Shown piece after piece: positions 1-60,762 of a DNA stretch of 60,762 bases. The stretch's first letter is position 1. Every line of letters begins with the position of its first letter. The translations under genes were made by a program, and so were the position numbers. The notes beneath the pieces are model-generated. The model was not told the DNA's origin, searched no databases, and was given only the letters and a program-made list of their open reading frames with translations. Source of the stretch: a virus. Where the stretch lies: the IMG/VR virus record IMGVR_UViG_3300043410_001129, positions 1 to 60,762 of that record. One strand, written 5' to 3'.

Positions 1-127
1 CCGCCACCGCTGGTGGATACCCAGACGGTGCCCGTGTAAACGCGCATTTCTGAGGCGGTCGTGTTGAAGTGCAGGGCGCCGGTCAGAAGTGAGTTGCCGT
101 CGTTGTCGACCGTGGGGTCGGTGGCCT
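1..127. repeat. 127-bp direct terminal repeat, left copy
   Basis: Bases 1-127 are identical to 60636-60762. Overlapping the copies gives a 60,635-bp circle, and the fibre reading frame passes through the junction without interruption. The exact length of 127 matches a k-mer often used by short-read assemblers, so I read it as an assembly overlap proving circularity or circular permutation, not as a packaged terminal repeat. Confidence 0.95.
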
Positions 128-815
128 TGGCTCCGAGGTAGCGGTCGTCGAAGTTGTCGTAGGCGAGTTCGGCTGCCGCTTGGGCGGTTGCGGCGTTTGA
201 GGCGCTGGTCGCTGCGGCAGATGCGGAGGATGCGGAGTTGGTGGCCGAGGTGGCAGAGGCCGTGGCGGAATTGGCCGATGCTGTGGCCGATGTTGCTGCG
301 GCTGATGCGGAGGAGGCGGATGAGGTCGCGGAGGCTGCGGCTGCTGTGGCTGATGCTGCTGCGGCGGCGGTTGCCGTGTTCAGGGCGGTGCCGTCGAGGA
401 CCACGGAGAACTTGGTGAGGTCAGGGGTGCTGCTCGAGCTGGTGTGCGCAGTGGTGCAGATGTAGGTCGAGTTCGAGGAGGTGACGACGTCGAGCTGCTC
501 GTAGGCGGTGGCAGTGGCGTGGGCGCCGCGCTGACGCAGGATGTAGGAGTTCGGGATCGTGAGCCAACCCGTGGTCGGGTCGATGAACACGCCAATGCGG
601 AACTCGAGGGCGCGGGTGGTCGAGTTGATGCGGAACTGGAAGAGTTCTTCGCGGAAGTTGCCGTCGTCGCCGAAGAGGTCGGAGAGCAGGTCGAAGACCG
701 TGCGGCCACCAAGTTCGCAGGCTTCCAGGTAGGCGTCGAGAATCCAGTCGCCGGTAGCGGCGCTGCGGAAGCGGAGCTGTTCGCCGGTGGGACGGGTCTG
801 ATTATCCAATGTCAT
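1..815 (-). CDS. Tail fibre protein, N-terminal part (continues at 60762-59810)
   Basis: Minus-strand frame starting at ATG 815 and open to base 1; across the circular junction it continues to 59810, giving a 546-residue protein. The first ~110 residues form a compact domain (GGRTVFDLLSDLF, FRIGVFIDPTTGWLTIP) that resembles the start of the fibre gene at 46056-47609, so it is probably the virion-attachment domain. Residues ~140-205 are almost pure Ala/Ser/Thr with alternating small residues, as in many phage fibre shafts. Because the frame has no stop inside the window edge it is easily missed. The start overlaps the end of the upstream 129-residue gene by 14 nt. Confidence 0.88.
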   Translation of the reverse strand, partial: MTLDNQTRPTGEQLRFRSAATGDWILDAYLEACELGGRTVFDLLSDLFGDDGNFREELFQFRINSTTRALEFRIGVFIDPTTGWLTIPNSYILRQRGAHATATAYEQLDVVTSSNSTYICTTAHTSSSSTPDLTKFSVVLDGTALNTATAAAAASATAAAASATSSASSASAAATSATASANSATASATSATNSASSASAAATSASNAATAQAAAELAYDNFDDRYLGAKATDPTVDNDGNSLLTGALHFNTTASEMRVYTGTVWVSTSGG

Positions 816-1191
816 CGCGGCGTCTCGTCATCTTGGAGAGTTCGCGCAGGAAGCGGAGGTCGCCTTCGAGTGTGTCGACTTTCTGTTGAAGGCTGCGCAG
901 GCCAGCGCCGATCTGGTTCTGGGCCTTCTGGATGTCGTCGTTCTGGCGAGCCATGCCCTCGGCGATGGCTGCGATGCGGGACTCGGCGGTTGTGAGCGTG
1001 TAGTCGAACTGCGTGGAGATCGCCGTGATGCGCTGGTCGATGTGTGGCGAGATGGCGTTGAGCAGCGCGTCGCGTTCCTCGGCGGAGAAGCGCGGCGAGG
1101 TCGAGAGGGCGGCGATCTGGGCGGAGACTTCGATAGCGACGATTTCGGCTACGAGTCTGCGGAAGTCTTCAGCGTCGCGGGCTTCAGCCAT
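802..1191 (-). CDS. Coiled-coil protein between portal and tail fibre
   Basis: 129 residues. The ATG at 1191 is preferred over a GTG at 1200 because GAGGAG sits 8 nt upstream; the start overlaps the end of the portal gene by 8 nt. The N-terminal half is acidic/helical and residues ~60-120 are rich in heptad-like hydrophobic positions (AQNQIGAGLRSLQQKVDTLE), indicating a coiled coil. The tail is very basic. No family is recognised. The position directly after the portal suggests a small structural or assembly protein; this is inference. Confidence 0.8.
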   Translation of the reverse strand: MAEARDAEDFRRLVAEIVAIEVSAQIAALSTSPRFSAEERDALLNAISPHIDQRITAISTQFDYTLTTAESRIAAIAEGMARQNDDIQKAQNQIGAGLRSLQQKVDTLEGDLRFLRELSKMTRRRDDIG

Positions 1192-3112
1192 TGGCGGCAC
1201 TCCTCATTGGGATCAGGTTGCCCTTCTGGACTTCCTGCTGGATGTCTTCTTGTGGCTGGACCGAGGCGCCGCGCATTTTTTCCATGATGGAAAGCTGCTG
1301 GGAGGGCGAGAGGCCGTTCTGCTGGAGCTGGTCGCGGCTGATGCGGAAGCGGTCCAGGTCGGTGATGCCCATGGCGCGGATGGCTTCTTCAGCCATCTGG
1401 CCCACGTTGTATTCCATGTTCAGGCCGGTCTGATTGATGATTTGGAGCATGTTGACCCACGTTTCGGCATTGCGCGTGGGTTCGAGCGGCAGGGTGCCGT
1501 CGATGACCAAGTAGTCGATCTCGCCTTGCAGGTCTTTGGTGACGTCGAAGTCGAGGTAGCCGTCCTGCACCATGGGGGCGAGTGCGTTCGGCATGTTGTC
1601 CTCGGGGACTTTGACTGAGCCGTTGTAGACGAGGGCGTCCTGGATATTAGCGACCATCATGCGCACGAGGGGGCGAATGTAGTTCGCGGAGGCGACGCGG
1701 GAGAGGACGCCGAGGCGCTGGGAGCCAAGTTGGGTCAGTCGCTGGATTTCGGTGGCCGTGCGGACGTCGGCTGTGGGCATACCTTGTTGCGCGTCCGAGG
1801 CGGCGGAGACCCGCTGCTTGAGGTCGGAGAGAGCGGCGATGTCATTCCAGTGGCCACGGGTGACGTCTGGGACTTGGGCAATGAAGACGCCGTCTCCGGG
1901 TTTGGAGCCGGGGAGAGTTCGGACGACGCCCCAGGGGTTTCGGTCGATGAGGTCGGAGACGCTGACTTGGGTGGGGTCGACGAAGATGAGATTGTTGAGA
2001 GCAGCCTGAACGTTGTCGATACGGCTCCGAAGAAGCCAAGTTGCGATGTCATGAAGCGGAAGAAGGATGTCATAGAGGGACTGCCCGTAGTTCTTGTGCG
2101 AGTCATTGAAGAGACTCCCCATGACCATCGGGAACTGTTGCCCGTATGGGTTGAGCTGGCAGCGGATGACGACGTTTTCGTCGAGGATTGTGACCACCAT
2201 CCAGATTTGGTCGATGGTCGGGACGCCGATCTCGTAGCCTGCGAGGCGCACCCAGCACTCGTCGATGACGCGGGAGTCACCGAGGGTGAAGAAGGTGTGG
2301 TTCATACGCTCGCGGGAAAGGGGCGAGGAGGGGTCGATGGAGAGGCCGCGACCGGCTTCCTGGTGCCAACGGTGCGCTTCCCAGCCAACTTTGTTGGTCG
2401 TCAGTCGGTGGCGGAGCTGCGGGTATTCGCGGAGTTTTGGGTATAGTCCGGTCTGGAGGAGGGCTGGGAAGGAGACGAAGTCTGTGAAGACGCAGTATTG
2501 CATCTTCTCCCAATCGCCCCAGTGGACGCGGGGGTCCGGGAAGACGCGGCGCGGGTCGAAGTTGATGATGTGGTTCTGGTTGGATTTCGCGTCCCAGATG
2601 AGCTTGGTGGGTGCGAAGCCGTAGCGGATGGAGTCCAGGAGGCACTGGGCGATGCGTGCTTCGCCCGCAGTGCGGCGCATCTGCTGGTGGAGGACGCGCT
2701 CAAGGATGAGGGAGGCGTTGCGGGATTTTCGGTTGAGGCCCTCGAGCTGGAACATTGGATTGCGGCCCGCAAGGGCCGCCATCATGTAGGTGAGAACGGT
2801 GTCTGCGATGGCGCGGGTATCGGCGATGACGGCCTTTTCGCGGAAGTCGGTGGCGTCTGGGCGGACATAGACGTCGTGTGCGCGGTCGGCCTCGAGCCAA
2901 TGGTCGTAGCGCTTGCTGATTTTGCGGTAGGACATGAGGGTGGCGGAGCGCACCCAGTCGACCAGGCGGAGTTCCTGCTCGTCGGTGAGGCGAGCGGAGA
3001 TGTCCTCGTAATTGAGGATGGCGTCCATGTGTTCGGAAAGGTCAACGATGGTGCCATCGTGAGCAATTCCAGACGCAGCATACTGGGCGTAACGATTGGT
3101 TTCTGTGGCCAT
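1184..3112 (-). CDS. Portal protein (podovirus type)
   Basis: 642 residues, the length expected for podoviral portals. It forms the dodecameric channel at the capsid vertex through which DNA is packaged and ejected. The identification rests on its place immediately after the large terminase, its length, and conserved-looking segments such as NFDPRRVFPDPRVHWGDWEKM, QLNPYGQQFPMVMGS, the long helical 'clip/stem' stretch with NYGQSLYDILLPLHDIATWLLRSRID and an NNLIFVDPTQV segment, typical of the P22/pelagiphage-like portal lineage. Residues ~470-520 (SDAQQGMPTADVRTATEIQ) match the pre-crown region of such portals. The C-terminus is Gln-rich. The start is an ATG; 42 nt separate it from the terminase gene. 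Confidence 0.9.
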   Translation of the reverse strand: MATETNRYAQYAASGIAHDGTIVDLSEHMDAILNYEDISARLTDEQELRLVDWVRSATLMSYRKISKRYDHWLEADRAHDVYVRPDATDFREKAVIADTRAIADTVLTYMMAALAGRNPMFQLEGLNRKSRNASLILERVLHQQMRRTAGEARIAQCLLDSIRYGFAPTKLIWDAKSNQNHIINFDPRRVFPDPRVHWGDWEKMQYCVFTDFVSFPALLQTGLYPKLREYPQLRHRLTTNKVGWEAHRWHQEAGRGLSIDPSSPLSRERMNHTFFTLGDSRVIDECWVRLAGYEIGVPTIDQIWMVVTILDENVVIRCQLNPYGQQFPMVMGSLFNDSHKNYGQSLYDILLPLHDIATWLLRSRIDNVQAALNNLIFVDPTQVSVSDLIDRNPWGVVRTLPGSKPGDGVFIAQVPDVTRGHWNDIAALSDLKQRVSAASDAQQGMPTADVRTATEIQRLTQLGSQRLGVLSRVASANYIRPLVRMMVANIQDALVYNGSVKVPEDNMPNALAPMVQDGYLDFDVTKDLQGEIDYLVIDGTLPLEPTRNAETWVNMLQIINQTGLNMEYNVGQMAEEAIRAMGITDLDRFRISRDQLQQNGLSPSQQLSIMEKMRGASVQPQEDIQQEVQKGNLIPMRSAANG

Positions 3113-3154
3113 GGGGGGATATTGCCGATCTGGGGTGGTTGGGTCGTCCCTGTT

Positions 3155-4813
3155 TTATTGGCCCCAGCCACGGAAAGTGGGGAGCGAGGGGGCGAGTTTC
3201 TGGCGTAGGGAGTCGGTGAACTTGGGGGCCAATGAGTTGAGGGAAGAGAAGGGGCTGATGGACAGGTCCATCATCTCGGGGGTAACGGCTTGGCGTGAGA
3301 GGACGTCCAGGCCCATGGAGAGCATGTCGATCTGGTCGTCGTGGGTGGAGTTGGGGAACTCGACGCACTCCTGGAGGAAGGTGTCGAGCCAAAGGGCCTG
3401 GGAGGGGAGGAGGACGCGCCCGCCCTGGATCATGGGGGTGACCGTGAGGAGGCGGGTGATTTTGTCGGTGGAGACCTTGTGGGGGATGATCGAAAGGCCG
3501 GACTCGCGGCGGAGTTCCTGGATGACGGATTGGCCCGAGGATTTGTCTTCGATGTAGATGGCGCGGAGACCCTTGCCTCTCCACTGGGTGTTGAGGTGAA
3601 TGAGTTTGCGCTTGAGGTCCGGGTATTCAATGCGCTTGCGGAAGACGTCGAGGAGATAGATGTCGGCGTTGTGGTGCAGGCCGAAGACGCCAATGGCAGT
3701 GGGATCGTTCTGGTCGCCGGACTTGTAGGCGGAGTCGACCGAGATGATGATGGACTGGAAGTCGGTGGAGATGTCGACGTCGGCGGGGTTGTAGTAGCGC
3801 CACCAGTCGGTCTTGAGGACGTTACCGCCCCGGATGTAGGGGGACTGCTGGTAGAGCGCGGCGAACTCGCGTTCGTTGAGCTGGCGCTTGCGGTGCAGGT
3901 CGTCGAGGGGGAAGCGCTCGGGCCAGAGGGCGACCTCGCGTTTGCGGGTGACCCATTGCTCCTTTTCGGGGAGCTGGTGGCACGGATAGGACTTGAGGTA
4001 GAGCGGGTCGTCCTCGGGGAGGTGGCAGCGCTTGATCTTGACGTCTGTGTCGACGTCTCGGATGGCGGGGAAGTTGATGTGAAGCCAACGGCCAGAGGAC
4101 CAATCTGAGGACTTCATGAGGCGCCCGGCGAGGTCGTCTGGGTGCCAGCGCGTGAGGATGACGATTTCGATGGGGTCGTCGCCGGAGCTGGTGGGTTCTT
4201 TGCGGTTCTCGAGGGAGGAGACGTAGAAATCCCAGACGCGGTTGCGGTAGGTGGTGGACTCGGCCTCGGCGCGGTTTTTGACGGGGTCGTCGATGAGGAG
4301 AAGGTTGGCGGGGCGGCCTGTGGTTGAGCCGGATACACCGCAGCCAAAGTAGGAGCCGCCCCCGTCATGGGTGGCGGAGTTCTGGGTCATCCAGTCGTTC
4401 TTGGCGCGGGTGTCGGTGCGGAGGGCGAAACGCGGGAAAGTGAGGGTGTGGTCGGGGTGGGTGACGTAATTGCGGACCTTTTGGCCAAAGGTGTTGGAGA
4501 GATCGGAGGAGTATGAGGTGGATAGGACGTGGCGACGGGGGTCGCGGCCCATGTAATAGGCCGTGAAGAGGTGGGTCACGAGCGTGGATTTGCCGTGGCG
4601 GGGCGGCATGTTGATCAGGACGCGGGTGATTTTGCGGTCACCAATGCGGAGCGTGCCCTTTTCGAGCTTGTCGAGGACGTCGATGATCTGGAGGTGGAAG
4701 CTGGCGAGTTCGAAGGCTGGCTCCATGAGCTTGACGTAGCCAAGGAACGAGTCGGAGGCTTCTTCCAGGGCGAGCAGGCGCTTGGCTGCGGAGCGGATGT
4801 CAGGTTCAGACAT
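3155..4813 (-). CDS. terL: Terminase large subunit
   Basis: 552 residues. The packaging motor ATPase and headful nuclease. The N-terminal ATPase has a Walker A motif MPPRHGKS at residues 69-76 and Walker B LLLIDD at 171-176. The C-terminal RNase H-like nuclease has the expected acidic residues: D360 in ISVDSAY, E422/D423 in YIEDKSSG and D492/D493/D496 in HDDQIDMLS. All key residues are present, so it is expected to be active. Its start overlaps the end of the upstream 124-residue gene by 8 nt, showing tight operon organisation. Confidence 0.96.
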   Translation of the reverse strand: MSEPDIRSAAKRLLALEEASDSFLGYVKLMEPAFELASFHLQIIDVLDKLEKGTLRIGDRKITRVLINMPPRHGKSTLVTHLFTAYYMGRDPRRHVLSTSYSSDLSNTFGQKVRNYVTHPDHTLTFPRFALRTDTRAKNDWMTQNSATHDGGGSYFGCGVSGSTTGRPANLLLIDDPVKNRAEAESTTYRNRVWDFYVSSLENRKEPTSSGDDPIEIVILTRWHPDDLAGRLMKSSDWSSGRWLHINFPAIRDVDTDVKIKRCHLPEDDPLYLKSYPCHQLPEKEQWVTRKREVALWPERFPLDDLHRKRQLNEREFAALYQQSPYIRGGNVLKTDWWRYYNPADVDISTDFQSIIISVDSAYKSGDQNDPTAIGVFGLHHNADIYLLDVFRKRIEYPDLKRKLIHLNTQWRGKGLRAIYIEDKSSGQSVIQELRRESGLSIIPHKVSTDKITRLLTVTPMIQGGRVLLPSQALWLDTFLQECVEFPNSTHDDQIDMLSMGLDVLSRQAVTPEMMDLSISPFSSLNSLAPKFTDSLRQKLAPSLPTFRGWGQ

Positions 4814-5180
4814 GGCGTTTTGTGTCTTTCTTGGGAACGTAGGTGTCCAGGTCGTGGTAGCCCTCGATGAAAAGGGGCACTCCGAGCTTGTTGGTGCGTC
4901 TGCGAGCGGACTGGCGCCTGCGCATGAGGCGGTAATATTCGGGAGAGAAGGTCTCCACGCCTGGGGGCATGGGGTAGCGATTGTGAATTGGGTCGATTGA
5001 ATAGGTCCAGTTGGGTCTTGGGCGTGGGTGCGGTGCCTTTTTGGTGGTGATTACCGTGAACCAATGGTCGTCGATGGTGTGAAGCTGCGAGGGATCGACG
5101 CCGTATCGCTTGCAATGGCGCACAATGTCTTCTGGGGTGCGGGGAACCTGGTCTTTGTAGAGAAGGCGAGGCATGGTCAT
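4806..5180 (-). CDS. Hypothetical protein between TerS and TerL
   Basis: 124 residues from ATG 5180; a second ATG at 5174 and a TTG at 5240 are alternatives because no clear Shine-Dalgarno sequence is visible. The protein is basic, with an Arg cluster RRRQSARRRTNKLG near residue 95-108 and several Pro/His segments. No known family is recognised. Being sandwiched between the two terminase genes with an 8-nt overlap into TerL, a packaging or DNA-binding accessory role is plausible but not shown. Confidence 0.72.
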   Translation of the reverse strand: MTMPRLLYKDQVPRTPEDIVRHCKRYGVDPSQLHTIDDHWFTVITTKKAPHPRPRPNWTYSIDPIHNRYPMPPGVETFSPEYYRLMRRRQSARRRTNKLGVPLFIEGYHDLDTYVPKKDTKRHV

Positions 5181-5267
5181 CACTACGGTTTTGCTAAAAA
5201 CAGCGCGGGCAGTGGGGATGGCGAACGGCTGGGACTCCAACGGCGGCCCGACCCCTACCGCCCCCCC

Positions 5268-5690
5268 CTATGCCTGCGCGTCGAGCGGGTCGTGGGCGAG
5301 GTCTGGCTCGGATGCTGGCAGGTCTGCTGGCAGGTCCGAAGGGAAAGCATCAGGAATTGCTTGCAATTCCAGATGCTTAGGGCTGGCAGTGCTATCCTTC
5401 GGAGGAATAGCATCGCCGATTAGTTCTCGAAGCTGAGCTTTGCTCATCTTCGAGAGATCATGGTGGTGGTGAACGTGTTGTTCAGCGTAAGACGCTGAGA
5501 TTTCAGGCAAAACTTTTGAGAGTAAAACTCTCGATGCAGCGACTCTTGCCATCGTGTCCTTGCGATTTGGGTCGATTTTGCCTTCGGCAATGTCACCCAA
5601 CGCATCAATCGCGGCATGAGCGCGATGCAAGACCTTGCGCCTGAGTCTGCGCACTTCGTCAGCTGAAAGCTCGACAGACCTCGTGGCCAT
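5268..5690 (-). CDS. terS: Probable terminase small subunit
   Basis: 140 residues from ATG 5690, chosen because GGAG lies 8 nt upstream; the frame is open further upstream but without a good ribosome site. A helical core (RRKVLHRAHAAIDALGDIAEG, then ARVAASRVLLSKVLPE) resembles the small-terminase pattern of helix plus 'AAxxLL' helix. The C-terminal half contains a HHHH run and a repeated DLPADLPA, encoded by a DNA repeat similar to those near the integrase. Small terminases recognise pac/cos DNA and stimulate TerL; the assignment relies mostly on position, first in the late operon. Confidence 0.6.
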   Translation of the reverse strand: MATRSVELSADEVRRLRRKVLHRAHAAIDALGDIAEGKIDPNRKDTMARVAASRVLLSKVLPEISASYAEQHVHHHHDLSKMSKAQLRELIGDAIPPKDSTASPKHLELQAIPDAFPSDLPADLPASEPDLAHDPLDAQA

Positions 5691-5746
5691 CACAAAAACT
5701 CCGTTTTCTACCATCGGCACTTTAGCGTTGGATTTTTTTACACGTC

Positions 5747-5804
5747 GTCCCTGAAAGGGACTGAAGGGAATAAAGGGGAGGCAAATCGGCCAGTCCGATG
5801 CCTC
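5747..5804 (+). promoter_or_regulatory. Two-hairpin leader element, copy A
   Basis: Hairpin 1 is GTCCC-TGAAA-GGGAC (5747-5761), followed directly by TGAAGGGAATA, then hairpin 2: GAGGC (5778-5782) plus ATCGG pairing with CCGAT plus GCCTC (5795-5804) with a 2-nt bulge. The same arrangement recurs at 5835, 6763 and 8410. This copy has no U-run after hairpin 2, so it is not a simple terminator. Copy B begins 30 nt later. Confidence 0.65.
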
Positions 5805-5834
5805 GAAACCCTCTCTCCCACAGACATTGCGAAT

Positions 5835-5880
5835 GTCCCGAAGGGACTGAGGGGAATAGAAGCGAGGCCAATTCGGTCTC
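5835..5880 (+). promoter_or_regulatory. Two-hairpin leader element, copy B
   Basis: Hairpin 1 is GTCCC-GAA-GGGAC (5835-5847), linker TGAGGGGAATA, hairpin 2 GAGGCC-AATTC-GGTCTC (5864-5880, one G-U pair). It ends 25 nt before the ATG of the first early gene. No U-run follows, so regulation at RNA level (translation, processing or antitermination) is more likely than termination for this copy. Confidence 0.65.
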
Positions 5881-5905
5881 AACCAACCCCGAAAGGATTA
5901 CGATC

Positions 5906-6304
5906 ATGCTGAATACGATTCACCCCGTTCTCGTTGCTGAAGGCAACGTTGTGAAGCGCAAAGACGGTTCCACCGTTGCTCGTCCTTTGGCCATCTGCAC
6001 CGAAGGTGGCTTCTGCGTCAAAGTGAAGGGCGACTACGTCGCCGTCGATCCCATCGCTGCCAATCGTGTTTCGGTCTCCGACCGCAAGGTCACATTGGCC
6101 CGATACGCAAAGCTGGCTGACATTCAGCCGAAGGCTGAGAAGGTTCCTGCCAAGCCCGAAGCCAAGCCAGTCGCAAAGCGACTGACCAAGACGGTCAAGC
6201 CGAAGGCTAAGGCCGAAGCGACCGAAGCCCTTGGCTTCAGCAAGCAGTTCGGTATCAGCGAAGCTGATGCTCGCAAAATCCTCGCAATCCTGACTGGCAA
6301 GTGA
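5906..6304 (+). CDS. Hypothetical basic protein with Lys/Ala/Pro linker
   Basis: 132 residues; ATG at 5906 with GAAAGGA upstream. Residues ~1-70 look like a small beta-rich domain (VAEGNVVKRKDGSTVARPLAI, GGFCVKVKGDYVAVDP). Residues ~75-105 are a Lys/Ala/Pro/Glu-rich histone-H1-like linker and the last ~25 residues form a helical segment ending GISEADARKILAILTGK. No known family is recognised. As first gene of the early operon, behind two leader elements, an early host-takeover or DNA-binding role is possible; this is inference. Confidence 0.8.
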   Translation: MLNTIHPVLVAEGNVVKRKDGSTVARPLAICTEGGFCVKVKGDYVAVDPIAANRVSVSDRKVTLARYAKLADIQPKAEKVPAKPEAKPVAKRLTKTVKPKAKAEATEALGFSKQFGISEADARKILAILTGK

Positions 6305-6312
6305 GGTGTGTC

Positions 6313-6501
6313 ATGAGCAATCGCGAAGAACTCACCAATCGCGTCGACCTCCTTCAGGAGGTCGTTCGCACTCTCCGCTCAGATCGCAACTTCTGGCTTC
6401 GCCAGAAAGACTTCAAGCGTGTCGCTGACATACGTCGACGTCTAAAACACGCTGAAGAACGACTGGCGATGTGCCTCCACTACTTGCCAAGCGCAGCCTA
6501 A
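6313..6501 (+). CDS. Small helical hypothetical protein
   Basis: 62 residues; ATG at 6313 with GAGGTG upstream. Charged and probably one long helical hairpin (REELTNRVDLLQEVVRTLRS; RVADIRRRLKHAEERLAMCL). Eight nucleotides follow the preceding gene, and a strong terminator follows. No family recognised. Confidence 0.75.
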   Translation: MSNREELTNRVDLLQEVVRTLRSDRNFWLRQKDFKRVADIRRRLKHAEERLAMCLHYLPSAA

Positions 6502-6508
6502 TCGCATA

Positions 6509-6537
6509 GGGCCACCCTTCGGGGTGGCCCTTTTTTT
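6509..6537 (+). terminator. Rho-independent terminator
   Basis: Perfect 9-bp GC stem GGGCCACCC / GGGTGGCCC with a TTCG tetraloop, followed by seven T residues. Ends transcription of the first two early genes or acts as an attenuator for the genes after it. Confidence 0.93.
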
Positions 6538-6568
6538 CGTTTCCACGTCCCATTACAGGAGCCTAATC

Positions 6569-6658
6569 ATGAGCGAGACTTTGCAGACCATTGCCGAAGG
6601 CATTGCCTTCAGCTGTTTCATGACCATGATCTTTGCCGTGTTCTTCATCGCGTTTTGA
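6569..6658 (+). CDS. 29-residue membrane peptide
   Basis: ATG at 6569, preceded by ACAGGAG. After a short polar start (MSETLQTIAEG) the rest is a single hydrophobic segment (IAFSCFMTMIFAVFFIAF) ending at TGA. Small single-TM peptides are common in phage early regions, but no specific function can be given. Confidence 0.65.
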   Translation: MSETLQTIAEGIAFSCFMTMIFAVFFIAF

Positions 6659-6668
6659 GGTCCACGAC

Positions 6669-6764
6669 ATGATCCACGACGACGACGTGTGGCCTCTCAT
6701 CAAGGTCACGGCTTTCACGACAGCCGTTCTGATGACCCTCATCTATATCGCCTTTACTCGTTAG
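6669..6764 (+). CDS. 31-residue membrane peptide
   Basis: ATG at 6669. It starts with an acidic MIHDDDVWP and continues as a hydrophobic segment (TTAVLMTLIYIAF) ending in TR and TAG. The stop codon overlaps the first base of the leader element copy C. It lies 10 nt after the previous membrane peptide, suggesting a pair. Confidence 0.6.
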   Translation: MIHDDDVWPLIKVTAFTTAVLMTLIYIAFTR

Positions 6765-6822
6765 TCCCCGAAGGGGACTGAAGGGAATAACTGTGCCTCG
6801 CCGATCAACGGCGGGGCTTTTT
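6763..6822 (+). promoter_or_regulatory. Two-hairpin leader element, copy C, with terminator
   Basis: Hairpin 1 AGTCCCC-GAA-GGGGACT (6763-6779), linker GAAGGGAATAA, hairpin 2 GCCTCGCCG-ATCAA-CGGCGGGGC (6795-6817) followed by TTTTT. Here hairpin 2 is a bona fide intrinsic terminator, 28 nt before the next ATG, so the unit has the form of an attenuator. Confidence 0.75.
6795..6822 (+). terminator. Terminator hairpin within element C
   Basis: 9-bp stem (one T-G pair) with ATCAA loop and five T residues; part of the repeated leader unit. Confidence 0.85.
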
Positions 6823-6845
6823 CTGTTACACGAAAGGATATTTCC

Positions 6846-7085
6846 ATGTTCAACGACATCACGGCTCTTCGAGCCATCTCTATTGCCGCTTACGTTTCCA
6901 GCACAATTATGACCTGCGTTGCTGTCCTCGACGACGCATGGCCTCAAGCCAGCTTCTGGGTTCTCACGTTGATCCTCAACGTGTTGATCGACCGCAACTC
7001 GGAGTCAACGACAATCCACCTCGTGATTACAAGCGACGAGCCAGCCACCATCACTGGCTACACTGTCCCGAAGGGTCACGAATAA
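6846..7085 (+). CDS. Small membrane protein
   Basis: 79 residues; CGAAAGGATATTTCC precedes the ATG. Two hydrophobic segments are visible (about residues 8-30, AISIAAYVSSTIMTCVAVL, and 36-50, FWVLTLILNVLI) separated by DDAWPQAS, then a polar tail (SDEPATITGY). No family recognised. The stop codon TAA overlaps the start of the next gene. Confidence 0.75.
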   Translation: MFNDITALRAISIAAYVSSTIMTCVAVLDDAWPQASFWVLTLILNVLIDRNSESTTIHLVITSDEPATITGYTVPKGHE

Positions 7086-7513
7086 TGCAAACCTTCATGC
7101 CCTATGTGACCTTCGCGACGAGTGCCAACTGCCTCGACAACAAGCGTCTCAACAAGCAAATCACCGAGTGTCGCCAGATCATGCGTGCCCTGGCACGCAA
7201 ACGTCTTGGCATGAAAGCAGGGTGGCAAAGCCACCCTGCGGTTCTCATGTGGGAAGGCCACCTCGGTTCGCTCCAAGCGTATCACAACTGTTGCGTTAGA
7301 GCGTGGTGGGACCGTGGCTACAACAGCCACACGATGCTCGCCATTCACGGATTGCACGACGACGACTTGCCGTCGTGGGTCGGAGACCTTCGCCTTCACG
7401 TCTCCCACCAAGCCAATCTGGTTCGCAAAGACCCAGACCACTACGGGCCGCTGTTTCCATACGTCGACCCGTCACTCCCCTACTACTGGCCAACACAAGG
7501 AGAAGCCAAATGA
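7085..7513 (+). CDS. Pyr_excise / MSMEG_6728-type protein
   Basis: 142 residues. It matches the pattern of the MSMEG_6728-type group related to T4 endonuclease V (pyrimidine dimer glycosylase): N-terminal MQTFMPYVTFATSANCLDNK, a basic helix (RLNKQITECRQIMRAL), GWQSHPAVLMWEGHLGSLQAYH, and the C-terminal signature LPSWVGDLRLHVSHQANLVR followed by KDPDHYGPLFPY and a LPYYWP end. T4 endonuclease V cuts at UV-induced cyclobutane dimers; whether this branch does so is not established. The gene overlaps both neighbours by 1-4 nt, typical of translational coupling. Confidence 0.85.
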   Translation: MQTFMPYVTFATSANCLDNKRLNKQITECRQIMRALARKRLGMKAGWQSHPAVLMWEGHLGSLQAYHNCCVRAWWDRGYNSHTMLAIHGLHDDDLPSWVGDLRLHVSHQANLVRKDPDHYGPLFPYVDPSLPYYWPTQGEAK

Positions 7514-7833
7514 ACCACACCATCAAGACTGCCGACGAATTGCGTGACGCCTCTCACGAGTTTGCACGCCTCATTCAGAAATCACTCGAACAGATGGCAC
7601 CAATCTGGAAAGAGCGTGGCTACAGAGACGCCGACGTGTTGAAGGTCAGCACCTCTGCCCTTGGCAGCATGATCGGGATGATGTGCGGCACGACAGGCGT
7701 TGAGGACGAGGCTCATGTTCCAGGACTGATGGATGCCCTTAAGCCACTGGCTATCTCGTCTTACGAGAAAACCATGCTGGTCCTGAGCCTGACCTGCGAA
7801 GAAGAACTCGACGAAGAAACCACTGCCCACTAA
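7510..7833 (+). CDS. Hypothetical protein
   Basis: 107 residues; ATG at 7510 overlaps the previous stop. Mostly helical, with a central segment ADVLKVSTSALGSMIGMMCG and an acidic C-terminus (CEEELDEETTAH). Not recognised. The size and composition resemble the small helical protein at 10520-10810, also an early-region protein with a helical body, but no clear sequence similarity was found. Confidence 0.78.
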   Translation: MNHTIKTADELRDASHEFARLIQKSLEQMAPIWKERGYRDADVLKVSTSALGSMIGMMCGTTGVEDEAHVPGLMDALKPLAISSYEKTMLVLSLTCEEELDEETTAH

Positions 7834-7852
7834 CGCATTAGGAGACATTGCG

Positions 7853-8398
7853 ATGCAAGATATTTGCGACAACTTCGTTACCATCAAACACTCCGACCCC
7901 AAGTTCATTGCGAAAATCGTGAAGGACTTCAAGGATGGCTCGCTATTCGGCGGGCTTTACCCTCGGCCCAAGCATGTTCCCGAAGAACGTGATGCCTCTT
8001 GGAAGATCGGCAACTGGGGAGTCAGCCACGACGTCGGCATCGACCAAAGACTGTCGGGCCAACGCATCAACAGCTACGAGCTGGTCAACCCGAACTATGT
8101 GGCTCTCCGCTTCGAGACCAAGTTCGCACCGCCCATCTCCTATTACGAGAACCTGATGGGAGACTTCGACGCTGAGATCGACGCCATGTTCTTCGCAACA
8201 AGGGCCAAGGACGATCAGGACTACTGCGGCTCATACAACATGGGTCATTACGATGACCTCGACATCGTGAGTCGAACTCACAAGTGGGCCAAGACTCACA
8301 TCCCACCTGAAGTCGAGACGACTCTCGACATTGCCAAGCACTACGCAGACCGTGAGGACCAAGTCGAAGAGCAGATCAACCTGTCCCTCGTCTATTAA
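7853..8398 (+). CDS. Api92-like (ferredoxin-like fold) protein
   Basis: 181 residues; GGAG 8 nt upstream of ATG 7853. The order of motifs recalls the Api92/DUF1281 family found in phages: N-terminal short beta strand (FVTIKHSD), a WKIGNWGVSHDVG block, an aromatic strand VALRFETKFAPPISYYENLM, and a downstream QDYCGSYNMGHYDD segment. The family's function is unknown. It ends 12 nt before leader element D. Confidence 0.6.
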   Translation: MQDICDNFVTIKHSDPKFIAKIVKDFKDGSLFGGLYPRPKHVPEERDASWKIGNWGVSHDVGIDQRLSGQRINSYELVNPNYVALRFETKFAPPISYYENLMGDFDAEIDAMFFATRAKDDQDYCGSYNMGHYDDLDIVSRTHKWAKTHIPPEVETTLDIAKHYADREDQVEEQINLSLVY

Positions 8399-8409
8399 GT
8401 GTATGTGTG

Positions 8410-8467
8410 TCCCCAACGAAGTTGGGGATGAGGGGAATATTGGGGCTGCCAATCGGCGGCCCCTTTT
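8410..8467 (+). promoter_or_regulatory. Two-hairpin leader element, copy D, with terminator
   Basis: Hairpin 1 TCCCCAAC-GAA-GTTGGGGA (8410-8428) keeps the GAA loop while its stem is extended by different bases, i.e. compensatory change. Linker TGAGGGGAATA; hairpin 2 GGGGCTGCC-AATC-GGCGGCCCC (8442-8463) followed by TTTT. It ends 22 nt before the ATG of the AAA+ ATPase gene. Confidence 0.75.
8442..8467 (+). terminator. Terminator hairpin within element D
   Basis: 9-bp GC stem with AATC loop and TTTT; located between the Api92-like gene and the ATPase gene. Confidence 0.82.
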
Positions 8468-8485
8468 CTTTTGGAGGATCAACCG

Positions 8486-10492
8486 ATGCTGACTAACGAC
8501 GAAATCTCCGAGCGACTTTCCGTTGCTCGCAAAGAACCATTCAAGACACGACGGCGAAGCGTCGACTCGATCATTGGCGACATGATCAAGTCCGAACTTC
8601 TGGCGTCGCCACATTATGACGTGTCAAAAGTTGTCACCCACTCCCCGATCTGCGGCACAGGCCCAGGCCAACTCAGCGTTAGGCCGTGGCTGTCGTCTAT
8701 CCTGTTGCAGACCCCGCTTCCCGTAAGGGAAGGGCTGATCGCTCACCACCTGAGCGGCGGCAAGGTGGGAACATCGGTGTTCGACGTCTTGCAAGCCATC
8801 CTTGAACCGTCTAAAGTTGGCGTCACAGACACCTCAACCAAGACGGGCTACCGCTTCGGGTGGCACACGGACTTCAACCAACCTGACACTGAGGCATGGC
8901 TCTGGACCCACCTCGAAGCCAAGCCACTCACACCTATCGCAACTGTTACGGAGACGCCAATGGCATTGACCCCCATCGACAGAGTCATAGACGCCCACGA
9001 CCGAGTGTTTATCTACGGTCGCTCGAATGACATGACTATCGAGCAGAAAATTCTGCTGACTCACGGCATCATCGAATACCTGCGCAACCACGGTCTTCTT
9101 GACGGCGAAGTTCACACGACGAGTGACTTCACCGATGCTCGTTCACTCATCGAGTGCCGTGGCTATGACGAGCCAGACGTTTACGACCGCACTTTCGCAC
9201 CACTCACGGGCCATATCCGCGACGTTGTCGTGGAGGCCATCAAACATTTCACAAAGCACAAGGAGATTTCCATGACCACCATCAGCACCACCTCTGTCGC
9301 CCCCGCCTTCGACCCCACCGCCATGATCAAGATGGTCGAGCCGATGCTCGCCATGGCAACGGGTGGCACGGTCACCACGTTCGACGACGTCAAGTCTCTC
9401 GAGGCTCGAGCAACTGCGCTCGCCAACGAGAACGTCACCCTTCACGCCGACCTGATGGCGGCTCGCAAGGCTGCCGCTAGTGCAGCTGCCACACCAATGG
9501 TGGTCGGTGAGATCAAGCGTGGCGATGAGACGGTCGGCTTCCCGACTGGCAAGCTGGGCATCGCCAAGGCCAAGGATGTATTCAACATCAAGGGCAAGAT
9601 GGCTGAGCGCTTCGACTTCGATGTGCCCATGTTCGAGTGGGATGGCCCGCATCCTTTGGTGCCAAGCGTCGACACGGACTATGTGTTCGAGAAGAAGAAC
9701 CTTGCCCTTGCACTCGATGCGCTTGTGGCTGGCGATAACACATGGGTCTACGGCCACACTGGTTCGGGTAAGACCACGTTCGTCGAGCAGATCGCGGCTC
9801 GATTGGGCTGGCCCCTCATGCGAGTCAACGGTGACTCGGACATCTCGCGCTTCGAGTTGATCGGCAAGACAGACTTCAAGGATGGCGAGACCACGTTCAC
9901 TCCTGGTGCGCTGGTCACAGCGCTCGAGGAGGGATGCCTCCTGCTGTGCGACGAGTTCGATGTGACCCGTAGCGAGACGGCCTATGTCCTCAACCGTATG
10001 CTCGAGATGAAGGGCTTGCTCCTCCTCGAAGATGGCGGTCGGTTCGTTGCGCCTCACCCCATGTTCCGCATGGTTGCGGCATGTAACTCGAGGGGCAACG
10101 GCGACGAGTATGGAATTTACCCTGCGGTTCGCACTCAGAGTGCGGCGACTCGCTCTCGCTTCACCGTGTTCATCGAGCATGACTACCTGAAGGCTGAGCA
10201 GGAACGTGAACTGATCATCGCCAAGACCAACGTCGCCAAAGACATCGCCGATAAGTGGGTGCGCCTCGCCAACGAGGTTCGTGAAGCCTTCAAGAAGGGG
10301 CGCATCCTCGAGGTGGTCTCGCCTCGTGAAGTGCTGGCCGCTTGCACACGTTACCAGCGTCTGACTGTGCGGCTTGGCGATGAGAAGGAGGCGCTCAAGA
10401 TGAGCGTCGAGGCGGCTGTGCTGGCACGTTGCTCGAGTGCTGACCGAGCCGTCGTGGCTGAGATTGTCCAGCGCATCTTCGCAGTATCGTAA
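8486..10492 (+). CDS. MoxR/CobS-like AAA+ ATPase with extra N-terminal region
   Basis: 668 residues; ATG at 8486 with GGAGG upstream. The C-terminal half is a MoxR/CobS-type AAA+ ATPase: Walker A GHTGSGKT at 423-430, Walker B LLLCDEFD with D489/E490, a sensor-1-like MVAACNSRGNGDE and an arginine-finger region AATRSRFTVFI. Residues 1-260 are not recognised. An in-frame ATG at 9272 (residue 263) has its own AAGGAG 6 nt upstream, so a second, shorter ATPase-only product or an ancestral two-gene fusion is likely. MoxR-type ATPases partner with VWA proteins such as the one encoded 330 nt downstream. Residues ~295-320 look coiled-coil (LEARATALANENVTLHADL). Confidence 0.88.
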   Translation: MLTNDEISERLSVARKEPFKTRRRSVDSIIGDMIKSELLASPHYDVSKVVTHSPICGTGPGQLSVRPWLSSILLQTPLPVREGLIAHHLSGGKVGTSVFDVLQAILEPSKVGVTDTSTKTGYRFGWHTDFNQPDTEAWLWTHLEAKPLTPIATVTETPMALTPIDRVIDAHDRVFIYGRSNDMTIEQKILLTHGIIEYLRNHGLLDGEVHTTSDFTDARSLIECRGYDEPDVYDRTFAPLTGHIRDVVVEAIKHFTKHKEISMTTISTTSVAPAFDPTAMIKMVEPMLAMATGGTVTTFDDVKSLEARATALANENVTLHADLMAARKAAASAAATPMVVGEIKRGDETVGFPTGKLGIAKAKDVFNIKGKMAERFDFDVPMFEWDGPHPLVPSVDTDYVFEKKNLALALDALVAGDNTWVYGHTGSGKTTFVEQIAARLGWPLMRVNGDSDISRFELIGKTDFKDGETTFTPGALVTALEEGCLLLCDEFDVTRSETAYVLNRMLEMKGLLLLEDGGRFVAPHPMFRMVAACNSRGNGDEYGIYPAVRTQSAATRSRFTVFIEHDYLKAEQERELIIAKTNVAKDIADKWVRLANEVREAFKKGRILEVVSPREVLAACTRYQRLTVRLGDEKEALKMSVEAAVLARCSSADRAVVAEIVQRIFAVS

Positions 10493-10519
10493 CAACCAAT
10501 TTCAACAGGAGAACATTAC

Positions 10520-10810
10520 ATGCAAACGGAAATGGTAAACATCGCGATTGAAGCTGACGACCCTGAGCGCATCCGTGCGCTCAAGATCATGAACTCACTG
10601 GCCCCATTGATCAGGTCCATTGCGAACCAAGCAGACGTGGATGGCTGTGCCATGATGTCGGCGATGATCATCTATGGCGTGACGCAATCGTTGCTCAATG
10701 GTCACGATGACTGCGTCGATCTCGCAGTCAAGATCGCCAAGGAGGCCGTCGCTGAGGGCGGCTTCGAAGAAGCCATGCCCTTCACCCACATCCACGACAC
10801 CATGAATTGA
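10520..10810 (+). CDS. Small hypothetical protein between the ATPase and VWA genes
   Basis: 96 residues; ACAGGAG precedes ATG 10520. Helical (ERIRALKIMNSLAPLIRSIA; CAMMSAMIIYGVTQSLLNG) with an acidic composition and no membrane segment of full length. Not recognised. Its position between the two partners of a MoxR-VWA pair suggests an accessory or adaptor role, which is inference. Confidence 0.78.
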   Translation: MQTEMVNIAIEADDPERIRALKIMNSLAPLIRSIANQADVDGCAMMSAMIIYGVTQSLLNGHDDCVDLAVKIAKEAVAEGGFEEAMPFTHIHDTMN

Positions 10811-10821
10811 GGAGAACCAAT

Positions 10822-12768
10822 ATGATTAGACGCGAGACAACCCGTTCCGAGTTCGAGTCTGCGACTCGGGCAATGGCAGAACAGCTGAGCAAGACAGGGA
10901 CCAAGGTCGAGGTCGTGTTCAAGGGCGACGGCGCCTACACTGACGGGAGCAAGATCGTGCTGCCCGCAGGTGACAGCCTCGAGAAGATGACCCCCGAACA
11001 GCAGGGGGTCTTGGCTGGCTTCGTCGATCACGAGGCGGCGCACATCCTATACACGGACATGGATGCCTACGGCGGACACGAGAAGCGTTCGGCTGGCAAT
11101 CCGTTCTTTCACGAGCTGGTCAATGCCTGTGAGGACATGCGCATCGAGCCACAGATGATGCGGAACTGGGCGGGCACACGAGCCAACTTCGAGGACGTGA
11201 GCCGTGCTGTGAACGAGCGCACCTTCAAGGCGATGAAGCATGTCGAGGACAAGGCTGACTTTGCGTCCGAGGAGGAGTGGTTACCCGTGGTCACGACATG
11301 GGAGGGCCGCAAGCGCATGGGTATCAACGTAGACCTGCACAACCAGATGCTCGACATGATGACGCCAAGTGTCAGGAAGCTGGCGTCTCAGTTGTGTGAT
11401 CGCATCGCCACCATGAAGGATGGACGTGAAGGCACACGCCAGGTCATCGACTTGGTCAGCGAGATCGTCGAGGACTGGGACAAGATCAAGGAGAGCGTCA
11501 AGTCTGACGACGGCGACGAGAGCGACGACAAGGGCGACAGCGACGGCGACGACGGTGATCTGGGCACTGCCGGTGGCGGTGAGGCCAAGGAGGATGCCGA
11601 GGCCGTCAAGGCGGAGCGCGAGGATCGCGACGCCGCGACGGCCACTGAGGCGGAGACCAAGGTCAAGGCGACTGGCGACAAGTGGAAGGACATCAAGGTC
11701 AAGTCGTCGGGTCTAGCGAGCGAGGTTGTGGTTGGTCCTGCGGCTACCGGTTACCGCAATGTGGTGGGCGAGCCAATGTTCCATCACAGGACTAGCCCGC
11801 CGATGATGATGTTCGAGGCACGTCGTCACGACTGGGACCGCAAGGTCGACGTCAGTCAGGCCAAGGTGATGAACCAGCTTAGCGGTGACACCACCTACCA
11901 GTATGACATGGATGCGTTGCGTGGCAACGTGGCGACGATGCGAACCAAGTTGCGGCGGGCACTGATGGCCAAGCGTGATCGGGTCTGGGACGCTGGCTAC
12001 AAGTCTGGGCGCTTCGATGCACGGCGCATTGTGCCAGCGTTGCGTGGTGCCGAGGACGTCTACATGCGGCGTCGTTCGGGTGACGACATTGATACGGCTG
12101 TGCAGATCGTCGTCGACTGCTCGGGAAGTATGGGCGGCGAGAAGATCACGCTGGCCCGCAAGACAGCGGTGGCCCTGAGTTCTGCGCTCGAGGGAACCGG
12201 TGTTACCTATGAGATCGTGGGCTTCACGAGTCTGCGCACGGCCAAGGACGAGGTCGAGAAGAAGATGATCAGGGACCACATGAGGATGGGCGAGAGCAGT
12301 GCCACCCTCTATGGGGCGCTGGACCGTGTGCATATCTACGAGTTCAAGCGCTTTGATGAGCCACTGCGTGAGGCCAAGCGTGCGATTGGCAACATGGATG
12401 ACATGTGGCTGATGGAGAACAACGACGCAGACTCCCTGCTTGCGGTCTATCCGAGGCTCAAGAAGCGCCACGAACAGCGCAAGATCATGATGGTCCTGAG
12501 CGATGGCTCGCCATGCTGTGAGACTTATGGTGGGACACACACGATCCTGAACCGCCAACTCAAGAAGGTGGTCAGCATGATCGAGGCGGATGGCGTGAAC
12601 CTGATCGGCATCGGCATCATGACGGATGCGCCACGTCACTTCTACACGAAGCATGAGGTGGTCATGGACCTGAACTCACTGAGCGGGAGAGTGATCGACA
12701 ACATCTCGAAGATGCTGTTGGGCGAACGCTTCAATGCGGACAACGCCAAGGTGGCCAGTGCGGCCTGA
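10822..12768 (+). CDS. CobT-like VWA-domain protein with N-terminal HEAAH motif
   Basis: 648 residues; ATG 10822 with GAGGAG upstream. Residues ~60-120 contain FVDHEAAHILYTD with an HExxH zinc-protease-like motif (70-74), followed by a conserved-looking NACEDMRIE segment that could supply a further ligand. Residues ~225-300 are an Asp/Gly/Glu/Lys-rich low-complexity acidic linker. The C-terminal VWA domain has a complete MIDAS signature DCSGSM at 432-437 and a downstream VLSDGSP. This layout matches CobT-like proteins in phages. The enzyme cobaltochelatase needs a CobN subunit, which is absent here, so vitamin B12 synthesis is unlikely; an ATPase-driven chaperone or peptidase with the MoxR-like partner is more plausible. 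Confidence 0.88.
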   Translation: MIRRETTRSEFESATRAMAEQLSKTGTKVEVVFKGDGAYTDGSKIVLPAGDSLEKMTPEQQGVLAGFVDHEAAHILYTDMDAYGGHEKRSAGNPFFHELVNACEDMRIEPQMMRNWAGTRANFEDVSRAVNERTFKAMKHVEDKADFASEEEWLPVVTTWEGRKRMGINVDLHNQMLDMMTPSVRKLASQLCDRIATMKDGREGTRQVIDLVSEIVEDWDKIKESVKSDDGDESDDKGDSDGDDGDLGTAGGGEAKEDAEAVKAEREDRDAATATEAETKVKATGDKWKDIKVKSSGLASEVVVGPAATGYRNVVGEPMFHHRTSPPMMMFEARRHDWDRKVDVSQAKVMNQLSGDTTYQYDMDALRGNVATMRTKLRRALMAKRDRVWDAGYKSGRFDARRIVPALRGAEDVYMRRRSGDDIDTAVQIVVDCSGSMGGEKITLARKTAVALSSALEGTGVTYEIVGFTSLRTAKDEVEKKMIRDHMRMGESSATLYGALDRVHIYEFKRFDEPLREAKRAIGNMDDMWLMENNDADSLLAVYPRLKKRHEQRKIMMVLSDGSPCCETYGGTHTILNRQLKKVVSMIEADGVNLIGIGIMTDAPRHFYTKHEVVMDLNSLSGRVIDNISKMLLGERFNADNAKVASAA

Positions 12769-12787
12769 GATCAGGAAGAGTTATCGG

Positions 12788-12943
12788 GTGCCGAGGGAGT
12801 GGCTGACTTGGATCAAGGGGTCAGCCGCTCTCAGATTTCTTGTGTGGCAACAATGCAAAAAGCAAGGCGTCCCAATGAAGGATCGCGATGCAGTAACGAG
12901 CATTGCAAATCAGGTGCAGCAGGTGCGTAAACGCACCTATTGA
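12788..12943 (+). CDS. Small basic hypothetical protein
   Basis: 51 residues if started at GTG 12788, which has AGGAAG about 10 nt upstream; a GTG at 12758 overlapping the previous stop is an alternative. Sequence features: a Trp/aliphatic stretch (EWLTWIKGSAALRFLVW) and a basic tail (QQVRKRTY). Not recognised and start uncertain. Confidence 0.5.
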   Translation: MPREWLTWIKGSAALRFLVWQQCKKQGVPMKDRDAVTSIANQVQQVRKRTY

Positions 12944-12984
12944 TTCTATCAACATGGCAATGTCACATTTATGGGGATGCGGAG

Positions 12985-13173
12985 ATGGAGCAAGTATGCG
13001 GAGAGACTAGGGTGAAACTGACCAAGAACAAGAAGCCACCACGGGACACCGTGGCTGGCAAGGCACAGGTGTTGAAGCGCATCAAGTGGCTTAATGAATG
13101 GAGCGACAAGACAGGGGCTGAACTGAGGATTGATGAGAGCGGCCAACTCAAGGCAGTGATTGAATTGAGATGA
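12985..13173 (+). CDS. Small basic hypothetical protein
   Basis: 62 residues from ATG 12985. Lys-rich N-terminal half (KLTKNKKPPRDTVAGKAQVLKR) and a short C-terminal alpha/beta part (KWLNEWSDKTGAELRIDE). No family recognised. It is the last gene before a strong terminator. Confidence 0.65.
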   Translation: MEQVCGETRVKLTKNKKPPRDTVAGKAQVLKRIKWLNEWSDKTGAELRIDESGQLKAVIELR

Positions 13174-13185
13174 GCGAGTAGACTT

Positions 13186-13214
13186 GCCCGCCACCCGAGA
13201 GTGGCGGGCTTTTA
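13186..13214 (+). terminator. Rho-independent terminator
   Basis: Perfect 9-bp stem GCCCGCCAC / GTGGCGGGC with loop CCGAGA, followed by TTTTA. Confidence 0.92.
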
Positions 13215-13252
13215 TTTTGAAGTGAGATGATTAAACCTAAACGAATAGGAGA

Positions 13253-13372
13253 ATGATGATGGAACCATCGCAATTCGGAGCGTTCGTGACCGGCCTTGTA
13301 GCAGGCACCGGCTTGACGCTGATCGTGCTTATCCACCTTGCACGAGAGTGGAGAGAGAAAGGACGCCCGTAA
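13253..13372 (+). CDS. 39-residue membrane protein
   Basis: Three consecutive ATGs (13253, 13256, 13259) follow AATAGGAG; the last may be used. The protein is MEPSQFGAFVTGLVAGTG then a hydrophobic LTLIVLIHLA and a charged REWREKGRP tail: one membrane segment with a basic cytoplasmic end. The stop TAA overlaps the ATG of the next gene, showing translational coupling. Function unknown. Confidence 0.7.
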   Translation: MMMEPSQFGAFVTGLVAGTGLTLIVLIHLAREWREKGRP

Positions 13373-13602
13373 TGATTGAAGCAGACGTTTGGTTGAACAC
13401 TGGTGATGCGGCGCTTGTGCTGAGGCACGATGGTCGTATCGAGGTGAAGGCATTGGACCACAGCTTTCACAACAAGAACATCGTGACCTGTGTCGGGATG
13501 ATGTTTGCGTTGGAGAATGTCGAGTGGCGCAAACGATTGGAAGAGAGGGCAGCTTCCAAGTGGAAGACTGTGCTTGATGGTGGAGTGCGTAGTGATGACT
13601 GA
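13372..13602 (+). CDS. Hypothetical protein
   Basis: 76 residues from ATG 13372, which overlaps the preceding stop. Beta-rich N-terminus (ADVWLNTGDAALVLRHDGRIEV) then a helix (VGMMFALENVEWRKRLEER). Not recognised; overlaps the deaminase start by 8 nt. Confidence 0.75.
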   Translation: MIEADVWLNTGDAALVLRHDGRIEVKALDHSFHNKNIVTCVGMMFALENVEWRKRLEERAASKWKTVLDGGVRSDD

Positions 13603-14047
13603 CTTGAGATTTGGAGTGAAGTGGGACCGCAGGTTTCTGAGGATGGCCAATGTCGTGGGGTCATGGAGCAAAGACCCTGGGCACAAGGTGGGGGCTGTGA
13701 TTGTCAGGCCCGACAGGACGGTGGCTGGCGTGGGCTACAACGGCTACCCGAGGGGCGTGGATGATACCTACGGGGCGAGGGAGCTGAAGCTACTGAAGAC
13801 GGTTCATGCGGAGATGAACGCGATCCTTTCGACGGGGGATGTGCGGGGCTTCGCGATCTATGTGGTGCCGCTGTTTCCCTGTGCGAATTGTGCGGCGGCC
13901 ATCATCCAGAGCGGGCTGAAGCGGGTGGTTGCGGCACAGCATGATGAGACGCCGGAGGCGTGGCGTGAACACTTTGAGATGGCCAAGTTTATGTTTGGTG
14001 AGGCTGGCGTTGCTTATGACACTTACGGGATTGGAGATGCGACATGA
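13595..14047 (+). CDS. dCMP/cytidine deaminase family protein
   Basis: 150 residues from ATG 13595. The zinc-binding deaminase signature is complete: HAE at 71-73 (TVHAEMNAIL) and PCANC at 95-99 (LFPCANCAAAII). The N-terminal region SWSKDPGHKVGAVIVRPDRTV and GVGYNGYPRGVDD are typical of phage deoxycytidylate deaminases, which convert dCMP to dUMP for dTMP synthesis. No thymidylate synthase gene is seen, so the host enzyme would finish the pathway. Overlaps both neighbours by 4-8 nt. Confidence 0.9.
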   Translation: MTDLRFGVKWDRRFLRMANVVGSWSKDPGHKVGAVIVRPDRTVAGVGYNGYPRGVDDTYGARELKLLKTVHAEMNAILSTGDVRGFAIYVVPLFPCANCAAAIIQSGLKRVVAAQHDETPEAWREHFEMAKFMFGEAGVAYDTYGIGDAT

Positions 14048-14460
14048 TTGAGTGTTTGATTTTGGGTGACAGCATTGCGGTTGGGTTGGCACAGCATAAG
14101 CCTGAGTGCCAAGTGGTTGCGAAGGGTGGCATCAGTTCGGGGATGTTCAACGTCACCTACAAGGGTGACTTCGAGATGGCACAGACTGCGATCATTAGTC
14201 TGGGAACCAATGATTACAGGCAGATGAGGACCAAGGACGAGCTGGTGAAGATGCGCAAGCGCGTCATTGCAGGTCGTGTGTTCTGGATCGAGCCAATCTA
14301 TTCGCACCCCACGATTGGGCGTGACGCTGTGGAGTTGCAGAACATCATCGCCGAAGTGGCTGAGATGTTCGGGGACAGGGTGGTCGTGATCACCAACAGC
14401 AATGATGCGGTGCATCCGAACAAGACGGGGTATCTGAATATTGTGGAAGGGGTGAAGTGA
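14044..14460 (+). CDS. SGNH/GDSL hydrolase-like protein
   Basis: 138 residues. N-terminal GDS in CLILGDSIAVGLA, GTND in IISLGTNDYRQ, and a C-terminal NDAVHPNKTGY that supplies the Asp-x-x-His pair: the three catalytic blocks of SGNH hydrolases are all present, with GG in block II (KGGISSG). No signal peptide, so it probably acts in the cytoplasm or virion. Small for the family (usually about 180-220). Substrate unknown; esterase or deacetylase activity on a glycan or small molecule is possible. Confidence 0.75.
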   Translation: MIECLILGDSIAVGLAQHKPECQVVAKGGISSGMFNVTYKGDFEMAQTAIISLGTNDYRQMRTKDELVKMRKRVIAGRVFWIEPIYSHPTIGRDAVELQNIIAEVAEMFGDRVVVITNSNDAVHPNKTGYLNIVEGVK

Positions 14461-14768
14461 TGGACGAGGACAAAGGGGCGCGTATTTACCTGTTTGTGTG
14501 CGATGCACTCAAGGAGAACCCAGACTTGCTTGGTTGGGTTCTTAAAGGGATCACAGATGGCATGGCCCTATCTGTAGAACAGGCAAGAAAAGATCAGGTA
14601 GATTGGGAGGTCATCGCAAGTATGGCAATGAACAAACGGCTGATGGACGGAAACGAGTTATTTCTTGCTGATAAGATTGACGAATTGAAGCCCCGCTCAT
14701 CTTTAAATTGGGGGTGGTATGTAGAAAAATTGCGCGGAATTGTGGCGAAGAAGCAGGAGAAAGAGTGA
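14460..14768 (+). CDS. Hypothetical protein
   Basis: 102 residues; the ATG overlaps the preceding TGA. Helical, acidic-to-neutral with segments CDALKENPDLLGWVLKGITD and WEVIASMAMNKRLMDGNE, ending in a Lys-rich tail. Not recognised. Base composition here (14500-15100) is noticeably more AT-rich than the surroundings, a possible sign of recent acquisition. Confidence 0.72.
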   Translation: MDEDKGARIYLFVCDALKENPDLLGWVLKGITDGMALSVEQARKDQVDWEVIASMAMNKRLMDGNELFLADKIDELKPRSSLNWGWYVEKLRGIVAKKQEKE

Positions 14769-14962
14769 TGGACATTGTTGAACGGTTGCGGAATTTGGAA
14801 TGGATGATAGATCAAAAAGAACTTAACGAAGCCGCTGACGAGATTGAACGGTTGCGGGAGGCGTTGGAAGAAGTTGGTTCATATGTGGCAGGGGGTGATT
14901 GGCATTATATGAGTGATAAAACATTAGCCGTTGTTGACCGAACACTAGGGGAGAAAGAGTGA
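14768..14962 (+). CDS. Short coiled-coil protein, DIVERL family member 1
   Basis: 64 residues. Begins MDIVERLRNLEW and has AADEIERLREALEEV, a strongly predicted coiled coil, then a His/Trp segment. The next two genes start the same way, so this is the first of a tandem family. Such short 'DIVERL...EIxRLR' proteins are frequent in alphaproteobacterial phages; function unknown. Translationally coupled to both neighbours (ATGA-type overlap). Confidence 0.78.
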   Translation: MDIVERLRNLEWMIDQKELNEAADEIERLREALEEVGSYVAGGDWHYMSDKTLAVVDRTLGEKE

Positions 14963-15144
14963 TGACTGACATTGTTGAAAGGTTGGAGCGCGATCTTGCG
15001 CTTGGTTTATCTGCAAGTATTGGCGATACGAAGAAAGCCATCGACGAGATCAAACGATTGCGGAAGGCACTGGAACGGATCGTCGATTGCGAGGAAGAGT
15101 TAGACCCGCAGAGCTATGCGGAGATTGTTTTGAAGGGGAGGTGA
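14962..15144 (+). CDS. Short coiled-coil protein, DIVERL family member 2
   Basis: 60 residues. Starts MTDIVERLERDLALG, followed by AIDEIKRLRKALERI, the same two blocks as its upstream neighbour with a different middle. Ends in a polar segment containing DPQSYAEIVL. Coupled to the previous gene by overlapping stop and start. Confidence 0.75.
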   Translation: MTDIVERLERDLALGLSASIGDTKKAIDEIKRLRKALERIVDCEEELDPQSYAEIVLKGR

Positions 15145-15147
15145 GTG

Positions 15148-15381
15148 ATGACCGACATTGTAGAACGGGACATTGTTGAACGGCTGGAGGACTGCGCGAC
15201 GTTTGGTGCGGAAGGTGCTGAAGCACTTTGTGGCGAAGCCGCTTACGAGATTAAGCGGTTGCTGAGCAACGCTAAACAGGATGCACAATACCTGTTGGCT
15301 TACCATCGTATCTGTCAGAAGCATGGCATTGCCCCGTCGTCATCCGACTTGGTTGCCGCACTGAAGGAGAACGAGCCATGA
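15148..15381 (+). CDS. Short coiled-coil protein, DIVERL family member 3
   Basis: 77 residues. The N-terminal block is partly duplicated (MTDIVERDIVERLEDC), i.e. an internal 21-bp-scale repeat of the family motif. EIKRLL follows, then a longer C-terminal domain (AQYLLAYHRICQKHGIAPSS). Function unknown. Confidence 0.75.
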   Translation: MTDIVERDIVERLEDCATFGAEGAEALCGEAAYEIKRLLSNAKQDAQYLLAYHRICQKHGIAPSSSDLVAALKENEP

Positions 15382-15899
15382 GCATGGCGCTTGAGGTGAT
15401 CAAGGGGGTGATCCCCAAGATGGAAGACGAGAGTCTGAGGGAACTGGCAAGTCTTTTGAATGAGACGATGGTGGCTAGGGGTCTGCGTGGCAGACCCACT
15501 GGCAAGCCAACGAGGGGAGAGATCACCGACGAGGAACTCGACAGGATGCTGGAGGACATTGCGAAGCCAGCTGATAAGCCGCCAGCCAAGGCCACGATGC
15601 GAAGCTGGAAGCGCAAGGTGACTAGCGTGGACTGGCAAGCGATGAAGGAGGGGCGTGGGTTCTATGCGTTGCCTGGTCCGTTCGTCAGATCGCATGAAGC
15701 CAACGAGGGTGTGGTCATTCATAAGAGTGTGGACGGCTACCAACTTTCGTTGAACGGAACTGTGTTGACGGATAGGGCGCACGGGAAATTTGGGCCAACC
15801 TACGAGGCAATGAACAGCCATCCGCAGGCCAACCTGATCTATACGGCAGCGCTGCTGGTGCTGAATGACAGCCACGAGCGGCACAAACTGGAGAGTTAG
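15378..15899 (+). CDS. Hypothetical protein
   Basis: 173 residues; ATGA overlap with the previous gene. N-terminal helical region (EVIKGVIPKMEDESLRELAS), a Gly/Arg/Pro/Lys-rich linker (GLRGRPTGKPTRGEITDEE, KPADKPPAKAT), and a C-terminal beta-rich domain (YQLSLNGTVLTDRAHGKF) with LIYTAALLVLNDSHE. Not recognised. Probable DNA-binding or adaptor, but this is only suggested by its basic linker. Confidence 0.72.
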   Translation: MSMALEVIKGVIPKMEDESLRELASLLNETMVARGLRGRPTGKPTRGEITDEELDRMLEDIAKPADKPPAKATMRSWKRKVTSVDWQAMKEGRGFYALPGPFVRSHEANEGVVIHKSVDGYQLSLNGTVLTDRAHGKFGPTYEAMNSHPQANLIYTAALLVLNDSHERHKLES

Positions 15900-16310
15900 A
15901 TGACAGATCACGAGAGTCTGGAGCAGCGGGTGGCGACGCTCGAGGCGCAGATGAGGATGATCTTACGGGAAATGGGAACTGAGAAGCTGGACCGTGACGT
16001 GGTGGCGTCGTTCGCGAGGATGACGCCACGGATGCACGGGGCCATGCAGTGCATACTGAATGGCATAGGCAACAGGGAGATTGCCGAGAGGTTTCATGTG
16101 CAGGAGACGACAGCCAAGGTCTATGTGCGGAGCATCGCCAAGAAGCTGGGGGTGAGGACGCGCAGTGAGATCGTGGCGAAGGCGCTTGCGACGTTTAAGG
16201 CGATGAGTGCCGATGAGTATTTGAGGTTGGCCAAGATCGAGAAGACTTGGTTCGAGGGTGGCGAGAAGTGGAGTGGCAAGGATGACGGAGAATTTTCTGG
16301 AGCTGATTGA
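15900..16310 (+). CDS. LuxR-type HTH protein
   Basis: 136 residues. An N-terminal coiled-coil stretch (LEQRVATLEAQMRMILREM) precedes a LuxR/GerE-type helix-turn-helix at about residues 48-95: MTPRMHGAMQCILNG then NREIAERFHVQETTAKVYVR and KLGVRTRSE. It has no receiver or ligand-binding domain. It is adjacent to and overlaps the integrase gene by 29 nt, so it could control integration or the lytic/lysogenic decision; this is inference. Confidence 0.82.
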   Translation: MTDHESLEQRVATLEAQMRMILREMGTEKLDRDVVASFARMTPRMHGAMQCILNGIGNREIAERFHVQETTAKVYVRSIAKKLGVRTRSEIVAKALATFKAMSADEYLRLAKIEKTWFEGGEKWSGKDDGEFSGAD

Positions 16311-17325
16311 GAAGGGTGGTGTCTGGCATTGCCATGGGTGGGTGAACGGTGAGCGCATCAGGCGAAGCACCAAGACCAAGAACAGGCTTGAGGCTGAGGA
16401 GCAGAGGGTCAAGTGGCTGAGAGATGGTGAGGTAGGGGTGAGTCCTGGGAAGGCGGGACAGACTCTGAGGGATGTGATTGGGGCGTATCGGAACAGGCCG
16501 CGCAAGCGGCCTTATACTTATGACACGTTGAAGGCGCTGGACCGGATCGAGCGGGGCATGGGCGACGTCAAGCTGACGGCGCTCGATGCGAGGCGCGTCA
16601 ATGCGTGGGCGGACAAGGAGTATGACGAGACCAATCGGTTCAGCAGGATCAAGGGTCTGACGCTACTGAGGGCGGCGTGCCGGTATGGTGCGAGGATCGG
16701 GATGCTGAGCAGTGTGCCGCTCATTCATACGGAGCGGATCGAGAGCAAGCGTCTGAGGTTCTTGGAGAGGGCCGAGCTGAAGGTGTTCCTCGACGAATGT
16801 CGACGGGAGAGCGAGGCGCTGTGGGCGCTGTGCCAATTCATGGCGTTCACGGGTGGGCGACGGGGCGAGATCATTGCGCTGAGGTGGGACGAGATTGATT
16901 TCGAGCGGAGGCAGGTCACGTTCCAGAGCTTCAAGGGCAGGGATGGCAGGACCAAGAAGCGGACTGTGCCGCTGAATGAACCGGCGTTGGAGGCGGCGAG
17001 GGCGATGCTCAAGTTCAGGATCGTGGGAGCCAAGGACGATGTGGTGTTTAAGGGTCCGAGCGGGAAGGCGTGGAGGAGGAGGAAGGGGACCAAGCAAGCG
17101 ACGCATCCGATTGGGTGGAAGCGGGTGGTCGAGAAGTGTGGGCTGGTGGATTTCCATCCGCATGATCTGAGGCACACGTTTGCCAGCATGTTGCGGCGCG
17201 AGAAGCGGATGGAGTTGGATCGTATTGCCGAGTTGTTGGGTCATGCCACGCTAGAGATGACACAGATTTATGCGCACCTGATCGTGGAAGATTTCAGAGA
17301 GGACGTTGACAGCCTACGTCTTTAG
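16282..17325 (+). CDS. int: Tyrosine integrase
   Basis: 347 residues from ATG 16282, which overlaps the end of the LuxR-type gene. N-terminal arm/core-binding region with a SAM-like domain (KRPYTYDTLKALDRIERGMG) and a C-terminal catalytic domain with R193 (TGGRRGE), H294-x-x-R297 (HDLRHTF), H321 (LLGHATLEMT) and the nucleophile Y330 (IYAHL). All catalytic residues are intact. A candidate attP with repeats follows directly, so the genome probably integrates. Confidence 0.95.
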   Translation: MTENFLELIEKGGVWHCHGWVNGERIRRSTKTKNRLEAEEQRVKWLRDGEVGVSPGKAGQTLRDVIGAYRNRPRKRPYTYDTLKALDRIERGMGDVKLTALDARRVNAWADKEYDETNRFSRIKGLTLLRAACRYGARIGMLSSVPLIHTERIESKRLRFLERAELKVFLDECRRESEALWALCQFMAFTGGRRGEIIALRWDEIDFERRQVTFQSFKGRDGRTKKRTVPLNEPALEAARAMLKFRIVGAKDDVVFKGPSGKAWRRRKGTKQATHPIGWKRVVEKCGLVDFHPHDLRHTFASMLRREKRMELDRIAELLGHATLEMTQIYAHLIVEDFREDVDSLRL

Positions 17326-17658
17326 AGTATTGTGGATACGTCTTTAGTTGACCGGCCCCTCCCTCAACTGAAGGCTATCGTTTCCTCCTTGTTTGATGAC
17401 TGGCCCGCTTTCGAGCGGGCCTTTTTTTTGTGCCTGAACAACACGCGAACAACGCTGGCAGGTTTGGTGGCAGGTGGCCCTTAGTAAACTGGGATAAACC
17501 GCTGTAACTTTGGTATAAATTGGGGGCAGTGCTGTCTACAACAAGGACGGAATTGGGGCGATTTCCCAACTAACGACGTCAGCCAAGACGTCTGAGGATG
17601 ATGGCGCAGACAACTGAAGACGTTGGGGAAAGACCTGCTGGCAGGAAAAGTGGCAGGT
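17315..17658. repeat. Repeat-rich candidate attP region
   Basis: About 340 bp following the integrase with no gene. An 11-bp direct repeat TACGTCTTTAG occurs at 17315-17325 and 17337-17347, spaced 22 bp apart (two helical turns). A 9-of-10 inverted repeat CTTTAGTTGA / TCAACTGAAG is at 17342-17351 and 17364-17373. Two 22-bp repeats, GCTGGCAGG-N4-GTGGCAGGT, lie at 17454-17475 and 17637-17658, differing only in the 4-bp spacer. Direct repeats flanking a core are typical of integrase arm sites. A terminator sits at 17402-17429 within the region. Confidence 0.6.
17402..17429 (+). terminator. Rho-independent terminator after integrase
   Basis: 8-bp stem GGCCCGCT / AGCGGGCC with a TTCG loop followed by eight T residues; ends the early/integration transcript. 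Confidence 0.95.
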
Positions 17659-17661
17659 TTT

Positions 17662-18213
17662 TTAGCGCAGGGGTGGCCCTTCGAACCATGCGACGAGGGC
17701 GTAGCGGGTGCCATAAAGGACCGGCGATGCCATGTGCAGGGCGTGTGAGGGGAAGATGATGCCGGAGCCACGGGCTTTGGTGCGGTAGCGGGAGCCAGGT
17801 GTGCCGAAGACGGTGAGGCCACCGCCCCAATAGGATTTCGGATCGGAGAGTTGGACGACGAGCGTCAGCTTGCGAGAGCGGACGGGTGGTCCGTTGTTGT
17901 CGAAGTGTGGCAGGAACCACTGGCCTGGGCGGTAGCGCAGGATTTGGATGGCCTTGAGGGATGTGATCTCGAACTCGTAGTTGGCGTTGGCTGCGATGCC
18001 TTCTGCCCACAGGCGATTGAAGAGCCAACGGGTGGCGTCGTTCTCATAGAGCCAACCGTCGTAGCAGTTGCGACCGTAGTCGGTGTGCAGGGTGCCGTCA
18101 GGCTCGACGGTTTGGGAGCGCTCGAGGGGTGGCATGTGGCTGAGCAGAATCATCTCGCACTCGGAGGGGGAGAAGACGTTGGGGATCATGTTGGCAAAGC
18201 ATGGCTGGATCAT
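17662..18213 (-). CDS. 2-oxoglutarate/Fe(II) dioxygenase (PKHD-type)
   Basis: 183 residues from ATG 18213, coupled to the HNH gene (ATGA overlap). Iron ligands H103 and D105 (LPHFDNNG) and H160 (SHALHMASPV), with the 2-oxoglutarate-binding R170 (YGTRYALVAWF). The QLSDPKSYWGGGLTVF and FPSHALHMASP blocks are typical of prolyl-4-hydroxylase/PKHD-like phage enzymes. Substrate unknown; modification of a protein or nucleic acid is possible. It is the last gene of the minus-strand lysis block. Confidence 0.88.
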   Translation of the reverse strand: MIQPCFANMIPNVFSPSECEMILLSHMPPLERSQTVEPDGTLHTDYGRNCYDGWLYENDATRWLFNRLWAEGIAANANYEFEITSLKAIQILRYRPGQWFLPHFDNNGPPVRSRKLTLVVQLSDPKSYWGGGLTVFGTPGSRYRTKARGSGIIFPSHALHMASPVLYGTRYALVAWFEGPPLR

Positions 18214-18707
18214 TTGGTGAGTTCCTGAAAGGCGGCGATGGCGACGCAAAGGGCAATGAAGTCGGAGTTGGTGGAGTCGGACTTGGCGCTGTTGGCAGCT
18301 CGGCAAACGAGCTGGACGTTCGAGAGGTGGTAGCCAAGCGACGAGTCGATGCGGTCGAGGGAGGCGTTGGTTGGCACGCGACCTGCGTTGCGGATGAAGG
18401 TCATGGGCCAACCAGTGAGGGCGCAGAGGCCCGACTGGGATGCGTAGAGGGAGAGGAGATCGTCGAGGGTGACGGTGCAGTCTCGGCGTAAGGCGGCTTT
18501 GCGGAGGATGTCTTTGAGGCAGTCCCTCATGGTTACGGTGCGGGGCTTGGGAATGTGTCGAGTCTGTGAACGCCAGGCTCGGAGTCTGACTGGGCGGCAG
18601 GTATTGCAGTAGGACTGGTGGTAGACCTTACCTGGTGCGTATTTGCGTCGGTAAGGCTGGAAGTCTGAGAGAGGTTTTACTTCCGTGCAATGACGGCACG
18701 CTTTCAT
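18210..18707 (-). CDS. HNH endonuclease-like protein
   Basis: 165 residues. Two CxxC pairs in the N-terminal 40 residues (CRHC...CNTC) form a zinc ribbon. The C-terminal nuclease-like region includes LCALTGWPM and NASLDRIDSSLGYHLSNVQL followed by VCRAANSAKSD, a pattern of phage HNH enzymes in which the central Asp-Arg-x-D replaces the classic His. Could be a free-standing homing nuclease or a packaging-associated HNH protein. It overlaps the neighbouring start codons on both sides, so it is integrated in the operon. Confidence 0.8.
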   Translation of the reverse strand: MKACRHCTEVKPLSDFQPYRRKYAPGKVYHQSYCNTCRPVRLRAWRSQTRHIPKPRTVTMRDCLKDILRKAALRRDCTVTLDDLLSLYASQSGLCALTGWPMTFIRNAGRVPTNASLDRIDSSLGYHLSNVQLVCRAANSAKSDSTNSDFIALCVAIAAFQELTK

Positions 18708-18820
18708 TTAGACTTGGGCGACGTCTTGATTGGGACCGGCGCTTCCTTGGGTGTGGGGATGCGAGAGCCAATGGCCTTGGAGGGGAGGGGCTTTGGCTTG
18801 ACGGTGACGGGCTTCTTCAT
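18704..18820 (-). CDS. 38-residue Lys/Pro-rich peptide
   Basis: ATG at 18820; stop TGA overlaps the start of the HNH gene and its own start overlaps the muramidase stop, which supports it being translated. Composition is Lys, Pro, Ser and Thr (MKKPVTVKPKPLPSKAIG at the start, KTSPKSK at the end), strongly basic and probably unstructured. Function unknown. A second MKKP peptide of the same character lies at 52747-52878. Confidence 0.65.
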   Translation of the reverse strand: MKKPVTVKPKPLPSKAIGSRIPTPKEAPVPIKTSPKSK

Positions 18821-19437
18821 CAGGCGAACCTTTGCTTGTTGGCGGTGTAGGCTTCAGAGAGTTTGGTGTCGTAGCGATTGGTGGCGAAGGCTGGGCCGTT
18901 GTAGCCACGGGCAAAGCCTGCCCAGTCCTGGCGTTGGAGTTCGTCGTCGAGGCGGGAGGCCATGATGAAGTGGCACATCTGGATGAGTTGTTCGTGTTCG
19001 GAGTCCATGGCGTCGAGGACGAATGACTCGATGGTGGGTGCGCCGCAGAGGGAGAAGTTAAAGCCCATGATCTGGCCAAGGCCCCACGAGCAGGAGCGCA
19101 GGGCGGCTTCTGGGTTGAGTTCCATGGCGTGTTCGAGGCGCTCGTAGTTGGCGTCGGAGGTCTTGGGGTAGGGGAGCGTGCCCCATTTGGGGTAGGCGAG
19201 TTCGAGGTCTGAGGCGACGTGCTGGAGGTATGGGTCTTTGGCGAGCTGGCGGTAGAAGATGTGGGGTTCGAAGAGGATGCGGGGGCGGCCAAGTTTGTCG
19301 AAGCCAGAGCCGCCGGTTTCGACGGAGATGACTGCGGCAAGGGCTGCGGGTTCGATGGAGAGGAGAGAGGCGGCAGAGGAGATGTCGGAGTTGGAGAGCT
19401 TGCGGCCTTCACCCTTGAAGTGATTGAAGTCGATCAT
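18820..19437 (-). CDS. Endolysin: N-acetylmuramidase
   Basis: 205 residues from ATG 19437, overlapping the holin stop. The sequence follows the N-acetylmuramidase (PF11860-type) pattern: SDISSAASLLSIEPAALAAV, catalytic E40 in VISVETGGSGF, GRPRILFEPHIFYRQL, WGLGQIMGFNFS and a C-terminal WAGFARGYNGPAFATNRYD. It cuts the glycan strand of peptidoglycan. No signal peptide, so release through the adjacent holin is expected. Confidence 0.93.
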   Translation of the reverse strand: MIDFNHFKGEGRKLSNSDISSAASLLSIEPAALAAVISVETGGSGFDKLGRPRILFEPHIFYRQLAKDPYLQHVASDLELAYPKWGTLPYPKTSDANYERLEHAMELNPEAALRSCSWGLGQIMGFNFSLCGAPTIESFVLDAMDSEHEQLIQMCHFIMASRLDDELQRQDWAGFARGYNGPAFATNRYDTKLSEAYTANKQRFA

Positions 19438-19823
19438 TTGGTAATGCCTTTGTATTTCTCGAAGGTGCGGAGGCCAGCCATGCCCAACATGCCGTAGATC
19501 ATGTTCATGACGTCGGCAGAGTTGAAGGGCGGGAGAGGGACGGTCTTGCCCCAGAAGCCAGCAATCCACGAGATGGTGGGTGCGATTGCGTAGATGAAGC
19601 AGAAGGCATAGGCGCAGGACCAACCGATTGCGGGGCGCCAGCCGGAGGTGAAGACCGAGGCGTTGGATGCTTCGGCGGCGTTGACGTCGGTCTGTTGTTT
19701 GTCCCAGGCGGCGAGGTCTGAGCGGAGATGTTCTTCTGCGGCGATCTTTGCGTTGGGGTCAGGGATGAATTTGTCGATGACCTTGAGGCCAGCTGCGACT
19801 GCGTCGTCGATACCGAAAGCCAT
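19434..19823 (-). CDS. Holin (3-TM type)
   Basis: 129 residues. Resembles Holin_3TM proteins: a helical N-terminus (AEEHLRSDLAAWDKQQTD), then GWRPAIGWSCAYAFCFIYAIA, a second hydrophobic segment PTISWIAGFW and a third with MNMIYGMLGMAGLRTFEKYK, the family's closing signature. It forms the membrane lesion timing lysis. The stop overlaps the endolysin ATG, the classic holin-endolysin coupling. Confidence 0.9.
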   Translation of the reverse strand: MAFGIDDAVAAGLKVIDKFIPDPNAKIAAEEHLRSDLAAWDKQQTDVNAAEASNASVFTSGWRPAIGWSCAYAFCFIYAIAPTISWIAGFWGKTVPLPPFNSADVMNMIYGMLGMAGLRTFEKYKGITK

Positions 19824-19831
19824 GGTGGGTC

Positions 19832-20305
19832 TCACTGATAGGAGTGGTGGGGTTGCTGGAAGAAGAGGAGGGAGATCACCCAGCCAATGATGGAGATGGC
19901 GATGAGGATGAAGGTGACGGCGAGGCCGAGTTCGACTTGTTCGGCGCGGCGGATGAGCTTGATGCGGCGTGCTTCTGCTTGTTCTTTGCGGATGCGGATG
20001 ATGTCGGCCTGGATGGAGTCCCAGGCGGGCAGGCCGTAGTTCGAGACGATGAAGCCACGCACTTCGTATTGGAGGCGCTCGGCTTCTTTGCGGGCGGCGA
20101 AGGCTTCGAGGGCGAGTTGTTCGGCTGATTTCTTCTTGGACCAGCCACGGGGTTGTTCGTGTTCGAGGCGTGAGAGGTCTGCGACACCGTTCATGATGTC
20201 GGAGATTTCTTTGGTGAGGGCGATGATGTCCTTGCCTAGAGTGACTGCGGTCTTGACGGTGGCGTGTGCCGCCTTGATCGAGGCGAGGATTGTGATGGGG
20301 TCCAT
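19832..20305 (-). CDS. Membrane-anchored coiled-coil protein of the lysis block
   Basis: 157 residues from ATG 20305. N-terminal MDPITILASIKAAHATVKTA, a central coiled-coil rich in Glu/Lys/Ala/Arg (ALEAFAARKEAERLQYEVR), a WDSIQADIIRIRKEQAEARR segment and a C-terminal TM helix (AVTFILIAISIIGWVISLLF). Its overall pattern resembles podophage proteins found near holins, of unknown role. A spanin-like function is possible, but no lipobox or second spanin partner is visible. Confidence 0.78.
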   Translation of the reverse strand: MDPITILASIKAAHATVKTAVTLGKDIIALTKEISDIMNGVADLSRLEHEQPRGWSKKKSAEQLALEAFAARKEAERLQYEVRGFIVSNYGLPAWDSIQADIIRIRKEQAEARRIKLIRRAEQVELGLAVTFILIAISIIGWVISLLFFQQPHHSYQ

Positions 20306-20310
20306 GGGGA

Positions 20311-20571
20311 TTACCGGTGGGTGAACCAAGCACCGGCGGCGATGAAGCCGAGGACGCCGACTGTGACCCATTTGACGAAGGTCTCGAGGGCGGACTTCTT
20401 GGCGGTGCGCCAACCGTCGATCAGGGTGCGGAGATCGCGGATGTCGTTGCCTGCGGCTTCGTCGTGGAGACCGACAGACTCGAGGGCGCGGCGTGCGCCT
20501 TTTTCGGCGGCTTCGTCCAGGAGGCGTGTGAGTTCGGTGATGGAGATGTGGGTGTCGGGGGAGTCAGACAT
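20311..20571 (-). CDS. DUF6127-like small membrane protein
   Basis: 86 residues from ATG 20571. The N-terminal helix has RLLDEAAEKGARRALESVGL, then DIRDLRTLIDGWRTAKKSA, and a C-terminal TM segment (VTVGVLGFIAAGAWF). This matches the pattern of DUF6127-type proteins found beside holin and GTA/phage genes. Function unknown, probably lysis-related. Overlaps the M15 peptidase gene by 8 nt. Confidence 0.75.
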   Translation of the reverse strand: MSDSPDTHISITELTRLLDEAAEKGARRALESVGLHDEAAGNDIRDLRTLIDGWRTAKKSALETFVKWVTVGVLGFIAAGAWFTHR

Positions 20572-21343
20572 TGAAGCCTCCAAGGAGAAGTGACGCGATA
20601 CCGGGAGAACTGGTGGAGGCTGAGCCGTTGAAGTTCGTGCCGTAGGTGTTGGTGCCGTAAGTGTTGGTGCCGTAAATCATATCGCGCTGGGTCTGCGGGA
20701 GTGGGTCTCCGAAGATGTTGAAGGCGGCTTGATTTGGGGGAGGTGAGCCGCCCCCCTTCGAGGGGGCGGCGTAAGTTGTGTCGCCCGTGATGGGATTGAT
20801 TGATGGCGTGGAGGGGTCGCCAGACTTGTTGTCCTTGGAGGCGACTGTGTCGCCCTGAGAGGGGGGCGCAGAGGTTTTGGTGTCGGCGGTGTTGACGACC
20901 GTGCCGCCAGCGATTGGCTCGAGGTGCCAAGGTTCGTGGGCCATGGGGAACTTGAAGCCGTAACGGGCGGCGTTCTCGTGTGCCCACTTCTTGGCGTCGT
21001 CGTTCGTGTATTCGAGGTCGAAGGCGCCACCGTCCTTCTGGTGGTTGGAGCGGCCTGGAAGGGCGACCCACTTGGAGATGCCGGAGGCGCGGAGCTGGGG
21101 TTCCCACTGGGTGCCAGCGGCTTCTGGTCCCATGGACTGGACGTCTGCGGCCCAACGGTTGGCGGCCTCGGGGCCAAGTGTGGACTTGAGTTTGTTCTGG
21201 ATGATCGAGGCTTGGTGATCGGGGGTGCGATAGCCGTTGCCGATGCGGACGCCGTAAGGGTTGTCGTTCAGGAAGCGCTGGAGGGCTTGGCCTGTTTCGG
21301 AGTTGGCTGTGTTGGGGTCTGCGAAATAGCTGGAGAAACCCAT
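20564..21343 (-). CDS. M15/VanY-type peptidoglycan peptidase
   Basis: 259 residues. The M15 zinc site is present: H101 in GRSNHQKDGGAFD, D109 and H140 in AHEPWHLEP, with E137 in place as catalytic residue. Residues ~150-230 are a Pro/Ser/Thr/Gly linker containing the motif NPITGDTTY also found in the neighbouring lysozyme. A 15-bp tandem repeat encodes three YGTNT units near the C-terminus. It likely cuts the stem peptide, either from virions during entry or at lysis. Confidence 0.85.
   Translation of the reverse strand: MGFSSYFADPNTANSETGQALQRFLNDNPYGVRIGNGYRTPDHQASIIQNKLKSTLGPEAANRWAADVQSMGPEAAGTQWEPQLRASGISKWVALPGRSNHQKDGGAFDLEYTNDDAKKWAHENAARYGFKFPMAHEPWHLEPIAGGTVVNTADTKTSAPPSQGDTVASKDNKSGDPSTPSINPITGDTTYAAPSKGGGSPPPNQAAFNIFGDPLPQTQRDMIYGTNTYGTNTYGTNFNGSASTSSPGIASLLLGGFNV
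20633..20677 (-). repeat. Three tandem 15-bp repeats (YGTNT units)
   Basis: Units GTTCGTGCCGTAGGT, GTTGGTGCCGTAAGT and GTTGGTGCCGTAAAT lie head to tail inside the M15 peptidase gene. Confidence 0.85.
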
Positions 21344-21345
21344 GG

Positions 21346-21963
21346 TCAGCTCCCGTTCGTGTAGGGGTAGGGGTTTTGCATGGGGTCGCCGGTGATCGGG
21401 TTGACCGTGAGTTGGCCAAAGGATTGAGGGCGCGGCTGGGTCTGGGAGAACTGGGACTGGTCCATCGGGGCGGTCGAGGAGACCGACTGGGACTCGGGTG
21501 GTTGGTTGGGGCCTTGCTGCATCTGGCCGTAGAAGTTGGCGGCGTTGCTGAGGCGGGCGTTGTAGCCAGCGGCAAGTTGGGGGTTGCGCTGTGAGTAACC
21601 GGTGGGACGCTCGAAGCCGAGGAAGGCGGAGGCGGCTTCTTCGGGGGTGGACGAGCGGTTGATGGCGTCGAGGGTGGGTCGCTCGGTGGTGCGCAGTTCG
21701 TTGTCGAGGAAACGGACTTGGGTCTCGAGGGAGTTGGGGTTCATGCCGCCCTTGGCGGCGAAGCGATGGAGGTCTTGGCGGCGCGAGTCACGCCACTGGG
21801 CGATGCCGAAAGCGCGGCCTTTGTCGCCCAAGGATGTAGGGTCGACTGCGTTGGTCGACTCCTGCATGAGATTGCCAACGATTCCAGCTGCGTGATGGGG
21901 CTGATAGCCCATCTGAACAAGAAGCTGGAACGCTTGCTGTGCGTTTGCTGATGCGTCTGCCAT
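21346..21963 (-). CDS. Phage lysozyme (Phage_lysozyme2-like)
   Basis: 205 residues. Pattern of virion-associated lysozymes: LLVQMGYQPHHAAGIVGNLM with catalytic E35 (GNLMQES), GDKGRAFGIAQWRDSRR with the QW pair at 56-57, then TQVRFLDNEL. A Gln/Ser/Pro-rich C-terminal tail carries VNPITGDPMQNPYPY, sharing NPITGD with the M15 peptidase downstream, perhaps a common binding motif. Two nucleotides separate the genes. Confidence 0.85.
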   Translation of the reverse strand: MADASANAQQAFQLLVQMGYQPHHAAGIVGNLMQESTNAVDPTSLGDKGRAFGIAQWRDSRRQDLHRFAAKGGMNPNSLETQVRFLDNELRTTERPTLDAINRSSTPEEAASAFLGFERPTGYSQRNPQLAAGYNARLSNAANFYGQMQQGPNQPPESQSVSSTAPMDQSQFSQTQPRPQSFGQLTVNPITGDPMQNPYPYTNGS

Positions 21964-21985
21964 GAATACCTCGCCGACTTGGACT

Positions 21986-22369
21986 TTATGTGGCGAGGGG
22001 TGGGGCGTCGTCCTGCTTTAGAAGTCCTTCCTGAAGTAGATAGGCGCGGTAGAGCTTCTGGAAGTCGGAGATGCGGAGGACTGCGAGGCCGTCGGGAAGG
22101 GGTTCGCGATTGCGGCGGGTGAGGACCACGGGCATCGTGGTGCCACGGGCGTTGCGAATGGCTTGGGACATGGCGCCCCGGAAGTCGAGGCGCTCGACGC
22201 GCTTGCACTCTGGGCTGAGGTCTGGGAGGCCGGAGAGATCGCAGTTGCCGCCGGACAGGAAGCCGGTGGTGATGGAGGTGCGACGGGCTTCGAGGCCAAG
22301 TGAGTCGTTGAAGTAGGCGGCGACTTCGCGTTCGAAGACTGCGCCCTTTGCGCGGATGCCACGGGTCAT
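21986..22369 (-). CDS. PD-(D/E)XK nuclease, Holliday-junction-resolvase-like
   Basis: 127 residues from ATG 22369 (ATGA overlap with the previous gene). N-terminal GAVFEREVAAYFNDSLG, then the active-site block GGNCDLSGLPDLSPECKRVE with D44, E54 and K56, and a C-terminal SQAIRNARGTTMPVVLTRRN. This matches small phage resolvase-like nucleases. It could resolve replication intermediates before packaging. Confidence 0.82.
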   Translation of the reverse strand: MTRGIRAKGAVFEREVAAYFNDSLGLEARRTSITTGFLSGGNCDLSGLPDLSPECKRVERLDFRGAMSQAIRNARGTTMPVVLTRRNREPLPDGLAVLRISDFQKLYRAYLLQEGLLKQDDAPPLAT

Positions 22370-22677
22370 GCGAAGGCCGCCCAGTCTGCCGCTACGTTTG
22401 TTTGGGCGTGGCAATAGTCGCAGGTGAATTGGAATTTGGGGCGGGGCTTGGTGCATTTGCAGCGGTTGCAGGGGCGCTGCCAGGTCGGTCCTGTGAAAGA
22501 AATCGCGTTATATTTTTCAGATGAAAAGGTTGCGATGTTGTTGCGGACCAAGATGCGCTTGAGTGTGTCTTCGCAACAGCCAATGAAGTCAGCCATTGCG
22601 GCGTAGGGTGTTCCCTTGCGCTTTGCTTCTTTGAGCCAAGCGATTTGCTCGGGAGATGTTTGGACGCGACGCGGCAT
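22366..22677 (-). CDS. HTH and zinc-ribbon protein
   Basis: 103 residues. N-terminal helix-turn-helix-like region (EQIAWLKEAKRKGTPYAAMA, then CCEDTLKRILVRNNI) and a C-terminal zinc ribbon from CNRC and CDYC. Probably DNA binding. First gene of a minus transcript with motif-rich upstream DNA (22687-22734), so it may be regulated together with the 25471 operon. Confidence 0.75.
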   Translation of the reverse strand: MPRRVQTSPEQIAWLKEAKRKGTPYAAMADFIGCCEDTLKRILVRNNIATFSSEKYNAISFTGPTWQRPCNRCKCTKPRPKFQFTCDYCHAQTNVAADWAAFA

Positions 22678-22686
22678 TACAAGACC

Positions 22687-22734
22687 CTCGGTATCGGTAA
22701 GGATGTTGCAGTGCCGGTGTAGCTTTTTTGCTAC
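22687..22734 (-). promoter_or_regulatory. Operator-like motifs upstream of the 22677 gene
   Basis: On the minus strand a 16-bp perfect palindrome GTAGCAAAAAAGCTAC (22734-22719, AT-centred) is followed by TTACCGATACCGAG (22700-22687), 10 nt upstream of the ATG. Both motifs recur, in the same order, upstream of the plus-strand gene at 25471. No convincing -10 box was identified. Confidence 0.55.
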
Positions 22735-22778
22735 AGGTCAAGATGCTTCGTCAAGGTGTGTGTTTCATTTTATTCACA

Positions 22779-22800
22779 GGCCCCCCTCGAAAGGGGGGCC
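22779..22800 (-). terminator. GC-rich hairpin, possible terminator
   Basis: Inverted repeat GGCCCCCCT / AGGGGGGCC around a 4-nt centre, just downstream of the small gene at 22808. No T-run follows in either direction, so it may end or pause minus transcripts only weakly. Confidence 0.5.
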
Positions 22801-22807
22801 GGACGTC

Positions 22808-23005
22808 TTAGAGAACCTTTTGATCACGAAGCCAATCTTCGAACGGAAGTGTCGAGCCTGATGCTTCGTATTGTTTTCTGTAGGAGATGCCGCGCTTCAC
22901 AGCTTTCATGTTGTAAGTGGCGCGACGTTTCGCAAAGAGCTTGCGCCCCATTGCGTTCCAAGCGTTTCGAGTTTCGCGAGCATCTTTAGTTGTGCGATTT
23001 GACAT
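22808..23005 (-). CDS. Small basic hypothetical protein
   Basis: 65 residues: MSNRTTKDARETRNAWNAMG then an Arg/Lys-rich helix (RKLFAKRRATYNMKAVKRG) and a polar end. Highly basic, probably nucleic-acid binding. It lies after a large structured intergenic region and before a GC hairpin. Not recognised. Confidence 0.68.
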   Translation of the reverse strand: MSNRTTKDARETRNAWNAMGRKLFAKRRATYNMKAVKRGISYRKQYEASGSTLPFEDWLRDQKVL

Positions 23006-23025
23006 CTTAAAATTTCCGTGCTAAT

Positions 23026-23145
23026 AACCCCTCTCGGGCGACGCCTCAAAGAATCTTATGAGAGATGCGACGGAGCTTCCGCCAGTCCGCCCCCCGTTGG
23101 GACGGGGGGCTGGCTCTCTCAAGGAACGTAAGCCCGAGAGGGGTT
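23026..23145 (-). ncRNA. Multi-branched structured element between primase and 22808 gene
   Basis: Nested inverted repeats in a 120-bp non-coding stretch: an outer perfect 14-bp pair AACCCCTCTCGGGC (23026-23039) with 23132-23145; a middle 7-bp pair TGAGAGA (23059-23065) with 23115-23121; continuing into GCCAG (23081-23085) with 23110-23114 and an inner 8-bp CCCCCCGT (23090-23097) with 23102-23109. A small hairpin CGGAGCTTCCG fits the bulge. The right arm overlaps the primase stop codon. Could be a structured RNA, a processing/termination site, or a replication origin. Confidence 0.5.
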
Positions 23146-25156
23146 AAACTTCCCCGGTCCACTTCTTCACCGCATAAATTGGAAGCTGAAGGTCACGAGC
23201 GATGACGCTTGCGCCCTTGCCTTCGGCGCTCATGCGCTCTGCTTTCTGGCGTGGTGACTCACTCGAGACGACATACAGGCGACCGTCCTCGCGCTCCATG
23301 AACGCGATCAGCGAGTCCATGTGATTGTCCGTCAGCTCGCGCACCTTCCCGTATGACCACTCGAAAGCGGCCAACAGACGGTCGGTTGGTTCCTCGCGCT
23401 TCATGTAGATTTCCATGTTGGCGCGAACTGGATCGAGGAACTTGCCACGCTTCGAGACTGCTTTGGCTTCGTCCTCGTAGAGCTGGACGATCCTGATCTG
23501 CTGCTCGATCACCGAGAGCTGGTTGGTCGAGCCAGCTTCCATGCCGGAGGAAGTCTGAGCGTCCTGCGGTTTGTTGGCGTGGTGCAGGATGATCACCGAG
23601 ATGCCAGCGTTGCGGAGCTTCAGGGCCAACTGGTTCATGGGCGCCCACCCTTCCGCGCTGTTCTCCTGCATCCCTGGGTATGCTGAGCGCACCGTGTCAA
23701 TCACGACGACTTCGGGTGCCGTCGCCTCGATCCACTTCTGGAGCTTGGTCAGGCCAGCTGGCTCCTTCAGGTTCATCTCGGCGACCTCCTGCTGGAGGGC
23801 GGGGGAGATGATCTTCAGGCGCTTATGGGTTGTGCCGAATGACGAGAGGAACTTCTGCATCCGGTGAGCGATGGTCGAGCGTCCGTTCTCGAAGTCGACG
23901 TAGGCCACCGTGTGCGGGCGGCTGATCGTGAATGGTCCGACTGACTGACCACGGGCCAGGTGCCAGAGGACCAAGAGGGTGAGCCACGACTTGCCGTGAC
24001 CGGTGTAGCCGTAGACCTGGACGATGGATGGGTGCTTGAGGAATGGGTCGACGGCATAGACTTCATCACGGAGCGTCAGCATCAACGACTCGAGCTGGTC
24101 GTCCGTGAATGGTGTGAGAGGGGTGACAGGTTCTGTCACCTCCGATGTTCCCGAAACAGATTTCGGGAACATCTCCTCCTTGCGTTCCCGCTTGCCGTGT
24201 TCGCGCTCGTCCTTATGGCGGATCGAACGGAGGGTCGCTTTCCATTCGCGATCATGGAGGCGGCTCTCGAAGAACTGGTCCATGAACTCATAGACCCGAG
24301 AGCCAACCTCTGCGTCGTCGCATCCTGCGGCGACCAACTCACCGATGAAGCGGGTGAGGAGAGAGCCACGACCTGAGCCGTTCGGGAGCTTCCCGCCATG
24401 TTCGATGACGCGCTGCTCGGCGAAGCGTTGTGCGCCGAGGGCGTCTCCCTCTGACTGGGCACGGACATGGGTAAGGTCCAGGCTTGAGAAGATTTCGCTC
24501 GGAGACTTACCGCTGTCCACCACGGGGTCGATCCCCCGCATCATGGGCTTCGTGCCTGTCCACACAGGCGCCTCACTCAGGTCATCCGTGTAGGCATATT
24601 CCCAATCGTATTGGTGAGTGACCACCTTCTGTGCGTTGAGTTTTACTGAGGGTGGCAGGACGACATAGCCACCGTCACCACGGAAATCGAGACCGTCGAC
24701 GGTTGGCCAGTCAGGATCGTGTAGAGCGTTCGCGCCCACCTTATTCCCGAAGCGGGAGCCTGCACCTGGGTGCGAGAAGTAATAGTGCTTCCCGCGTGTC
24801 GTCTTAACCGCGAACCCTGTTACGAGTCCATTGGCCGAGCAGTAGTCTAGGGCGGCTTGATTGTCGGCATCGACAACGACAACGCCAGAGACTGCGCCGG
24901 TAGCAAGGCCAATGTTGAAGAGCTTCACACGTCCGCCTGATGGCGTTGGTGCGCCGTTCTCGAACCAGTCCGTGACTTCTTCGTAAGTAGGCTGGCGCAC
25001 CTGATACTCGCGCCACGAATTGAGTGGCACCTTGCTCTCGATGCTGATCGGAAAAACCGAGAAGCCTTTATCCAGATATTCTAATGCAGCTTCGTAGAGT
25101 TGATCGCGGAGTGCTGCGACCTTCGAGGGGGTATCCGTAGTCGTATCCGTTTGCAT
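23144..25156 (-). CDS. Primase-polymerase / RepA-like helicase fusion
   Basis: 670 residues from ATG 25156 (AGGA upstream). N-terminal archaeo-eukaryotic primase (prim-pol) domain: DAD at 96-98 (VVVVDADNQ), H124 (TTRGKHYYF) and D157 in GLDFRGDGGYVVLPPS. C-terminal RecA/AAA_25-type helicase with Walker A GYTGHGKS (383-390), Walker B VVVIDTVRSAYP (483 on) and IILHHANKP. It probably primes and opens the replication fork for a host polymerase, as no phage DNA polymerase is found. The start overlaps the HTH gene by 89 nt. Minus orientation, opposite to the rest of the replication genes. Confidence 0.93.
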   Translation of the reverse strand: MQTDTTTDTPSKVAALRDQLYEAALEYLDKGFSVFPISIESKVPLNSWREYQVRQPTYEEVTDWFENGAPTPSGGRVKLFNIGLATGAVSGVVVVDADNQAALDYCSANGLVTGFAVKTTRGKHYYFSHPGAGSRFGNKVGANALHDPDWPTVDGLDFRGDGGYVVLPPSVKLNAQKVVTHQYDWEYAYTDDLSEAPVWTGTKPMMRGIDPVVDSGKSPSEIFSSLDLTHVRAQSEGDALGAQRFAEQRVIEHGGKLPNGSGRGSLLTRFIGELVAAGCDDAEVGSRVYEFMDQFFESRLHDREWKATLRSIRHKDEREHGKRERKEEMFPKSVSGTSEVTEPVTPLTPFTDDQLESLMLTLRDEVYAVDPFLKHPSIVQVYGYTGHGKSWLTLLVLWHLARGQSVGPFTISRPHTVAYVDFENGRSTIAHRMQKFLSSFGTTHKRLKIISPALQQEVAEMNLKEPAGLTKLQKWIEATAPEVVVIDTVRSAYPGMQENSAEGWAPMNQLALKLRNAGISVIILHHANKPQDAQTSSGMEAGSTNQLSVIEQQIRIVQLYEDEAKAVSKRGKFLDPVRANMEIYMKREEPTDRLLAAFEWSYGKVRELTDNHMDSLIAFMEREDGRLYVVSSESPRQKAERMSAEGKGASVIARDLQLPIYAVKKWTGEV

Positions 25157-25349
25157 CAAAGTCCTCGCAAATAAATTGGTCCAATGAAAGGTCAGGCCAC
25201 TCCGTCAATAGTTTGTCCAACATGCCAATGGTCATGGCACCGTTCTTCACCCAACGATAGGGAGCGGTCCTCGACACGCCGATACGCCTGGCTACCAATG
25301 CGGGGCCACCGAGGTGGCGGATCAGTTTCTGTATGTCGAGATGTCTCAT
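25068..25349 (-). CDS. Small HTH regulator (Cro/CI-like candidate)
   Basis: 93 residues. HTH core: IQKLIRHLGGPALVARRIGV then SRTAPYRWVKNGAM, typical of Cro/C1-like XRE regulators; the N-terminal helix begins at residue 5. The C-terminal 30 residues read through the start of the primase gene and are low-complexity. Located next to the promoter/operator region for the plus-strand replication operon, it is the best candidate repressor for the shared motifs. Lysogeny control is inference. Confidence 0.75.
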   Translation of the reverse strand: MRHLDIQKLIRHLGGPALVARRIGVSRTAPYRWVKNGAMTIGMLDKLLTEWPDLSLDQFICEDFDANGYDYGYPLEGRSTPRSTLRSCIRISG

Positions 25350-25384
25350 TGTGGTGATTCGTCAGCTCTGTTGCAAGATCGAAA

Positions 25385-25457
25385 GTTGTAAAAAAACTAC
25401 TCCAAGCCTCTTGCAGTGTCGTCCTTCGACGGCTATATCTTGGTTACTGATACCGAG
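25385..25457 (+). promoter_or_regulatory. Promoter and operator region of the replication operon
   Basis: Sigma70-like promoter: -35 TTGCAG (25411-25416), 17-bp spacer, -10 TATATC (25434-25439). Upstream is an imperfect palindrome GTTGTAAAAAAACTAC (25385-25400), 13 of 16 identical to the palindrome at 22719-22734. Downstream, TTACTGATACCGAG (25444-25457) matches TTACCGATACCGAG at 22687-22700. Position of the palindrome just upstream of -35 and of the second motif near the start site suits activation or repression. Confidence 0.7.
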
Positions 25458-25470
25458 ACGGAGATAACCA

Positions 25471-25875
25471 ATGTCAGATATTTGGTCGGAAGATCAAGAC
25501 GTTAGCCCCAAATCAACCACTGCACTGATGGCGAAACGCTATCGGGAAATCGAATACGAACAAAAAAAACTCAAAGCAGAACGAGACAGCATCGAGAACG
25601 AATTGCTCGGGTTGTTTCCACAAGAGTTCGGAGAACAGTCAAAGGTCTTTGACGGTGTTCGTATTACTGTCGAGACTGCTGAGCGGTTCGATTGGGACAC
25701 AGAAATCCTTGAAAATATTTTCGCTTCGTCGGACGCGCTGCCCGACTATGTGAAGAAGCGTCTGCTCGTGGACAAGCGAGCTTTCGCAAAGCTGAATGAA
25801 GAAACGCGGCGTGTCCTTCTGCCCGCTCTCACAAGAAAGCTGGGCACAACCAAACTTACGGTGACAGATGTCTAA
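25471..25875 (+). CDS. Hypothetical replication-operon protein
   Basis: 134 residues; GGAG 7 nt upstream. N-terminal acidic segment (MSDIWSEDQDVSPK), a coiled-coil (KRYREIEYEQKKLKAERDSI), then DGVRITVETAERFDWDTEIL and a C-terminal helical part with VKKRLLVDKRAFAKLN. Similar small proteins occur next to Sak4-type ATPases in phages. Function unknown. Overlaps the next gene by 8 nt. Confidence 0.78.
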   Translation: MSDIWSEDQDVSPKSTTALMAKRYREIEYEQKKLKAERDSIENELLGLFPQEFGEQSKVFDGVRITVETAERFDWDTEILENIFASSDALPDYVKKRLLVDKRAFAKLNEETRRVLLPALTRKLGTTKLTVTDV

Positions 25876-26089
25876 AACATTTTTCCTTGATGGCGTTGAA
25901 TACGCCACTGATGCTTTGCATCCCCAAGCGGCTGTGATCATCGACGCGCTCGAAGAGATCGACCGTCGTTCTGCCCCGATCCAGCGTGACCTGATGATCA
26001 TGGGCACTGCCCGTGACTCGCTCATTCACCAGCTGCGCATCGTGATGCAGAACACGCAGAACGAACAGGCTCCCGAGGAGGGCGCCTAA
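25868..26089 (+). CDS. DUF6447-like small protein
   Basis: 73 residues. FFLDGVEYATDALHPQA then helical stretches (AVIIDALEEIDRRSAPI, MGTARDSLIHQLRIVMQ) match the small 'DGxEY...' phage family (DUF6447-like). Function unknown. One-base overlap with the ATPase gene. Confidence 0.7.
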   Translation: MSKTFFLDGVEYATDALHPQAAVIIDALEEIDRRSAPIQRDLMIMGTARDSLIHQLRIVMQNTQNEQAPEEGA

Positions 26090-26883
26090 TGTTTAAGCCA
26101 ATGAACACGGCTACGGCCAAGGAGACCCACCGCCATAAGGCACTGGTCTATGCGTTCCATGGTTGGGGTAAGACCACTCAGGCTGCTCACATGCAGCGGT
26201 CATACGGCAAGACGTTCATCATCTCTGGTGAGAGCGGGCTGAAGTCTGTCGCAGACTCCAACATCGACTTCCTGCCTTTCTCATCCTGGGATGGTGAGAA
26301 CGATCCCGAGAAAGGTGTCTACTCGTTCAAGGGCATCGTGAAGATGATGGCCTCGAAGGAGTTCCGCGAAGCTGGTTACGAGTGCATCTTCATCGACTCG
26401 CTGACCGAGCTGGCTGACCGGTGCATCGAGCATTGGCAGAAGGTTCACGAGGACAACAAGAACGCATTTGCGTTGTGGGGCGACTACGGCTCCTCGATGT
26501 TGGGTGCGCTCAAGTGGGTTCGTGATCTCCCCTATCACGTCATCGTCACGGCTCTCGCCAAGGAAGCCAAGGACGACAATGGTGATCAGGACTACTGGCC
26601 CTTCATTCAGGGCAACGCCGTCCAGAAGCAGGTCGGCGGCATCTTCGATCATGTGTTCTGTGGGGTGCGAGTGACTGACGGGGACCGCACGTCTCCGGTG
26701 GTGACGCGCTTCATCGTGACTGACGAGGTGCGTGGATGGCACGGGAAGTCCCGTGATCCGAAGAAGCGTCTGAAGCCGGTGGAAAAGACAGCCGATATTT
26801 CCGAGCTGTTCCAGCGGTTGGACATGCCTGAAAGCGATTACGAGGCCAAGGTAAAGGCCGCAAAGACTGGAGAAGGTAAATGA
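26089..26883 (+). CDS. Sak4-like AAA_24 recombination ATPase
   Basis: 264 residues. RecA-fold ATPase of the AAA_24/Sak4 type: Walker A AFHGWGKT (22-29), Walker B CIFIDSLTEL (99-108), HVIVTALAKEA strand, then the typical tail with FIVTDEVRGWHGKSRDPK. Sak4 proteins promote single-strand annealing with a phage SSB, and the next gene encodes an SSB, so the pair probably works together in recombination-dependent replication. The stop overlaps the next gene's ATG. Confidence 0.93.
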   Translation: MFKPMNTATAKETHRHKALVYAFHGWGKTTQAAHMQRSYGKTFIISGESGLKSVADSNIDFLPFSSWDGENDPEKGVYSFKGIVKMMASKEFREAGYECIFIDSLTELADRCIEHWQKVHEDNKNAFALWGDYGSSMLGALKWVRDLPYHVIVTALAKEAKDDNGDQDYWPFIQGNAVQKQVGGIFDHVFCGVRVTDGDRTSPVVTRFIVTDEVRGWHGKSRDPKKRLKPVEKTADISELFQRLDMPESDYEAKVKAAKTGEGK

Positions 26884-27362
26884 GTTTCTCGTTTCGCAAT
26901 TTGAACTTGGCCAACGTGGATGTTGGTTCTGGTGCAGAGCGTTTGAAGCCTGGCCGTTACACGGCTCGTGTGGTTGACGCTGAGCTGAAGACGACCAAGT
27001 CTGGCGGCAATGCCGTCCGTGTCACACTCGCCGATGCTGACGGTGGTGGCATGATCTCAGACTTCATCAACGTGAACGTGCCGAAGAGTTCCGATGCGAC
27101 CCGCATTGGTCTCGAGCGTCTGAAGGCGCTGCTGGTTCACGGTGGTCACCGCAATCCCGACAACCCCGGCGACATCGCAACCCTCAAGGGTCTGGTCGTT
27201 GGCATCCGTGTGGTCGAAGAAGAATACACGGACAAGGACGGCAACAAGCGTAGCGGCTCTGCGGTCAAGAATTACTTGGCTCTTGAGCCAGGCACCACAC
27301 CAGCACAGAAGCCAGCACCTGCATCGAAGGACACCAATCTCGATGACGACATCCCGTTTTAA
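26880..27362 (+). CDS. Single-stranded DNA-binding protein
   Basis: 160 residues. OB-fold-like beta-rich body (GRYTARVVDAELKTTKSGGN, VRVTLADADGGGMISDF) and the diagnostic acidic C-terminal tip DDDIPF, used by SSBs to bind partners. DUF669-like. Follows the Sak4 gene with a 4-nt overlap. The next gene begins inside its last codons. Confidence 0.9.
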   Translation: MSFSFRNLNLANVDVGSGAERLKPGRYTARVVDAELKTTKSGGNAVRVTLADADGGGMISDFINVNVPKSSDATRIGLERLKALLVHGGHRNPDNPGDIATLKGLVVGIRVVEEEYTDKDGNKRSGSAVKNYLALEPGTTPAQKPAPASKDTNLDDDIPF

Positions 27363-28149
27363 GCTGCACGAACGCATCGAAGCAGCTTTTACGGGACGGA
27401 AAGATGCGCCGAGGAAATACCTCGGCGCGTCGATTGTAGGAAATCCTTGCACTGCTTATTTGGCGTTGTCTCTGCGTGGGTTCCCCGAAGCTCCGATTGA
27501 AGCTCAACTCATGCGTATCTTCGAACTTGGCCACATCCTCGAAGACGTCGTGCTGAAGCATCTTCGCCATGCTGGTGTGGACGTGATCGACGAGAGCGTT
27601 GATGGACGGCAGGTCGAGTGGACCATGTATGGCGGGCACGTCAAGATGCACGCTGATGGTCGTATTGTTGAGAATGACGAGATCGTTGCCATCCTTGAAA
27701 TCAAGTCGATGGGCGCCTCGAAGTTCAAAGACTTCCAAGAGAAGGGGGTGCGCAATTCTCATCGCGCCTACTTCGATCAGGTTCAACTGATGATGGGAGC
27801 CAGCGGGATCGAGAGGTCTGTGCTGATCGCCTACAACAAAAACAACAGCGAGTATCACAGCGAGCTGATCGAGTTCGACGAATTTTATCACGCAGATCAG
27901 AAGCGTCGGATCGAGGTCGTGCTTCAGAACGAAGCCACCAGGGTTGCGTCTGACGAAAGTGATTGGAGATGCCGGGGGTGCTTCAAGCGCACCAGCTGTT
28001 GGGGCAACGACAGGCCGGAGCCTGACTGCCGCAACTGCGCTCACGCACTGGCGACTCCCGATGGACATTGGTGGTGTGAGTTTCATTCGAAGACTGCGAA
28101 GGAAGTCTGCGGTGATCACGACTTCTACCGCCCCAAGGAAAGGGCATGA
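27343..28149 (+). CDS. Cas4/RecB-like PD-(D/E)XK exonuclease
   Basis: 268 residues from ATG 27343, inside the SSB tail in another frame. Active-site residues: D105 in HADGRI, E119-x-K121 in AILEIKSMG, and an upstream E67. The C-terminal region has eight Cys (WRCRGCFKRTSCW, CRNC) as in Cas4-type nucleases with a metal cluster or zinc. Probably the exonuclease partner of the Sak4/SSB recombination system. Confidence 0.9.
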   Translation: MTTSRFKLHERIEAAFTGRKDAPRKYLGASIVGNPCTAYLALSLRGFPEAPIEAQLMRIFELGHILEDVVLKHLRHAGVDVIDESVDGRQVEWTMYGGHVKMHADGRIVENDEIVAILEIKSMGASKFKDFQEKGVRNSHRAYFDQVQLMMGASGIERSVLIAYNKNNSEYHSELIEFDEFYHADQKRRIEVVLQNEATRVASDESDWRCRGCFKRTSCWGNDRPEPDCRNCAHALATPDGHWWCEFHSKTAKEVCGDHDFYRPKERA

Positions 28150-28150
28150 C

Positions 28151-28378
28151 ATGGAACGAGATCATCGGACTATCGCAACACTCAAGAAGAAACTGGCCAT
28201 GATCCAACATGATTTGGATCGTGTGTCTGATCGTATTCTTGAGATTGATATGGGTGACTCCTGCTACGAGGACGAACTCAAGAGGGCGTTCACCAAGAAG
28301 CGTGGACTGCTCAAGGAAAAACTCAACCTTGAAATCCAGCTGATCGAGCTGCGGCACGAGCTGGTATTGGAGGAATGA
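28151..28378 (+). CDS. Small coiled-coil protein
   Basis: 75 residues, nearly all helix: TIATLKKKLAMIQHDLDRVS, then KKRGLLKEKLNLEIQLIELR. A single Cys. Not recognised. One base after the exonuclease stop. Confidence 0.75.
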   Translation: MERDHRTIATLKKKLAMIQHDLDRVSDRILEIDMGDSCYEDELKRAFTKKRGLLKEKLNLEIQLIELRHELVLEE

Positions 28379-28578
28379 TGGCTGCGAGACATAGCACAGA
28401 AGACAACATCGAAGAGCGGCGACAGGTCATGGTCGAGATGAGGTTACGCGGACTTCCATATTCGTTGATCGCAAGGAAGTTCGGTATAGCCAAGAACTCG
28501 GCACGGGCCGTTGTCATCAGAGCAATCGGAATGGAGAAGGCAAATGAAAAAGGAAGACATGCTCGCAAAGTCGGCTGA
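28375..28578 (+). CDS. Small HTH protein
   Basis: 67 residues; ATG 28375 or 28378 (AGGA directly upstream favours the later one). The centre reads EMRLRGLPYSLIARKFGIAK then NSARAVVIRAIG, an HTH-like pattern (resolvase/sigma-like). Probably DNA binding. Confidence 0.7.
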   Translation: MMAARHSTEDNIEERRQVMVEMRLRGLPYSLIARKFGIAKNSARAVVIRAIGMEKANEKGRHARKVG

Positions 28579-28816
28579 CCTGTTGGTCGAGCGCGGCAAT
28601 ATGTATGGCGAGGTTCGACAGAACTTCGCTCGGATCGCGGCCTGTGCCATGGGCATGTTGGGCCGGAACGTCACCATGTATGAGGTGGCTGTGATCCTTC
28701 TGGCTGTGAAGCTGGGCCGGATGTCGGAAGACCCGACCTATGTCGACAGTTACCTGGACGGCATCAACTATCTGGCGATTGCCGGAGAGCTTGGCACGGA
28801 GGCACCCAATGCCTGA
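28544..28816 (+). CDS. DUF6378-like protein
   Basis: 90 residues from ATG 28544 (GGAGAAGG upstream), nested in the 3' end of the HTH gene by 35 nt. Motif set VERGNMYGEVRQNFARIAAC, then YEVAVILLAVKLGRMSEDPT and DGINYLAIAGEL matches the MazG-like phage family DUF6378. Role unknown; nucleotide metabolism is possible. Confidence 0.78.
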   Translation: MKKEDMLAKSADLLVERGNMYGEVRQNFARIAACAMGMLGRNVTMYEVAVILLAVKLGRMSEDPTYVDSYLDGINYLAIAGELGTEAPNA

Positions 28817-28922
28817 ATGGACCACAACGACGCTGGCGATTATCGGAGCGTTCTGTGTTGGCTCCATGCTCGGTGTGCTTGGTCTAGCGATCTTCTTTGT
28901 GGCGGATGACGGTCGTGACTAA
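28809..28922 (+). CDS. 37-residue membrane peptide
   Basis: Short N-terminus MPEWTTTT, then one hydrophobic helix (LAIIGAFCVGSMLGVLGLAI) and a charged end (ADDGRD). Overlaps the previous gene by 8 nt and the next by 17 nt. Function unknown. Confidence 0.65.
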   Translation: MPEWTTTTLAIIGAFCVGSMLGVLGLAIFFVADDGRD

Positions 28923-29160
28923 CGTCGTTCGGGAATATGAGAAGATCGCAGAGGCCGAGAGTCTGAGGGTCGTCGAAGTTATCCGGCGATCACGTCACAC
29001 CTTTATGGTGTTGGAGAACAAGAACGGCGACCAGATGTGGCAGCCGGTTCACAACACCAATGTCTCGACAGGGCGTGACAAGAAAAATGCTACCGCACAA
29101 TTCAGAAGGTTTTCCCGTGGAGAGACCCACGGGTTAAGAGTGGTGCGGTATGGCGAATAG
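28906..29160 (+). CDS. Small hypothetical protein
   Basis: 84 residues from ATG 28906. Alpha/beta: VVREYEKIAEAESLRVVEVI, then FMVLENKNGDQMWQPVH. The C-terminus is basic and glycine-rich. Not recognised. Confidence 0.7.
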   Translation: MTVVTNVVREYEKIAEAESLRVVEVIRRSRHTFMVLENKNGDQMWQPVHNTNVSTGRDKKNATAQFRRFSRGETHGLRVVRYGE

Positions 29161-29362
29161 GGAATTGGTGGTCTGGGGAACCAAGCGGCTCGAGGACATG
29201 ACGAAGCCCGAGCTGATCGCCGCCCTAAAGAAAGTCTACGAGCATCACCTGTTGGTGTTCGGTCAGCGCCTCGGTTCTGAAGAGGTGCCCGTGTTCCACG
29301 AGGACATGGACAAGTGGAATGATCAGCTGAGGATTTGGTTCTATGGCGATTACACAACTTAA
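29150..29362 (+). CDS. Small hypothetical protein
   Basis: 70 residues; overlaps the previous gene by 11 nt. One helix (MTKPELIAALKKVYEHHLLV), with Trp/Tyr-rich ends. Not recognised. Confidence 0.7.
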   Translation: MANRELVVWGTKRLEDMTKPELIAALKKVYEHHLLVFGQRLGSEEVPVFHEDMDKWNDQLRIWFYGDYTT

Positions 29363-29654
29363 CCCGACGGTTTGGATGAAGACGCCGAAGGGCGTGGGTC
29401 TGTGTCACTTCGTGATCGACTACGGTGAGGAGCATGACTTGCTGTGGGTGGTGGCGGATGACGCGACCGGAGAGATTTGGACCTGGCCGAACCCGAAGGT
29501 GCGGTTCATTCCGAATATTAGTTTGGCAGCAGAGAGGGATAGTAATGGTAATGGGAATAGCGGAGTGGCTGGAGCAGGAGCAGCTGGCGAGAGAGCAGTG
29601 GCTCAAGGAGCAACGGGAAAGTTTGGCAACATGGCAAAGCACGGTGCAGGGTAA
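29343..29654 (+). CDS. Hypothetical protein with long overlap into next gene
   Basis: 103 residues. N-terminal beta-like part (TVWMKTPKGVGLCHFVIDYG, LLWVVADDATGEIWTW). The final ~35 residues (after NISLAAERD) are Gly/Ala/Asn-rich low complexity and are encoded within the next gene's first 110 nt, so this C-terminus may be a by-product. Either a genuine long overlap or an accidental extension. Confidence 0.6.
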   Translation: MAITQLNPTVWMKTPKGVGLCHFVIDYGEEHDLLWVVADDATGEIWTWPNPKVRFIPNISLAAERDSNGNGNSGVAGAGAAGERAVAQGATGKFGNMAKHGAG

Positions 29655-29934
29655 TCTGTCGCTGCACCTTTTCACGATGCGGCAGGAATTGGAGATTTTC
29701 AAGGGGGAGATGAAGGAGATCATCGAGAGATCGACGAAGGAGATCATCAGCGAGATGAGGCCACCTTTTTCTCCGCCGTTAGGGTCTCATATTTATACTG
29801 TTGCTACTCCGCGAGCCATGGAAGATAGTATGAAAGACGTGAGCCTGTCTGGGACGACGGCGGCATTTGTGACGCTGGATGAAATACCGGAAGTTTTGGA
29901 AAAGGAATTGCGTGATGAGTTCTGGCGAGAATAG
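29545..29934 (+). CDS. Coiled-coil hypothetical protein
   Basis: 129 residues from ATG 29545. Strong coiled coil (IAEWLEQEQLAREQWLKEQR, LEIFKGEMKEIIERSTKEII), then a Pro-rich linker (MRPPFSPPLGS) and an acidic end (LEKELRDEF). No family recognised. Confidence 0.75.
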   Translation: MVMGIAEWLEQEQLAREQWLKEQRESLATWQSTVQGNLSLHLFTMRQELEIFKGEMKEIIERSTKEIISEMRPPFSPPLGSHIYTVATPRAMEDSMKDVSLSGTTAAFVTLDEIPEVLEKELRDEFWRE

Positions 29935-30211
29935 TTTGAACGTGGTCAAGATCGGCAAGGCCGCACCGGACGATCAAGTGATCGAACAAGCCGAGTTCAT
30001 TTTGGAACAGGCCAAGGCTGGCAACATGAGAAGCCTGTTGTGGGTAAGCGAAAATCTCGACGGCACTTATACCCACGGGATCACTAGGCGGACAGACAGC
30101 TTCAAATGCCTGGCGTATCTCGACAGGTTGCGGCACCGCGTCAACCTGTGGTTGGACGCGGATAGTCATGATCCGATTGATTGGGTGGATGAGGGCGACA
30201 GCGAGGATTAA
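29915..30211 (+). CDS. Hypothetical protein, last gene of replication operon
   Basis: 98 residues from ATG 29915. NVVKIGKAAPDDQVIEQAEF, then a helical NMRSLLWVSENLDG and a basic patch (TDSFKCLAYLDRLRHRVNLW). The acidic C-terminus (DWVDEGDSED) ends in TAA, whose last three bases are shared, on the other strand, with the stop of the giant late gene. Confidence 0.75.
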   Translation: MSSGENSLNVVKIGKAAPDDQVIEQAEFILEQAKAGNMRSLLWVSENLDGTYTHGITRRTDSFKCLAYLDRLRHRVNLWLDADSHDPIDWVDEGDSED

Positions 30212-33200
30212 GACCCGCTGAAGCCACCACCGAAGCCACCACCAAATCCACCACCGAAGCCGCCTCCCTTCGCGTTCATGCGATTGGAGGCGCTACTGTT
30301 TGCGCGTTCCCCCGCCACATAGTTCGTGACGTTCTCGCGGAAGGGCTTCACCTGACCGGCGAACGGGACACGAGAGGCCACGTCACGGACTGCTGAGCGT
30401 TCGCGGTAGTTGGTCCCGTCTTCACCAATCAGGGCATGTTCGATGCCGCCAGCCGTCTCGAAGGCAGACTGGGCGAGACCCCATGTCGGGCCAAGCACGA
30501 AGGACGCTGCGCGGTTCATGCCATACTGGCCGTTGTCGAGAGACTCGCCGACCTGGAAGAGCATGTCGGAGAACAGGCCGAAGCCGCCCATGGACATGAA
30601 GCCGTCGATATACCAGCCGAGGAAGGTGTCGAGGTCGACGTTCGTGCCCATGACGTTGACGGTTCCGGGCGTCTTGCCCTTGAAGCCAAACTGCTCGGCG
30701 ATCTTCTGGTAGGAGCGGACGCGAGGTGCGAACTCGCCCGTTCCCTTCTCGTCACCACCACGACCCTGGATCACGTCCTTCATGTAGATGGCGCCCATGC
30801 CGGAGCCAGCTCCGAGGGAGAGCATCATCGCGAGCGGTGCGACGTTGCCTTCCTTGGCTTCCTTCAGAACCGTGCCACCAAGTTTGGACATCATCAGGGG
30901 GAACGACTTCAGCTGCCAGGCGAGCATACCCCACGGAGTCTGCGCCCAGACTGGGACGTCGTTCGGGTTCGGCGTGAAGATCGACTCGTTGGCGAACTTG
31001 ATGATCGCCGCACGGACGTCGTCGTTGTGCTGGACCTGCGTCAGATCGCCGAACGACTTGGCAGGATCGGTCGCGTAGTCACCGAGGCCGTAGTGATCCA
31101 GGAAGCGCTTGGCCTGCCGGAAGCTACGGTTCTGGGAGACCGAGTCTGCGCGGTAGTTCTGCTGCGCCTTCTCGATCATTGCCTGCATCGCGTAGTAGCC
31201 GTGGATGCCAGCGATCTCGCGCTGCATGTTGGTCCATGGGGTCAGAAGCGATGCGTTGAAGAACGCATTGGTGCGGCGACCGTCGAACACACCAGCGGCC
31301 TGGCCACCGTAGAGGGAGGCGTAGCGCTCGTGGATCAGGTTCTCGATGGTGACGCCAATGTTGCGGATGGCGTCCCGGTAGGTTGGGTCGGTCGCGTAAG
31401 ACTTCAGCGCCTTGTAGGTCGCCTTCATCGAGCCGGAGCGGATCGCGGGCATGGACAAGTCCGAGATCGAGGTCAGCACGGTGAAGGGCAGGAGGGTTGC
31501 GCTGTTGAAGTTGCGCAGACCACGGCTCACCGCATAGGCGCCTTCCTGACCAACGCCGGTGTAGACCCGCTTGTTCTGGATGGCGCGGAAGGTGGCCTGC
31601 ATGTGGTCGAGTTCCGAGCGGGTGATGCCGTTCGGCATGTCTGCCATAGCCTGAGCGATGGCCATTGCCCGCTTCTCGAAGGTCTTGCCGCCGTCGACGT
31701 CGGTGATGCCGGACTGCTTTCGGACAGACATGATCGCGTCGAAGGCGTCCTGTGCGGTGCCGCCTTCTGCCAGACGCTTGCGAGCTGCATTGATGGCTGT
31801 GCCTGCCTGCATCTCGTTCATGGGGATCATGACCGTTTCATGCGTGATCTCGCGCATCACCTCGTTCTCTGGGCCAATGGCCTTCGAGGTGTTGGTCAGG
31901 ATTTTCCGGGTGTTGAGCAGGGTCCGACCAGCCGAGTCGCCGAAGGTGGCGACCTGGACGTAGTCGTAATAGCCGTGGTTGTTGTGACCGAACTGCTTGG
32001 CGAAGGCGATGCGCTTCTCGGCAGTGTCGGCATACTTGGTCACGATGGCCGTGATGTCGCTGTTCAGGAACGGCTCCAACTCGCGCAGAGCTTCGCGATC
32101 ACGATCAAGGCGGATCATGCGGCTCATTTCGTGATCCATGACGGGGGCACGAGAGCCACCGGCAACAGGTGCGTGAACGACGCCGTCGTCATCGGTCAGG
32201 CGGGCAAACACCTTCTCGGCGCGGGACACGGCTTCTGCACGAGAGAGAGGCTCGCGCATCTCGTCTTTCAGGGCGTCACGCTGGAAGTGATTGGCCAGAC
32301 CTTCGATGACACCAGACGGATTGCGGTGCATCGCTTCCACGTCCCAGTGCTGCGGGAAATAGTCGCCGATGGTGCCGACGCGGATGTTGGCGTCGTTCAA
32401 GAGGCGCTCGCGATAGTGGCTGAAGAAGCCCTTGAGTGCTTCTGCGGCCTGCTGTTCCTCGGGGGCCAAGCGGCGGATGGCTTCGTCGCCACGACGCAGG
32501 GCAGAGGCGATGCGCTTGTGGGAGTCTGGCGTGATGTGCTGCTGGTGCGTGATGCCGACGGTGAGGTCTGACACCTTGCGGAGCCAATCACCCAGTGCGC
32601 CCTTGGCGTCTGGCAGATTGTGGAGCTGCTGGACGATGGGGTTCAGGTGCTTCGAGGTGTCAGCGTGGTGGCGCTCGTAGTAGCCGGTGCCATGCTCGGG
32701 TGCGATCCAGTCGGCGAGCCAACGGGCGCCAGCGAACTCGCGCAGACGATCTGAGTTGGAGCGCAGTTGCACGGGAGCCGAGAACTCCTTGAGACCTTCG
32801 GCTGCCTTCACGTCCTTGCGGGCGATCTTGCGCAGGAGGTCTGCCATCTTGGAGGAGCCACCGCCTGCCTCGACCCACGAGGACATGACGTTGCCAAAGC
32901 GACTGGCGCTGAAGGGTTCGTCGCTGTTCATGGCAGCGTCGAACAAGGCGCCGTTCAACGACATCTTGGGAGTGTCGCCGTTCGGGATCACAGACTTGTA
33001 GAAGCCATCCGAGGAGCGGCTGTATTCCGTGGCCTCGAGCATGTGCTTGACCTGGGCCGGGGTCTCGAAGGCGACGATGATGTCATGCGGAACACCAGCG
33101 CCGTTGATCGGGTGGGTGTCCGTGGTGCGCAGACCGTCATAGCCAAGTTCACGCAGGAGGTCGGTGATCATGTCCTCTGCGGTCTTGGTGTAGGTGATCT

Positions 33201-36200
33201 CGCCGCCATACATGCGGTTGCCGACGCCGGTGACGTCCGAGATTTCCTGGATGAGCGCATCATAGAGCTGGAGGCCAGTCGTTCTGACGAAGCCGTTCTC
33301 GTCGATGTCGCCCATGATCGAGCGTTCGAAGCCGGGATCGGTCCAGCCCTTCTCGACCATCTTGTCGATCAGCTGCTGGATGTGGTGATCAGCCAGGCCG
33401 TCCACGTCCTGGTGGCCGATGATGTGGTCGGTTCCAGTGCGGAAGTCGAAGACCTTCTCGGCGTTCATCGAGATCGGGAAGGTGCGGGAGTCGAGCTTGT
33501 ATTTGCCGAGGTCCGCGTTGAGGCGGGCGTATTCGGACTCGAGTTCCTTCACCTGCTTCTTGACCCAGGTGGTCTCAGCCTTGTTGACGAGGCCAGTGCC
33601 GATGTCGACAGACTTCATTCCCTTGGACTGCTCGAGCCAACCGGCCATGTCGCTCAGCTGAGAGACGATGTCGTCGCGCTGACGCATCATCGACTTCACG
33701 TTGGCCAGCTCGTTGTCGCTGAGTTTCAGCGAGCGCAGCTCGAAGTCGAGGTTGCGTGAAGCCGTGCTGGTGCCCTGACGGGCGAACTCGATGGCGTGCT
33801 TGAACGACTCAGTGGTGTAGAAGCCGTATCCGAAAGAGCCAGCTCCGTTGGGGGTGAACATCACGACGGTCTCACCGTCGCGCATCAGACCGCCAGCGGG
33901 TGTGCCGTGCCAGAGCTGAATGATCTCACCGTCCTGAGTGTAGAAGGAGTGGTGGTTCTTCAGACGAGCGAGCTGCTCGGGGTCCATCTGGCGCAGGACT
34001 TTGCGCAGGTCTGTCTCCAGGCTCATCATCGGAGCGCCGGAGAGGATCGACTCGAGGCCAATGTCACGGGTTGCGCTGGTGGTGCGACCGAACATGTCGC
34101 CATACCAAGTGAGCTGGCGCATCACCTGGCGCATGTCCTTGTTGCCGATCAGGCGGTTGAACAGGTAGGCGAGGGCTTCCTTGACATTGTCGAAGATGCG
34201 CTCGATGCCAGTCTTCAGGCGGATACCTTCGAGGGAGCCTGAGACGTGCAGTTCCATCAGGTCGCCACGGGCAACGCGCTCGGCCAGGTGCATCGCGATG
34301 GACTGGGCGATGTATTCCTCGGCCTGCTTTTCGAAGGAGAGGTCGGCGTATTCATTGCGCACCGTTGCGGCGATCTTGTCCTTCGCGATGGCGAAGGCGT
34401 CGACCATGATCTTGCGATCCTCTTCGGACAGCATCGTGCGGGAGAGCAAGTGACCGGCCTCGTGGACCACGTCGAACGGATTGGCGTTCTCACGCAGACC
34501 GATGGCCAGGCGACGGACGGTCGAACGCAGTTCCTTGAAGACCGGATCGCTCAGGTCTGCGAACACGGCGTTGGCGTTCGCGGGGATTTCCTTGCCTGCC
34601 ATCTTGTAGAGCGTGCCGATGGGCAGAACTTCCGCTTCGCCGACGTGCATCTTCGCTTCGTCGTTCAGCAGGTTCAGGACGCGGTAGGCCAAGGTGCGGG
34701 CGTTGCGCTCGACCTCGGGGTTGTTGTGGTTGATCGGGCGGAGCAGCGCCTTCCACGACTCGGGTGCGTTGGCGGGGATGCCAACTTCGAGAGTCGTGCC
34801 GTCGCGGTGCGTGATTTCTGTTTCGACTGCCTTGCCAATGCGGGACTCGTAGAGGTCCAGCAGGGAGCCAAGGTCGCGGCGCTGGGAGAGTGCGGCTGAA
34901 TAGAGGTCAGCCTGCGCACGATCTGCGGATGCGATTGCCTTGTGCAGACGCGAACGCAGCTCTGCGTCGGGCAGGGCTGCGGTCTCGGGGTCGATCTTGA
35001 CGTTCGGGGTTTCGAACTTGGCGCGATAGCGGTCGGCCAGCTCGTTGGCCAGCTCGATGCCACGCACCGTGCTGGGGCCTTCCTGACGGAACTGCGCCAG
35101 GAGGTCCATGCCGGAGAGCTTGGCAGGAGACATACTGTCGACAGCGGTCGCACGCTTAGCGCCAGACTCGGCACGCGAGACAGTGCGTTCTGCCTTCTCC
35201 TTGGGAGTGGCAGGCTTGTTGACGGCGCGTTCGGCGAGGACGTCCGCCTTGGCCTGTTCGGTCTTTGCAGCGCGGCGTGCCTTGTCGAGGCCAGCGTAGC
35301 GGCGAGACGCTTCACTGCCTGTGCGCTCTGGCATAAGCGGGTTCTTCGGCAGGATTTTGTAACCAGTCTGACGCTGATAGGCGCTCTCGAGCAGGTTGAT
35401 GTAATCAGCGTAGGCGTTCGAGAGTTTGTTGCCGACGCGGTAGGCTTCCATCATGAACTCTGGATTATCGAGTCCGCCCGCTGCGATGTGGGTCATGTCG
35501 ATAATCTGCATCCCGGAGATGCGGGACTCGGCCTGAGCAGTGATGGGGTCAGTGATCAGGTTGCCAAGCTCCATGTCGCGGTATTGCTCGGCGATCAGCT
35601 TGTCGAGTTCGGTCTCGGCGGCACCGGTCTTGTAGGCTTGGTAGAACTCGTGGGCCTCGCGGATCGCGGTGCGGATTTGGCGCAAGCGGTCGGTCACGGG
35701 TTCGTGGCCAGCTGCACGCGGGAAGAGCCAACTCGTGTTGTTGTATTTGGTGAGGACGAACATGAGCTGCTGCGCGTCGTTGATCGCCTCGAGGGCGGCA
35801 ACGGGGTCGGCAGAGTTCAGGCCACGGTCGAGTTCCTCGGCACGCTGAGCGACACGGCGCATCTGGCCTTGGGTCAGCTCGGCGTTCTTCAGCTTCTTGC
35901 CGGTGAGTCCAGCTTCACGCGGCTGGATGTAATCAACGGCCCAGCGGTTAGCGATGTCCTCGTCGGGGATGATCTTCTGGAAGAGGTGGACGATCTCGCC
36001 GGGGGCTTGCCACGGGTCTTTGAAAGCCTTGATGACGTTGGCGAACCGTTCAGCGATGCCACCCCAGAGGCCGGAGTGCGTGCGGAACGGAGTCACGTCC
36101 TCGCGGTCAACGAACGACATGAACAGGTTGGCGAAGAGTTCCTGTGGATTGTCGAAGACGCCTGGAACAACGTCGCGACCCTTGAGGAACTTGGAGAGTT

Positions 36201-39200
36201 TGGCCGCGTCGAACTCGCCGGTGTCCTTGTAGAACTGGCGGGTGAAGTCCAGGAAGTCTGCGCGGTCCTTGAAGGACAGTAGGTTGAAGTAGCCCCAGTG
36301 GCCAAGTTCGTGAGCGAAGACGCTGAAGGACGGGATCGACTGGACGAGCTTGCGTGCCTCGGGGTTGACGCGCATTGCGTTGGTCAGCGGGTCGTAGTTA
36401 CCCGCAAGCCCAGCCTCTGCCCCGCTACGGATGATGGGAGCGCGGTCGAAGGCCACGTTCAGACGGCGCAGAGCGTTCTCAGCTGCGGTGAAGGCGGCAG
36501 GGTTGTTGTCGAAGAGAGCCTTGAGCTGGGTGACGGCTTCCTTGCGGGACTCCATCGGGAGCAGCATCGTGTCGGGGAAGACTTCGGCCAGCTTCTGGTA
36601 GTGAGCGATGCGGGTCTCGAGGTCCGTGATGGTGGCAGGACGAGTGCCTTCCATCTGGATGAAGTCTTTCCAGAGGTCGCCATAGGTCGTGGTCTTGCCG
36701 TCGAAGTCGACGGTCTTCGACATCATGTCGTCGAGTTTGGCCGGACCTTCGATGGTGGACTTCGGCGCCTCGGTGCCGTTGGTGAACGCACGCTTTTCGG
36801 CAGCCACGTTGTTGCGGGCTTCAGCGGGGATGAAACCCTTTTCCCACTCAGCGTCGGACTTACCTTGCAGGATTTTATAGTAGTCCTCGAGGGTGCGGTC
36901 GGCACGCAGCTGGTTGGGGTTGAGCGGACGCACTTCGACGATGTCGCCCTTGGCGTTGCGACGCACGAGTGCGGGCAACTGGTTCTTGGGCAGGTCAGGT
37001 GCGGGCAGATCGGGGGTCGGAGGAAGGGTCTTACCCTTGAACTCGGCCAGCTTCTGGAGCAGGGCAGCGTTGCCACCTTCGCGCTTTGCGGCGCGAAGCG
37101 CGTCGATCTGTTCCTTGCTCAGGCCAGGAGTGGTGGACTCGGCGATTGCAGTTTCGATCTTGGCGATAGGTGCGGTCGGAGCGACGGCTTTCTTTTCGGC
37201 AGCGCGTGCTTCGGCACCGGCTGCGATGGATTTGCTCAGCTCTTCGTGCTTCGCCTTCAGGGTGTCCATCTTCTTGATGGTGCCCTTGTAGGCGTTGAAC
37301 GCATCCCTGCCGGTCTCGGAAAGGGCAGACGCTCCCTTGGGGTTGCGCATCAGCGCAATCACAGCGTCCATGGAGCCAAGTTCATTGGCGAGGATGCCGA
37401 CGTTCAGGCGGCGGAAGTTGTCGAGGGACTGGATGTCTTTCTCGTAATTGGCGAGAGTCGTCTGCTGGCCTGCGATACGGAGGCGTTCGACTTCCTGGGC
37501 AACGCCTGCGGCGCCTTCAGGTTTTGCAGCGGGCGCTTCACCAGTCTTGGCGCGTTCGGCAGAAGCCAATGCGTCGGCGATGGCCTGCGGGTCGTCCTTC
37601 AGGGAGCGGACGGCGCTGCTGGTCTGGGTAGTGTCGAACAGAGGGGCGACGCTGCGCTCAGACTTGAGGACGTCCATGCCAGGCTTGCCAAGCACGGAGG
37701 CTTGGGCCAGCTCGCCGGATGCTTTGGTGACACCGGTTTCGTGGCGCTTGACGATTTCTGAGATGGTGTCGAACAGGCTTTCGGCGAGTCTGACTTTGTC
37801 AGCTGACTCCAAGAGAGCGTCGCCGATCTTCGAAGCGAAGGTTGGGACAACCTTTTCGATCTCGGCAAGGACGGCATTTTTGGCATCGGTAGGCAGACCA
37901 GACGCCAAATCGTTCACAGTCGCACGAGCGGCCTGGAGGATGCGCGACTCGTTGTCGGCATACATCTTGAAGATGCCGTCGTTGCTGTCGGTGTTCGACG
38001 AGCGCAGGAGGTCTTCGATCAGCGCACGCTCTTCGTCGCTGGAACCAAAATGTTCGGCGACGCGGTTCGCTGTTTCTTTTGCCTGTGCGGCGTTCTTGGC
38101 TTCTTCGATTCTGGCCTTGAGTTCCTTGACGCCTTCGTCAGTGCGCCAGTCGATGCCGTCCTTCTTGAGGAGTCGGCCTGCGAGCTGCGGAGTCTGACCG
38201 GTGGCTTCCTGGTATTGCTGCCAGGTGGCGGCACGCTCTTCGTTGGTGAAGAGCTGCTTGGGAGTTTCGCCGTCGCCACGCATTGGGGTGGTGGCAGACG
38301 CGGCTTCGGTGTCGATGCCTTCGGGGGCGAGGTTCTCGCGGCGACCAGCGGCCAAGAGTTCGCTGTTACCGCCTGCCGGGACGTCGCCTTCGGTGGGGAA
38401 GCGGTCAGTGGCAGTGCGCTCTGGATCGAAGATGCCAGCCTCGGACTGGCTGTTCGGGGTGACTTCGCCGATCTTCTGCTGGCCTGCACCGACGTTCTCG
38501 CCGGGAGTGGCGAGGTCTGAGCGGGCCTGGTTGTCTTCGAGGCGAGGTGCGTTGGCGCGTTCGGAGCGTGCGCGTTCAGCGGAGGAGACAACGTCGGCGA
38601 CGGTCTGGTCGTTGGCGACAGACTGAAGGCCAAGGCTGTTGATCTGACGGTCGATCTCGAGGGCGGCGTTGCGCTGCTCGCGTGCCTTGGCGTCCTTGCC
38701 TTCGGCTGCGGCTGCGCGAGCCGCTTCTTCAGCGGCTTGCTTTTTGGCCAGCAGGTCTTCCGTCTGCTGGATGATCTGCATCTGCTCTTCGAGGACGCGC
38801 TTGCGCTCGGCAGCGATGGCTTCATCCTCGGGGTCGTGGAAGTCCTTACGGACGAAACGCTCGTCGAGGTTTTTCAGTTCGTCGTTGATGTTCTTGAGAG
38901 CTTCGGCCTGCGGCGACTGGAAGACGGAGTCTGCGCGTGCAGCCGTCTGGGCAGCAACGGTCGCTTCCTGGGCGGCCTGCTCTGCGCCAGGGAGAGTGTC
39001 CTTGACGCCAATCTTCTCGACCCACTGCGGGCCGTGCGCTTCAACGAGTGCGTCGTAAGCGGCCTTATAGGCGGCTGGGTCTTTTGCTTCGACTGCGGAT
39101 GCGAGGTCGCGACCGAGGCGGGAGCCACGCAGGGCTTCAGGGATCGCCATGGCTCCGCCGATGGTGCCACCGAGAACACCGCCGATGAGTGCGCCACCGA

Positions 39201-39816
39201 CTGCCTCGCTGAGGCTGACGCTGTCGCGCATACCGGCAGTCTTCTGGGTCTGCTGGATGGCGAGGTCTTGACCAAACTGGATGCCTGCGTTGAGGGCGGC
39301 TTCCTTGGCGGCAGTCGAGGTGATGGCGCTGACAGCTGGGCGTGCGGCGCCCTGAATGGCGGCTTCGGCGGCAACCTTGCCTGCACCAAAGCCAAGCAGG
39401 TTGACGGGGTCTGCGACGCCTGCGGCGATGTATTGCGGGATGGCAGCAGCTGCGCCGCGTCCGCCTTCTTCATAGAAGTTCGGGAGCTTTTCGTAGGCAG
39501 CGGCAATGCGGGAGTAGCGCTGAAGCTGGTCAGGCCCCATGCCAAGCACGTCTGCCAGGTCTTTACCGACCGAGATCGTGTTGGTGTTGCGCCAGGTGCG
39601 GTCACCGTAGAAGTAGTCGATGGCTTCCTGATCGGAGCCAAACGTCTTGCCGTCGCGACCGTAGTAGAAGTTCTTGATGTCGCGGATGAACCGGCCATCA
39701 CTCAGGATTTGAGTGGGAGCGAGGTGGTCAAGGTAGTTGGATTGGAGGTTCTGATTGGGGGAAGTGCTGAGCGAACCAGCGTCTTCAGCTTGCTTAATGT
39801 AATAATCGAGAGACAT
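30208..39816 (-). CDS. Giant polyvalent internal virion/ejection protein
   Basis: 3202 residues. Order of visible parts: N-terminal region (IKNFYYGRDGKTFGSDQEAI) with a Gly/Ala-rich, membrane-like stretch ~residues 205-230 (GGALIGGVLGGTIGGAMAI); long Ala/Glu-rich coiled coils (~300-1000); a zinc metallopeptidase-like motif HELGH (1169-1173) with NPQELFANLF (E1226); a second HEAGH (1785-1789) with downstream EEYIA; an ADP-ribosyltransferase-like block with LWHGTPAGG (H1970) and GYGFYTTESF; a C-terminal region with hydrophobic helices and GFG repeats. This is the layout of phage polyvalent proteins injected with DNA (LPD-type C-terminus). It closes the late operon. Confidence 0.9.
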   Translation of the reverse strand: MSLDYYIKQAEDAGSLSTSPNQNLQSNYLDHLAPTQILSDGRFIRDIKNFYYGRDGKTFGSDQEAIDYFYGDRTWRNTNTISVGKDLADVLGMGPDQLQRYSRIAAAYEKLPNFYEEGGRGAAAAIPQYIAAGVADPVNLLGFGAGKVAAEAAIQGAARPAVSAITSTAAKEAALNAGIQFGQDLAIQQTQKTAGMRDSVSLSEAVGGALIGGVLGGTIGGAMAIPEALRGSRLGRDLASAVEAKDPAAYKAAYDALVEAHGPQWVEKIGVKDTLPGAEQAAQEATVAAQTAARADSVFQSPQAEALKNINDELKNLDERFVRKDFHDPEDEAIAAERKRVLEEQMQIIQQTEDLLAKKQAAEEAARAAAAEGKDAKAREQRNAALEIDRQINSLGLQSVANDQTVADVVSSAERARSERANAPRLEDNQARSDLATPGENVGAGQQKIGEVTPNSQSEAGIFDPERTATDRFPTEGDVPAGGNSELLAAGRRENLAPEGIDTEAASATTPMRGDGETPKQLFTNEERAATWQQYQEATGQTPQLAGRLLKKDGIDWRTDEGVKELKARIEEAKNAAQAKETANRVAEHFGSSDEERALIEDLLRSSNTDSNDGIFKMYADNESRILQAARATVNDLASGLPTDAKNAVLAEIEKVVPTFASKIGDALLESADKVRLAESLFDTISEIVKRHETGVTKASGELAQASVLGKPGMDVLKSERSVAPLFDTTQTSSAVRSLKDDPQAIADALASAERAKTGEAPAAKPEGAAGVAQEVERLRIAGQQTTLANYEKDIQSLDNFRRLNVGILANELGSMDAVIALMRNPKGASALSETGRDAFNAYKGTIKKMDTLKAKHEELSKSIAAGAEARAAEKKAVAPTAPIAKIETAIAESTTPGLSKEQIDALRAAKREGGNAALLQKLAEFKGKTLPPTPDLPAPDLPKNQLPALVRRNAKGDIVEVRPLNPNQLRADRTLEDYYKILQGKSDAEWEKGFIPAEARNNVAAEKRAFTNGTEAPKSTIEGPAKLDDMMSKTVDFDGKTTTYGDLWKDFIQMEGTRPATITDLETRIAHYQKLAEVFPDTMLLPMESRKEAVTQLKALFDNNPAAFTAAENALRRLNVAFDRAPIIRSGAEAGLAGNYDPLTNAMRVNPEARKLVQSIPSFSVFAHELGHWGYFNLLSFKDRADFLDFTRQFYKDTGEFDAAKLSKFLKGRDVVPGVFDNPQELFANLFMSFVDREDVTPFRTHSGLWGGIAERFANVIKAFKDPWQAPGEIVHLFQKIIPDEDIANRWAVDYIQPREAGLTGKKLKNAELTQGQMRRVAQRAEELDRGLNSADPVAALEAINDAQQLMFVLTKYNNTSWLFPRAAGHEPVTDRLRQIRTAIREAHEFYQAYKTGAAETELDKLIAEQYRDMELGNLITDPITAQAESRISGMQIIDMTHIAAGGLDNPEFMMEAYRVGNKLSNAYADYINLLESAYQRQTGYKILPKNPLMPERTGSEASRRYAGLDKARRAAKTEQAKADVLAERAVNKPATPKEKAERTVSRAESGAKRATAVDSMSPAKLSGMDLLAQFRQEGPSTVRGIELANELADRYRAKFETPNVKIDPETAALPDAELRSRLHKAIASADRAQADLYSAALSQRRDLGSLLDLYESRIGKAVETEITHRDGTTLEVGIPANAPESWKALLRPINHNNPEVERNARTLAYRVLNLLNDEAKMHVGEAEVLPIGTLYKMAGKEIPANANAVFADLSDPVFKELRSTVRRLAIGLRENANPFDVVHEAGHLLSRTMLSEEDRKIMVDAFAIAKDKIAATVRNEYADLSFEKQAEEYIAQSIAMHLAERVARGDLMELHVSGSLEGIRLKTGIERIFDNVKEALAYLFNRLIGNKDMRQVMRQLTWYGDMFGRTTSATRDIGLESILSGAPMMSLETDLRKVLRQMDPEQLARLKNHHSFYTQDGEIIQLWHGTPAGGLMRDGETVVMFTPNGAGSFGYGFYTTESFKHAIEFARQGTSTASRNLDFELRSLKLSDNELANVKSMMRQRDDIVSQLSDMAGWLEQSKGMKSVDIGTGLVNKAETTWVKKQVKELESEYARLNADLGKYKLDSRTFPISMNAEKVFDFRTGTDHIIGHQDVDGLADHHIQQLIDKMVEKGWTDPGFERSIMGDIDENGFVRTTGLQLYDALIQEISDVTGVGNRMYGGEITYTKTAEDMITDLLRELGYDGLRTTDTHPINGAGVPHDIIVAFETPAQVKHMLEATEYSRSSDGFYKSVIPNGDTPKMSLNGALFDAAMNSDEPFSASRFGNVMSSWVEAGGGSSKMADLLRKIARKDVKAAEGLKEFSAPVQLRSNSDRLREFAGARWLADWIAPEHGTGYYERHHADTSKHLNPIVQQLHNLPDAKGALGDWLRKVSDLTVGITHQQHITPDSHKRIASALRRGDEAIRRLAPEEQQAAEALKGFFSHYRERLLNDANIRVGTIGDYFPQHWDVEAMHRNPSGVIEGLANHFQRDALKDEMREPLSRAEAVSRAEKVFARLTDDDGVVHAPVAGGSRAPVMDHEMSRMIRLDRDREALRELEPFLNSDITAIVTKYADTAEKRIAFAKQFGHNNHGYYDYVQVATFGDSAGRTLLNTRKILTNTSKAIGPENEVMREITHETVMIPMNEMQAGTAINAARKRLAEGGTAQDAFDAIMSVRKQSGITDVDGGKTFEKRAMAIAQAMADMPNGITRSELDHMQATFRAIQNKRVYTGVGQEGAYAVSRGLRNFNSATLLPFTVLTSISDLSMPAIRSGSMKATYKALKSYATDPTYRDAIRNIGVTIENLIHERYASLYGGQAAGVFDGRRTNAFFNASLLTPWTNMQREIAGIHGYYAMQAMIEKAQQNYRADSVSQNRSFRQAKRFLDHYGLGDYATDPAKSFGDLTQVQHNDDVRAAIIKFANESIFTPNPNDVPVWAQTPWGMLAWQLKSFPLMMSKLGGTVLKEAKEGNVAPLAMMLSLGAGSGMGAIYMKDVIQGRGGDEKGTGEFAPRVRSYQKIAEQFGFKGKTPGTVNVMGTNVDLDTFLGWYIDGFMSMGGFGLFSDMLFQVGESLDNGQYGMNRAASFVLGPTWGLAQSAFETAGGIEHALIGEDGTNYRERSAVRDVASRVPFAGQVKPFRENVTNYVAGERANSSASNRMNAKGGGFGGGFGGGFGGGFSGS

Positions 39817-39868
39817 TTTTCCTCACTCGCGGGAATGGCCATCCACGTCAGGCCAAAATACGAGTGGG

Positions 39869-39890
39869 AAGGGGGACGGTCGTCCCCCTT
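39869..39890 (-). other. GC hairpin between internal protein genes
   Basis: AAGGGGGACG / CGTCCCCCTT around GT, in the 75-bp gap before the giant gene; resembles the GGGGGAC...GTCCCCC stem at 51206. No U-run on either side in the minus direction, so processing or pausing is possible. Confidence 0.55.
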
Positions 39891-39891
39891 A

Positions 39892-42186
39892 TTAGCGTTG
39901 TGCCTGAAGGTCTTGTAGATGCCGCTTTGCGTAACCGACTGGGTCTTGCTTGAACAATTCGATTTCGCCTGGATAGTTCTTGAAGTAGGTGAGTGCGCCT
40001 GGGCTGGTCGCAAACTTCTGCACGATTGCAGCGTCTGCTCGCTGCTGCGGAGTGTTGAACAGGTAGCCCATCGGGGACGCCACCATGCCAGCCTGACCGC
40101 CAATCTGCTGAAGGACTTGCGATGCGGTGAGTTCGCGACCGGAGTCGCTGATCCAACGCGACAGGTCTTGGCGAGCGGCGGAGACAGTCGGGTCCGTCTG
40201 AACTTGCGGAGCGGCTGCTGTTTCTGGGCGGAAGCCACCAGCGTCGCGAGTCTGCTCTGCCTGGATGCGACGACGCTCGAGGTCTGCGCCTGCGCCAGGG
40301 TTCTTGATGTCGAAAGTGCCGAGGCGCTGAACCAGCTCTGCTCTGGTCCTGGTGAGGCCGTCGATGAAACCTTCGAACTTTTGGGCGCCTTCTGGCGTGA
40401 GGTTCAGCATCGAGCTGTCCCTCATGCGCAGCATCGCATTGATCTTGGTGATCTGCGCGTCGATGTCAGCGATGATCCCAGGAATAATTCTGGTCTTGAA
40501 GTCTGCTGGAGTCTGTTTTCCAAGGGCAGACATGTCGCCTTCCTTGTATCGGTCGGCGATGTCAATGACCGAAGCGTAGGCAGTGGAAATGCGTCCCATG
40601 GTGGAATAGAGTTCGGAGACAGTCTTCTTCTGGTCGATTGGGTTCTTGTAGAGCTGCTGTTCTTTGACGATGGCCTGCTGGGCGTTGGGCAGTGCGGCTG
40701 TCACGGCGTCGACAATGTCGCCGTCGTTCGTGCTGCTGTTCTTCGAGATGGCGGCGCGGACTGCGCCTTCGATCTGGCCAACGGTTGCGTCGACATTGCG
40801 GGCTGCAACCAATTTACCAACCGCATAGATGCGCTGTAGTTTTTTGTCGTCCTTGTGAATTTCTTCGAGGTCGGCAAAACTTTTGATGTTGGTCTGCGTC
40901 TGCGTGGCCATGCGGTCCTGGAGGACTTTGATGTTCTGCTCCATGTCCTTGCCGAGCGAGTCGCGAGCCAATGCGACCTTGCCCTGCATGAACTCCGTGA
41001 CGAGCGCATTGATGCGGTCTTCTGGGAGCTTGAGGCCGGGGGTGTTCTGGATGACCAACTTGATTGCTTCGGGCTTTTCGTCGGCGACGTAGCCAGCGAT
41101 GAGCGCGTTCTTGGCAGGGTTGAGCGAGTCGCGCAGCGCCTGTTCGCGCTGGATGTAGACGCCATTCCGGCCCGAACGCCACTGACCAAGGATCGCGTCG
41201 GTCATGCCCTGCGACATATTCTGACCGGAGAGCGCACGGCGGACTTCGTCTTCCGAGTCGAGGTTGGCCATGGAGTCGGCAACAGACTTCGCCTTCGTGG
41301 TTTGTTCCACGTTGGCGGTGTCTTGCTTTTCGATGGCAGCCTTGCGACGCAGCTCGAGTTCGCTACGGAGCTGTTCCTTCTCGTCGATGGTCAGTTTGAG
41401 CTGGCGCTTCTTGGCGTAGCCTTCGACGTAGTCGCCGAGGTTCTGATTGGGATCGAGCAGGATGCCTTCGCTCGATGGGTCGGTGCGCATTGCATCGCCA
41501 AGGGCAATGATGTCTTTGGCGCGGACGTCATTGCGTTCTTTCTCGAGGCGGGTGCGTGCGCTCTTGGCGACGCCCTCGGAGAAGCCACGGTTCTTGAGTT
41601 CGGCCTCGATTGCGTCTGGGGAGAGGTCTGTGCCTGCATAGATTTTGGATGCGGCGTCGACGTCCTCCTGCTCCTTCTTGAGTTTGTTGAGGCGGTGTTC
41701 CTTGAGGCGACCGGTGTAGTCGATGCTGTCGGCGAGTTCGCCGATCTGGCCGTCGACCGGGACGCCGGATGAGCCAAGTGATTTCTTCACGCGCTGACGG
41801 ATGTCGTCCGGCGAGTCGTTCTCACCGGAGGCGTTGAGGGCCTGGGTGACTGCGGAGTCGACGAAGTTGCGGTAGGTGTCCTGGGTCTTGATCTGATCCT
41901 GGATCAGGCCGAGGCGGTCCTTCTCCTGCTGGAGTTTGAGTTTGCGCTGACTCTCATCGGCGAGCTGCTGGAGCGCCTGGTCGCTGTAGCCAGGTCCGCG
42001 CAGGAACCGGTCGGGTGAGACCTGATTGAGGAAGTCCTGATACTGCTCGAAGGTCGCAGTAGGGTTCTGCTGCTGATAGCGCAGGAAGAGTTCCGCCGTC
42101 TTCTGGCGTTGGCCAAGCAGATTGTTCTGCGAGTCCTGGAAACCCTGAGCGAAGCCGCCGCCGAAAATGCCGCCGATGTCAACCAT
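39892..42186 (-). CDS. Internal virion protein (764 residues, helical)
   Basis: 764 residues. Opens MVDIGGIFGGGFAQGFQDSQ, then very long Gln/Glu/Lys/Arg-rich helices; ends with LSRWISDSGRELTASQVLQQ and a GQAGMVASPMGYLFNTPQQ stretch. No enzyme motif seen. Its place between the 511-residue internal protein and the giant gene suits an inner-core/ejection protein analogous in position to T7 gp15/gp16; sequence homology is not claimed. Confidence 0.78.
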   Translation of the reverse strand: MVDIGGIFGGGFAQGFQDSQNNLLGQRQKTAELFLRYQQQNPTATFEQYQDFLNQVSPDRFLRGPGYSDQALQQLADESQRKLKLQQEKDRLGLIQDQIKTQDTYRNFVDSAVTQALNASGENDSPDDIRQRVKKSLGSSGVPVDGQIGELADSIDYTGRLKEHRLNKLKKEQEDVDAASKIYAGTDLSPDAIEAELKNRGFSEGVAKSARTRLEKERNDVRAKDIIALGDAMRTDPSSEGILLDPNQNLGDYVEGYAKKRQLKLTIDEKEQLRSELELRRKAAIEKQDTANVEQTTKAKSVADSMANLDSEDEVRRALSGQNMSQGMTDAILGQWRSGRNGVYIQREQALRDSLNPAKNALIAGYVADEKPEAIKLVIQNTPGLKLPEDRINALVTEFMQGKVALARDSLGKDMEQNIKVLQDRMATQTQTNIKSFADLEEIHKDDKKLQRIYAVGKLVAARNVDATVGQIEGAVRAAISKNSSTNDGDIVDAVTAALPNAQQAIVKEQQLYKNPIDQKKTVSELYSTMGRISTAYASVIDIADRYKEGDMSALGKQTPADFKTRIIPGIIADIDAQITKINAMLRMRDSSMLNLTPEGAQKFEGFIDGLTRTRAELVQRLGTFDIKNPGAGADLERRRIQAEQTRDAGGFRPETAAAPQVQTDPTVSAARQDLSRWISDSGRELTASQVLQQIGGQAGMVASPMGYLFNTPQQRADAAIVQKFATSPGALTYFKNYPGEIELFKQDPVGYAKRHLQDLQAQR

Positions 42187-42195
42187 TGTGTCCTC

Positions 42196-43731
42196 TTAGG
42201 GCATGAAGGGGCCTTGGCCGGTGTAACCGCCAGAGCCAAATGCGTATGGTGAACTGGCGGACTGGGCGAAGTTGTTGTCCTTGCTGTTCCACCAGTTGTC
42301 GAGGGCGCCTCCGACGCGATTGGAAAGATCGCCCACTGCGTTGCCAAAGGCTTGAGAGCGACCAAGGGCGAAGTTGCGTGCGTCGATGGCGTTGGAAGAG
42401 GCTTGGCTGTAACCGAAGTTTGTGCCGCTCAGACCGCTCATCGGGTTCTGCGGGTTGGAGACGTAGCCGCTCATGCCGCCAAGGATGCCGCTGGTGAAGT
42501 CGCGAGGACCAACGCCAGAAGACTGGAGCATAATGTTCTGGCCGTAGTCGCTGCCGAGGATGTTCAGGTTCGCAGCGTTGAAGCCGGAACCAATCGCCAT
42601 CGGAGCGCGGTAGTCGTTGGCCGATGTCACCTTCTTGTCGAAGATGCCAGTGCCCACGTTGGCGAAGGACGGGCCAACGCCAGCGTCTGCGGCGAGCTGC
42701 GGAGCAGCGCGGAGCGACTCGAGGTATGCCGTGATGGGCAGGCGGGTTTCGTTCAGGACTTGGGCGCGACGCTGGAGGTCTTTGTCGTAGTTGGCAAAGA
42801 GGGTGCCCTGGACGCCAGCCATGTATTTCAGGGCGTCGTCGGAGGCGCGTTGATAGGCTTGCTCGTAGAGAGGAGCGACCTTCTCGGCGACTTCGGAGCG
42901 GCGCGAGGCGCCGGTCGAGGAGGAGTCGACGCCACCACGGATCAGGGCTGCCTCATTCTGTGAGGAGGCGACGTTGGCGGCGCGGTCGATTGCGCGTTCG
43001 TAAAGGGCGCGGCGCTTATCGCCTTCGGCGTTGATGTCGGCAGACGTGAGCTGCGGCACCTCGCGGATGTCGCCGAGCGAAGAGAGCGCAGCCTGAGTTG
43101 CGCCGCGCAGCTCGTCCACGCCCTGATTATATTTGGACTGCTGACCAACGGTGATGGAGCGGTTGGCTTCGGCGATCTGCTGGGCGCGACGGAGTTCGTC
43201 GATCTGGAACTGGCGTTCGGAGGAGCGGGTTGCGCGGTCCTCGTAGAAGCGCTGGAGTTCCTGGTCGCGCTCGCCGGAGGCGACGGACTGGGCATACTTC
43301 AGTTCCTGAAGGGCCTGGGCGCGTTCAGACGAGGAGATATTCTGGGCACGCAGATACTGCTGGAGTTGGAAGGCACGGTTTTTGGCCGCGTCTTTGTCCA
43401 GCTCCATCTGGCGAGACATGACGTTTTCATATTCGCCGAGCTTCTGGTTGCGGTCCTGAGAGAGCAGGTTCTTACTGAACGCAGACTCCGCCCCTTTGGT
43501 GGAGCGGTCCTGGTTGTAGTAGTCAAGGCCCTGATTGTAGCGGTTGACCGAGTCACGATAGTAGTCTTCGGAGCGGCCAATCATGTAGCGATTGAACTGC
43601 TCCTGCTGCTGACGGGCATACTCGGCCATCTGCGCCTGATAGGCAGCCGTCTTCGCTGCGCTGTTGGCTGCGCTCATCGAGCCAATAGCGCCCATCGCCG
43701 ATCCGGCAAGACCCAGGATTGCTGCGAACAT
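42196..43731 (-). CDS. Internal virion protein (511 residues)
   Basis: 511 residues. N-terminal FAAILGLAGSAMGAIGSMSA is a Gly/Ala-rich possible membrane-active segment, followed by a long coiled coil (QAQMAEYARQQQEQFNRYMI, AQALQELKYAQSVASGERDQ), and a Gly/Asn/Ser-rich C-terminus (GFGYSQASSNAID, FGSGGYTGQGP). This is typical of podovirus internal virion protein B-like proteins. Ends just 9 nt before the next gene. Confidence 0.75.
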   Translation of the reverse strand: MFAAILGLAGSAMGAIGSMSAANSAAKTAAYQAQMAEYARQQQEQFNRYMIGRSEDYYRDSVNRYNQGLDYYNQDRSTKGAESAFSKNLLSQDRNQKLGEYENVMSRQMELDKDAAKNRAFQLQQYLRAQNISSSERAQALQELKYAQSVASGERDQELQRFYEDRATRSSERQFQIDELRRAQQIAEANRSITVGQQSKYNQGVDELRGATQAALSSLGDIREVPQLTSADINAEGDKRRALYERAIDRAANVASSQNEAALIRGGVDSSSTGASRRSEVAEKVAPLYEQAYQRASDDALKYMAGVQGTLFANYDKDLQRRAQVLNETRLPITAYLESLRAAPQLAADAGVGPSFANVGTGIFDKKVTSANDYRAPMAIGSGFNAANLNILGSDYGQNIMLQSSGVGPRDFTSGILGGMSGYVSNPQNPMSGLSGTNFGYSQASSNAIDARNFALGRSQAFGNAVGDLSNRVGGALDNWWNSKDNNFAQSASSPYAFGSGGYTGQGPFMP

Positions 43732-43743
43732 CAGGCGTTCTCC

Positions 43744-45582
43744 TTAACCGGTCAGGCCAAGAGCCTGGAGGAACGCGCTGTTGGTGGAAGCACCAGCGGC
43801 GCTCTCCTTCTGCTTCTGTGCCATGAGAGCTGCGTATTCTTCGGCGGTCAGCGGGATGCCGTTGATCGTGTAGACCTGGCTGGCGCCGAGGACGTTGTTG
43901 ACAGAGCCAGCCTCTTTGGCAGCGAGTGCCGCTTTGGCGGTGGCGTCCGACTGGAGGCGGGAGTATTCGCTGTCCAGACGGGACTTGATGGCGGAGGCTT
44001 CGTCGTTGGCTTGGGTTGCGCCATAGAGGCTGATCTCGTCGAGCAACTTCTTGAAGTCGCCGGAGCGAGCAGCATCGACAGCGGCGGTGTCGTAGAAGGA
44101 CTGGTTGCCGAAGCGGCTCTGGAGCGACTTTGCCTGACCCTCGAGGTTGTTCCGGTAGTCGGAGAGGGCGCTGAGTTTGTCGGCGATTGCCTGCTGGCCG
44201 GTAGCGAGCTGAGAGCGGTAGCCTGCCACGTCACCACCGGTGAACTGGGAAAGCTGAGCGAGCAGGTTGTTTTCGTTGGCCAGACGGCTGTTGAAGTCGT
44301 TCTCGTTGTAGAGCGGGATGTCGTTCAGGCCGGTGCTGAACTTCGCACCCCGGTTGACCAAGTCCTGCATCGCAGCCTGACGCTGGGTGTTCAGGGCAGC
44401 GACCTGCTTCTGAGCATCGGTAAGCGCCTTGTTGGCGTCGCCGAAGTTGTAGTCGAGGGTGGAGGAGAAGCCACCGATCTGACGCTGAAGTTCGTTGATC
44501 TGGTTGGTCAGACCCTGAAGGTTGTTCTGGCTGTAATAGTCAGCAGCGTTCGCGTTGCCCAGGATGTTCTGGGCCTGGTTAGCGTAGCTGGTCTGGGATG
44601 AGCCAATCCGGTCGAGTTCGCGCTGACGCTCGGCCAGGCGATTGTTGATCGAGCTGTCGAGCGAGTTGTATTGGTTGGTCAGGCCAGAGAAGTCGAACGA
44701 CAGGGGTGAGCTGAACTGCGATGCGCCCTGAGCGCGGGAGCGCAGCTCGTCATCGAGAGCCTTCAGTTTGTCCGCGTCCTTGATGGACAGTGTGTTGAAG
44801 GTGTTGGTCGAGTTGTTCAGATAGTTCTGAAGGTCGGTCTTGTAGTTGTTGATGCGGCCCTGCTCGCCGGTCTTCAAGGCGTCCAGCGCATCGTAGCGGG
44901 CCTTGACCTTGTTGACGGCGTCGCGTGCGCCAGCTTCGCCAGCGAAGTTGTAGTCGCCTGCGATGTCTGAGGTGAAGTTGTTGAGGCGGGAAGCCAGGTT
45001 GTTGTAGCCGGAGCGGTCGAAGCCCGAGCCTGCGTAACCGGCCAAGTCCATGGTGTTGGCGGTGTCGAACGCTGAGCCAGCCGAGGCGTTCAGGCCGGTG
45101 AAGAAATTCCGATAGTCAGACTCTGCCTTGGAACGCTTGTTCAGCATGTCGGTCAGCAAGGAGCTGTCCGAGCCGTAGCCAGTGTTCAGCGTGTTCAAGA
45201 GGTCCGTGTTCAGCGAGTGCAGCTGCGGGTTCTCGAGGGTGACCGTGGCGTTGGCGTATTCGGGAAGGGTATAGGTTCCCTGATAGTTGAACTGGCCAGG
45301 CTTGGTCAGACCAGCCAGGGACTTCTGGAGGGAGTCGAGCTGGTTACGGTAGGACGCGCCGTTATCGTCGACGTTGGTCATGTTCAGTCCGCCGATCTTC
45401 GTGTGAAGATCGCCATACTGATTGGACAGCTGAGACAACGAGTTGTTGAAGGCGTCGACCTGCGAATTGTAGGTGTCGGCCTTCGAGTTCAGAGAGTTCT
45501 GAAGCTCAGTGCGCTTCTGATTGATCTGGGGCTGGAAGTCCGACGGCGACGGCGGCGGAGGGGGCATTTTGGGAGAGTGCAT
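43744..45582 (-). CDS. Coiled-coil virion protein (612 residues)
   Basis: 612 residues; AAAGGAG 9 nt upstream of ATG 45582. Starts with MHSPKMPPPPPSPS, then nearly uninterrupted Asn/Gln/Ser/Leu-rich coiled coils (NSQVDAFNNSLSQLSNQYGD; GLTNQINELQRQIGGFSSTL). C-terminal INGIPLTAEEYAALMAQKQK. No known family; a tail-tube or internal virion component is likely given position. Confidence 0.75.
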   Translation of the reverse strand: MHSPKMPPPPPSPSDFQPQINQKRTELQNSLNSKADTYNSQVDAFNNSLSQLSNQYGDLHTKIGGLNMTNVDDNGASYRNQLDSLQKSLAGLTKPGQFNYQGTYTLPEYANATVTLENPQLHSLNTDLLNTLNTGYGSDSSLLTDMLNKRSKAESDYRNFFTGLNASAGSAFDTANTMDLAGYAGSGFDRSGYNNLASRLNNFTSDIAGDYNFAGEAGARDAVNKVKARYDALDALKTGEQGRINNYKTDLQNYLNNSTNTFNTLSIKDADKLKALDDELRSRAQGASQFSSPLSFDFSGLTNQYNSLDSSINNRLAERQRELDRIGSSQTSYANQAQNILGNANAADYYSQNNLQGLTNQINELQRQIGGFSSTLDYNFGDANKALTDAQKQVAALNTQRQAAMQDLVNRGAKFSTGLNDIPLYNENDFNSRLANENNLLAQLSQFTGGDVAGYRSQLATGQQAIADKLSALSDYRNNLEGQAKSLQSRFGNQSFYDTAAVDAARSGDFKKLLDEISLYGATQANDEASAIKSRLDSEYSRLQSDATAKAALAAKEAGSVNNVLGASQVYTINGIPLTAEEYAALMAQKQKESAAGASTNSAFLQALGLTG

Positions 45583-45585
45583 GAC

Positions 45586-46059
45586 TTACAGCTCCTTTGA
45601 GATAATCAGGCGGTGCGAGTCAATGCCGAGGTGCCGAAGGTGGCGGCGCCAACCGGGGCGGCAATAACCCACGATGCGGGTGCAGTTGTTTTTGCGGGCA
45701 AGATCAATGAAGGCGTCCCAGCCAACGGTCATGCCGTCGAACTCGCCGTCACGGCCAATGACGTAGTTCACGTCGAAGGTGCGGATGCCGGAGGGCCAAT
45801 CAGAGATGCCGGTGATGGCGATGGCCTGGAGTTCTCCGCTGCGCTCGCCCTTCCACAGGGTGTAGTGTCCGGTCAGGCAGTAGTCGATTAGCTGCATTGG
45901 CGTGAGCTGGTAGATGTCCTGCTTGCGAAACAGGCTCTCGATCTCCGGCAACATCTTGCCGAAGAGATCAAGCATCTCCTCTTGGTCGTCTACAATGGTG
46001 ACGACGCTGGGGAGAAACTGCCTCGCAAGTTCAGCGATCACGCCAAGGCTCACCGTCAT
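45586..46059 (-). CDS. GNAT-like virion-associated protein
   Basis: 157 residues. The C-terminal two-thirds resembles a GNAT fold: QLIDYCLTGHYTLWKG, AIAITGISDWPSGIRTFDV, GMTVGWDAFIDLARKNNCTR and IVGYCRPGWRRHLRHLGI. T7 gp13-like internal proteins have similar placement. Catalytic function is uncertain because the acetyl-CoA P-loop is not obvious. Confidence 0.65.
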   Translation of the reverse strand: MTVSLGVIAELARQFLPSVVTIVDDQEEMLDLFGKMLPEIESLFRKQDIYQLTPMQLIDYCLTGHYTLWKGERSGELQAIAITGISDWPSGIRTFDVNYVIGRDGEFDGMTVGWDAFIDLARKNNCTRIVGYCRPGWRRHLRHLGIDSHRLIISKEL

Positions 46060-47609
46060 GAAGCGATTTCCTGGATGGCGATTGAGACTTCGAGGTCTGC
46101 GGCAGAGGACACGTTGGTGACCTTGACGCCGAGCGAGACAGTGCCGGACGAAGCGTCGATGGTGATGGCGGAGCCAAGCACAGACTCGACGGGGTTCACC
46201 GACAAGGATTGGCCTGCGATCTGGGTCACGCCGTTGACCGTGAACTCACCGGTGCAAGTGCCGGTCGAGAGGCGCATTGCGACGCCAACGATGCGGAACT
46301 TCTGGAGGAAGGCGCGGGTCACGACATAGTTCGTGCCGGTCGTCAGGGCACCGGAGACTTTCGTGTAGAGGGTAGCCTTGCCGATGACTTCGGGGAGCTG
46401 GGTCGATGGCAGGCGACCGTTGGCGTCCAGAGTGGCCACGCCGCTGGCGGCTGCCTTTTGGGAGACAGGGATCACCGAGCTGAGGTCGACGTTGCGGTAG
46501 ATCAGGGACTGGCCGAGAGCGTCGACAGCCACGACCTTGCCTGCGTCGCCGGACGACGGGGTGGCGAGCAGGGTCTCTGGGGAGGTCTGGAGCCAAGCCG
46601 TGCCGGAATAGAACTTCAGGCGGTTCGGGTTGGTCGAGGTGTCGAGCCAGAGGTTCCCGGCTGCGGGGGAGCTGGGCTGAGAGGACGAGACGGTGATGCG
46701 GGCTGCCGAGGTGATCAGGGCCGAAAGGCCATTGACGCGGTCGGAGGTAATTTCGCTGGAGGCCACGGCGACCTTGGCCCACGGAATTTTGCCAGTGGTC
46801 GGGTCGACATAGTTGTCTTCCATCATGATGCCGGTGACGAGCGTCTGGTCGGTTCGACGCACGGCAAGGATGGTCACGTTGTTCCCGGAGGGGACCGAAG
46901 CATTGAAGGTGACGATGTTGTTGGTGTCGTCGAGGATGTAGTCGTAAGAGCCACCGAAGCGCTGAAGGACGCCGTTCTTATAGACCTGGACTTCGTCGAT
47001 AAGGGTATCGAAGTCAAAACCGAAGTTCGACTGGAAGCCAGTGGTCAGCGTGTCGGAGCGGCGATACTGGTTGGTGAACGCCTGGCGGATGCGGTAGGCG
47101 GTGATGCTGTCGCCGTTGACAGCGCCTGGCACGTTGATGGAGCCAATGGTCGTGCCGACAGTGGCGGTCGAAGTGTAGTCGGTGACTGGCTTCAGGAGGA
47201 CGCCGTTCTTATAGACGGCGACGTCGTCGGTTGAGGCGAAGTCATAGCTGAAGGTCTTCACGTTCGAGGCCACGGTGTAGTCGTAGCGCTGCGAGAAGAT
47301 CGGAGCAGGGACCAGGCCCAGGTATTGACCGGCTTCACCGCGAAGGTCGGCGGCGGGAGCGATGGTCAGCCAGCCAATGTCGGGGTCAGTGTAGGCGCCG
47401 ATGCGATACTGGAGACCGTCAGAGGCGGAGAAGCGTAGTTCGATGGGGCCGTCCCAGACGCCGTCGGTGTCAAAGATTTGGGCGAGGAGTTCCGACAGGG
47501 TCTTGTTCCCGAACTCGGCGGAGTTCAGGTAACGGATGACAGACTCGAACTCGGTGTTGATCTGTTCCGAGGTCTTGTAGTTCTGGGGGTAAACCTGGCG
47601 AAGCCTCAT
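46056..47609 (-). CDS. Tail fibre/appendage protein
   Basis: 517 residues. The N-terminal ~100 residues share a domain with the fibre at 815 (GNKTLSELLAQIFDTDG, YRIGAYTDPDIGWLTIA). Two T7 gp17-like modules follow (DDVAVYKNGVLLKPVTDYTS and DEVQVYKNGVLQRF). The C-terminus contains repeated Ser/Thr/Ala beta stretches and a KFYSGTAWLQ segment like the other fibre's VYTGTVWV. Overlaps neighbours by 4 nt on both sides. Confidence 0.85.
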   Translation of the reverse strand: MRLRQVYPQNYKTSEQINTEFESVIRYLNSAEFGNKTLSELLAQIFDTDGVWDGPIELRFSASDGLQYRIGAYTDPDIGWLTIAPAADLRGEAGQYLGLVPAPIFSQRYDYTVASNVKTFSYDFASTDDVAVYKNGVLLKPVTDYTSTATVGTTIGSINVPGAVNGDSITAYRIRQAFTNQYRRSDTLTTGFQSNFGFDFDTLIDEVQVYKNGVLQRFGGSYDYILDDTNNIVTFNASVPSGNNVTILAVRRTDQTLVTGIMMEDNYVDPTTGKIPWAKVAVASSEITSDRVNGLSALITSAARITVSSSQPSSPAAGNLWLDTSTNPNRLKFYSGTAWLQTSPETLLATPSSGDAGKVVAVDALGQSLIYRNVDLSSVIPVSQKAAASGVATLDANGRLPSTQLPEVIGKATLYTKVSGALTTGTNYVVTRAFLQKFRIVGVAMRLSTGTCTGEFTVNGVTQIAGQSLSVNPVESVLGSAITIDASSGTVSLGVKVTNVSSAADLEVSIAIQEIAS

Positions 47610-49108
47610 GGTTCTTTCCTCGTGCGAATGGCAAAGCCTGAGAGCCGGACGAGGCCCTTGCCATTGATCGTGAACTTGATGCGCACGCCACGGACGACAT
47701 ACTCGAACGGACGCTCGTATTGTTTGATAATTGGCACACCTTGATAGGAGTCGTCGTCCACTGATCCATCAATTTCCATGGACATGGTGGTAATAAGGAT
47801 CGCGTTTTCGTCGTAAATCTCGAGGTCAATCACGCCTTGACCTGATGCCTGGACGATCAGGGAGTGCGTGCGCTTGTTGTTCGAGAGGTCGCCGAGCCAA
47901 AGCATGGGGGTCATTGCTGTGGCAGTCGGTTCGTAGGTGGCCGCAACCGTGACAGGCGATACGTTGTAGACCCCGGCTGGTGAGCCATAGACCAAGGTGC
48001 CGCCCAGGAAGGCGCCGCACCGGGCCTGGAGGAAATCTCCGGTGTTAAACTTGGTGGCCTTCTCGTCTGAGGGGATCGTGACGGTCAGGCGCTTGGCATA
48101 GTTGGAGCCAGCCTGCGGGAAGAAGATATGGTATTGCGCCTCGTCGCGGTCGTAGACGGCGGAGATGAGCGAGGGGTCTTCCATCGAGCGGACGAGCTGG
48201 CGGTAAAGGTTTTTGACCGGCTCGGTGAGGGTGACAGACTCGACGATGATCCCGTTCTGGCGGGAGCGGCGCACAGAGTGGACGCCATTGCGCGAGCAGA
48301 ACAGGATGTCGTCGCCTGCGGGACGGATCGTGTTGTGCGAGATGCAGCCGACGTTGACGTTGGTTCGATCTTCGATGGACCACTGGGTGATGTCGGGGTC
48401 GATCTTGAAGATGAAGGTGCGGTCCTTGGTGAAGATGGCGAGGCGGTTCTGCTCGAAGGGTGAGAGACCGGAGATTTCGTCGGCGGAGCTGAGCAGGTTG
48501 GCCACGTCGATGTAGCCAGCGCGAAGGACTGATGTTTCGGAGTCCTGCTCGTCATCGTAGAAAACTGTCGGGGCGTCGACTCGGGACAGGAACACGCGAG
48601 TCGGAGAACTGGGCACGCCCGCTACGCAGAGCCTGCGGTTGGAGACTGCGCCAAAGGCGGGACCAAGTGAGCGCATGGAGGCGGAAAGCGCCGGAGTATA
48701 GGCGGAGCCGTCGAACTGCCACGGGTAGAGTGCCTTCTGAAAGAAGATGAGTTTGCGGGAGAACACGACGCTCGAGATCGAGCCATACTGGGTGAAGATT
48801 TCGTCCGAGCTGACGCCGGTGTCAGAGACGAGTTTGATGCGGCCAGAGCCGGTGAGGACTGCGGCGCAGACGTTGGTCGGGTTGTAGAAGTTGACGTGCT
48901 GGACTGGGTCCGATGCGAAGCGTTGCTCTGCGCCACGCTCGAGGGTGACCTGGCCGACCGAGTCGACATAGGCGTTGTTCAGGGTTGCCCAAGGCTGGTT
49001 CTGGCCAAGGTCGGCGTTGGTCTCGGGGCGCAGAGTGGCGAGGCCGTCGAAGGGCGAATAGGCTTTGGTGTTGAGGTTGATGCCCGGATTGGCGCGAAGC
49101 CCTGTCAT
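47606..49108 (-). CDS. Tail nozzle (gp12/gp10-like) protein
   Basis: 500 residues. Beta-rich with repeated Trp/Phe strands, consistent with a beta-propeller nozzle; segments WATLNNAYVDSVGQVTLERG, SRKLIFFQKALYPWQFDG, RNGVHSVRRSRQNGIIVES and GLVRLSGFAIRTRKEP. Such proteins close the podovirus tail. Position right after the adaptor gene supports it. Confidence 0.8.
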   Translation of the reverse strand: MTGLRANPGINLNTKAYSPFDGLATLRPETNADLGQNQPWATLNNAYVDSVGQVTLERGAEQRFASDPVQHVNFYNPTNVCAAVLTGSGRIKLVSDTGVSSDEIFTQYGSISSVVFSRKLIFFQKALYPWQFDGSAYTPALSASMRSLGPAFGAVSNRRLCVAGVPSSPTRVFLSRVDAPTVFYDDEQDSETSVLRAGYIDVANLLSSADEISGLSPFEQNRLAIFTKDRTFIFKIDPDITQWSIEDRTNVNVGCISHNTIRPAGDDILFCSRNGVHSVRRSRQNGIIVESVTLTEPVKNLYRQLVRSMEDPSLISAVYDRDEAQYHIFFPQAGSNYAKRLTVTIPSDEKATKFNTGDFLQARCGAFLGGTLVYGSPAGVYNVSPVTVAATYEPTATAMTPMLWLGDLSNNKRTHSLIVQASGQGVIDLEIYDENAILITTMSMEIDGSVDDDSYQGVPIIKQYERPFEYVVRGVRIKFTINGKGLVRLSGFAIRTRKEP

Positions 49109-49557
49109 CTATCGACCACTTTCATGTTGGGGCGACGCTTGCCGTAAAGGCGCTCGTAGAGAACTTGGTTGCAGGTTTTTGAGTAGAGCTGGTTGTAGAG
49201 GCCAACCTTTGGGCTGCCCTGCTGGATGGCCAAGTGCATCAGCATCCCATTGATGATGATGGGATCGGGGACAGGGCGCGTATCCGTCTGGGAAATATAG
49301 TAGTCGACGTCGAGGTCTTCGGGCCAATAGGGGTGATGGCGGATGTCTTCGATCACCATGTTGGCGAACTCGAGGAACATCAGGATGCCGGAGCCGTCGA
49401 TGGTCGAGGGAGAGAACTCCCCATAGCGACGCACCGCTTGAAAGATCAGGGTTTCAAGCGGTGAAGTCTTGTCAGCGATCTGCGGGTTGACGGTCGAGAC
49501 CCGAGCCGAAGGCTCAGACGTTGGCGTCAGACCGAACGATACGTCCGCGTTGGACAT
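49105..49557 (-). CDS. Head-tail adaptor (gp11-like) protein
   Basis: 150 residues from ATG 49557 (49572 possible). Helical core SPLETLIFQAVRRYGEF then GSGILMFLEFANMVIEDIRH and MLMHLAIQQGSPKVG, YNQLYSKTCNQVLYERLYG. Length and position between MCP and nozzle genes are those of the podovirus adaptor (tail tube A). Overlaps the upstream gene by 44 nt. Confidence 0.7.
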   Translation of the reverse strand: MSNADVSFGLTPTSEPSARVSTVNPQIADKTSPLETLIFQAVRRYGEFSPSTIDGSGILMFLEFANMVIEDIRHHPYWPEDLDVDYYISQTDTRPVPDPIIINGMLMHLAIQQGSPKVGLYNQLYSKTCNQVLYERLYGKRRPNMKVVDR

Positions 49558-49810
49558 GATGGTGAACCTCAAAGCGTGCTGCTACGTCTGCTGGAACTTT
49601 CCAGATCAAGCGGCGATCTGGTCGGCGTGCCGGGCGAATTTCGAGGACTTCGAACTCGTGGACTTCTGGTTCTTTGGAGACGAACTCGACGTCCGGTTCA
49701 GGGGCAGGATCGGCCTTGCGCTTCTGCTTGGAAGGTGTCGGTTCGTTGGTAACTTTGGCGAGAGATGCCTGGACTGCGGCGATCTCTTCGGGGGTTGCGG
49801 TTTCGGACAT
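49514..49810 (-). CDS. Hypothetical protein after the capsid gene
   Basis: 98 residues. N-terminal acidic helix (ATPEEIAAVQASLAKVTNE), a Lys/Pro-rich linker (PSKQKRKADPAPEPDVEF), and a small C-terminal domain rich in Val, Arg and His. No family; could be a capsid decoration or assembly protein. Ends inside the adaptor gene. Confidence 0.72.
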   Translation of the reverse strand: MSETATPEEIAAVQASLAKVTNEPTPSKQKRKADPAPEPDVEFVSKEPEVHEFEVLEIRPARRPDRRLIWKVPADVAARFEVHHHVQRGRIVRSDANV

Positions 49811-49827
49811 AGGGTCTCCGTAAATAA

Positions 49828-49854
49828 AAAGAGGGGGGCACTGCCCCCCTCTTT
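49828..49854 (-). terminator. Rho-independent terminator after the capsid gene
   Basis: Perfect 13-bp stem AAAGAGGGGGGCA / TGCCCCCCTCTTT around one base. On the minus strand it is followed by TTTTTATTT, so it limits or attenuates transcription past the major capsid gene, helping to give capsid excess. Confidence 0.9.
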
Positions 49855-49885
49855 ATGACTGGTATTGACCAAGTGGTCGTCCCGC

Positions 49886-51058
49886 TTAGGCGCGGAGCTT
49901 CCAGTTCTTGATCAGAGCATGAGGCTTCGACTGAAGCAGCTCCAGGCCGCACTCAGTCAGGTATTCATGCTTCACCAAATCTTCGTCGTTGTTCTGGCGG
50001 TTTTCCAGCAGCTGCGTGTCGCGACCGTCCAGGTAGCGATAGCGCAGGTAGGGGAAGTCGATGACCACCATCGAGCTGTCCATGCCAGGAATCTGGCGGA
50101 ACTGCGGATGCAGGTGAACCATCAGGTCGCCAGCGAAGGTCGTATACTGCGTCAGGGAGACGCCGTAGGTGCCCGACAGCTGGATCGGCTTCCAGCGGTT
50201 CTTGCCGAACTGCTGAAGGTGGTTCGCCACTTTGGCGCCGACGAAGGCGATCTTCTGCGAAGAGCCATACTTGAAGATCGAGGTGATGAGGGTTTCATCA
50301 AACGTGTCTTCAGTCATGGTGTTCGCGGTGGAGAAGCTGGCACAGTCGATCACGTTGTCGATGGTGTTCAGCAGACCGCCGGTGTAACGGGTCGGCGCAT
50401 TGGTCGAACCGTTGGTTTCGTTCTTGATGCCGAAGAACATGGCGCGTTCGATGTCGCTCATGTGGATTTTCAGCGCCTTGGTTGCAGACTCTTCCAGCTT
50501 GGAGCCAGTCCGCAGGTAGGTGTGCTTCATGGTCTCAGTGACCGAGAAGGCGGTGCGGAAAATCTGCGTATAGTTCGAGATGACCGAAGCATCCCAGCTC
50601 AGAGGAGTCGGGGTCTTCCCACCTTCAGCCCCGGCGTAGCCAGCCACGAAGAGCTTAGCGCCATCGGCGATCTGATAGGAGGTTGCACCAATGTTACGGG
50701 TCACCGTGACACTGTTGGCGGTCGTATCGGCAGTTGCCTGCATCACTTCGCCCGTGGTGGCGTTGATCAGGATGGCACCGGCGATGGCATACTTGTTGTC
50801 ATCGGAGGCGGCCACGGTGATCGTGCCGGTCGAAGTGCTGGCGATTGCGCCGGACACAGTCAGGACGCGCTCGGGCAGTTCGTCACGGAAGTTCTTGAAC
50901 TCGGGGTCGTCAGTCGACTCAGAGCTGCCCATCGCGAGAAGGGCGTTGAGGGGTGCGTTACCGTTCGGCTCGAGCAGAGTGAACAGTTCGCGGTAGTTCT
51001 TGGGGCGGAAGTCGACGCCAAACTGGCCGGTCCCGCGCATACCCTGAATAGCAGCCAT
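49886..51058 (-). CDS. Major capsid protein (DUF5309/SU10-like)
   Basis: 390 residues. N-terminal FRPKNYRELFTLLEPNGNAP and then a beta-rich insertion (GTITVAASDDNKYAIAGAIL) carrying what looks like an Ig-like or decoration domain. The core includes YTQIFRTAFSVTETMKHTYL, RAMFFGIKNETNG, GLLNTIDNVID and a C-terminal GLELLQSKPHALIKNWKL. These features suit the DUF5309 (SU10-type) major capsid family. Flanked by terminators both sides, as highly expressed capsid genes often are. Confidence 0.9.
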   Translation of the reverse strand: MAAIQGMRGTGQFGVDFRPKNYRELFTLLEPNGNAPLNALLAMGSSESTDDPEFKNFRDELPERVLTVSGAIASTSTGTITVAASDDNKYAIAGAILINATTGEVMQATADTTANSVTVTRNIGATSYQIADGAKLFVAGYAGAEGGKTPTPLSWDASVISNYTQIFRTAFSVTETMKHTYLRTGSKLEESATKALKIHMSDIERAMFFGIKNETNGSTNAPTRYTGGLLNTIDNVIDCASFSTANTMTEDTFDETLITSIFKYGSSQKIAFVGAKVANHLQQFGKNRWKPIQLSGTYGVSLTQYTTFAGDLMVHLHPQFRQIPGMDSSMVVIDFPYLRYRYLDGRDTQLLENRQNNDEDLVKHEYLTECGLELLQSKPHALIKNWKLRA

Positions 51059-51205
51059 GATGGTTTCTCCACAGGTTTGCTGCGTTGGAAGGAATGGGTT
51101 TGTGCGCGCCGCAGGGGTAATTCCGTCCCTGAAATGGCACTGAGGACACTACGTTGGCGGCTGGTGCGGCGAACGGCTCGTGGCCTTGAGGGATATATGA
51201 AACAG

Positions 51206-51233
51206 AAAAGGGGGACTGTTTCGTCCCCCTTTT
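51206..51233 (-). terminator. Terminator before the capsid gene
   Basis: Stem AAAAGGGGGAC / GTCCCCCTTTT with loop TGTTTC, with T-rich flanks on both sides (TTTTTT on plus); lies between the 59-residue gene and the capsid gene. Acts in either direction. Confidence 0.85.
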
Positions 51234-51413
51234 TTATTCTGCGAAAATAATTGTTTTGATCTGGGTTGTTGGGAACCACGCAACCAATGTCATGGGCGGG
51301 TCGGATTGTCCTTCGCGGCTATAAAAGCCGACGCCCCCATTGTTGGGGGCGACGGTTGTTGCGAGGACTTCGACCCGAGAGTCGTCAATGAGTGTGACGA
51401 TCCAGGTGTTCAT
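51234..51413 (-). CDS. Small hypothetical protein between scaffold and capsid
   Basis: 59 residues: MNTWIVTLIDDSRVEVLATT, then GGVGFYSREGQSDPPMTL and FPTTQIKTIIFAE. Beta-rich, compact. ATG 51413; three nucleotides separate it from the scaffold stop. Not recognised. Could be a minor head protein. Confidence 0.65.
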   Translation of the reverse strand: MNTWIVTLIDDSRVEVLATTVAPNNGGVGFYSREGQSDPPMTLVAWFPTTQIKTIIFAE

Positions 51414-51416
51414 GGG

Positions 51417-52481
51417 TTAGCCCACGAACTTGTTGCCCATGGCGGAGGAGACCATCTTGTCGAAGGTCGAGCCGCCCTGGTCAGCTGGAGCTGGTGAGCC
51501 ACCACCGGAAGGTGTCTGGCCAAGGGAGCCAGTGAAGGACTGGCGACGCTGGGCCATGCCACGGAGGCGCTCCATCTCGGGGGAGTTCATGTTGTTGCGG
51601 AAGTCGGTCATGACCCGGTAGGTCAACTGCGGATCGACGAAGTCCTCGATGGTATAGCCACGCTCGGAGGCATAGACCATGAAGTCCTGGGCGGCGCTGT
51701 CAGGGAGCTGGAGGGCCTGCTGGGCACGGTCAACGTTGTTGCCAATGGTCTGGCGGATCGCCTGGGTGCGAGTGTCGCGACCAGTTTCGTTCATGGCCTT
51801 GGCTGCGTCGGCAACGCCAGCAGACTTGGACATGACGTCCTGCATCATCTGCATCATCTGCTGCATCTGAGACTGCGACTGCATCTGAGACGCCATCATC
51901 TCCTTATAGCCTGGAGGGAGTGAGGCGGCGTTCTCTTCTTCCCAGCGCTTCAGCTTGGCTTCGAAGGAGTCAGGGGCCAAGTCTTTTGCGGTGGTCTCAG
52001 GGCCGTTCTGGCGACTGGTATCGCCGAAGGTGGTCTGAGAGACGCCGCGCTTGGCCTGGTCGATCATGGCCTGGGCGAACTGCATCGGGTCCATGCCGTG
52101 GTGACCCATGATAGCCTTGGCGGCTTCCATCACGGGTTTCATCTGGGCATGTTCGAAGTTCAGGGAGGAGTAGCGGTCGAAGGTCGACTTGATCTGGTCA
52201 GGGGTGAGCTTGCGCTTCTGGCCAGGCTGAAACTCGATTTCGTAGAGGACGGGGTCCGCCTGGGAGTTGCTGCCTTCGTCCTTGGGTGCGCCTGCGGAGG
52301 CGGCCTGTTCCTGGGCGGAGGGGGGAGCCGGAGGCGGAACGCCGGGGCCAGGGCCTGCGGGCGGAGGAGGTGCGCCAGCTCCTGGAGGCATTGCGGCGGG
52401 GTTAGCGGTAGCGGCGCCCTGCGGGGGGACGCCCATCTGACGCGACGAGATTGCGTCAATGAGGGAAGCGGGATCAGCCAT
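51417..52481 (-). CDS. Scaffolding protein
   Basis: 354 residues. N-terminal Pro/Gly/Ala-rich region (QGAATANPAAMPPGAGAPPP, GPGVPPPAPPSA), a central charged helical stretch, a Met/Gln-rich coiled coil (QMQSQSQMQQMMQMMQDVMS), and a C-terminal acidic-basic tail. Position directly upstream of the capsid gene and composition fit a podovirus scaffold. Overlaps the upstream 89-residue gene by 3 nt. Confidence 0.82.
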   Translation of the reverse strand: MADPASLIDAISSRQMGVPPQGAATANPAAMPPGAGAPPPPAGPGPGVPPPAPPSAQEQAASAGAPKDEGSNSQADPVLYEIEFQPGQKRKLTPDQIKSTFDRYSSLNFEHAQMKPVMEAAKAIMGHHGMDPMQFAQAMIDQAKRGVSQTTFGDTSRQNGPETTAKDLAPDSFEAKLKRWEEENAASLPPGYKEMMASQMQSQSQMQQMMQMMQDVMSKSAGVADAAKAMNETGRDTRTQAIRQTIGNNVDRAQQALQLPDSAAQDFMVYASERGYTIEDFVDPQLTYRVMTDFRNNMNSPEMERLRGMAQRRQSFTGSLGQTPSGGGSPAPADQGGSTFDKMVSSAMGNKFVG

Positions 52482-52750
52482 TAGTCGGTTCCTTTCTCGG
52501 CCTTGGCGGAGCTGGACAGTGAGATTTCGTTCTGGAGTCGGAGTGAGAGGCGGTCAGGAAGTTCGATCAGTCTGACTGCGGCCCACATGGCGCCACGACG
52601 AAAGTGCATGTCCTGTTCGGTTGGGTTGTGAGCGACAGCCATGGCCATCGCTGCGTCGGTGAGTTCGGCTCGCATGATTTCGCGAAGGTAGTGCCAGCCC
52701 TTGGATTTGGTGAGTTCTTCAAGAGCCTTGAGGGCTTCTTGGGTTTTCAC
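52481..52750 (-). CDS. Small hypothetical protein (GTG start)
   Basis: 89 residues starting from GTG 52750, coupled to the preceding gene (GTGA overlap). Helical: TQEALKALEELTKSKGWHYL, RAELTDAAMAMAVAHNPTEQ and LPDRLSLRLQNEISLSSSA. Not recognised; placed just before the scaffold, so probably a head or chaperone-like protein. Confidence 0.65.
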   Translation of the reverse strand: MKTQEALKALEELTKSKGWHYLREIMRAELTDAAMAMAVAHNPTEQDMHFRRGAMWAAVRLIELPDRLSLRLQNEISLSSSAKAEKGTD

Positions 52751-52878
52751 TTGGACTGGGTCGCCATCTTGCCGGAGGGGCCTTTGATCGGCTTGCCGGG
52801 CATTGCAGGGATGAACTTCGCGTCGTTCGAAACGGGTTTCGAGGTCTGCTTGTTCGCGGACTTGGAGGGTTTCTTCAT
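52747..52878 (-). CDS. 43-residue basic peptide
   Basis: ATG 52878 with AGGAG 8 nt upstream. MKKPSKSANKQTSKPVSND, then AKFIPAMPGKPIKGPSGK and a short end. Very Lys/Pro/Ser-rich, like the peptide at 18704-18820. Stop overlaps the next gene's GTG. Function unknown; a DNA-condensing or membrane-binding role is speculative. Confidence 0.68.
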   Translation of the reverse strand: MKKPSKSANKQTSKPVSNDAKFIPAMPGKPIKGPSGKMATQSK

Positions 52879-52935
52879 GGTGGTTCTCCTGTAGAGAGCC
52901 GACATTGCACGGTGGTCCGTGGGTTGTCGTCCAGG

Positions 52936-53289
52936 TTACGAGAGGTTCTTCAGCTTGTAGAGGGTGGAGAGGTAGGTTTCGGAGATGTTGTCGAGGAGGT
53001 TCTGGAGTGCCGAGACGTCTTTGGTGATCTCGGAGGCGTTGGCCTTGATCCAGCGGACGTCTTGGGTGAGGAGACCGGCGATGTCTGGATAGGCGCCGGA
53101 GGTGACTGGAATGTCTTTGACTTTGCCGAAGACGCCCATGTGGGCTTCGACCAGGGTGTCGAGCTGCTCGATCACGTCGTCGTAAAAGGAGCCGAGGGCC
53201 ATGTGTTGCGCGAACGAGCTGGTCTGCCAATGGGCGGCGTGGGCTGCGTTGCGTGCATAGAAGACGCGGGAGATAAGCTGTTCGATCAT
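52936..53289 (-). CDS. Ferritin/Dps-like protein (DUF5856-like)
   Basis: 117 residues. RNAAHAAHWQTSSFAQHMAL, then GSFYDDVIEQLDTLVEAHMG gives the four-helix pattern of Dps/ferritin-like DUF5856 proteins with His/Asp/Glu in positions that could bind metal. Overlaps the upstream gene by 4 nt. Why it sits in the late operon is unknown. Confidence 0.72.
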   Translation of the reverse strand: MIEQLISRVFYARNAAHAAHWQTSSFAQHMALGSFYDDVIEQLDTLVEAHMGVFGKVKDIPVTSGAYPDIAGLLTQDVRWIKANASEITKDVSALQNLLDNISETYLSTLYKLKNLS

Positions 53290-53489
53290 GGGTTAGGGCT
53301 TTCGACTGTAAATGTCAGGTTGCCAGAGGCAATCTGGTCTTGGATGAGCTGAGACTCGAAGACGTCTTTGATCGCGCCAAAGTCTGTGTTGTTGGCGTCG
53401 AGCGGAATGAAGACGTTGTCAGATACGCGGCGGATAACACCAGGGGAACCGCTGATTGGGTCGATAGAGACTTCGTATGTTTCAGTCAT
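53286..53489 (-). CDS. Small hypothetical protein
   Basis: 67 residues from ATG 53489. Beta-rich: YEVSIDPISGSPGVIRRVSD, then IPLDANNTDFGAIKDVFESQ. Not recognised; close to the fibre genes, may be a fibre accessory. Confidence 0.68.
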   Translation of the reverse strand: MTETYEVSIDPISGSPGVIRRVSDNVFIPLDANNTDFGAIKDVFESQLIQDQIASGNLTFTVESPNP

Positions 53490-53491
53490 TG

Positions 53492-54520
53492 TTAAAGCTC
53501 CGTTGAGGCGTCGAAGTAATTGGTGGATGCGTTTGCAGTGAAGAGAAGTGCGGCCCGCCCTTGTGTGAATGGACCTGTTGAGGTGCAAAGAATCCAGTTG
53601 CTCAAGGTTCCGTCATAGACTGTATTGATTGCAGTGAGTGCAGTCTGAGCTGACGAGTCATAGAGGTTGACGGTTCCGCCAAAGCTAAGCGACGGAGTTG
53701 TTCGCATTGTGGTGGGGAAGTTGATCTGAATGTTCGCTTGGGTCGTGTTGCTGAAAATGCCAGTGCCGATGAGATTGTAGCCGAGGGTCGCATTGCCAGC
53801 GCGACGCCAGTAGTAACGCTGGCAGAGCTGGAGTTCGGTGCCAATGGGGCGGCGTTCGAAGGGGGTGGCGATGGTGCCAAGTTCGAGCTGGCAGCCGGTG
53901 ATGTAGCGGGTGCCGGTGGTATGGGGGCCAAGGATAAACTCAATTTGTAGACCATTGGCTGTGTTGGCGGGAGCCGTAAACGTCGTGGATACGAAGGTCC
54001 ATGTATTGGCTGGGACGGCAGAGAAAGAGGGGACTGAGGTGTAAGTGAGGGCGGAGAAATTGTCGATGGCGTTCGGGGACGAAGCGGCGAGAGCTGGTGT
54101 AAAAGCTGTGGTAGAGTAAATCCAGGCAGAGACCGTGACTGTCTTGTTGGCGAGGTCACGAGCGTTAAAGCTCTCAATGCGCTGTGCGAAGTTGCAACTG
54201 GTGTTCCCGGCTGCACCGGTGATTGCCACACCAGTGGGGAAGCCAGCCACCGACAGGCTAGTGTTTTGTGACCAGGCCAGGTTTGCGCCGCCGGTGTAGA
54301 GAATCCAGCGATCTACGCAGAAGACAATGGCAACACCGGAGCCGGTGCCGGAGGAGCCGCGCTGGGAAACGTCCATCGCGCCGTTAATGAAGCGGTTGCG
54401 GAACATCAGTGGGGATGGAGTAACAAGGGTTCCGCCCAGAGATGTGTTGCCAGCAGCATCGAGTGTGATGTTGGTAATGGTTGCTGACGGATGGGAGAAC
54501 GTATCGGTTTTAAGGGCCAT
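53492..54520 (-). CDS. Tail fibre/adhesin-like protein
   Basis: 342 residues. N-terminal HPSATITNITLDAAGNTSLG, then FRNRFINGAMDVSQRGSSG and a carbohydrate-binding-like beta sandwich (TVTVSAWIYSTTAFTPALAA), ending in TGTRYITGCQLELGTIATPF and a QLCQRYYWRR segment. This is a common receptor-binding module in phage tail fibres and virion adhesins. Confidence 0.82.
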   Translation of the reverse strand: MALKTDTFSHPSATITNITLDAAGNTSLGGTLVTPSPLMFRNRFINGAMDVSQRGSSGTGSGVAIVFCVDRWILYTGGANLAWSQNTSLSVAGFPTGVAITGAAGNTSCNFAQRIESFNARDLANKTVTVSAWIYSTTAFTPALAASSPNAIDNFSALTYTSVPSFSAVPANTWTFVSTTFTAPANTANGLQIEFILGPHTTGTRYITGCQLELGTIATPFERRPIGTELQLCQRYYWRRAGNATLGYNLIGTGIFSNTTQANIQINFPTTMRTTPSLSFGGTVNLYDSSAQTALTAINTVYDGTLSNWILCTSTGPFTQGRAALLFTANASTNYFDASTEL

Positions 54521-54533
54521 GAGTGCCTCCTTG

Positions 54534-54968
54534 TTACTGCGGCTGCTCAGGCCAAACGACGGAGTTCACCACGTCGGCGAGCTGCTCGACCGAAGTGGAG
54601 GCGGCGATTGCGTCCTTCGCTGCATTGCAAGTAGTGCGCACTGCGGAGCGAAATGTCGTCCATGCTTCTGGAACGGGGACGCCTTCTTGGGCGCGGATGA
54701 CGAGCCAATCTGACTTGGAGAGGATATTGAAGGCGCCGTTGTTGAGGGTGAGAGTGAACTCTTCCTTGAGGGCGGCGAGGTCTTTGGGAAGGCCGGGGGC
54801 ATCGTAGAAGCGGGCGTCGAAGGAGTCTGGGTCCGGGATTTCCGTGATGCCAATGGAGGCGCGTTCCTCGGGTGAGGCCATGCGGAGCCACGAGGCTGGA
54901 TACTGCGTGCCGTCGTTGGTCTCGAACTGGGAGTCGAGGCGGAGCGGTTTGTTGTTGAGCATGAACAT
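54534..54968 (-). CDS. Hypothetical protein, possible fibre assembly factor
   Basis: 144 residues from ATG 54968 (AGGAG 8 nt upstream). MASPEERASIGITEIPDPDS, FTLTLNNGAFNILSKSDWLV and a helical end with CNAAKDAIAASTSVEQLADV. Resembles small tail-fibre assembly (chaperone-like) proteins in place and general pattern, but no signature is decisive. Confidence 0.6.
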   Translation of the reverse strand: MFMLNNKPLRLDSQFETNDGTQYPASWLRMASPEERASIGITEIPDPDSFDARFYDAPGLPKDLAALKEEFTLTLNNGAFNILSKSDWLVIRAQEGVPVPEAWTTFRSAVRTTCNAAKDAIAASTSVEQLADVVNSVVWPEQPQ

Positions 54969-54978
54969 TGGCGGCTCC

Positions 54979-57444
54979 TCAGAAAGCGCGGGAGTAAGTG
55001 AATGGGGTATCGGCGAAGGCCATGTAGATGAAGTTGGTGCCGTTGTTGAAGGCTTGGGCACTGGCAGTGTTGAAGCCATTGCTCAAGAAATAGATGCCGT
55101 TGATGTTGACCGCTCCGGTATTGAGGTTGGGCGAGATGTCCGACAGGCCAGTCTGAGACGTGTAGTTGAAGAACTGCTTGTTGCTGTCGGCGATGAACCA
55201 GTTGGCTGCCGAGTTAGTGCGCTTCCAAAGGACGAAGCGTGGCCGGAAGTTGGTGGGGATGAAGAGGGGTCCGCCGGTGCCGACGTATGAGCCAATGGCG
55301 GAGTAGCCGGAGACTGGCGCCCAGCAGTAGGCGATGTAGGTATCGCCAGCTGTGTTCACGTTGGCGTCGGTGCCAAGAGAGAAGGTGGTGCTGGTCGGGC
55401 TGGTGCTGTTCCAGGCGGCAGTGTTGGTCGCGACAGCTGCCGTGGAAGACATCGTCATGACTTGGGTATTGGCGAGGGATGAGTGGTAGACGAGGCCGGT
55501 TGACGTTGCGCCGCCTGCTGCGATTGCACGCTTAATGACGATGAAGCCTGGGGCGACTCCGAGGCCGTGGCCGACGGTTCCGTTTGCGCCGGTTCCGACA
55601 TACTTGACGATGCTGAAGCCGTATTTCTTGTTGACGGAAATGGTTGAGCCAATGGTGCCGTCAGTGTTGGTGGCGCTGCCGTTTCCGGCGAGCCAAGAGT
55701 AGGCGATGTAGGCGGCTGCGCTTGTGTTGTAGTTGGCGTCTGCGCCAATGGTGAAGCCGCTGGTGTCGAACGATGTGAGGCCGGTGGTGTCGTTGGACTG
55801 AGCGGCGGTGAGGTCTGTGCTGAGAGCTTGTTGGACGCCGCGCACGGAGTCTGTGAGCTTGTGCGAGAGGATCGACGAGGTCGACTTAATCCAGACCAAG
55901 TCTGGCTTGAAGGCAGCGCCTGCCTTGTTGCTGGTTGCGTTGCTGATGGATTGGGTCGCGCCGGTGCCCGTGTATTGGGTGGCGGCCATCGCGTTCGCAC
56001 CATTGAGGATCGACTCGGGGCTTGAGGCGAGGATGTTGAAGGTGTTGACCGCCAGGAAGCCGGTGGGCGGTGTGTAGTTGAAGGGGAACTGGCCGAAGTT
56101 GGCGTGGAGCGACGATGCGTATGCTGACTGATAGCCAATGCACGGCAGGTAGCCGAGAGAGCCGGAGCCTGGGATCGCGATGGTGAGCGTGGGCTGCGCG
56201 ACTCCGTTTCGGTAGAAAGTGATGGTGCCGTTGTCGAGATCGAGAGCGACGCCGATGGTGAGACCAATGGTGTTCCAGGTGGAGCCGTATGTCGCGCCTG
56301 TGGCGCTGCCGACGTATTTCTTTCCGTCGGAGCAGTAGCCAACGGCATTGGTGAGTGCGAAGGCGTATGAGGCGCCCCAGGACACGTTGTTGGCCGGGAT
56401 GATGCCGACAGTGGCGTAGATGGATACGGCAGTTGCTTGGACGACTTCCCAATACCACTTGCCCTTGACGAGTGGCATGGTGCCGACAGCTGCGTCGTAA
56501 GTGGTTCCTCCAAAGGTGGCGTAAAGGCCACCTTTGGTGATGCCGTTGTTTGTGACCATCATGGTGCCGGAGCGTGCGTTGAAGACGCAGTAGTTGCCAC
56601 GGTTGTAGGTGATCGAGCCGTCAGAGTAGAGCGTCGGAGAGTCGATCACGCTCATGTAGAGGCTGTTGCCGGGTGTGAGGTTGACCGAGGCGCCTGGCGT
56701 GAAGTTGTTGCCGACGCCAGAGAAGTCTGTGCCGAGAGCGGATGTCGAGGAGTTGTCCTGGAAGGTCAGGTAGAAACCGTTGGTGCCGAAGGTTCCGTTG
56801 TAGCGAATAGGTTGCCAGACTCCGGTGACGGTGTCCCAAGTGCCGAAGCTCGAGGGGGTGAGCTGCTGGCCGTCGATGAACATGACTTCGGCATTGATAT
56901 TGTCGTTGACGATGAAGCCAACGCCGCGCTGAGCGGCGCCGACCTGGATGTTGGAGGTGGCGGTGGCGAAATATGATGGAGCGCTTGTGGAGGTTGTGTA
57001 GGTCTGCCAGGCTTGCTGGATGCCGTTGACATAGAGCTTGATGCGGTCGGTGGCGGTTGCAAGGCTCGTGTCGACTGCAACAATGATGTGATACCAGGCG
57101 CTTGTGTCCTGGAAGAACATCTTTGAGGTGGCTGAAATGTTGGCGGTATTGGCGACGACGTTGCCGAAGACAAGTGCGTCTGTGGAGTCGAAGCCGATGA
57201 AGGAGTAGTCGGTGGTGGGGCTGGAGGCTTTGGTCGCGCCCATGAAGTAACCGGCGAGGCCGGTGGTAGTGCGCTTGACCCAGGTGCTGATGGTGTATTT
57301 CGTGGTGGACGTGGGTGTGCCGATGGCGGAGCGGGTGAAATAATTGGTCGTGTTGGTGCCGCCCGTGAAGCGAAAGGCACGGTCAATGCGCAGGTATGGC
57401 AAGCCCTTGAACTGGTTGATGTTGACGTTGAAGGGAAGAGTCAT
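54979..57444 (-). CDS. Tail spike/fibre protein with LamG and SPRY-like domains
   Basis: 821 residues. N-terminal part ~1-210 is LamG/concanavalin-like (YTISTWVKRTTTGLAGYFMG, HIIVAVDTSLATATDRIKLY). Residues ~330-480 look SPRY-like (KGKWYWEVVQATAVSIYATV; GVALDLDNGTITFYRNGV). The C-terminal third has a repeated beta pattern with GTGANGTVGHGLGVAPGFIV. Likely a receptor-binding or polysaccharide-binding protein. Confidence 0.85.
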   Translation of the reverse strand: MTLPFNVNINQFKGLPYLRIDRAFRFTGGTNTTNYFTRSAIGTPTSTTKYTISTWVKRTTTGLAGYFMGATKASSPTTDYSFIGFDSTDALVFGNVVANTANISATSKMFFQDTSAWYHIIVAVDTSLATATDRIKLYVNGIQQAWQTYTTSTSAPSYFATATSNIQVGAAQRGVGFIVNDNINAEVMFIDGQQLTPSSFGTWDTVTGVWQPIRYNGTFGTNGFYLTFQDNSSTSALGTDFSGVGNNFTPGASVNLTPGNSLYMSVIDSPTLYSDGSITYNRGNYCVFNARSGTMMVTNNGITKGGLYATFGGTTYDAAVGTMPLVKGKWYWEVVQATAVSIYATVGIIPANNVSWGASYAFALTNAVGYCSDGKKYVGSATGATYGSTWNTIGLTIGVALDLDNGTITFYRNGVAQPTLTIAIPGSGSLGYLPCIGYQSAYASSLHANFGQFPFNYTPPTGFLAVNTFNILASSPESILNGANAMAATQYTGTGATQSISNATSNKAGAAFKPDLVWIKSTSSILSHKLTDSVRGVQQALSTDLTAAQSNDTTGLTSFDTSGFTIGADANYNTSAAAYIAYSWLAGNGSATNTDGTIGSTISVNKKYGFSIVKYVGTGANGTVGHGLGVAPGFIVIKRAIAAGGATSTGLVYHSSLANTQVMTMSSTAAVATNTAAWNSTSPTSTTFSLGTDANVNTAGDTYIAYCWAPVSGYSAIGSYVGTGGPLFIPTNFRPRFVLWKRTNSAANWFIADSNKQFFNYTSQTGLSDISPNLNTGAVNINGIYFLSNGFNTASAQAFNNGTNFIYMAFADTPFTYSRAF

Positions 57445-57447
57445 CGG

Positions 57448-57963
57448 TCATCCGCAGTTGATAAGGGCTTGGGCCAAGATGCTGGTGGAAGATCGAACGG
57501 TGTAGACAATGGCGTCTGTGGTGCTGGCGGCTGTGGAGATCACGGGAGTGGAGCCGCCTGGGAATTTCCAGTAGGAGCCGAATGAGAGAAGGCGCGAGCC
57601 GGTCGCGTCCTGGGTGATGAAGATGATGCCGGACTGGCCAGGCACGAGGTTGCTTGGGTTGGCCAAGGTGTTGGTCGCGTTGGCGTTGAGCGTGAACGAG
57701 AAGTTGTTGGCTGTGGCCAGGTCGAGCGTGATCGTGCCGCTGGTGTTGCCGAGGGCGCTGATGTTCTGGTTGGCGGCTCCGGTGTAGGCGAAGACCCCGT
57801 TGGCGTCGATAATGGCGCGACTGACGCCTGCGGTGGCGATCCCGAAGGAAGTGGAAGTCGGGAAGTAGAAGCCGGTGTTGTTCGAAGCGGAGCGGTCGGC
57901 TGGCGTTGAGGCGCTGCCGTTTACGTTGGTGATGCCGCTGGAGCCGTCGATATAGACTGTCAT
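57448..57963 (-). CDS. Tail fibre-like beta protein
   Basis: 171 residues from ATG 57963. Beta-rich, Asn/Thr/Ser-rich (DGSSGITNVNGSASTPADRS, GTITLDLATANNFSFTLNAN), a typical phage fibre tip or tail-associated module. Overlaps the cupin-like gene by 4 nt. Confidence 0.75.
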   Translation of the reverse strand: MTVYIDGSSGITNVNGSASTPADRSASNNTGFYFPTSTSFGIATAGVSRAIIDANGVFAYTGAANQNISALGNTSGTITLDLATANNFSFTLNANATNTLANPSNLVPGQSGIIFITQDATGSRLLSFGSYWKFPGGSTPVISTAASTTDAIVYTVRSSTSILAQALINCG

Positions 57964-58241
57964 GGGGTGCCCTTTACGATGTTCACGAGGCGAGTGTTCG
58001 GCTCGAGGGCGATGAAGCCGTGGTATTGACCGACGTGCCAATCGAGGACGGCGCCAGCTGATGCGGTCTGTTCCCAGGTGCCTTCTGGACCAAATGCTTT
58101 GAGGCTGCCGCGAGCGACGATGCTGATGTGGATGTCGTCGTTGCCGTGGACGTGCAGCGGCAGTTCATCGCCGATCTGTTCGAAGTCGTAGATGGTGCCG
58201 GTCAGTTTTCCGATGCTGAATTGGCGCTCAAGCAATGACAT
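57960..58241 (-). CDS. Cupin-like protein
   Basis: 93 residues. HVHGNDDIHISIVARGSLKA, then VLDWHVGQYHGFIALEPNT is cupin-like: two His-rich blocks with a Gly hairpin between. A carbohydrate- or metal-binding function is possible. Sits amid the fibre genes. Confidence 0.65.
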   Translation of the reverse strand: MSLLERQFSIGKLTGTIYDFEQIGDELPLHVHGNDDIHISIVARGSLKAFGPEGTWEQTASAGAVLDWHVGQYHGFIALEPNTRLVNIVKGTP

Positions 58242-58479
58242 TGGGACCGCCGTTCGGAATGGTCGAGATGGGAGTTGTTTGCTCAGGAGTCGGAATTTCT
58301 ACGCACGATGTGCCGTCCCAATACCAAAGGTCTGGGGCCGTTGAGTCGCCGCACTCGACCCAGAACAAAGGGGCTGCGACCTCGAAAGGGAAGTCGCAGA
58401 CTTCTGCAACGCGGACACCAATCTGGTCGCCGTTGTAGGAGTAGGCTTGTTCAATCGGTGAGATCAGAGCGTGTTTCAT
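58228..58479 (-). CDS. Small hypothetical protein
   Basis: 83 residues. GDQIGVRVAEVCDFPFEVAA, PLFWVECGDSTAPDLWYWDG with three Trp; a small conserved fibre-neighbour protein in phages. Role unknown. Overlaps the cupin-like gene by 14 nt. Confidence 0.7.
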   Translation of the reverse strand: MKHALISPIEQAYSYNGDQIGVRVAEVCDFPFEVAAPLFWVECGDSTAPDLWYWDGTSCVEIPTPEQTTPISTIPNGGPNVIA

Positions 58480-58487
58480 ATCGAACC

Positions 58488-59810
58488 TCAGTATTCAATG
58501 ATGCAAAGGCCGGGAGCGCCGTTGCCGCCAGCTTGAGCGGTAGACGTAGACCAGGCTCCGCCGCCACCAGCTCCGTAGCCGGTCGCTGCGTTGCCCGCGC
58601 CACCTGAAGTAATGCGGGGAGCGCCACCGACGCCGAATGAGTTCCAGCCGTTTGCGCCAGGCATTTGATACTGACTTGATGTGCCACTGATAGTCCCGGC
58701 GCAGGTGGTTGTGAGACCAACCGAGACCAAGACGTCCATGGTTGCTGGGCCGGTGATGTTGATGTCACCAGAAGAGCCAGTTCCACCGGAGTAAGGTCCG
58801 AGGAAAGTCGTTGAACTCGTATTGACTGCACCGCCCGCGCCACCGGTTGCAGAGCAGTAAGCGCCAAAGGATGTTGTGCCGCCGCTGTTGCCGTTTCCGT
58901 TGGAGACACCGGTTCCGCCAGCACCAATCGTGACGGAAACGGTGGAGCCTGGTGTGAGGCCGGTAATGTATTTGATCGCAACGCCGCCGCTGCGACCTGC
59001 CAAGCCACGGTTGCCGTTGTTGATGCCCGTTCCACCGCCAGCTCCGCCTGCTCCGATGAGAGTTACTTTTGCGGCGGTGATGCCAGTAGGAACAGTCCAG
59101 TTTCCGGTGGCGGTAATGACAGCTGTTGTGGTGAAGCCACCTGTAATAGTTCCCCATGTTGGCGCGGCGGACGTGCCGCCTGAAATAAGGGCTTGGCCAG
59201 CGGTTCCGTAATTCGCGCCGCCAATGCCGAGCTGACCGGCAGAACCAAAACGGAAGCGCTCGGCAGAGTTGGTGTAGATCGAGAGAGGGCTGGTGCCGAC
59301 GGAGGAGATGTAGGAGGCAGCGTTGTTGGCGTTTAAATACATGCGGGTGACGCCCGCAGTCTGAATTTCGAGGCCGGGGTAGTTGGTGGCGGTTGCGTTG
59401 TTGATCGCAAGGCCGCTGGAGACAGTGGTGATGCCAGAGGCTGTGCCGATCCCGACGTTGCCGCTGGCGTCGATGCGGAGAGCATCGTTGTAGGAGCCGT
59501 TGTTGTAGGTGCGGAAACCAAGGGATGTGTTGCCCGCACCGCTGGTGACGGCATCGACGTAGGCCAAGCCGGAGGAGGTTGGGTAAAGGTAGAGGCCGTA
59601 GGAATTGCTGGTCCCGGACAGTGTCGTCGATTGCTTAGTAATCGAAATGGATGCGGATGGCGAAGTCGTCCCGATGCCAAGGTTGCCGCTTGGGTCTTGG
59701 ACCATAAGCGTGCCGCCGACTGTCGGGAAATAGAATTGGGTCGTGCCCGCGACGGCGGGGGCGTCGAGGGTTGCAGTGCCGGAGGTTGCGCCGTTGAGCT
59801 TGAGGGACAT
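58488..59810 (-). CDS. Tail fibre tip protein, poly-Gly receptor-binding C-terminus
   Basis: 440 residues. N-terminal domain has GNLGIGTTSPSASISI, and GNVGIGTASG: repeated 'GNxGIGT' modules typical of phage fibres. Residues ~240-440 are Gly-rich loops (GAGGAGGGTGINNGNRGLAG, GAGGTGVSNGNGNSGGTTSF) ending in GAPGLCIIEY, the signature of poly-Gly receptor-binding fibre tips. Overlaps the fibre upstream by one base. Confidence 0.85.
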   Translation of the reverse strand: MSLKLNGATSGTATLDAPAVAGTTQFYFPTVGGTLMVQDPSGNLGIGTTSPSASISITKQSTTLSGTSNSYGLYLYPTSSGLAYVDAVTSGAGNTSLGFRTYNNGSYNDALRIDASGNVGIGTASGITTVSSGLAINNATATNYPGLEIQTAGVTRMYLNANNAASYISSVGTSPLSIYTNSAERFRFGSAGQLGIGGANYGTAGQALISGGTSAAPTWGTITGGFTTTAVITATGNWTVPTGITAAKVTLIGAGGAGGGTGINNGNRGLAGRSGGVAIKYITGLTPGSTVSVTIGAGGTGVSNGNGNSGGTTSFGAYCSATGGAGGAVNTSSTTFLGPYSGGTGSSGDINITGPATMDVLVSVGLTTTCAGTISGTSSQYQMPGANGWNSFGVGGAPRITSGGAGNAATGYGAGGGGAWSTSTAQAGGNGAPGLCIIEY

Positions 59811-60762
59811 TAGACGATGCTCCAGGTGGAGCCAGCTGGGACAGTGACGGTGACGCCTGCTGGGATAGTGATCGGGCCGAAGGTGCCAGCGTTCTTGCCA
59901 GCGGGGATCGAGTAGCTGGTGGTGACCGTCTGGTCGTTCAGGTTGAAGATCGCATCGGAGCCACCGCCCGTTGCGCCACCGCCACCAATGTCACCCCATG
60001 CGGAGGTGTAACCTTCGAACTTGGAGGTGGTGGAGTTGTAGCGGAGCTGGCCTGCGAACGGGGAGGCGGGGCGTTGGGCCGTGGTGCCTGCTGGCATCGC
60101 GGCTGCGCCGGTGGAGGAGTCTTTGGAGACGGAGCCATTCGAGACCGAGGAGAGCGCGGTCTGGGTGGCGTAGGTGGAGGCTGCGTTGGTTTGGGTGAGA
60201 TAGGTCGAGGCAGCGTCTGTTTGCGTCAGGTAGGTGGACGCAGCGTTGGTCTGGGTCAGGTAGGTCGATGCCGCTGATGCGGAGGTCAGATAGGTGGAGG
60301 CGGCAGTGGCACTGGTCAGGTAAGTGCTGGCTGCCGAGGACTGGGTCAGGTAGGTGCTGGCGGCGTTGGCCTGGGTGAGGAAGGTTGCGCTGGCCGAGGA
60401 CGTAGTGAGGAAGCCCTGACCAAGCACGAAGGCGGTCGTGGCGATCTGGGTGGAGTTGGTGCCAGCGGTTGCGGTTGGCGCGGTCGGCGTGCCGGTGAGG
60501 GCGGGGGAGGCCAATGGCGCTTTGAGGGCGAGCGCGGCGTCGACTTGCTGTTTGGTGGTGGGGTGGAGGTTGGCCGTGGCATCGCCTGCAAGGACGATGT
60601 TGCCAGTCATGGTGCCACCGGCGAGCGGCAGCGAGCCGCCACCGCTGGTGGATACCCAGACGGTGCCCGTGTAAACGCGCATTTCTGAGGCGGTCGTGTT
60701 GAAGTGCAGGGCGCCGGTCAGAAGTGAGTTGCCGTCGTTGTCGACCGTGGGGTCGGTGGCCT
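59810..60762 (-). CDS. Tail fibre protein, C-terminal part (start at 815)
   Basis: The continuation of the 815-1 fibre: on the circular genome the frame runs through 60762-59810 without interruption (60636-60762 repeats 1-127). It carries ADATANLHPTTKQQVDAALA, then nine perfect 10-residue repeats (FLTQANAAST, YLTQSSAAST and so on) and a Gly-rich C-terminus. The combined product is 546 residues. Confidence 0.88.
   Translation of the reverse strand, partial: ATDPTVDNDGNSLLTGALHFNTTASEMRVYTGTVWVSTSGGGSLPLAGGTMTGNIVLAGDATANLHPTTKQQVDAALALKAPLASPALTGTPTAPTATAGTNSTQIATTAFVLGQGFLTTSSASATFLTQANAASTYLTQSSAASTYLTSATAASTYLTSASAASTYLTQTNAASTYLTQTDAASTYLTQTNAASTYATQTALSSVSNGSVSKDSSTGAAAMPAGTTAQRPASPFAGQLRYNSTTSKFEGYTSAWGDIGGGGATGGGSDAIFNLNDQTVTTSYSIPAGKNAGTFGPITIPAGVTVTVPAGSTWSIV
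60143..60412 (-). repeat. Nine 30-bp tandem repeats in the tail fibre
   Basis: A 30-bp unit encodes YLTxxxAAST; nine units run in register. Such repeats are prone to copy-number change and may alter fibre length. Confidence 0.9.
60636..60762. repeat. 127-bp direct terminal repeat, right copy
   Basis: Identical to bases 1-127. See the left copy. Confidence 0.95.

Follow-up and report, generated by a model that had tools for sequence, protein, structure and literature searches.

A repeated two-hairpin RNA leader in the early region of Roseobacter-group phages: a candidate antitermination site

What is the function of a pair of small RNA hairpins that recurs four times among the early genes of a single viral genome? 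The virus is related to Roseobacter phage CRP-810, whose laboratory host is of the CHUG lineage, and the window is the whole stretch of 60,762 nucleotides that was analyzed (IMG/VR record IMGVR_UViG_3300043410_001129). The timing of early genes in marine Roseobacter-group phages is essentially undescribed, and the paper on CRP-810 makes no mention of hairpins, promoters, or terminators (PMC11288001). A covarying RNA leader that recurs ahead of terminators would be a new case of early-gene control by RNA; it would also supply Rfam with a family and this group of phages with a marker of the early operon.

The four copies in the window

A preliminary description had placed four copies, here A to D, on the plus strand at 5747, 5835, 6763, and 8410, each composed of hairpin 1, the linker TGARGGGAATA, and hairpin 2. 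All four are present as described, and each hairpin 1 is closed by a GAA triloop. In copy A, hairpin 1 (GTCCCTGAAAGGGAC, GTCCCT GAA AGGGAC) spans 5747–5761, within a covariance model match at 5741–5771; the linker TGAAGGGAATA, located like the other three by pattern search, spans 5762–5772; and hairpin 2, identified by RNA folding and lacking a U-run, spans 5778–5804. Folding places hairpin 1 of copy B (GTCCCGAAGGGAC, GTCCC GAA GGGAC) at 5835–5847, where the model matches 5828–5858, and a hairpin 2 without U-run at 5864–5880, with the linker TGAGGGGAATA at 5848–5858. Hairpin 1 of copy C (AGTCCCCGAAGGGGACT, AGTCCCC GAA GGGGACT; folding, 6763–6779; model match, 6759–6788) is joined by the linker TGAAGGGAATA (6779–6789) to a hairpin 2 at 6795–6822, and hairpin 1 of copy D (TCCCCAACGAAGTTGGGGA, that is TCCCCAAC GAA GTTGGGGA; folding, 8410–8428) is joined by TGAGGGGAATA (8429–8439) to a hairpin 2 at 8442–8467. 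The second hairpins of C and D are predicted intrinsic terminators with a U-run and those of A and B are not, in agreement with the original proposal.

The distances given from B, C, and D to their ATGs (5906, 6846, and 8486), 25, 28, and 22 nt, are correct, those for C and D running from hairpin 2. Hairpin 1 stems of 5, 5, 7, and 8 bp had been assigned; the values for B, C, and D stand, but the stem of A has 6 bp, or 5 if TGAAA is taken as the loop. The top of hairpin 2 said to read like GCCAATCGG is loosely common to A, B, and D, whereas C differs.

The linker TGARGGGAATA occurs at four places only in the window, all on the plus strand, and six matches are found when one mismatch is allowed (0.69 expected). 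A descriptor requiring a GAA/AAA hairpin and then a second hairpin has four matches in the early region, against a mean of 0.017 in Markov-randomized sequence; these are three of the four copies and a site at 6124, copy A being missed because its second stem is interrupted. Both hairpins form in each copy on RNA folding, although the folds are much better than shuffled sequences for C and D (z = −4.2 and −4.5) and only slightly better for A and B (−1.7 and −1.1).

Copies B and D are followed by genes of particular note on the plus strand. Early gene 1 (5906–6304) encodes a basic, Lys/Ala/Pro-rich protein of 132 residues, and copy D serves a gene for a CobS-like AAA ATPase (8486–10492); CRP-810 and other relatives have a copy in this position before cobS too. 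Genes 1 and 2 are followed on the same strand by a strong predicted intrinsic terminator (6508–6531), with an ATG at 6569 just 37 nt past its stem.

Conservation in related phages and in a prophage

Because whole-element alignment with MAFFT put the stems out of register, the covariance model was limited to hairpin 1 and the linker. It misses copy D, with its 8-bp stem, but finds 71 matches in 105 phage loci (about 1.13 Mb), every one of the 71 on the early-gene strand, so that further copies do exist in related phages. CRP-810 has exactly three matches, before gp01, gp04, and cobS. Each genome carries 2–5 copies in one direction, and in the window phage and its relatives these precede a common set of two to four early genes. 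Stems are short, perfect, and variable, the loops mostly GAA, AAA, UAAA, or CAAA, and the spacing between the hairpins about 7–30 nt. As judged from these genomes, the whole family shares this 5′ leader, which is not a peculiarity of one phage.

In 1.1 Mb of bacterial-genome loci, which had no part in training the model, the top four matches all lie in one prophage, that of Poseidonocella sp. HB161398. Three internal copies there, including the one at cobS, are each succeeded by a strong predicted terminator and then an ATG, a layout common to copies C and D of the window and to the D copy of phage locus L094. The prophage motif AGTCCGAAGGACCTTA occurs five times in the 8.1-Mb assembly with at most one mismatch, four of these on the prophage contig, and its backward control has no match in that assembly. 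The presence of copies in a sequenced strain makes the element open to experiment.

Selection on RNA structure, inferred initially from compensated changes among the stems, finds support in the larger sample: the covariation score of hairpin 1 is 0.564, against 0.202 in shuffled and 0.10–0.18 in slid controls, in a count for which copies were partly picked for possessing a stem. Among 24 leaders chosen by position only, 18 contain an AA-loop hairpin (0.8 expected), against 2 (1.0 expected) for a TT-loop control. RNAalifold applied to position-anchored cobS leaders also recovers hairpin 1, with one pair that changes on both sides in 4 of 9 sequences. Hairpin 2 was not recovered from these leaders, because its position and length vary.

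In most relatives hairpin 2 is not a terminator, and CRP-810-type phages have no clear terminator directly 3′ of their internal copies. Its role as a terminator thus depends on lineage, and what is conserved in the element is hairpin 1 together with its 3′ flank. Within genomes loop and linker vary together, and linkers are 63–69% identical, compared with 43–45% between genomes at the same position. The greater likeness within genomes suggests that the copies of one phage share a trans-acting factor. Rfam searches support the view that no described RNA family has this form: no family reached its gathering threshold in the window, and a permissive scan of 5650–8550 gave only matches far below threshold.

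Two further ideas did not generalize. Pairing of the 5′ arm with the second G-run of the linker is possible in the window and in loci L010, L048, and L057 but absent from CRP-type copies. Short leader peptides were dropped as well; start codons 3′ of hairpin 1 open frames that cross hairpin 2 in the D copy of L094 and in L096, L099, and L017, but A and B of the window have no ATG, GTG, or TTG there, and the peptides are not conserved.

Possible functions of the element

A function in RNA presupposes that the hairpins are transcribed. They probably are, since in CRP-type relatives the cobS copy has a σ70-type promoter 5′ of its hairpin 1, a placement that in those phages speaks against a transcription start inside the element. 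A σ70-type early promoter was sought in the window and not found. This absence would fit a different proposal, on the model of coliphage N4, in which hairpin 1 would act as single-stranded DNA and serve a virion RNA polymerase as its promoter. As DNA, C(GAA)G forms a stable GNA-type triloop, the early hairpin promoters of N4 likewise combine a short stem with such a triloop and precede early genes, and the window phage encodes a giant virion protein of 3202 residues. That protein, however, has its match in internal virion protein D of Pelagibacter phages, and nothing like the N4 virion polymerase was found. The N4 hairpin is a template-strand DNA element (PMC4496689), whereas the purine loop here lies on the coding strand in an RNA context; in C and D, moreover, a terminator would fall just ~13 nt past the start site. 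With the upstream promoters of the relatives also against it, we have rejected this very improbable proposal.

We favor antitermination. Predicted terminators come after hairpin 1 and the linker in the window, in its sister phage, and in the Poseidonocella prophage, and a strong predicted terminator follows early gene 1 (or genes 1–2) in 20 of 24 loci examined, where 0.15 per 4.5 kb would be expected. The next gene begins 25–55 nt past it in 16 of 19 cases, and in most relatives this terminator appears to leave no room for a promoter. The element heads the early operon, and one to three other early genes are preceded by it as well. The best explanation, which we advance tentatively, is that it is an undescribed, cis-acting phage antitermination site of the nut/put type. 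While transcription is under way, a factor of the phage or the host, or else RNA polymerase, would recognize nascent hairpin 1 and its flank; polymerase would then read through both the neighboring terminator and the strong one after gene 1, and the early genes would thereby be switched on in order. Such an effect could be processive, like that of nut and put, or confined to each single terminator. In C, D, and equivalent copies hairpin 2 would be the terminator under control; elsewhere it would be a second leader stem.

The preliminary description had offered regulated attenuators or put-like antitermination sites. Antitermination is the better supported by sequence; "put-like" survives as an analogy only, since the single-nucleotide junction of put is absent. 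Self-contained attenuators, in which hairpin 2 lowers downstream expression through partial termination with no antitermination factor while hairpin 1 acts as a passive spacer or an alternative-pairing partner, would agree with the folding of C and D as a hairpin with a U-run, and with the ability of the linker GGGAA to pair with the U-run region. In the late operon, which has no copy of the element, the capsid gene too is followed by a strong predicted terminator that leaves no space for a promoter; terminators inside operons therefore need not imply antitermination, and this partial-terminator layout could be attenuation as well. But attenuators of this sort leave three things unexplained: that conservation is greatest in hairpin 1 and the linker, that within a genome the loop and the linker change together, and that A, B, and most CRP-type copies have no terminator. 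We consider them improbable.

The main rival is a 5′ untranslated element for translation or mRNA stability, protein-bound or decay-blocking, that sets the expression of gp01, gp04, and cobS. Hairpins 1 and 2 would lie near the 5′ end of selected early cistrons or form an intergenic spacer before them. Every copy is indeed a short way 5′ of a ribosome-binding site and ATG, a location that fits a role in translation or stability equally well; copies occur both after promoters (cobS, CRP-type phages) and inside operons, a few nucleotides past a stop codon; and the lack of a terminator at hairpin 2 in most relatives is as this rival would have it. It is nevertheless unlikely, if far from implausible. 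Neither hairpin sequesters the Shine–Dalgarno sequence in the window, a generic stabilizer would have no need of genome-specific linkers, and the close terminators at C, D, the D copy of L094, and the three Poseidonocella copies would be left unexplained.

Comparison with known antitermination systems

The testable structural features that define HK022 put and λ nut are absent from the element, and its resemblance to each is partial. In outline, LoaP of Bacillus resembles our proposal, a short leader RNA hairpin recruiting an antitermination factor; the hosts differ, and the scan of early proteins turned up no NusG paralogue.

λ N/nut shares several features with the present element: a short hairpin, its loop rich in purines, lies close to where the early operon begins, the first gene is small and encodes a basic protein, a strong terminator comes next, and the site sequences are phage-specific. 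Early gene 1 occupies the position of N. No N homologue, to be known by an arginine-rich motif, and no other antiterminator protein was identified; the gene 1 product is basic but belongs to no known family, and neither it nor the CRP-type gene 1 family had a match by structure prediction and PDB fold search. A GAA/AAA triloop takes the place of the boxB pentaloop, which is GNRA-like, and only copy A can be read as having a pentaloop, TGAAA. The boxA core GCTCTT is absent from all copy regions of the window, where the best matches to CGCTCTTTA agree at 5–7 of 9 positions.

HK022 put suppresses termination without a phage protein, and its action is blocked by mutations in the zinc-binding domain of the RNA polymerase β′ subunit. 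It consists of two stem-loops in early transcripts, near promoters, that are needed to pass downstream terminators and occur more than once per genome; over ~70 nt of conserved sequence, its long, bulged stems are packed together (PMC9378689). The present element also has two stem-loops before early genes and several copies per genome, and at cobS in CRP-type phages a σ70-type promoter lies 5′ of it, although a promoter for the copies of the window was not found. Its stems, however, are short, plain, and variable, lie ~7–30 nt apart, and recur in 2–5 copies of one direction; adjacent bulged stem-loops of ~70 nt with no linker of note are seen in no copy. It may be, though on these sequences we think it doubtful, that marine alphaproteobacterial phages possess a new class of processive antitermination, in which a minimal hairpin-plus-tail site repeated along the early operon co-evolves with a phage-specific factor, possibly the gene 1 product, and is unrelated to λ N/nut and HK022 put.

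Distribution of the leader element

The four copies that the preliminary description placed on the plus strand at 5747, 5835, 6763 and 8410 (A to D) are present at exactly those positions, and a hairpin–hairpin descriptor finds four matches in the early region of the window, against 0.017 expected in randomised sequence. The element is a leader found across a phage family. In CRP-810, the nearest named phage (TerL 50% identical, CobS-like protein 36%, gene order similar), the same architecture occurs three times, ahead of gp01, gp04 and cobS. There hairpin 1 reads GTCCC-GAA-GGGAC, or more weakly CCC-GAA-GGG in the gp01 copy, and is followed by a linker unlike that of the window (ACTTC...) and a second hairpin. 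The A/B pair is the equivalent of the leader of early gene 1. A sister phage (L094/L008; TerL 78% to the window) carries both the tandem pair, at a spacing of 90 nt rather than the window's 88 nt, and the D copy; it retains the linker TGAGGGGAATA, and each of its three copies has an AAA loop in place of GAA. A further relative, L010, has a tandem pair too, spaced by 88 nt. Counterparts of copy D precede cobS in CRP-810, in L094, in most cobS loci examined and in a Poseidonocella prophage.

The virus record of 60.8 kb begins and ends with the same 127 bases, and is therefore probably a complete genome assembled beyond its own end. Its late genes, terminase and portal among them, run leftward, and the early operon runs rightward, starting near 5.75 kb and ending at a terminator (17402-17421). 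Positions 30208-39816 (minus strand) encode a single virion protein of 3202 aa, corresponding to three consecutive CRP-810 genes, gp34-gp36. Its N-terminus gives a match to internal virion protein D of Pelagibacter phages, its C-terminal part to structural proteins of KPP25-type Pseudomonas phages; we read it as a fused or split ejection protein.

A covariance model of hairpin 1 and linker, built on 30 copies, gave 39 matches from a set of 21 loci and 32 from another 84, every one of them on the coding strand of the early genes; these counts include many training copies, and some loci are one phage reached twice. On CRP-810 the model found the three leaders and no other match. Among 80 loci from bacterial genomes, none used in training, the best four matches all lie on the early strand of L117, a CRP-810-like prophage region of Poseidonocella sp. 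HB161398 (NZ_VATA01000004.1, 4420-22021; TerL 46%) with four element copies. Its shared core AGTCCGAAGGACCTTA occurs five times in the 8.1-Mb assembly at up to one mismatch, four times on the prophage contig and a fifth time on a different contig, where a 159-aa gene follows; the backward control is absent from the same assembly. The E-values of the model are modest (3e-5 to 0.5) because it is short, and the strand bias and positions of the matches are the stronger evidence.

Hairpin 1 and neighboring promoters

In the 30-copy alignment, six of the seven pairs of hairpin 1 have two-sided changes somewhere, and the covariation score reaches 0.564, compared with 0.202 after shuffling and 0.10-0.18 when the register is slid. 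Because many of these copies had been picked for possessing a stem, a set of 24 leaders defined by position alone (neighboring motif and following gene) was added. A hairpin with an AA-bearing loop is found in 18 of them, against 0.8 in dinucleotide shuffles, and TT-bearing loops in two (1.0 expected). That the loop is A-rich on the coding strand speaks for hairpin 1 acting as RNA and against a duplex operator.

In relatives, the cobS copy has a sigma70-type promoter, TTGAC-N17/18-TTATACA, upstream of hairpin 1, which would lie at roughly +20 to +40 if the start site is placed from the -10 element; a promoter of that form was sought in the window itself and not found. The possibility that the element is a DNA hairpin promoter of the type described for phage N4 (PMC4496689) is very remote, less likely than either antitermination or a role in the 5'UTR, given the wrong strand, these upstream promoters and the fact that no virion polymerase was found. 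Over the spacer and -10 of the CRP-type cobS promoter lies a dyad, GGTGTA..TATACACACC (1696-1750 in the related locus L005, and in the cobS leaders of L096-L106), possibly an operator.

A bipartite motif, GGACGAC-N18-20-TAAAG, stands ahead of late, leftward-running genes and is also present in CRP-810 and many of the relatives. It occurs three times on the minus strand of the window (5750-5722, 22013 and 49882; 0.24 expected per strand) and is probably a late promoter of the family; the occurrence at 5750 shares bases with the 5' arm of hairpin A. The gene at 15900-16310, which goes by the name LuxR-like in CRP-810, has a match to phrog_3282 'sigma factor' (6e-7) as well, and a weak one to sigma-70 region 4; its product is a candidate reader of the late motif.

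Terminators and apparent read-through

Copies C and D lead straight into intrinsic terminators, as first described, at 6795-6817 and 8442-8463 (plus strand); the next ATG follows after another 28 nt in C and 22 nt in D. The D copy of L094 does likewise, and a strong terminator and then an ATG follow three of the four copies in the Poseidonocella prophage. A strong terminator (9-14 bp stem and T-run; 0.15 expected per 4.5 kb) follows early gene 1, or genes 1-2, in 20 of 24 loci examined, and the next gene begins just 25-55 nt past it in 16 of 19. Such gaps can scarcely hold a promoter, if at all, so the downstream early genes seem to rely on read-through. Caution is warranted, since partial terminators occur without the element too: a similar terminator after the capsid gene of the late operon lies 14-17 nt ahead of the next start. 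In the window, the strong terminator immediately past the major capsid gene is at 49854-49828 (minus strand), 17 nt before the start of the next gene; CRP-810 has the same arrangement at 41220-41191.

Linkers of copies within one genome have a mean identity of 0.63-0.69, against 0.43-0.45 between genomes at the same position. Such a concerted pattern is expected of copies that have a single trans-acting partner in common; it could also arise by gene conversion or from recent duplication. A structured site heading the operon, repeats before terminators, the apparent need for read-through and the concerted change are together best fitted by antitermination, and we tentatively favor this reading. 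A short structured RNA site that opens the early operon and is repeated immediately ahead of terminators would let polymerase read through to the downstream early genes, acting either processively, in the manner of nut or put, or locally at each terminator. The main rival is a 5'UTR element that acts in translation or on mRNA stability, because start codons lie close to all copies and a terminator is missing from most CRP-type ones; we consider it rather less likely. A passive attenuator is improbable, less likely than either of these two readings.

Comparison with known systems

No Rfam family matches the element in a search of the window, in agreement with the initial remark that no described RNA family is known to have this shape. 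The suggestion of a put-like site holds in that antitermination is the best explanation, but not in those structural features that could be compared: HK022 put RNA consists of two adjacent long bulged stems (PMC9378689), which the element does not have, nor does it have the boxA and pentaloop boxB of lambda nut. Early gene 1 recalls lambda N by position, being small, basic and before the first terminator; family and fold searches gave no support for this likeness. The CRP-810 paper (PMC11288001) nowhere mentions hairpins, promoters or terminators. By kind, the element may be placed among phage cis-acting leader or antitermination RNAs, the observation being sound and the mechanism a proposal drawn from sequence.
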